A stretch of DNA of 20,187 bases from a virus: IMG/VR virus record IMGVR_UViG_3300017744_000208, positions 1-20,187 of that record; one strand, given 5' to 3'. The notes beneath the pieces were generated by a model, which did no database searches, was not told where the DNA came from, and saw nothing but the letters and a program-made list of their open reading frames with translations. This document shows positions 1-20,187 of this stretch, in pieces. How positions within the stretch are numbered: position 1 is the first letter of the stretch; every line of letters starts with the position of its first letter. The position numbers and the translations under genes are program-made.

Positions 1-2
1 AT

Positions 3-1187
3 GTTGATGAGTTTATAGTAGGTACAGGTTCATTTACAGGCTCAAGTTCAGGCAATCTTGCTTTTACACATGGCACAATATCAAGTGCAGGAAATAAAAT
101 TTATAAATCTGGTACAACACACGCTGTATCTTTAGTTGCTTCATCTAGTTTAGCAGGTAATGTCACTTTAACTTTACCTGTCAATGATGGTGACGCTAAC
201 CAAATATTATCAACAGATGGTTCAGGTAATTTATCTTTCATCTCTGCAACTGCCGCTTCAGGTGCAGGATTATCTGACTTATCAGATGACACTACACCAA
301 GTCTAGGTGGTAATTTAGATATGAATGGTAATGACATTATTACATTATCAAATGCTAATATTGACCTATTGCCTCACGGCACTGGTAAAGTTGTTATGGA
401 TGGTAATGGTACTTCAGGTGGTGTTAGTGTATCAGATGGTTTAATTGACATAAGAACAGGCACAGGCGCTGTGTCTAAAGTTAAATTTTATTGTGAGGTT
501 TCTAATGCTCACGCACAAACTATACAGGCACAACCACATTCTGCAGGTAGTTCAGCAGTATTAACTCTACCTATTGCAACTGGTACTCTTATAGGTACAG
601 GTGATAGTGGCACAGTTTCTAACACTATGTTAGCAAATTCATCATTTGCATTTACAGATGAAAGTTCAACTGCTGGAGGAGTTTCATTAGGTGGTAATTT
701 AGAGTTTCTTGCAGGTGCAGGTATTAATACAACTGCTTCTGGTGATACGTTAACTATCGCAGGAGAAGACGCTACAACATCTAATAAAGGTATCGCTTCA
801 TTTACTAGTGCAGACTTCTCTGTGGCTTCAGGTGCTGTATCGTTAGTCGCTGAAAGAATACAAGACATTGTAGGTGCAATGGTTGGTAGTAATACTGAAA
901 CTAGAATTACGGTTACCTATGATGATACAGCTGCAACATTAAATTTTGTTGTGGATAATGACTTATCTAACTATGATAACTCATCATCTGGATTTACAAC
1001 TGCTTCATCTACAACTACATTTACTAACAAAACATTGACAAGTCCTAAAGTAAACGAAGATGTGGCTGTCACAGCAACTGCAACACAATTAAATCATACG
1101 GTTGGGGTTACTAGTGCAATCCAAACACAATTAGACACAAAATCAAGTAAAGCACAATCAATCGCATTTTCACTTGCTCTTGGTTAA
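3..1187 (+). CDS. Tail-fibre-like structural protein, C-terminal part (5' truncated)
   Basis: The frame is open from base 3, so the gene begins before the window; about 394 residues are visible. The first internal ATG (321) has no convincing ribosome site and lies mid-repeat, so it is not the true start. The protein is rich in Gly, Ser, Thr, Ala and Asn, lacks Cys apart from one residue, and repeats short beta-type units: LTLP strands (near bases 170-180 and 560-570) and GGNL segments (near 309 and 694). Near its end are the segments IQDIVGAMVG and NKTLTSPKV, which I associate with structural and fibre proteins of marine myoviruses. It sits directly upstream of gp13, where T4 has its fibre/fibritin genes (gp10-12, wac). 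Role: probably a virion fibre or whisker-type protein. The family is not firmly recognised and the receptor is unknown. Confidence 0.6.
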   Translation, partial: VDEFIVGTGSFTGSSSGNLAFTHGTISSAGNKIYKSGTTHAVSLVASSSLAGNVTLTLPVNDGDANQILSTDGSGNLSFISATAASGAGLSDLSDDTTPSLGGNLDMNGNDIITLSNANIDLLPHGTGKVVMDGNGTSGGVSVSDGLIDIRTGTGAVSKVKFYCEVSNAHAQTIQAQPHSAGSSAVLTLPIATGTLIGTGDSGTVSNTMLANSSFAFTDESSTAGGVSLGGNLEFLAGAGINTTASGDTLTIAGEDATTSNKGIASFTSADFSVASGAVSLVAERIQDIVGAMVGSNTETRITVTYDDTAATLNFVVDNDLSNYDNSSSGFTTASSTTTFTNKTLTSPKVNEDVAVTATATQLNHTVGVTSAIQTQLDTKSSKAQSIAFSLALG

Positions 1188-1190
1188 TAT

Positions 1191-1198
1191 TATAAATA
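1191..1198 (+). promoter_or_regulatory. T4-type late promoter box upstream of gp13
   Basis: Perfect TATAAATA in the 35-nt gap between the fibre gene and gp13. This is the established T4 late promoter core, recognised by the gp55 sigma factor. Transcription would start about 6 nt downstream, leaving a leader of roughly 20 nt that carries an AAGGG ribosome site at 1212-1216. Confidence 0.8.
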
Positions 1199-1222
1199 TA
1201 CCAGTAAAGATAAGGGATTATT

Positions 1223-2038
1223 ATGGCAACGCCAGCAAGTAGAGCACAATTAAAAGAATACGCATTAAGAAACTTAGGTAAGCCAGTTATAGAGATAAAT
1301 GTTGATGACGCACAACTAGAAGATAGATTAGATGAAGCACTTCAATATTTTGCACAATATCACTATGACGGTATAGAAAGAGTTTATCTAAAGTATCTGT
1401 TAACTAGCAATGATTTAGCAAGACTTAAATCACCTCAAGGTGACTCAACGGTTACTGCTTCGGTTGGTGGAAGAACAACATCTTACACAGAAGCCAACAA
1501 CTGGATTGGTGTACCTGACTCTGTACTTGCTGTCAATAGAATATTTCCTTTATCTGATAAACATAGCAACAATATGTTTGATATAAGGTATCAATTAAGA
1601 TTAAATGATCTTTATGATTTTTCTTCAACATCTATAATACACTACGATATGGTTCTAAGGCATTTAGATTTTTTAGACCACGTGTTAGTAGGTGAAAAAC
1701 CAATTAGATTTAATCAACACAACAATAAACTTTACATTGATATGGACTGGAAAGTAGATATGAATGAGGGTGAGTATTTAATTATTGAGTGTTATAGAAA
1801 ATTAGACCCAACAGTAATGACAGATGTATTTAATGATATATTTTTAAAAAGATATGTGACTGCTCTGTTTAAAAAACAATGGGGTGCTAACTTATCTAAA
1901 TTTAATGGTGTAGCAATGATCGGTGGTGTGACATTAAATGGTCAACAGATATATTCTGAAGCACTACAAGATGTTCAAAAATTAGAAGAAGACATAAGAG
2001 GCACTTACGAGACACCTGTATCTTACATGATAGGATAG
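1223..2038 (+). CDS. 13: Neck/head completion protein gp13
   Basis: Predicted neck protein that seals the DNA-filled head and helps join it to the tail, acting with gp14. The 271-residue product is close in size to T4 gp13 (about 309). It opens with MATPASRAQLKEYALR followed by an acidic helix (INVDDAQLEDRLDEALQYF) of the kind seen in marine T4-like gp13 proteins; a conserved-looking block around residues 150-175 contains LVGEKPIRFNQHNNKLYIDM. Gene order gp13-14-15-16-17 matches T4. The ATG at 1223 has an AAGGG ribosome site 6 nt upstream and follows a perfect late promoter box. Nothing looks broken. The assignment rests on remembered family sequence plus synteny. Confidence 0.85.
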   Translation: MATPASRAQLKEYALRNLGKPVIEINVDDAQLEDRLDEALQYFAQYHYDGIERVYLKYLLTSNDLARLKSPQGDSTVTASVGGRTTSYTEANNWIGVPDSVLAVNRIFPLSDKHSNNMFDIRYQLRLNDLYDFSSTSIIHYDMVLRHLDFLDHVLVGEKPIRFNQHNNKLYIDMDWKVDMNEGEYLIIECYRKLDPTVMTDVFNDIFLKRYVTALFKKQWGANLSKFNGVAMIGGVTLNGQQIYSEALQDVQKLEEDIRGTYETPVSYMIG

Positions 2039-2042
2039 GTAA

Positions 2043-2822
2043 ATGGCAGTTAATCACTACTTTCAAGGTGGCGATGGGATCGGCAATCAGGCTGAGAAAA
2101 ATCTACACGAAAACTTAATAATAGAAGGCCTTAAAATTTATGGCCATGATGTCTATTATCTACCTAGAACATTAGTAAACCAAGACTTAATACTTGGTGA
2201 AGATGTTGCTTCAAAATTCAATGCTTCTTATCTATTAGAAATGTACTTTGAAACTACGGAAGGTTTTCAAGGTGAAAGAGAATTAATATCTAAATTTGGT
2301 TTAGAGATAAGAGATGATACAACATTTACAGTATCAAAAAGAAGATGGGATGACGCAGTAGGCGATCAAGCTACTTTAATCAAATCAGGTAGACCTAACG
2401 AAGGTGACCTAATTTATTTCCCAATGATGAAATCTTATTTTGAAATTCAATTTGTAGAAGATCAACAACCATTTTATCAATTAGGAAACTTACCTGTTTA
2501 CAAATTAAGATGTACTAGATTTGAATACAGTAATGAAAGAATTGATACAAATGTTTCAGACATCAATAAATTAGAAGACGATAAGTCTTTGGACATGTAT
2601 GCTCATCAAATGAGTTTAGAAAACGAAGATGGTAATATATTGATGGAAGGTGATGAACAAAATTTCTTAATACTTGAAACTTATGATCAACAAACACAAC
2701 AGCCATATGCAGATAACTCAACATTTGAGTCAGACGCAGGTTTTGGTACGTCTAGTACAACAGATGATATACTAGACTTTACAGAAAGAAACCCATTTGG
2801 TGAGGTTGACGAAGGATTCTAA
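2043..2822 (+). CDS. 14: Neck protein gp14
   Basis: Predicted neck protein that, with gp13, forms the connector between portal and tail. At 259 residues it matches T4 gp14 (256). The N-terminal block (residues 1-60) containing NHYFQGGDGIGNQAEKNLHE and YGHDVYYLPR is typical of gp14 of T4-like phages; the C-terminal third is acidic and low in complexity (Asp, Glu, Gln, Thr). The start at 2043 lies 4 nt after the gp13 stop, with AGG-rich sequence just upstream, and the stop TAA shares its last base with the gp15 ATG (TAATG), which indicates translational coupling. Confidence 0.87.
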   Translation: MAVNHYFQGGDGIGNQAEKNLHENLIIEGLKIYGHDVYYLPRTLVNQDLILGEDVASKFNASYLLEMYFETTEGFQGERELISKFGLEIRDDTTFTVSKRRWDDAVGDQATLIKSGRPNEGDLIYFPMMKSYFEIQFVEDQQPFYQLGNLPVYKLRCTRFEYSNERIDTNVSDINKLEDDKSLDMYAHQMSLENEDGNILMEGDEQNFLILETYDQQTQQPYADNSTFESDAGFGTSSTTDDILDFTERNPFGEVDEGF

Positions 2823-3631
2823 TGCTAGGAGATTATTTTTACCACGAAAGTTTAAGAAAGATTATTATTGCCTTTGGTACTATCTTTAATAATATTCATA
2901 TTCATAGAAAAGATAGCACTGGCAAAGTAGTACAGTCTATAAAAGTTCCTTTAGCGTATTCGCCTAAAGAAAAGTTTATTGCACGATTAGATCAACAACC
3001 AGATTTAGTACAAGATAGAAGAGTCGCTGTGACACTACCTAGAATGGGTTTTGAAATTTCTGGTTTAAGTTATGACCCAAGTAGAAAATTAAATAGAATG
3101 GGTCAGATTAAAAAAGTTAGAGCAACTTCAACAGATGGTAAGATTATGAATAAACAATTTAATCCTGTGCCTTATAATATTAGTATGAATTTATATTCAT
3201 TTACTTCAAGTGCTGAGGGTGGACTACAAATAATAGAACAGATTTTACCTTTCTTTCAACCAGATTACACGGTAAGTATTAGAGCAATACCTGGTATGAA
3301 TATTGTAAGAGATGTACCTATAATATTAAATAATGTTAATTATGAAGATACATATAGTGGAGACTTTACTACAAGAAGAGCGGTCGTTTATACTTTAGCA
3401 TTTACTGCTAAAACATACTTGTATGGACCAGTAAGTCAACAGAGAGTTATCAAATCTACACAGGCAGATATGTATACCGACACAACAAATAACCCTAAAA
3501 GAGAACAAAGAATTGTTGTTGAAACAAATCCTACAGGTGCCGACGCTGATGATGATTTTGGATTTACAACAACTGTGACAAGTTTTACTGATTCAAAAAA
3601 TTATAACCCAACAAGTGATAGTGATGAATAA
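2822..3631 (+). CDS. 15: Tail sheath stabiliser / tail terminator gp15
   Basis: Predicted hexameric tail terminator that caps the tail tube and contracted sheath and docks to the neck. At 269 residues it matches T4 gp15 (272). T4-like landmarks are visible: an N-terminal YFYHESLRK segment (T4 has YFYNSSFRR), the VPLAYSPKEKFI block near residues 42-53 (T4: VPITYASKEHF), and IIEQILPFFQPDY near residues 137-149 (T4: IVEQILPYFQPHF). The C-terminal ~40 residues are Asp/Thr rich and probably flexible. It begins at the TAATG junction with gp14 and ends 2 nt before gp16. Confidence 0.93.
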   Translation: MLGDYFYHESLRKIIIAFGTIFNNIHIHRKDSTGKVVQSIKVPLAYSPKEKFIARLDQQPDLVQDRRVAVTLPRMGFEISGLSYDPSRKLNRMGQIKKVRATSTDGKIMNKQFNPVPYNISMNLYSFTSSAEGGLQIIEQILPFFQPDYTVSIRAIPGMNIVRDVPIILNNVNYEDTYSGDFTTRRAVVYTLAFTAKTYLYGPVSQQRVIKSTQADMYTDTTNNPKREQRIVVETNPTGADADDDFGFTTTVTSFTDSKNYNPTSDSDE

Positions 3632-3633
3632 TT

Positions 3634-4131
3634 ATGAGTATAGACGATAAGATAAATGAAGCACTTGGTATCTCTACGGATAAACCAACAACTAAACAAG
3701 TAATCAAAAAAGATTTTACACCACCTGTTCCTAGATTAGAAGATAAGAATAAGGAAGATGTAGATAATGATTACAAATATAGTAGAGAAAATTATTACAA
3801 TCTTATAGAAAGAGGACAAGACGCTATACAAGGTATACTTGATATTGCTAATGAAAGTCAACACCCGAGAGCATACGAGGTTGCAGGTAATTTAATTAAA
3901 CAAGTTGCTGACACGGTTGATAAACTACAAGACTTGCAAGGTAAACTAAAAAATTTAAAAGATGTTCCTAATAAGACAACTGCAAATATCAAACAGGCAT
4001 TGTTTGTAGGTTCATCAGCAGATTTACATAAAATGCTAAAAAATAAAAATAAGGATGTACAAAGTGACGAAGATAAAGATTTTAAAGGCAAAGACATCAC
4101 ACCCAAAGATACAGACGTTTCTGATAAGTGA
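3634..4131 (+). CDS. 16: Small terminase subunit gp16
   Basis: Predicted small terminase that recognises concatemeric DNA and regulates the gp17 motor. At 165 residues it is nearly the length of T4 gp16 (164). It is highly charged, with a central helical, coiled-coil-prone stretch (about residues 60-115, including YNLIERGQDAIQGILDIANE) flanked by Lys/Asp-rich termini, as expected for gp16. Its position between gp15 and gp17 is the T4 order. No strong ribosome site precedes the ATG; the 2-nt spacing from the gp15 stop suggests coupling. The 3' end overlaps the start of the next ORF in another frame. Confidence 0.85.
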   Translation: MSIDDKINEALGISTDKPTTKQVIKKDFTPPVPRLEDKNKEDVDNDYKYSRENYYNLIERGQDAIQGILDIANESQHPRAYEVAGNLIKQVADTVDKLQDLQGKLKNLKDVPNKTTANIKQALFVGSSADLHKMLKNKNKDVQSDEDKDFKGKDITPKDTDVSDK

Positions 4132-4381
4132 TTTAACATATATACATAAAAATCCATATCCTAATACTTTACCCGAAGATCAAAGAAACACCTGGCTAAG
4201 TGATGGTATGAACGATCCAATACACGTTATTAGACACTCTATCAGTCCAACTCCTCGTATGGGTGTAGGAGGACAACTATATATTGAAAAGCAGTATTCT
4301 GTCAAAAGAGGCAGTAGTAGAATAAGTTATGCCGTAGAAAATGGTTATAACGCAATAGAAGGTATAATAGTAGATGAGTGA
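4055..4381 (+). CDS. Small conserved-looking protein between gp16 and gp17, start uncertain
   Basis: Not recognised. The non-overlapping part, from about base 4130, encodes a compact domain with NPYPNTLPEDQRNTW, DPIHVIRHSISPTPRMGVGG and a basic/aromatic C-terminus; it ends in an ATGAGTGA overlap with gp17. The T4 order has nothing here. The ATG at 4055 has AAGG directly abutting it, which is too close. The GTG at 4064 has AAGGA at 4051-4055 with 8 nt spacing and is the better start on ribosome-site grounds (105 residues). Both place 68-77 nt inside gp16 in a different frame. A later non-standard start or a frameshift from gp16 is also possible. Context suggests a packaging accessory, but no function can be assigned. 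Confidence 0.7.
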   Translation: MYKVTKIKILKAKTSHPKIQTFLISDLTYIHKNPYPNTLPEDQRNTWLSDGMNDPIHVIRHSISPTPRMGVGGQLYIEKQYSVKRGSSRISYAVENGYNAIEGIIVDE

Positions 4382-5999
4382 AAATTATTTAGGCAATCCT
4401 AATTTATTTAAAGCACACACAAAGCAAGAATATACTGAGCAACAAATAGTAGAGCTTGATAGATGTATGAAAGATCCTGTGTACTTTATCAAAACATATA
4501 TTAGAATTGTAAACATAGATGAAGGTCTTGTACCTTTTGAGATGTATAAGTTTCAGGAAAAAATGGTAAGGTCATTTGACGCAAACAGATTTTCTATATG
4601 TAAACTACCTAGACAATCAGGTAAGTCAACTACTATCATCGCTTACTTATTACATCAAGTTATATTTAATGATAATATTAATGTAGCCATACTTGCTAAC
4701 AAATCTACAACTGCTAGAGATTTATTAGGTAGATTACAACTTGCATATGAAAATTTACCTACCTTTCTACAACAAGGTGTTCTTAACTGGAACAAAGGTT
4801 CTTTAGAATTAGAGAATGGCTCAAAGATACTTGCAGCTGCAACATCATCAAGTGCTATTCGAGGTGGTTCATTCAACATAATATTCCTTGATGAGTTTGC
4901 TTTTATACCTGCAAATATATCTGAACAATTTTTTAGTTCAGTTTATCCTACAATATCTTCTGGTAAAAAATCTAAAGTTATGATTGTATCTACGCCACAT
5001 GGTATGAATATGTATTACAAAATATGGAATGACGCAATACATAAAAGAAATGACTATGTGCCAATTGAAGTACATTGGTCAGAGGTACCAGGTAGAGATG
5101 ATAAGTGGAAAGAAGAAACTATAAGAAACACTAGTGAGGCACAATTTGCCACAGAGTTTGAGTGTGAGTTTGTAGGTTCGGTAGACACACTTTTAAATCC
5201 ATCTAAAATTAGAACCATGTCGCATAGTAATCCTATTGTATCTCAAAATGGTTTAGATATGTACGAACAAGCAATTAAAGGTAGAGATTATGTAATGACG
5301 GTTGATGTAGCAAGAGGTACAGTAAAAGATTATTCTGCCTTTGTGGTTTTTGACGTATCAAAAATGCCTTATCGCATAGTTGCAAAATATAGAAACAATG
5401 AAATTAAACCTTTACTATTTCCTCATACTATTGAAAAGGTTGCAAGAGCATATAACAATGCTCATGTTTGTGTTGAGGTAAATGATGTGGGTCATCAAGT
5501 AGCAGACGCATTACAATTTGAATTAGAATACACAAACTTATTAATGTGTATGATGAAAGGTAGAGCAGGTCAAATATTAGGTGGTGGTTTTTCTAAACGA
5601 GGGTCTCAACTAGGTGTTCGTATGACAAAACAAGTTAAAAGAATTGGTTGTACAAACTTAAAAACATTGGTTGAAGGCGATAAACTTATAATTAATGACT
5701 TTAATATTATAGAAGAATTATCAACCTTTGTAAGAAGAGGTCAATCATGGCAAGCCGAAGAAGGTTCTAATGACGACCTTGCAATGTGTTTAGTGATATT
5801 TGCATGGATATCTAATCAAAGATATTTTAAAGAATTAACAGACCTAGATGTACGTGCTAGAATGTATGAAGAGCAACAAAACGCAATAGAACAAGATATG
5901 GCACCTTTTGGGTTTGTAGATGACGGCACAGAGGAAGACACAATAATAGACGATAAAGGTGAGATATGGTCACCTGTAAGAGTCCGTAAAGGTCTATAA
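4374..5999 (+). CDS. 17: Large terminase (packaging ATPase-nuclease) gp17
   Basis: Motor and headful nuclease that translocates DNA into the prohead through gp20. The N-terminal ATPase shows a Walker A loop RQSGKST (residues 80-86), Walker B IIFLDE (169-174) and the coupling motif STPHG (206-210). The C-terminal RNase H-like nuclease shows its acidic residues in TVDVARG (Asp311), VEVND (Glu368) and SNDDLA (Asp467/468). Length is 541 residues against 610 for T4 gp17; the shortfall is mainly before Walker A. The ATG overlaps the upstream small ORF by 8 nt. All catalytic positions appear intact, so this is a functional terminase. Confidence 0.97.
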   Translation: MSENYLGNPNLFKAHTKQEYTEQQIVELDRCMKDPVYFIKTYIRIVNIDEGLVPFEMYKFQEKMVRSFDANRFSICKLPRQSGKSTTIIAYLLHQVIFNDNINVAILANKSTTARDLLGRLQLAYENLPTFLQQGVLNWNKGSLELENGSKILAAATSSSAIRGGSFNIIFLDEFAFIPANISEQFFSSVYPTISSGKKSKVMIVSTPHGMNMYYKIWNDAIHKRNDYVPIEVHWSEVPGRDDKWKEETIRNTSEAQFATEFECEFVGSVDTLLNPSKIRTMSHSNPIVSQNGLDMYEQAIKGRDYVMTVDVARGTVKDYSAFVVFDVSKMPYRIVAKYRNNEIKPLLFPHTIEKVARAYNNAHVCVEVNDVGHQVADALQFELEYTNLLMCMMKGRAGQILGGGFSKRGSQLGVRMTKQVKRIGCTNLKTLVEGDKLIINDFNIIEELSTFVRRGQSWQAEEGSNDDLAMCLVIFAWISNQRYFKELTDLDVRARMYEEQQNAIEQDMAPFGFVDDGTEEDTIIDDKGEIWSPVRVRKGL

Positions 6000-6002
6000 A
6001 AA

Positions 6003-6010
6003 CATAAATA
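6003..6010 (+). promoter_or_regulatory. Variant late promoter box upstream of gp18
   Basis: CATAAATA, 7 of 8 matches to the T4 late core, lies in the 58-nt gap between gp17 and gp18. The predicted transcript start is about 40 nt before the gp18 ATG. The same C-for-T variant recurs at two other gene starts in this window, which supports its use. Confidence 0.55.
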
Positions 6011-6057
6011 GATTTGAGATTAATGATACTATTTAGCTAAATAGGAGAACAACACAT

Positions 6058-7965
6058 ATGGCATTTCAAGTTTCACCAGGTGTTCTCGTAAGAGAAAAAG
6101 ACTTAACAAATGTAATACCAGCAGTTGCAACCTCAATAGGTGCATTTGCAGGTGATTTTACTCAAGGTCCATTAGATGAGATTACAACAGTTTCATCTGA
6201 AGGTCAATTAGTAGAAATTTTTGGTAAGCCTAACTCTACAACTTTTGAATCGTTCTTTTCGGCTGCAAGTTTCTTGCAATACGGAAACGCTTTAAGAGTA
6301 GTAAGAGCTTCGGGAACTGGGATCTTAAACGCAACTGCTAACGCAAGTGGCGTATTGATCAACAACACACAAGCCTACCAAGATAACTATGCTACAGGTC
6401 AAGGTTCAGTAGGACTTTGGGCTGCAAGAACAGCAGGTGCTCATGGTAACAACTTAAAAATATCCATCTGTCCAAGTTCAACTGCATACGAAGAAACATC
6501 AAAAACAACTGTAAATAACACTAACTTAGCTGTTGGAGATACATCGGTAACGGTAGCATCCGTATCTGGTATATCAGTCGGAGATATTATAAACTTTGGC
6601 GAAACTGGCGGTTATGAATATAGAATTACAGGTATTGCTTCAGCTACACTTACAATCGTAAGACATCCATCAGGCGTTGGCGGTTTACATACTGCTGTTG
6701 CTAACGGAGCTACTGTAAGAAGAAGATGGCAATACTATGATCTAGTTAGTGCTGCACCAGGAACATCACCTTATGCTTCTGACAGATCAGGTGTTAATGA
6801 TGAATTACACGTTGTAGTAGTTGACGAAGACGGTGGCATAACAGGAAAAGCAGGAGATATATTAGAAGTATATGATTCATTATCAAAAGCTTCTGACGCA
6901 AAAACTCCACAAGGAGATACTAACTATTATCCAGATGTAATATACAATAAATCAGCTTATGTTTATTGGATGGATCATCATACTAGTGGTACTAATTGGG
7001 GATCTGCTGTTCAATCAACAACATTTACTGCTGTCACAACAATTAAAAATGACTCATTAAGAGGCGGTGCAGACGGTTCAGCTGCTACAGTTGGCCAAAA
7101 GAAAACTGCTTATGAGAAATTTGAAGACGCTGAGACAACAGACATAAATCTAATCATTGCTGGTACATGTGACGCAACACATATTGACAACCTAATTACA
7201 ATCGCAGAAAACAGAAAAGACGCAGTAGTATTTGTTTCTCCTGAAAGAAGTGATGTAGTTAATGTTGCAAATAGTGTGACGCAAACAACCAACGTGACTG
7301 GATTTTTTAATTCAATCAGATCATCTTCATTTGTAGTATTTGATAGTGGTTACAAATATACTTACGACAAATATGCTGACGTATTCAGATTTGTACCATT
7401 AAACGGAGATATGGCGGGTTTATGTGCTAGAACGGATCTAGTTGCAGACTCACACTTCTCACCTGCTGGTTTTAACAGAGGTGTAGTAAGAGGTGCAGTT
7501 AAACTTGCTTATAATCCTAACAAAACACAAAGAGATGATTTATACAGAGCTAGAATAAACCCAGTGGTTACATTCCCAGGACAAGGTACAATCTTGTTTG
7601 GTGATAAAACTGGATTATCTGCTCCTAGTGCGTTTGATAGAATAAATGTAAGAAGACTATTCATTACTTTAGAGAAGGCAATATCAACTGCTTCTAAATT
7701 TCAATTGTTCGAGTTTAATGACGAATTTACAAGAGCACAATTTAGAAACATTGTAGAGCCATTTTTAAGAGATGTACAAGGCCGAAGAGGTATTACAGAC
7801 TTCTTGGTTGTTTGTGACGAAACAAACAATACAGGCGATGTCATTGATAGAAATGAATTTAGAGCTGACATTTTTGTCAAACCTGCTAGATCAATCAACT
7901 TTATAACTCTAACATTCGTGGCGACAAGAACAGGCGTCTCGTTTGAAGAAGTGATAGGAGCGTAG
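6058..7965 (+). CDS. 18: Contractile tail sheath protein gp18
   Basis: Sheath subunit that polymerises around the gp19 tube and contracts at infection. 635 residues against 659 in T4. The N-terminus (VSPGVLVREKDLTNVIPAV) and the GAFAGDFTQGP segment are hallmark contractile-sheath features. The C-terminal domain shows RINVRRLFITLEKAI and the closing beta segment ending ITLTFVATRTGVSFEE. Residues about 152-224 look like an inserted beta domain (GISVGDIINF... LTIVRHPSG... NGATVRRRW). A strong ribosome site, AGGAG at 6043-6047, precedes the ATG by 10 nt, fitting high expression. Confidence 0.96.
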   Translation: MAFQVSPGVLVREKDLTNVIPAVATSIGAFAGDFTQGPLDEITTVSSEGQLVEIFGKPNSTTFESFFSAASFLQYGNALRVVRASGTGILNATANASGVLINNTQAYQDNYATGQGSVGLWAARTAGAHGNNLKISICPSSTAYEETSKTTVNNTNLAVGDTSVTVASVSGISVGDIINFGETGGYEYRITGIASATLTIVRHPSGVGGLHTAVANGATVRRRWQYYDLVSAAPGTSPYASDRSGVNDELHVVVVDEDGGITGKAGDILEVYDSLSKASDAKTPQGDTNYYPDVIYNKSAYVYWMDHHTSGTNWGSAVQSTTFTAVTTIKNDSLRGGADGSAATVGQKKTAYEKFEDAETTDINLIIAGTCDATHIDNLITIAENRKDAVVFVSPERSDVVNVANSVTQTTNVTGFFNSIRSSSFVVFDSGYKYTYDKYADVFRFVPLNGDMAGLCARTDLVADSHFSPAGFNRGVVRGAVKLAYNPNKTQRDDLYRARINPVVTFPGQGTILFGDKTGLSAPSAFDRINVRRLFITLEKAISTASKFQLFEFNDEFTRAQFRNIVEPFLRDVQGRRGITDFLVVCDETNNTGDVIDRNEFRADIFVKPARSINFITLTFVATRTGVSFEEVIGA

Positions 7966-7969
7966 AACC

Positions 7970-8497
7970 ATGCCAAATATAAATGACTTTAAAAGTAAGT
8001 TAAGAGGCGGTGGAGCTCGAGCCAATCAGTTCAGAGTGACAATGCCTTTCCCTGGATTTGCAAGTGTAGGTGGAGAGACTGAAACAATGTCTTTCTTATG
8101 TACATCAACAAGTCTACCAGGAATGACCTTGGGAGAAGTTGCGATACCATTTAGAGGTAGGGAGTTATATGTAGCGGGTGATAGAACATTCGGTACATGG
8201 ACTACAACTATGCTAAATGATACTGACTTTTTAATTAGAAACGCATACGAGAGATGGTTAAATGGTATTAACAATATGTCTGATAATGAAGGCCTTGTTA
8301 ATCCTGCTGACTATCAAGTTGACTCTTTCGTTGACCAATTAGACCGAAACGGTAACGTGATTAAATCATACACTTTCAGAGGAATGTTCCCAATAACATT
8401 GGACGACATTGGTCTGGATTACGGTACTAACAATGCAGTAGAATCTTTTACTGCAACGCATAGATACCAATACTTTGAAACAAATACTACTACTTAA
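7970..8497 (+). CDS. 19: Tail tube protein gp19
   Basis: Major tail tube subunit through which DNA passes. 175 residues against 163 in T4 gp19. The match to T4 is direct at the core loop: VAGDRTFGTWTTTMLND (T4 VAGDRTFDDWTVTVMND). The N-terminal ANQFRVTMPFPG and the C-terminal FPITLDDIGLDY plus a short beta strand follow the same fold. It starts 4 nt after the gp18 stop, with AGGAG at 7956-7960 giving a 9-nt spacing. Sheath and tube are therefore co-transcribed and probably matched in amount. Confidence 0.96.
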   Translation: MPNINDFKSKLRGGGARANQFRVTMPFPGFASVGGETETMSFLCTSTSLPGMTLGEVAIPFRGRELYVAGDRTFGTWTTTMLNDTDFLIRNAYERWLNGINNMSDNEGLVNPADYQVDSFVDQLDRNGNVIKSYTFRGMFPITLDDIGLDYGTNNAVESFTATHRYQYFETNTTT

Positions 8498-8503
8498 TAG
8501 ACG

Positions 8504-8511
8504 ACTAAATA
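8504..8511 (+). promoter_or_regulatory. Possible degenerate late promoter box upstream of gp20
   Basis: ACTAAATA in the 38-nt gap between gp19 and gp20 matches TATAAATA at six of eight positions and sits where a late promoter would serve gp20. This is weak; read-through from the gp18 promoter is an equally good explanation. Confidence 0.25.
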
Positions 8512-8535
8512 ATTAAGTAGAATTGAGGATATAAT

Positions 8536-10053
8536 ATGGCAGAACTATTTGGGTTTAAGATAGAGCGTTTAGGCACTCAGTCAACCGATCCAAGACAAAA
8601 CATAGTACCTCCACAAGCAGAGGACGGAACACAAACCGTCCCTGCTGGTGGGTTCTTTGCGTCTTACGGTGGGTTCGATACAAATGCTAGAAACGAACTA
8701 GACTTAATAAGAAGATATAGAGAGGTAGCACTACATCCCGAGTGTGACCTTGCAATAGAGGATATTGTTTCAGAAGCAATAGTCTCTAATGAAAATCAAC
8801 AATCAGTACAACTAGATTTAAGTAGAGTAAATTATAGTGATTCAATCAAAAGAAAAATGAGAGAGTCATTTGGTGAGGTACTTAAACTATTAAGTTTTGA
8901 TATAAAAGGACATGACATCTTTAGAAGATGGTATGTTGATGGTAGAGTTTATTATCATAAGATTATAGATAAAGATTCACCAAGATTAGGGATAACAGAA
9001 TTAAGATATATTGATCCTAGAAAGATTAAGAAGATAAGAGAAGTTAGAAAACAAAGAGTAGATGGCGTGCCAGGCTCTTTCTCTTTCTCTGATAAATTTC
9101 AGGAATACTTTATGTATAATGAAAAGGGAATACATCCTACAGCAGCTTCAAACGTAGGTGGATTAAAGATTGCTACAGACGCAATTGCATATTGCCCTTC
9201 TGGTCTTATAGATCAGACACATAATTTAGTTTTATCTTATTTACATAAAGCAATTAAACCTGTCAATCAATTAAGAATGATTGAAGACGCTGTTGTAATA
9301 TACAGAATTGCTCGTGCACCTGAAAGAAGAATATTCTATATTGATGTAGGTAATTTACCTAAGATCAAGGCTGAACAATATTTAAGAGATGTTATGGCTA
9401 GATATAGAAATAAACTTGTATATGACGCAAGTACAGGTGAAGTAAGAGATGACAGAAACTATATGAGTATGTTAGAAGACTTTTGGTTACCTCGTAGAGA
9501 AGGTGGGAGAGGAACTGAAATCACAACTTTACCTGGTGGTCAAAACCTAGGTGAGATACAAGATATAGAATACTTCCAAAGAAAACTATATCGTTCTCTA
9601 AACGTACCTATTAGTAGATTAGAAAGTGGATCAGGATTTAACCTTGGTCGTGCAGCTGAAATTAGTAGAGATGAAGTTAAGTTTACTAAATTTGTAGGCA
9701 GATTAAGAAAAAAATTCTGTATGTTATTCCATGATCTATTAAAAACACAACTTGTTTTAAAAGGTGTTATTGCTCCTGAAGAATGGGACAATATGCAAAA
9801 TGATATTACATACACTTACTTACAAGATGGATACTTTGCTGAACTAAAACATAGTGAGATGATGAGGGAACGAGTGGGTCTTGCTAGAGATTTAGAACAA
9901 TATGTTGGTAAGTATTTTAGTCATCAATATGTAAGAACAAAAATTTTAAAACAAAATGAATTAGAACAAAAAATGATTGATGATGAGATACAGAAAGAAC
10001 AACCTGTAGAACCTGAACAATCAAGTGAAAAAGAGGAAATAAAAGATGAGTAA
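8536..10053 (+). CDS. 20: Portal vertex protein gp20
   Basis: Dodecameric portal that nucleates head assembly and docks the gp17 motor. 505 residues against 524 in T4. Recognisable portal blocks are RYREVALHPECDLAIEDIV (residues ~62-80), LPKIKAEQYLRDVMARYRN (~273-291), and FQRKLYRSLNVPISRLES followed by GFNLGRAAEISRDE (~347-380), the region used as a T4-like diversity marker. The C-terminus is Glu/Lys/Gln rich. A GAGG ribosome site at 8525-8528 precedes the ATG. The last 8 nt (ATGAGTAA) overlap the next gene. Confidence 0.96.
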   Translation: MAELFGFKIERLGTQSTDPRQNIVPPQAEDGTQTVPAGGFFASYGGFDTNARNELDLIRRYREVALHPECDLAIEDIVSEAIVSNENQQSVQLDLSRVNYSDSIKRKMRESFGEVLKLLSFDIKGHDIFRRWYVDGRVYYHKIIDKDSPRLGITELRYIDPRKIKKIREVRKQRVDGVPGSFSFSDKFQEYFMYNEKGIHPTAASNVGGLKIATDAIAYCPSGLIDQTHNLVLSYLHKAIKPVNQLRMIEDAVVIYRIARAPERRIFYIDVGNLPKIKAEQYLRDVMARYRNKLVYDASTGEVRDDRNYMSMLEDFWLPRREGGRGTEITTLPGGQNLGEIQDIEYFQRKLYRSLNVPISRLESGSGFNLGRAAEISRDEVKFTKFVGRLRKKFCMLFHDLLKTQLVLKGVIAPEEWDNMQNDITYTYLQDGYFAELKHSEMMRERVGLARDLEQYVGKYFSHQYVRTKILKQNELEQKMIDDEIQKEQPVEPEQSSEKEEIKDE

Positions 10054-10312
10054 AGAAAATTTAAAAAATTTCGTAGATAACTTGGATAAAGGCGACAATA
10101 CAGAAGCACAGAAAAACTTTAATGACACCATGTCAGATAAGATTGCTGCTTCTTTAGATGACGCTAAAACTGATGTGGCTAAATCTATGTTTACAGGTCA
10201 ACAAGGTGTTATAGCACCTGAGGCTGATCCTTTTACAGGTGATAACATAGAACAATCAGCAGAGGAAACTCCTGCTGAAGAGGTGCCAAGTAATGACCAA
10301 GACGCTCAGTAA
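10046..10312 (+). CDS. 67: Prohead core protein, gp67-like
   Basis: Small prohead core component expected to be incorporated with gp22 and degraded by gp21. 88 residues (T4 gp67: 80). The N-terminal helix pair aligns by eye with T4 gp67: GDNTEAQKNFNDTMSDKI followed by DVAKSMF here, against SNDLVAARKLFAEAMAART and IAIARNFL in T4. The C-terminal half is strongly acidic (many Glu, Asp), as in gp67. It starts in an 8-nt overlap with gp20, preceded by AAGAGG, and sits in the T4 position right after gp20. Similarity is short, so synteny carries much of the weight. Confidence 0.72.
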   Translation: MSKENLKNFVDNLDKGDNTEAQKNFNDTMSDKIAASLDDAKTDVAKSMFTGQQGVIAPEADPFTGDNIEQSAEETPAEEVPSNDQDAQ

Positions 10313-10550
10313 ATTTAGAGAAGAAATAATTACTGACGGCAACGACTACAAGCGGACTAGGCAATATAATAAGTTATCGCCTAAGATGAAAAAAGCTGTA
10401 GATATGGTTTTTAGAGCTGCTGATAAATCAGCAGATGTAATCGCTGACTTTGAGAAGAATGTCAAAGCGGCCTCTAAAATGTATAATGTTAAAGTGAACG
10501 ATTTAATGAAATACTTTGACAAAGAAACATTAACAATTTTAAGAAGATAA
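10293..10550 (+). CDS. Small basic protein in the gp68 position (putative prohead core)
   Basis: 85 residues, helical and basic, with YKRTRQYNKLSPKMKKAVD near residues 19-37 and a C-terminus ending ILRR. Family identity is not certain. It occupies the place of T4 gp68, the second minor prohead core protein (about 141 residues in T4), but is much shorter and I cannot show sequence similarity. It overlaps the gp67-like gene by 20 nt and has a good ribosome site (GAGGTG, about 10 nt upstream of the ATG). Its charge is opposite to that of the acidic gp67-like protein, compatible with both being partners in a core scaffold. Confidence 0.65.
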   Translation: MTKTLSKFREEIITDGNDYKRTRQYNKLSPKMKKAVDMVFRAADKSADVIADFEKNVKAASKMYNVKVNDLMKYFDKETLTILRR

Positions 10551-10568
10551 AGGTAAAGGGAATAGCAT

Positions 10569-10943
10569 ATGGCAATATCAACAAGAACTCTATCAGATAC
10601 TAGAGGTTTTGCAAAAGTATTAGTGGAATTTACAAATGACAGCGCTACCACAACCGTAATTGACGCTTCTGGATTAGACGCACACCAAAATGGTGGGCAG
10701 TTAAAAATTAGAGGTCTAAAATTTGCGCTTACAGGTTACGCTACATTATCATTTATAAAAAATGGTGCAACAGCAGAGAAAGCAATATCACTATCAGGTA
10801 GTGATGTTTATAACGCAGGTACAATTGTGAACTCAGCAGGTGCTGCTACACATGCAACCGATGGTGATATTTCAATCACAACGGTAAGTGCAAGTGGTTA
10901 TGTTGTAATTGAAGTAGTAAAAGACAATTTTAATTATAGTTAA
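10569..10943 (+). CDS. Small beta-rich protein A of a tandem trio (putative virion protein)
   Basis: 124 residues, no recognised family. Composition (Thr, Ser, Gly, Ala, Val) and alternating hydrophobic positions indicate an all-beta fold. Features shared with the next two genes: a start of the type MAIxTxTL, a V-I-D-A-S segment (residues ~30-34), a predicted strand, then LSGSD (75-79), a GDISI segment and a terminal YVVIEV strand. It is the most divergent of the three. No signal peptide or membrane segment. It lies in the head operon between core proteins and the protease, so a capsid decoration or assembly role is inferred only from location. AAAGGG-type ribosome sequence precedes the ATG. 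Confidence 0.72.
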   Translation: MAISTRTLSDTRGFAKVLVEFTNDSATTTVIDASGLDAHQNGGQLKIRGLKFALTGYATLSFIKNGATAEKAISLSGSDVYNAGTIVNSAGAATHATDGDISITTVSASGYVVIEVVKDNFNYS

Positions 10944-10945
10944 TA

Positions 10946-11347
10946 ATGGCGATCACTACTGAAACATTAGCTGATGATAGTAAAAAAGTTATCGTTAAAG
11001 CAAATGGTTTAGGTGGTGAAACAAAACAAACATTATTAGACGCAAGTATTTTATCAGGCGCAACGTCAAGTCCTAACTTGTCAATTGCACACTTGTATTA
11101 CGAGATACTCGGTTCGGGAAATTTAACTTTTTTCTTTGACGCTGAGACAGATGAACAAGCTGCAACACAATTTAGTGGACGTGGTAATTACGGTTTGAAG
11201 AAAAACGAACCACGAATTAAACAAGAAGACACAGGCATAACACTTGTCAATCCGACAGGTGACGTGCTTGTGTCATCTGATAGTACGGTGTCAACATATA
11301 ATATAGTAGTAGAATTTAGAAAAGAAAAAGGATTTACAAATGGCTGA
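10946..11347 (+). CDS. Small beta-rich protein B of a tandem trio (putative virion protein)
   Basis: 133 residues, not recognised. It shares a layout with the following protein C: LLDAS (30-34 here; VDAS in C), HLYYEI (49-54; KLYYSI in C), FFDAET near 63-68 (IWDGET in C), a Phe/Leu-Ser-Gly (76-78), NPTGDVLVSS (102-111; TPTGDVLLST in C) and a terminal strand IVVEFRK (IIAEFR in C). That order of matches makes B and C clear paralogs. It starts 2 nt after gene A without an obvious ribosome site, suggesting coupled translation, and overlaps gene C by 8 nt. Confidence 0.75.
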   Translation: MAITTETLADDSKKVIVKANGLGGETKQTLLDASILSGATSSPNLSIAHLYYEILGSGNLTFFFDAETDEQAATQFSGRGNYGLKKNEPRIKQEDTGITLVNPTGDVLVSSDSTVSTYNIVVEFRKEKGFTNG

Positions 11348-11732
11348 TACAGTTTCAAGCTTAACAATCGCAGATACTTCAGGTGTCAAGTTTACAACTA
11401 AACTTACAAACTTCTCTGACGGTACAGGTGAGAACCTAGTCAAAAAAGTTGACGCTTCTGAATTAACTTTTATGACTGAGGATGGAAATAGAAAAATATC
11501 AAAGTTATATTATTCTATTAATACGTCTGACAGTAAGTCAGCAGTAGAACTTATATGGGATGGCGAAACTAACGCTACCGCAGTTTTATTGTCTGGTCAA
11601 GGTTTTTTCGATTTAAGAGCAGATGGTAATGAGATAACAAATAACTCGACAACACCTACAGGTGATGTTTTACTATCTACAAAAAATTTTGCAAATGGTG
11701 ATAATTACACGATTATTGCCGAGTTTAGATAA
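11340..11732 (+). CDS. Small beta-rich protein C of a tandem trio (putative virion protein)
   Basis: 130 residues, paralog of protein B (see the shared VDAS, LYY, WDGET, LSG, PTGDVL and EFR blocks in the same order). It ends at residue Arg130 after the last beta strand, without the short tail of B. The start ATG at 11340 lies in the ATGGCTGA overlap with gene B and has AAAGG just upstream. A late promoter for gp21 follows 8 nt after its stop, so the trio is transcribed with gp20 and the core genes. A minor virion or decoration role is likely but unproven. Confidence 0.75.
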   Translation: MADTVSSLTIADTSGVKFTTKLTNFSDGTGENLVKKVDASELTFMTEDGNRKISKLYYSINTSDSKSAVELIWDGETNATAVLLSGQGFFDLRADGNEITNNSTTPTGDVLLSTKNFANGDNYTIIAEFR

Positions 11733-11739
11733 TAATTTG

Positions 11740-11747
11740 TATAAATA
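11740..11747 (+). promoter_or_regulatory. T4-type late promoter box upstream of gp21
   Basis: Perfect TATAAATA in the 44-nt gap before the protease gene, giving a predicted leader of about 24 nt. It separates transcription of gp21 from the upstream trio. Confidence 0.78.
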
Positions 11748-11776
11748 TTAGTAGAGAAATTAAGAGATAGATACTT

Positions 11777-12421
11777 ATGAAGCTAATTACCGAAGAAATA
11801 GAACAAGCGGAATACATTGTAGAAGAAACTAATGGCAAAAAAAATTATGCCATCAAAGGTATCTTTATGCAATCTGACATCAAAAATAAAAATGGCAGAA
11901 TGTATCCAAAAGAGATTCTTCAAAGAGAAGTTGTTAGATACAACAGAGAATTTATCAATAAAAACAGAGCATTTGGCGAACTAGGTCATCCAGACGGTCC
12001 CACCGTCAACCTAGAAAGAGTTAGTCATATGATTAAAGCTCTGTATCCAGAAGGCAATAATTTTATCGGAGAAGCAAGAGTCCTAGACACACCATATGGA
12101 AAAATTGTGAAGTCACTTATAGATGAAGGTGCAAGATTAGGCGTTTCTTCCCGAGGTATGGGCACACTATCAAATAGTCAAGGTGCCAATGTAGTCAATA
12201 ACGATTTTTACCTTGCGACAGCAGCTGATATAGTTGCTGATCCATCTGCTCCAGACGCTTTTGTAGAAGGCATAATGGAAGGCAAAGAATGGATTTGGAA
12301 TAATGGGATTTTGAAAGAAGCAGAGGTTAAAGAATTAAAAGTACAGGTTGAGAGTAAAGAACGAATCGCAAGAGCAGAGAAAAATGCTATTGTGTTTGAG
12401 AACTTTCTTAAAAAGCTGTAA
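11777..12421 (+). CDS. 21: Prohead core protease gp21
   Basis: Serine protease that matures the prohead by cleaving gp23 and the core proteins. 214 residues (T4 gp21: 212). Motifs of the phage prohead protease fold are visible: NGRMYPKEIL (39-48), GELGHPDGPTV with the probable catalytic His71, an FIGEARVLDTPYGK block (97-110), and GVSSRGMGTL (122-131) containing the probable nucleophile Ser124/Ser125. ADIVADPSAPDAFVEG follows at 150-165, typical of the family. It has its own late promoter and precedes the scaffold gene as in T4. Catalytic residues appear intact. Confidence 0.95.
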   Translation: MKLITEEIEQAEYIVEETNGKKNYAIKGIFMQSDIKNKNGRMYPKEILQREVVRYNREFINKNRAFGELGHPDGPTVNLERVSHMIKALYPEGNNFIGEARVLDTPYGKIVKSLIDEGARLGVSSRGMGTLSNSQGANVVNNDFYLATAADIVADPSAPDAFVEGIMEGKEWIWNNGILKEAEVKELKVQVESKERIARAEKNAIVFENFLKKL

Positions 12422-12424
12422 TTT

Positions 12425-12432
12425 TATAAATA
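12425..12432 (+). promoter_or_regulatory. T4-type late promoter box upstream of gp22
   Basis: Perfect TATAAATA starting 4 nt after the gp21 stop. The predicted start near 12438 gives a leader of about 58 nt, the longest in the window, which opens with a hairpin. Confidence 0.78.
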
Positions 12433-12438
12433 ATAGTT

Positions 12439-12453
12439 GACTATTTTATAGTC
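12439..12453 (+). promoter_or_regulatory. Hairpin at the 5' end of the gp22 leader
   Basis: GACTAT-TTT-ATAGTC, a perfect 6-bp stem with a 3-nt loop; with one bulged C it extends outward through flanking TTG/CAA. It begins within a base or two of the start site predicted from the late promoter, so it would cap the 5' end of the gp22-gp23 mRNA. No T-run follows, so it is not a terminator. Confidence 0.45.
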
Positions 12454-12495
12454 CAATTATTGCAATTTTAATATAAAAAGAAGAGGAAAACTAAA

Positions 12496-13965
12496 ATGGA
12501 AAACGGTAAAACTGACGCTATGGCGCCGAAAAAAAATGCCGCTCCAGCAGAAGCACCTAAAACTTTAGGGGCAACTATTCAGAATGTTATCACTAAGGCT
12601 ATCACAAGCCCAACTGATGGCAAAATTGATTTCGCACAAGGGGTAAACCACATTACTGGTGACCCACAACAAAAAAGTGCAAAACCTGCTGAGCCAATGC
12701 AATCTCTTAAAGCTAATTACGACATGAAACCTAAGTCTGAAACTTATGAAGACAAGGAAGAAGTTAAAGAAGCTGACGAGAAAGAAAAAGAAAAGATGAT
12801 GAAAGCACAAGCTGACATTAAAAAAATGAACGCTCAAGTAAATGACAAAGAAAAAGAAATGAAAGAAGCAGAAGACCATAAGAAATCTGACATGATCAAA
12901 GCTGAGATTGAAAAGATGAAAGAAACTATGGCTGACAAAGAAAAAGAATTAAAGGCGCAAGCTGATAAGGAAAAAGAAATGTCAGAGGGCGAAATGCCTA
13001 AGGCTGCTTTAGACGCTTTGAAAAAGTCGCAAGACAAAAAAGAAACTGCTCACGATGGTGAGAAGAAAGACATCAAATCTCAAAAAGACAAAGAGATGAA
13101 AGAAGAGTCTGAAGACGAAAAGAAAAAAGAAATCAAAGCAAATAAAGAACACGATAAAGAAGTTAAAGAAGAAGAAGAAAAAGAAGATAAAAAAGAAATC
13201 AAAGCTTCTGCAAAAGATAAAGTAAAAGACATGGATATGAAAGAAGACGTAGCTGCTCTTACAGATGGTGAAGAACTATCGGAAGAGTTTAAAGCAAAAG
13301 CTGCAACGATTTTCGAATCTGCTGTTAAAGCAAAACTTGTAGAAGAAATTGAAAAATTAGAAGGCGAATACGAATCAAAAGTTGCTGATAAAGTTGAAGA
13401 AACTAAATCAGAAATCGTAGAAAAAGTTGACGCTTATCTAAATTACGTTGTCGAGTCTTGGATGAAAGACAACGAATTGGCTATCGAAAAAGGTCTAAAG
13501 GCAGAAATTACTGAAGACTTTATTGGTGGCATGAAGAAACTTTTTGAAACTCATTACATTGATTTACCTGAAAGTAAATTTGATGTTGTTGAGGATCAAG
13601 CTGCAACAATCATTAAGTTAAAAGAAGATATGAACAAAACATTAGAATCTAATGTAGAGTTAAATCAGAAAATTGGCGAATTTGCTAAAGACGACATTAT
13701 AAATGACGTATCTAGTGACCTTGCTGAAACTGAAACTGAAAAACTTAAAGGTTTAGCAGAAAGTATTGAGTATGTGGATGCTGCTGATTATAGAACGAAA
13801 GTAGAAACAATTAAAAATTCTTACTTTCCGAAATCAAAAGCAAGTGATACTGAATCTAATGAAGTAGCTGCAACAGATAACATGACTTCGGATGCTTTTG
13901 TATCTGAGTCAATGGCTGCATACACAGCTGCAATTAGTAAAAACCAAGCTAAGAAGTTATACTAA
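12496..13965 (+). CDS. 22: Prohead scaffold/core protein gp22 with long Lys/Glu-rich N-terminal extension
   Basis: Main scaffold of the prohead, removed by gp21 proteolysis. 489 residues against about 269 for T4 gp22. The last ~237 residues, from about Asp251, resemble canonical gp22, with LSEEFKAKAATIFESAVKAK near 261-280, a helical middle and a C-terminal helix ending KNQAKKLY. Residues ~82-250 are an extreme Lys/Glu/Asp/Met-rich stretch with near-heptad KEKE repeats, predicted as a long charged helix or coiled coil; residues 1-80 are Pro/Ala rich and probably disordered. A candidate gp21 site, FVSE followed by SMAAY, lies at 468-476. GAGG precedes the ATG, and its own late promoter lies upstream. 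Confidence 0.92.
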   Translation: MENGKTDAMAPKKNAAPAEAPKTLGATIQNVITKAITSPTDGKIDFAQGVNHITGDPQQKSAKPAEPMQSLKANYDMKPKSETYEDKEEVKEADEKEKEKMMKAQADIKKMNAQVNDKEKEMKEAEDHKKSDMIKAEIEKMKETMADKEKELKAQADKEKEMSEGEMPKAALDALKKSQDKKETAHDGEKKDIKSQKDKEMKEESEDEKKKEIKANKEHDKEVKEEEEKEDKKEIKASAKDKVKDMDMKEDVAALTDGEELSEEFKAKAATIFESAVKAKLVEEIEKLEGEYESKVADKVEETKSEIVEKVDAYLNYVVESWMKDNELAIEKGLKAEITEDFIGGMKKLFETHYIDLPESKFDVVEDQAATIIKLKEDMNKTLESNVELNQKIGEFAKDDIINDVSSDLAETETEKLKGLAESIEYVDAADYRTKVETIKNSYFPKSKASDTESNEVAATDNMTSDAFVSESMAAYTAAISKNQAKKLY

Positions 13966-13976
13966 TAACTTTTTGG

Positions 13977-13992
13977 TAGTTTAATTAAACTA
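13977..13992 (+). repeat. 16-bp perfect palindrome between gp22 and gp23
   Basis: TAGTTTAATTAAACTA reads the same on both strands and can form an RNA hairpin with a 6-bp stem and AATT loop; CTTT and AAAG further out could add pairs past a GG bulge. It sits in the 52-nt gap in front of the major capsid gene, where no late promoter box is present. It could be an RNA processing or stability element protecting capsid mRNA, or a protein site. Confidence 0.5.
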
Positions 13993-14017
13993 AAAGAGAA
14001 AAAAGGAGAGATAAAAA

Positions 14018-15409
14018 ATGTTTTTATCCGAATCTATACAAAACAAGTGGCAGCCTGTTTTAGACCATCCTGATCTTCCAAAGATCGGTGATAGTTATAA
14101 AAGAGCAGTCACTTCTGTTGTACTAGAGAACCAAGAGAAAAGTTTAAAAGAAGACGCTCAGTTTATGTCTGAGTCGGCTCCTTCAAACGCTACTGGTTCA
14201 TCTATACAAAACTGGAATCCAATTCTTATCAGTTTAGTTAGAAGAGCAATGCCAAATCTTATCGCTTACGATATTTGTGGCGTACAACCTATGTCAGGAC
14301 CAACTGGTCTTATATTTGCAATGAGAAGTAGATTCTCTAGTCAATCTGGCACAGAAGCTTTATTTAACGAAGCTGATTCAGACTTCAGTGGTAGAAATGC
14401 TGCTGGTTCTTCAACGAACACTGGATTCTCACAAACTGCACAGAATGGTGAAAACCCTGCTGTGCTTAATGACGCTCCAATCCCAGCTGCAGGTCCAAAC
14501 TACACAACTGGTACTGGTATGACAACAGCTGCGGCTGAAGCTCTAGGCGATGCTAGCGGAAACGCTTTCGCTGAGATGGCTTTCTCAATTGAGAAATCAA
14601 CTGTGACTGCTAAATCAAGAGCTCTTAAAGCTGAATACACTATGGAACTTGCTCAAGACTTAAAAGCAATCCATGGTTTAGACGCTGAAACAGAATTATC
14701 AAACATCCTATCTGCTGAGATCCTTGCGGAAATCAACAGAGAAGTTGTAAGATCAGTTTACAGAGGCGCTGAAGTAGGTGCTGCTGATAACGATAATTCA
14801 GACGCTGCAATTAACACAACAACTGCTGGTATCTTTGATTTAGATACTGACTCAAACGGAAGATGGTCTGTTGAAAGATTCAAAGGATTAATGTTCCAAG
14901 TAGAGAGAGACGCAAACACTATCGCTCAAAGAACGAGAAGAGGAAAAGGTAATATAATTATCTGTTCTTCAGATGTTGCCTCTGCATTACAAATGGCTGG
15001 TGTTTTAGACTACACTCCTGCGTTAAACAACAATTTAAATGTTGATGACACAGGTAACACTTTTGCTGGTGTATTAAACGGTAAATACAAAGTATATATC
15101 GACCCATATGCTGCAAACTTGGCGTCTAACGCTTCACCTGCTAAACAATACTATGTTGTTGGTTATAAAGGTACTTCACCTTATGACGCTGGTATTTTCT
15201 ATTGCCCATATGTGCCACTACAAATGGTAAGAGCAGTAGGACAAGACTCATTCCAACCAAAAATTGGTTTCAAAACTAGATATGGTCTAGTAGCGAACCC
15301 ATTTGCTGGTAGCGATGTGACTGGTACTGGTTCAATCACTGCTGATGGCTTAACTGCATTATCTTCTAACAGATATTACAGACGAGTACAAGTAGCGAAC
15401 ATCATGTAA
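14018..15409 (+). CDS. 23: Major capsid protein gp23
   Basis: HK97-fold major capsid subunit. 463 residues against 521 in T4, shorter mainly in the region after the N-terminal domain. Very close matches to T4 gp23: RRAMPNLIAYDICGVQPM (residues ~75-92; T4 RRAIPNLIAFDICGVQPM), a LKAEYTMELAQDLKAIHG block, SAEILAEINREVV, GVLNGKYKVYID and FKTRYGLVANPFA. The N-terminal ~52 residues form the probable delta segment removed by gp21, with a candidate cut after Met-Ser-Glu52. A strong GGAG ribosome site precedes the ATG. Codon choice shows more C-ending codons than neighbouring genes, as expected for the most abundant protein. A strong terminator follows. Confidence 0.98.
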   Translation: MFLSESIQNKWQPVLDHPDLPKIGDSYKRAVTSVVLENQEKSLKEDAQFMSESAPSNATGSSIQNWNPILISLVRRAMPNLIAYDICGVQPMSGPTGLIFAMRSRFSSQSGTEALFNEADSDFSGRNAAGSSTNTGFSQTAQNGENPAVLNDAPIPAAGPNYTTGTGMTTAAAEALGDASGNAFAEMAFSIEKSTVTAKSRALKAEYTMELAQDLKAIHGLDAETELSNILSAEILAEINREVVRSVYRGAEVGAADNDNSDAAINTTTAGIFDLDTDSNGRWSVERFKGLMFQVERDANTIAQRTRRGKGNIIICSSDVASALQMAGVLDYTPALNNNLNVDDTGNTFAGVLNGKYKVYIDPYAANLASNASPAKQYYVVGYKGTSPYDAGIFYCPYVPLQMVRAVGQDSFQPKIGFKTRYGLVANPFAGSDVTGTGSITADGLTALSSNRYYRRVQVANIM

Positions 15410-15435
15410 TAGTTTGTGCAAACAAATTCTAAAGA

Positions 15436-15459
15436 GGGGGCTTCGGCCCCCTTTTTTTT
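15436..15459 (+). terminator. Intrinsic terminator after gp23, UUCG tetraloop
   Basis: GGGGGC-TTCG-GCCCCC, a perfect 6-bp G/C stem on a hyperstable cUUCGg tetraloop, followed by eight T. It stands out in this AT-rich region and ends the head operon 27 nt after the gp23 stop. The T-run is on the + side only, so it acts in one direction. Confidence 0.96.
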
Positions 15460-15461
15460 AG

Positions 15462-15469
15462 CATAAATA
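15462..15469 (+). promoter_or_regulatory. Variant late promoter box upstream of the lipoprotein gene
   Basis: CATAAATA directly after the T-run of the gp23 terminator. The expected start, about 6 nt downstream, falls at or next to the ATG at 15475, so transcripts from here would be nearly leaderless. No ribosome site is visible before that ATG. Confidence 0.5.
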
Positions 15470-15474
15470 AAAGT

Positions 15475-15669
15475 ATGAAATATCTACTAATCCTCTTAAC
15501 AATTTTTATAGTTTCTTGTTCGAAACCATCAGTAAGCGTGTGGGATAAATTATGGGATAGAATAGATAATATGAAAGAAGAAGATAAGGTATCAGAGTCA
15601 GATCAAAAACTGATACAAGAAGCGACTGAAAAAGAGTGGCAAGAAGTAGATAAACAAACAGATAAATAG
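15475..15669 (+). CDS. Small predicted lipoprotein
   Basis: 64 residues. Residues 1-14 form a lipoprotein signal (Met-Lys-Tyr, then a Leu/Ile/Phe run) ending in the lipobox I-V-S-C, with the lipidated residue Cys15. The mature part, about 50 residues, is hydrophilic, with Trp-rich VWDKLWDRIDNM and a Glu/Lys/Gln helix at the C-terminus. It would be anchored to a membrane by its N-terminal lipid; the absence of Asp at the position after Cys would permit outer-membrane sorting by the usual rule. No family recognised. Phage lipoproteins of this size include superinfection-exclusion proteins and outer-membrane spanins; neither can be shown here. It lies just behind the capsid terminator and 4 nt before the next gene. 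Confidence 0.72.
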   Translation: MKYLLILLTIFIVSCSKPSVSVWDKLWDRIDNMKEEDKVSESDQKLIQEATEKEWQEVDKQTDK

Positions 15670-15673
15670 TAGT

Positions 15674-16300
15674 ATGACTACTACAAAAGCATTAGATAGA
15701 CAACCAACTAAATTTGACTATGCAGAACCTACAAAGTTTAGGTTTGGCGTAACCAAACTTCCTAAAGTAGAGTTTTTCTGTACGGCTGCAAACATACCTG
15801 GTATATCACTAGGTCAAGCAAGTATGCCTACACCTCTTAAAGACATACCTATACCAGGCGATAAATTAGATTATGATAATTTAACTATACAATTCTTGGT
15901 AGATGAAAGTTTAGAAAATTACAGAGAAATACATGGTTGGTTAACAGGTCTTGGTTTTCCTAAAGACCATGAACAATTTAGAAATCTACAAAACGCAGGA
16001 AGTGACAGATTTCCTACAACAAATAGTGTAAGTCTCAACAAAGAACTAGGAAAAGTAAGTACGGCAGTACAAGATGATGGTGGTCTATATTCAGACGCAA
16101 CTTTATTTGTATTATCAAGTAAAAACAATGCAGCTTTAGAAGTTAGATTTAGAGATATATATCCTATATCATTATCTGGTTTAGACTATAATCAACAAGA
16201 AACTGATATACAGTATCTAACTGCTAGTGTGACCTTTGCATATAAGATATACGAATTTGCAGCTGTGTCAGGTGGCAGAACCATAGAAACTACATCATAA
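15674..16300 (+). CDS. Tail-tube-fold protein (gp19/gp54-like tube initiator or terminator)
   Basis: 208 residues. It resembles the tail tube fold: FFCTAANIPGISLGQASMP near residues 34-52 parallels gp19's FLCTSTSLPGMTLGEVAIP; then IPIPGDKLDYDNLTIQFLVD (58-77), ENYREIHGWLTGLG (81-94), and a C-terminal IYPISLSGLDY strand pair. The ENYREIxxW and closing TASVTFAYKIYEF segments recall T4 gp54, the baseplate tube initiator, more than gp19. In cyanophages the slot between gp23 and uvsY often holds the tail completion gene gp3, which is an alternative; I cannot separate these by eye. No convincing ribosome site precedes the ATG; a start coupled to the lipoprotein gene 4 nt upstream is likely. Confidence 0.75.
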   Translation: MTTTKALDRQPTKFDYAEPTKFRFGVTKLPKVEFFCTAANIPGISLGQASMPTPLKDIPIPGDKLDYDNLTIQFLVDESLENYREIHGWLTGLGFPKDHEQFRNLQNAGSDRFPTTNSVSLNKELGKVSTAVQDDGGLYSDATLFVLSSKNNAALEVRFRDIYPISLSGLDYNQQETDIQYLTASVTFAYKIYEFAAVSGGRTIETTS

Positions 16301-16303
16301 AGC

Positions 16304-16331
16304 TTGATTTTTTGAGTAGTTATGATATAAT
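16304..16331 (+). promoter_or_regulatory. Sigma70-like promoter upstream of uvsY
   Basis: TTGATT (16304-16309) and a perfect TATAAT (16326-16331) separated by 16 nt, in the 76-nt gap before uvsY. In T4, uvsY and uvsW are not purely late genes, so an early or middle promoter here makes sense. The -35 overlaps a sequence only loosely like a MotA box, so no middle-class assignment is made. Confidence 0.55.
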
Positions 16332-16354
16332 ATCCATAGGATAAAATATCCATA
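16329..16354 (+). repeat. 10-bp direct repeat in the uvsY promoter region
   Basis: AATATCCATA occurs at 16329-16338 and again at 16345-16354, a 16-nt period. The first copy overlaps the -10 box and predicted start; the second runs into the CATAAATA box. The first copy also opens an inverted repeat, TATCC-ATA-GGATA (16331-16343). Operator-like, no binding protein known. Confidence 0.4.
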
Positions 16355-16358
16355 AATA
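16351..16358 (+). promoter_or_regulatory. Variant late promoter box upstream of uvsY
   Basis: CATAAATA, one mismatch from the T4 late core, 19 nt before the uvsY ATG; AAGGTG at 16362-16367 provides the ribosome site. It could serve the whole uvsY-oxygenase-uvsW operon late in infection. Confidence 0.5.
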
Positions 16359-16376
16359 TAAAAAGGTGAATACATA

Positions 16377-16805
16377 ATGACGTTAGAAGAAATACAGACA
16401 ATGGCAGATAAAGACTTGAAGATCAATGATGTTGAACTTGATTTAGAATCTTTAAAGACGCCACAATTACACAACAAATATTCAAAGTACCATTCAAAAT
16501 ATAAAAATCTTTTAAAGGTTGCTGAACAAGATTTAGCAAGAATTGTAAGAGAGAAGTGGGAATACTACACAGGTAAAGCAGACCCTAGTGTATACCAAGA
16601 AAAACCTTTTAATCTAAAAGTATTAAGACAAGACGTTGACAAATACGTTAAGTCAGATAGTGATGTTAATAAACTAGAACAAAAGGTAACATATATAGAA
16701 ACAACGGTAGATTATTTAGAGAAGACTCTAAAAATTATATCAAATAGAACATTTACTATTAAGAATGCTATAGATTGGAAAAAGTTTACTTCAGGAGTTA
16801 TTTAA
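16377..16805 (+). CDS. uvsY: Recombination mediator UvsY
   Basis: Recombination mediator protein that loads UvsX recombinase onto gp32-coated single-stranded DNA. 142 residues against 137 in T4 UvsY. Layout matches: an N-terminal MTLEEIQTMADKDLKI (T4 MRLEDLQEELKKDVFI), KYSKYHSKYKNLL helix, a REKWEYYTGKADP segment (T4 KARLDYYSGRGD) and a C-terminal RTFTIKNAIDWKKFTSG (T4 RGFAIKHIQDMRAFEAG). It heads an operon in which every following gene overlaps its predecessor. Its stop codon shares a base with the next ATG. Confidence 0.93.
   Translation: MTLEEIQTMADKDLKINDVELDLESLKTPQLHNKYSKYHSKYKNLLKVAEQDLARIVREKWEYYTGKADPSVYQEKPFNLKVLRQDVDKYVKSDSDVNKLEQKVTYIETTVDYLEKTLKIISNRTFTIKNAIDWKKFTSGVI
16793..16797 (+). 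promoter_or_regulatory. Ribosome binding site fixing the start of the first oxygenase
   Basis: AGGAG 7 nt upstream of the ATG at 16805, which shares an A with the uvsY stop (TAATG). An in-frame ATG at 16775 would overlap uvsY by 31 nt and has no such site, so 16805 is preferred. Confidence 0.7.
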
Positions 16806-17698
16806 TGCAATTAAGAAATTCATACATGTTTTACAAGAGTGCTATCAAGCCAGATGTATGTAAGAAAATTATATCACATGGTTTATCAAAGATGGTTGTG
16901 GATGAAAGTCATGGTGTATCAAAAGTAGCTGCTACCTTTGATGGTAAAGAAAAAGGTGGCATAGATAGTCAAGGCAGGAAGATGTCTGATACTATGATAA
17001 CAGGAGGCGCAAACAGAGAAACGCTTGCTAAAAAAGGCATTGACGTTGAAAGAGCCTATGTAAGAGATAGTGATATTTCATGGTTGAATGACAAATGGTT
17101 ATACGATTTATTTCATCCATATATACATCACGCAAACGCACAAGCAGGTTGGAACTGGAAGTGGGATTTTTCTGAGTCATTTCAGTTTACAGTATATCAC
17201 GGTAGAAAAGAAAATGGTGGTTTCTATGGTTGGCATGCTGATGGATCATCTGATTTTAGAAGTGCATATAAAGCAGCTGTAAAAGTAAAAGATGGTAAGG
17301 TACCACAATTTAAACCACCTAAAAGAGATGATAAAGGTTTTGTGATTATGAGACCTGATGGTAAACCTGAACCTGACATGAGAGGAGCTGATATACCTCT
17401 TAAAAGAGATAAGAAATCTTTAGCACCTGGATTTACTGATAATATACATATGTGGGATAAAGTAAGAAAAATAAGTATGACTGTTAATCTAACTAATCCT
17501 AATAATTATGCAGGTGGTAATCTAAAGTTTGATTTAGGCGCTCACGCAGGTAAGAAAAGATTTAAGGTATGTGAAGAAATAAGACCTCAAGGATCAGTTA
17601 TCATATTCCCTAGTTTTACATATCATTGTGTCACACCTTGTACAAGAGGAACTAGATACTCATTAGTATTGTGGAGTTTAGGAAAACCATGGCAATAA
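16805..17698 (+). CDS. 2OG-Fe(II) oxygenase 1 (prolyl 4-hydroxylase/PKHD-like)
   Basis: 297 residues. Predicted 2-oxoglutarate- and Fe(II)-dependent dioxygenase with a double-stranded beta helix. The facial triad is visible: H144-x-D146 in FYGWHADG, distal His274 in PSFTYHCVTP, and the 2OG-binding Arg284 in RGTRYSLVLW. MTVNLTNPNNYAGGNL (225-240) is the typical strand pair between them. A ~70-residue insertion (about 150-220) separates HxD from that strand. Substrate unknown: protein Pro/Lys side chains, nucleobases and small molecules are all possible. It is the first of five such genes between uvsY and uvsW. Confidence 0.88.
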   Translation: MQLRNSYMFYKSAIKPDVCKKIISHGLSKMVVDESHGVSKVAATFDGKEKGGIDSQGRKMSDTMITGGANRETLAKKGIDVERAYVRDSDISWLNDKWLYDLFHPYIHHANAQAGWNWKWDFSESFQFTVYHGRKENGGFYGWHADGSSDFRSAYKAAVKVKDGKVPQFKPPKRDDKGFVIMRPDGKPEPDMRGADIPLKRDKKSLAPGFTDNIHMWDKVRKISMTVNLTNPNNYAGGNLKFDLGAHAGKKRFKVCEEIRPQGSVIIFPSFTYHCVTPCTRGTRYSLVLWSLGKPWQ

Positions 17699-18444
17699 AA
17701 GACACAGAAAAATTTTACAAAGATAATAAGTATTGTGTTATAAAAGAATTTATACCACCTATACTTGCAGATTATCTATATGGTTATGCTCTTATGAGAG
17801 CTAATAGAGCAAAGACTATGGTCAATAGTAAATGGCCTGGTTATAGAGCAGAGCTTGATGGCACATATAAAGATCAACAAGTGCCTAATACTTACTCATG
17901 TTATGCTGATCCAGCAATGGAAACATTATTACAATATGGTTTACAAGGCATGAGAAATATTACAGGTTTAAATCTTAAACCTACATATTCATATTGGCGT
18001 TTATACAAGAACGGTGATGATTTAAAAAGACACAAAGATAGACCAAGTTGTGAAGTGTCAACTACATTATGTTTAGGATATGACAATAATAATTTAAAAG
18101 GTAGAAAACAAGATTGGGAAAAATATGACTGGCCTATGTGGGTAGATAAGACAGGAGGCTTTGGTAATAGAGGTGTGCCTATTCATATGAAACCTGGTGA
18201 TATGATAGTTTATAGAGGTTGTGAAATAGAACATTGGAGAGAACCTTTTTTAGGTGATAATCACGCTCAAGTATTCCTTCATTATAACAACGTAGATGGA
18301 CCATATGGTGAAAACTGTGTCTATGATGGCAGACCTCATTTAGGATTACCTGCTGAATTTAAGATACCAGAAAAAATACAGGCAATGCAAAAGGCAGATA
18401 AAAACTTACATGAGCAGCGATTATCAAACAAAGAAAAAACATAA
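17689..18444 (+). CDS. 2OG-Fe(II) oxygenase 2
   Basis: 251 residues from the ATG at 17689, which has AGGA upstream and overlaps the previous gene by 10 nt; an ATG 18 nt further upstream is less likely. Predicted triad: H115-x-D117 in RHKDRPS, distal His182 in EIEHWREPF. The flanking segments SYWRLYKNGDDLKRH, STTLCLGYD and HAQVFLHYN are familiar from phage-encoded oxygenases of the prolyl-hydroxylase type; the basic 2OG-binding residue is not certain. The C-terminal ~30 residues are Lys/Glu rich beyond the catalytic fold. Substrate unknown. It is not a close relative of its neighbours, so the array is not one simple amplification. Confidence 0.85.
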   Translation: MAIKDTEKFYKDNKYCVIKEFIPPILADYLYGYALMRANRAKTMVNSKWPGYRAELDGTYKDQQVPNTYSCYADPAMETLLQYGLQGMRNITGLNLKPTYSYWRLYKNGDDLKRHKDRPSCEVSTTLCLGYDNNNLKGRKQDWEKYDWPMWVDKTGGFGNRGVPIHMKPGDMIVYRGCEIEHWREPFLGDNHAQVFLHYNNVDGPYGENCVYDGRPHLGLPAEFKIPEKIQAMQKADKNLHEQRLSNKEKT

Positions 18445-18949
18445 AGATTTCACGTTGGTACAAGATAATTTCTTGTCAAATAATGAGTGTGATGAGTTAG
18501 TAGAAAAATATAAAAATCTTACATCTGAATTTGATAATAATAAGTATGGTTATTCATCATACTTTACGAACAATATAACATTTTCAGATCAATTAAAAAC
18601 ATTAATAGATACATACACAAAAACATTTAAGGAAAGTGCTTTGACACCTTATCCTTGGGTATTAAAAGAACTTAGGTTTAAATGGTTTAAACCAGGCAAC
18701 TGGTTCAAAGATTTTCATTGTGAGCATGGATATGATAATAACAAAAGAGTATTAAACTTTATGATATATCTATCAGATCATAATTGTGGTACAGAGTTTT
18801 ATACAGGTGAAGTAATTAAATCTATAAAAGGTAGGGTTGCTATGTTCCCAGCCTACTTTACACATCTACATAGAGGACAACAATGTCCTGATAACCATGA
18901 TAGATATATTATGGGTGGCTATTTTAATTATGAAGATAATCAAAGATAA
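18410..18949 (+). CDS. 2OG-Fe(II) oxygenase 3 (HxE variant)
   Basis: 179 residues, overlapping the previous gene by 35 nt. Fold landmarks: ELRFKWFKPGNWFKDFHCEHG (about 87-107) with the metal pair H103-x-E105, then VLNFMIYLSDHNCGTEFYTG (114-133), FPAYFTHLHRG with distal His154 (or His152), and DRYIMGGYF with the probable 2OG-binding Arg165. The acidic ligand is Glu rather than the usual Asp, which occurs naturally in some oxygenases. Short N-terminal region, no other domain. Substrate unknown. Confidence 0.83.
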   Translation: MSSDYQTKKKHKDFTLVQDNFLSNNECDELVEKYKNLTSEFDNNKYGYSSYFTNNITFSDQLKTLIDTYTKTFKESALTPYPWVLKELRFKWFKPGNWFKDFHCEHGYDNNKRVLNFMIYLSDHNCGTEFYTGEVIKSIKGRVAMFPAYFTHLHRGQQCPDNHDRYIMGGYFNYEDNQR

Positions 18950-19445
18950 AGATTTTTTAAAAGATAAACATAAGGACTTTATATCAGAGTTTATTCTAAA
19001 GGCTGATTTTCCTTATTTCATACAACCACATTCTACATTTGATGACGACTACACAATGATGGAACATATATGTTTACGAAGATATGATAAAGATTGGAAT
19101 ACAGGCAACGTAGATATGTATAAGGATATATTAAATACGTTTTGCAATAAACATGACATACGATATAAGGAAATATTAAGGTGCTCTGTAAATCTAACAT
19201 TTAACGTGGGTATAAAAAAATCATTAGAACATACAGATCATAAAGAACCACACAAACAATTATTAATATATTGTAATGATGTAAAGGACAAAAGATCATA
19301 CACAGTAATATTAGATGAAAATAGAAAACCTATAGATAAAATAAAACCTATACAATATAGTGCAGTAAGTTTTGGTGACAATCATCACTATCATTATTAT
19401 CCAAGAATAGGTCATAGAGTTGTATTGGTATATACATTTAAATGA
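18930..19445 (+). CDS. 2OG-Fe(II) oxygenase 4 (paralog of 5)
   Basis: 171 residues from ATG 18930. An in-frame ATG at 18837 would add 31 residues that merely read the previous gene out of frame, so 18930 is preferred; overlap with gene 3 is 20 nt. Triad: H101-x-D103 in LEHTDHKE, distal His153 in GDNHHYHYYP, Arg163 in GHRVVLVYTF. The strand SVNLTFNVG (86-94), QLLIYCND and RSYTVIL match protein 5 in order and spacing. This compact form lacks any accessory domain. Substrate unknown. Confidence 0.8.
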   Translation: MKIIKDKDFLKDKHKDFISEFILKADFPYFIQPHSTFDDDYTMMEHICLRRYDKDWNTGNVDMYKDILNTFCNKHDIRYKEILRCSVNLTFNVGIKKSLEHTDHKEPHKQLLIYCNDVKDKRSYTVILDENRKPIDKIKPIQYSAVSFGDNHHYHYYPRIGHRVVLVYTFK

Positions 19446-19963
19446 TAATAGATAAAGATTTTTTAAGTAAGGAACAGATAGCGTATATTGAAAATCATAT
19501 TTTTAGTAATGACTTTCCTTGGTTTATTGAGAACAGGAGTGTTGTCGGCAGAAAGAATAAACCTTTTCTAAAACATACGGTATTAAGAAGACCTGAGGAA
19601 AGAGAAGAAGGAGAATATTTTAGGTCATATATGGGCAAATTCTGTTTAGGTATATTAGATAATTTTGCAAAAAATAATACTATGACGATAATAGATGTGC
19701 TTAGAATAAGTATCAATCTAACATATAACAATGGTTATGAAAAATGTAATGTACACCAAGACCATGAATATAATCATTCACAACTGCTTGTATATATAAA
19801 TGAGTGTGATAAAAAATCATATACAGTAATTAAGAATGGTAAGAAGGAAATAAAAGTAAGACCAGAGAAGTACAAAGGTGTTTGTTTTGACAATCAACCT
19901 CACTATCTATATTTTCCTAAAAAAGGCCTTAGAGCTGTTATGGTATTTACATTTAAAATATGA
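19442..19963 (+). CDS. 2OG-Fe(II) oxygenase 5 (paralog of 4)
   Basis: 173 residues, starting in an ATGA overlap with gene 4. Opening IDKDFLSKEQ parallels IKDKDFLKDKH of protein 4, followed by DFPWFI (24-29; DFPYFI in 4), a HTVLRR block (HICLRR in 4), SINLTYNNG (90-98), H105-x-D107 in NVHQDHEYN, QLLVYINE, KSYTVI, distal His154 in QPHYLYFP and Arg164 in GLRAVMVFTF. All putative catalytic residues are present. Its stop overlaps the uvsW start by 4 nt. Substrate unknown. Confidence 0.8.
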   Translation: MIIDKDFLSKEQIAYIENHIFSNDFPWFIENRSVVGRKNKPFLKHTVLRRPEEREEGEYFRSYMGKFCLGILDNFAKNNTMTIIDVLRISINLTYNNGYEKCNVHQDHEYNHSQLLVYINECDKKSYTVIKNGKKEIKVRPEKYKGVCFDNQPHYLYFPKKGLRAVMVFTFKI

Positions 19964-20187
19964 TTAAAGTAAAAAAATTAAATACGGTCTATTTACAGAT
20001 AGAGGCAGAAGCAGATGTTAGACGTGAATTAACAGATTATTTTTCTTTTGAGGTACCTGGTTATAAGTTTACACCACAATTTAGAAACAGAGTTTGGGAT
20101 GGTAAGATACGATTATATTCATATGCCACAGGTCAATTATATGTTGGATTGTATCCCTATCTAAAAGACTGGTGTAATAAGAAAAAC
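19960..20187 (+). CDS. uvsW: UvsW helicase, N-terminal part (3' truncated by window end)
   Basis: First 76 residues, continuing past the window. DYFSFEVPGYKFTPQFRNR then WDGKIRLY (about residues 27-54) match the T4 UvsW N-terminal domain (DFFSFEADGYRFNPRFR and WDGRIRLL). UvsW is an SF2 helicase that unwinds R-loops and branched DNA and helps switch replication from origin- to recombination-dependent start. Helicase motifs lie outside the window. The ATG overlaps oxygenase 5 by 4 nt, so it belongs to the uvsY operon. Confidence 0.92.
   Translation, partial: MIKVKKLNTVYLQIEAEADVRRELTDYFSFEVPGYKFTPQFRNRVWDGKIRLYSYATGQLYVGLYPYLKDWCNKKN

Follow-up and report, generated by a model that had tools for sequence, protein, structure and literature searches.

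Marine phages frequently carry 2OG oxygenases for which there is no explanation so far, and the accessible part of one report credits a single cyanophage, S-SCSM1, with 24 such genes (PMC9602691). In cyanophage Syn9, a 2OG gene lying between UvsY and UvsW, gp141, was interpreted as a DNA repair gene in the sections of PMC2984593 available to us. Excerpts of a study of HTVC023P-type pelagiphages state that a ferrochelatase gene always adjoins a 2OG gene and propose the two as partner AMGs (PMC9599517), while 2OG and ferrochelatase genes are described as enriched in seasonal phages in the available text of PMC11561400. A viral hydroxylase has been linked to 4-hydroxyproline in viral proteins in chlorovirus PBCV-1 (cited in the accessible part of PMC9301287), although this prolyl 4-hydroxylase is a single enzyme of an algal virus.

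The window analysed here, a stretch of 20,187 nt of viral DNA, carries five consecutive genes, A to E, in the same slot as Syn9 gp141, where Syn9 has a single gene that is A-type by profile (A-type profile scores in this comparison were 141 bits for the S42 seed and 111 bits for A). With the HTVC023P-type phages the window shares the B family and adjacent oxygenases, but it differs from the published 2OG/"ferrochelatase" pair in that B itself is an oxygenase by fold and triad.

Five overlapping genes of four sequence types

All features of the array lie on the plus strand. The upstream flank is the recombination mediator gene uvsY (16377..16805; PF11056 at E=6.3e-35, phrog_231), and the downstream flank is the uvsW helicase gene (19960..20187), which is truncated by the window end and shows 67% identity to Mosig UvsW (73 aa). 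Between them lie gene A (16805..17698, 297 aa), starting on the final base of the uvsY stop, gene B (17689..18444, 251 aa), gene C (18410..18949, 179 aa), gene D (18930..19445, 171 aa, its start at ATG 18930 picked by homology), and gene E (19442..19963, 173 aa). The overlaps uvsY/A, A/B, B/C, C/D, D/E, and E/uvsW measure 1, 10, 35, 20, 4, and 4 nt, which confirms the layout of five overlapping ORFs with H-x-D/E...H triads over 16805-19963 proposed in the initial annotation. A chance origin of the ORFs is ruled out by homology, the triads, and purifying selection, with dN/dS of 0.11-0.22 in most comparisons and up to 0.40 in distant ones; some of the dS values are close to saturation.

The triads were checked in family alignments of 14 rows for A, 51 for B, 19 for C, and 39 for D/E. 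The B triad H115/D117/H182 is kept in 51/51 rows and the D/E triad H105/D107/H154 in 39/39, while C, an HxE variant, keeps H103/E105 together with both H152 and H154, either of which may be the distal residue, in 19/19. In A, H144 and H274 are kept in 14/14 rows and D146 in 12/14; both exceptions are rows that were added by position, come from two cultured phages, and are not A orthologues. An Arg or Lys that binds 2OG is expected about 10 residues past the distal His, and R284 in A, R165 in C, and R164 in D/E fit this expectation. B has no Arg near this position and carries H182-W-R184 instead, so its cosubstrate pocket appears unusual.

Gene A is PF13640/PKHD-like (PF13640 at E=2.1e-10, 41.8 bits against a cut-off of 27; also phrog_61). 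Its profile matches the PKHD-type hydroxylase 3dkq at E=0.0024, and A matches NCBIfam PRK05467-type PKHD models at E=1.3e-12 to 1.4e-7 but under their curated cut-offs. Gene C is PF13640-like, its match (E=5.6e-5, 24.4 bits) lying under the cut-off of 27, and belongs to phrog_61 and phrog_2297; none of B to E matched NCBIfam at E<=0.01. B is assigned to phrog_2954 (E=6.1e-47), and neither B (E<=1) nor its 51 family members (E<=0.01) matched any Pfam family; a PDB sequence search with B profiles returned only Mn-transporter matches at E>0.1. The AlphaFold (AF2) model of B (pLDDT 96.0) nevertheless has a 2OG-oxygenase fold, with SnoN as the top match (Z 16.7) followed by PHD2 and a P. putida P4H (both 15.9), so that the solved folds near B include the HIF prolyl hydroxylase and the P. 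putida enzyme crystallised with EF-Tu. D (phrog_274, E=5.4e-21) and E, taken singly, match no family in Pfam or NCBIfam; they are paralogues with 37% identity and a conserved triad, and 15/39 members of their family match PF13640 at E<=0.01. The AF2 model of E (pLDDT 94.5) is rich in beta-strands and likewise has a 2OG-oxygenase fold, with 6n1f (Z 16.5), PKHD 3dkq (16.3), PiuC (15.7), PHD2 (14.7), and AlkB (13.9) among its matches; by type, PKHD folds score 15.2-16.3, PHD2 13.6-14.7, and AlkB 13.9, tied with PHD2. That a family is missing from the VIA fold lists for B and E was not counted as evidence. In fold, small-molecule oxygenases lie as close as protein hydroxylases do: SnoN heads the list for B and PolD the Foldseek list for E, which counts against the explanation favoured below.

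The 2OG fold is thus backed by predicted structure for B and E, by Pfam for A and C (C under cut-off), and through its 37% identity to E for D. These data support a 2OG-Fe(II)-type oxygenase identity for all five genes, which fall into four sequence types, and from this identity we infer catalysis; both the enzyme class and the number of types agree with what had been read from the sequence at the outset. The likeness to PKHD-type hydroxylases (PiuC, Sbal_3634) and to bacterial and HIF prolyl hydroxylases is one of fold, seen by sequence profile for A and by structure for B and E, although A stays under the NCBIfam curated cut-offs and B and E share only about 9-17% identity with these folds.

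Consequently, the database labels of three array genes (B, D, and E) look wrong. True ferrochelatases have a different fold, and the name "ferrochelatase" for phrog_2954 was rejected because B has no Pfam family, its model matches 2OG oxygenases, and the triad is kept throughout its alignment. The DenV fold is helical, and "DNA endonuclease V" (T4 DenV) for phrog_274 was rejected on the PF13640 matches within the D/E family and the beta-rich E model; no glycosylase was among the 6 Pfam families listed for D/E. A defence role suggested by the CRISPR-associated "2OG" model PDLC01653, which matches A and C, was also discarded, because only an 81-position generic oxygenase core was matched.

Arrays at other sites and their neighbours

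Marine phages carry related arrays repeatedly at other sites as well, mostly with 2-10 genes; the initial view that such genes are usually scattered in T4-like marine phages has to be corrected, as adjacent arrays are common there and not exceptional. Our survey started from 161 B ORFs in fetched loci, which gave 83 non-redundant loci and, after 14 incomplete ones were dropped, 69 complete arrays. A occurred together with B in 66 of these 69. Given this partnership and the purifying selection, the A-B pair at least looks functionally coupled. Two cultured phages carry such arrays: Mosig EXVC030M has A-B-DE-2OG-2OG-2OG between a tail fibre and a neck gene, and HTVC008M has an A-type gene, two others, a C-type gene, and B between neck and baseplate genes. 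Both resemble the window in head-to-tail order and in gene types, Mosig sharing A, B, and D/E with it and HTVC008M an A-type gene, a C-type gene, and B, but neither array occupies the uvsY-uvsW interval, and in these phages B carries a ferrochelatase annotation. Relatives of B were also found in bacterial contigs without phage-type arrays, among unconnected housekeeping genes recognised by eye.

The uvsY and uvsW genes flank only 12/83 non-redundant loci, the remainder lying mostly among virion genes, and a specific tie of the array to UvsY/UvsW was rejected because arrays are found elsewhere. Conversely, the uvsY-uvsW slot is optional: among 68 resolved intervals, 40 were empty, 12 held another gene, and 16 held oxygenases. 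A and B were always present in the oxygenase-holding intervals of this survey, with contents of A-B, A-B-DE, A-B-C-DE, or A-B-C-DE-DE. The cultured phages Syn9 and Mosig have one oxygenase each in the slot, and HTVC008M has a different gene, which, like one representative of the non-oxygenase fillers (12 slots), matched nothing in Pfam or NCBIfam.

We counted an ORF as glycine-rich if it had at least 35% G in 80 aa. In 49 of 75 loci (8/83 had no upstream gene), at least one of the three genes preceding the array is such an ORF, against a background of 120/2987 genes. By position, the counts were 17/75, 23/65, and 16/55 before the array and 0/77, 1/56, 3/49, 1/42, and 0/32 after it, with the orientation swapped for at least one locus (L096, array on the other strand). 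Representative glycine-rich ORFs are fibre-like with PF21722. In the window itself, the array lies far from the fibre genes; a contig 99.745% identical to window positions 1-16833 extends upstream into six glycine-rich ORFs and then four more 2OG-type genes. PF21722 is absent from the whole of this contig, so the PF21722 and glycine criteria differ. Among hand-chosen T4-like records, a glycine-rich ORF was present in 4/4 with B and 0/4 without (p=0.029), where the window's phage is counted through the near-identical contig, partial records make up three of the four without B, and the ORF of record G034 lies exactly at the threshold and is truncated by the stretch end. In 17 cultured cyanophages, PF21722 exceeded its cut-off in 6/9 with B and 3/8 without, which is not significant (p=0.35), and it was found in 0/7 uvsY-slot contigs with B, which are 11-28 kb fragments. 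Tail-fibre regions are variable, and cargo may just be tolerated there.

A putative phage late promoter, CATAAATA, lies at 16351..16358 on the plus strand and ends 19 nt upstream of uvsY; its consensus, NATAAATA, was taken from the available part of PMC2984593. The motif NATAAATA occurs seven times on the plus strand of the window, six of them intergenic, and not at all on the minus strand, and none lies between 16359 and 20187. The accessible text of a pelagiphage transcriptome paper gave no timing for the one 2OG gene named in it.

Candidate substrates and competing explanations

Our preferred explanation, to which we assign a probability of roughly 0.38, is that A to E are mobile, late protein hydroxylases that act most likely on the phage's own late virion proteins, notably glycine-rich fibre tips. 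The genes would form a mobile 2OG-Fe(II)-type cassette around an A+B core, inserted in the optional uvsY-uvsW slot and probably transcribed late along with virion genes. The enzymes would most likely hydroxylate proteins in a prolyl, asparaginyl, or PKHD-like manner, and their most likely substrates would be late virion proteins, with the glycine-rich, receptor-binding tail-fibre tips as the main candidate. The computed basis consists of the folds of B and E, the triads in every family, the pairing of A with B, the presence of arrays at several sites, the late-promoter motif, and the nearness of sister arrays to glycine-rich ORFs. Against this explanation stand the non-significant co-occurrence in the 17 cultured cyanophages, the lack of PF21722 in the uvsY-slot contigs with B, the distance between the window's array and the fibre genes, the missing Arg in B, and the AlkB match of E. 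Among the literature matches listed, nothing was to the point on phage fibre hydroxylation.

The uvsY-uvsW position had suggested stepwise AlkB/TET/JBP-like chemistry on DNA bases, and we consider DNA repair or base modification coupled to UvsY/UvsW recombination quite improbable. Besides that position and the repair interpretation of the Syn9 gene, a D/E profile of 9 sequences matched a DNA N6-methyladenine demethylase (E=0.013), and the predicted E structure appears to resemble AlkB, so that fold alone leaves a nucleic-acid substrate possible. However, the D/E profile of 39 sequences matched no demethylase at E<=1 and placed EGLN1 first (E=0.17), and A to E matched neither Pfam AlkB (PF13532) at E<=1 nor TET/JBP (PF12851). 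TET/JBP was over cut-off in 0/8 related records, with one sub-cut-off match running across 14 stops, and TET/JBP chemistry is rejected by sequence; the scarcity of uvsY/uvsW flanks among array loci also speaks against the DNA chemistry. The alternative already offered in the initial annotation, in which the enzymes would modify proteins of the virion or the host, is the better fit. Auxiliary metabolism, in which the oxygenases would reduce or sense the 2-oxoglutarate of the cell or contribute to iron/haem metabolism together with a "ferrochelatase", is very improbable. It draws on a 2OG and NtcA proposal for cyanophages in the available part of PMC3037559 and on the 2OG and ferrochelatase proposals (PMC9599517 and PMC11561400, as excerpted), but a 2OG drawdown needs no four distinct conserved families, and the iron-insertion partnership loses its basis because B has an oxygenase fold and triad and no Pfam match.

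Hydroxylation of host proteins (translation factors, ribosomal, transport, or regulatory proteins) in favour of late phage production is unlikely. The proximity of B to the P. putida enzyme crystallised with EF-Tu and the B relatives in bacterial contigs are in line with it, whereas the many arrays after glycine-rich ORFs and the number and variability of the enzymes are left unexplained, and late timing would be late for host takeover. We rate equally low a passenger accumulation, in which oxygenases spread and collect in cargo-tolerant slots (the tail-fibre flank, uvsY-uvsW, and gp46/gp47 have been named) and act on unrelated small-molecule or protein substrates without a joint pathway. The variable content of the uvsY-uvsW slot, its different occupant in HTVC008M, and the closeness in fold of small-molecule oxygenases point that way, but the near-constant A-B partnership and purifying selection speak against it.

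An extension of the preferred explanation, somewhat less doubtful than these last two, is that banks of different oxygenases, each with a residue of its own, hydroxylate glycine-rich fibre tips, with A+B as the obligatory core, and would thereby generate post-translational diversity in host recognition. If phrog_2954 and phrog_274 are oxygenases, the pairings in the accessible parts of PMC9599517 and PMC11561400 need rereading as oxygenase with oxygenase. Given A and B as a core and the connection with glycine-rich fibre genes, the targets of these enzymes become one virion-proteomics question in cultured phages.

Identity of the five oxygenase-type genes

The five ORFs A to E (window 16805-19963), which the initial annotation had proposed as consecutive 2OG-Fe(II) oxygenase genes between uvsY and uvsW, are real and correctly placed; A begins with the final base of the uvsY stop codon, and the uvsW start contains the end of E. 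The claimed H-x-D/E...H triad also held up, with H-x-D or H-x-E and the distal His kept in each gene family. D and E are 37% identical, therefore the array comprises four sequence types, as had been suggested, and all five genes show purifying selection when compared with relatives. An Arg lies about ten residues past the distal His in all families except B, which has no Arg near +10 and carries H-W-R instead; the use of 2OG by B appears less certain than its predicted fold.

In Pfam, A matched PF13640 over the cut-off and C under it, and B, D and E searched singly gave no match. The PHROG matches of B (phrog_2954) and of D and E (phrog_274) carry the names 'ferrochelatase' and 'DNA endonuclease V', and in RefSeq/GenBank phage records both names have been propagated onto proteins with oxygenase triads. 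Related viral contigs supplied 51 B and 39 D/E sequences for family alignments, and 15 of the 39 D/E members match PF13640. Structure prediction, which the initial annotation had proposed as a check, was run for B and E (pLDDT 96.0 and 94.5), and both models match 2OG oxygenases. The closest match of B was SnoN (Z 16.7, rmsd 3.5, 195 aligned), with PHD2 and P. putida P4H tied at 15.9; E matched a 2OG oxygenase from Burkholderia (Z 16.5, rmsd 2.6, 166 aligned), a PKHD hydroxylase (16.3), PiuC (15.7), PHD2 (14.7) and AlkB (13.9), and PolD came first in its Foldseek list. Because of the model matches and the PF13640 matches among D/E members, the database labels of B, D and E are most likely wrong. 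An early profile hint of kinship between D/E and a DNA demethylase (E=0.013) was lost with a larger alignment.

It is already known that marine phages carry many 2OG genes, that these form clusters, that one lies beside uvsY, and that some adjoin a 'ferrochelatase' gene; a structural likeness to EGLN3 is described in the available text of one study (PMC12774648). Our limited open-access literature search (titles and abstract starts) found no report of phrog_2954 as an oxygenase, of A and B as a regular pair of two oxygenases, or of a link between oxygenases and glycine-rich fibres.

Arrays elsewhere and the uvsY-uvsW slot

Arrays were defined as runs of adjacent oxygenase genes, one unlabelled gene being tolerated between members, and were labelled with profiles built here from A to E and cultured-phage genes. 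Across all fetched loci B was present as 161 ORFs, 83 of them non-redundant, and 69 of the 83 had both array ends; these 69 complete arrays held 1-10 oxygenase genes, and A was among them in 66. uvsY lay upstream of the array in 12 of the 83 loci. In the cultured phage Mosig EXVC030M, A-B-DE and three more oxygenases are placed between a tail fibre and a neck gene, and the counterpart of this junction in the window (1187-1223) has no insert. Some cyanophages have a B-family gene whose overlapping partner is a DNA methyltransferase gene and not an oxygenase (Syn30, L093:2689-4109), and a contig binned as Flavobacteriaceae (L296:271-7766) holds ten 2OG-type ORFs in 7.5 kb, nearly all adjacent.

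Among the best 80 UvsY loci and the window (contigs not dereplicated), 68 uvsY-uvsW intervals were resolved and 13 further ones were not; 40 were empty, 12 held another gene and 16 held oxygenases (nine A-B, four A-B-C-DE-DE, three other mixtures). A and B were both present in all 16, yet this is no law, given that the slot of the cultured cyanophage Syn9 holds one A-type gene alone, that of Mosig one oxygenase of another type than A, and that of the pelagiphage HTVC008M a different gene. Another contig (L225) has A-B-C-DE after uvsY. Genes of 263-276 aa without a Pfam or NCBIfam match fill the slot in some relatives (L025:5387-6178, L003:6237-7067). The layout uvsY-A-B-uvsW also occurs in a 118.7-kb contig of a Porticoccaceae MAG (L282, NZEU01000035.1), which appears to be T4-like phage DNA placed in a bacterial bin.

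Glycine-rich neighbours of the arrays

A glycine-rich ORF lay within three genes upstream of the array in 49 of 75 loci, against 0-6% at downstream positions and a background, neighbour genes included, of 120/2987 genes. Among upstream genes, the most frequent cluster has as its representative a fibre-like protein carrying a PF21722 domain; among downstream genes, the representative of the most frequent cluster is a virion structural protein. Glycine-rich tips are described as the receptor-binding domains of Pam3 gp24 and S16 gp38 (PMC9608196, available text). The related contig IMGVR_UViG_3300017779_000020 (G002), 99.745% identical to window 1-16833, carries upstream of the shared part six glycine-rich ORFs, four further 2OG-type genes that form a second group, and one ORF recognisable by eye as a methyltransferase. 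The six (reversed coordinates 12225-23577) are fibre-like, 532-653 aa long and similar at their C-terminal ends, with one shorter ORF among them; a single phage thus has a whole set of adhesin-like paralogues.

In our own choice of T4-like records, a glycine-rich ORF was found in 4/4 with B (the window's phage counted via G002) and 0/4 without B, three of the latter being partial and one glycine-rich ORF borderline and cut; three long B records (118.7-147 kb) had 12-20 labelled oxygenase ORFs and the four without B had 0-2. PF21722 matched in 7/7 cultured B phages searched, once under the cut-off, in 0/14 uvsY contigs without B (not counting G002 and G006, whose sequence stops within the slot) and in 0/7 uvsY-slot contigs with B, every one an 11-28 kb fragment. 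Among 17 cultured cyanophages, the domain was over the cut-off in 6/9 with B versus 3/8 without (p=0.35), and the two genes were at most about 7 kb apart in four of the six with both. Thus, the link between array and glycine-rich ORF is strong as a neighbourhood, and the co-occurrence of B and fibre in cyanophages is weak.

Predicted late expression and candidate substrates

The late-promoter motif reported for S-PM2 and other cyanomyoviruses, NATAAATA (PMC2984593, available text), occurs in seven copies on the + strand of the window and in none on the - strand. Of the seven, one ends 19 nt upstream of uvsY and none lies inside the array; thus, going by this motif match, the array should be made late, together with virion proteins. 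By eye, a likely terminator, made up of a GC-rich inverted repeat and a T run after it, was seen 3' of the major capsid gene (15436-15459). Between the capsid and tail-tube-like genes, inspection by eye also showed a 64-aa ORF (15475-15669) whose start is signal-like and which has a Cys in a lipobox-like context. Three neighbouring look-alike ORFs of 124-133 aa between the portal and prohead protease genes (10569-11732, by eye) are perhaps paralogous small virion proteins.

Each enzyme of the array would most likely hold Fe(II) in its triad, activate O2 with 2-oxoglutarate and hydroxylate a side chain. SnoN and PolD act on small molecules, therefore the fold lists do not choose the substrate class. 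Small molecules are possible substrates, as are host proteins and, for D/E, nucleic acid. Protein substrates would be consistent with the PKHD relation of A and with the resemblance of B and E to prolyl hydroxylases, but are not proven by them. Because of the late timing and the place of the sister arrays, we favour virion proteins as the substrates of these enzymes.
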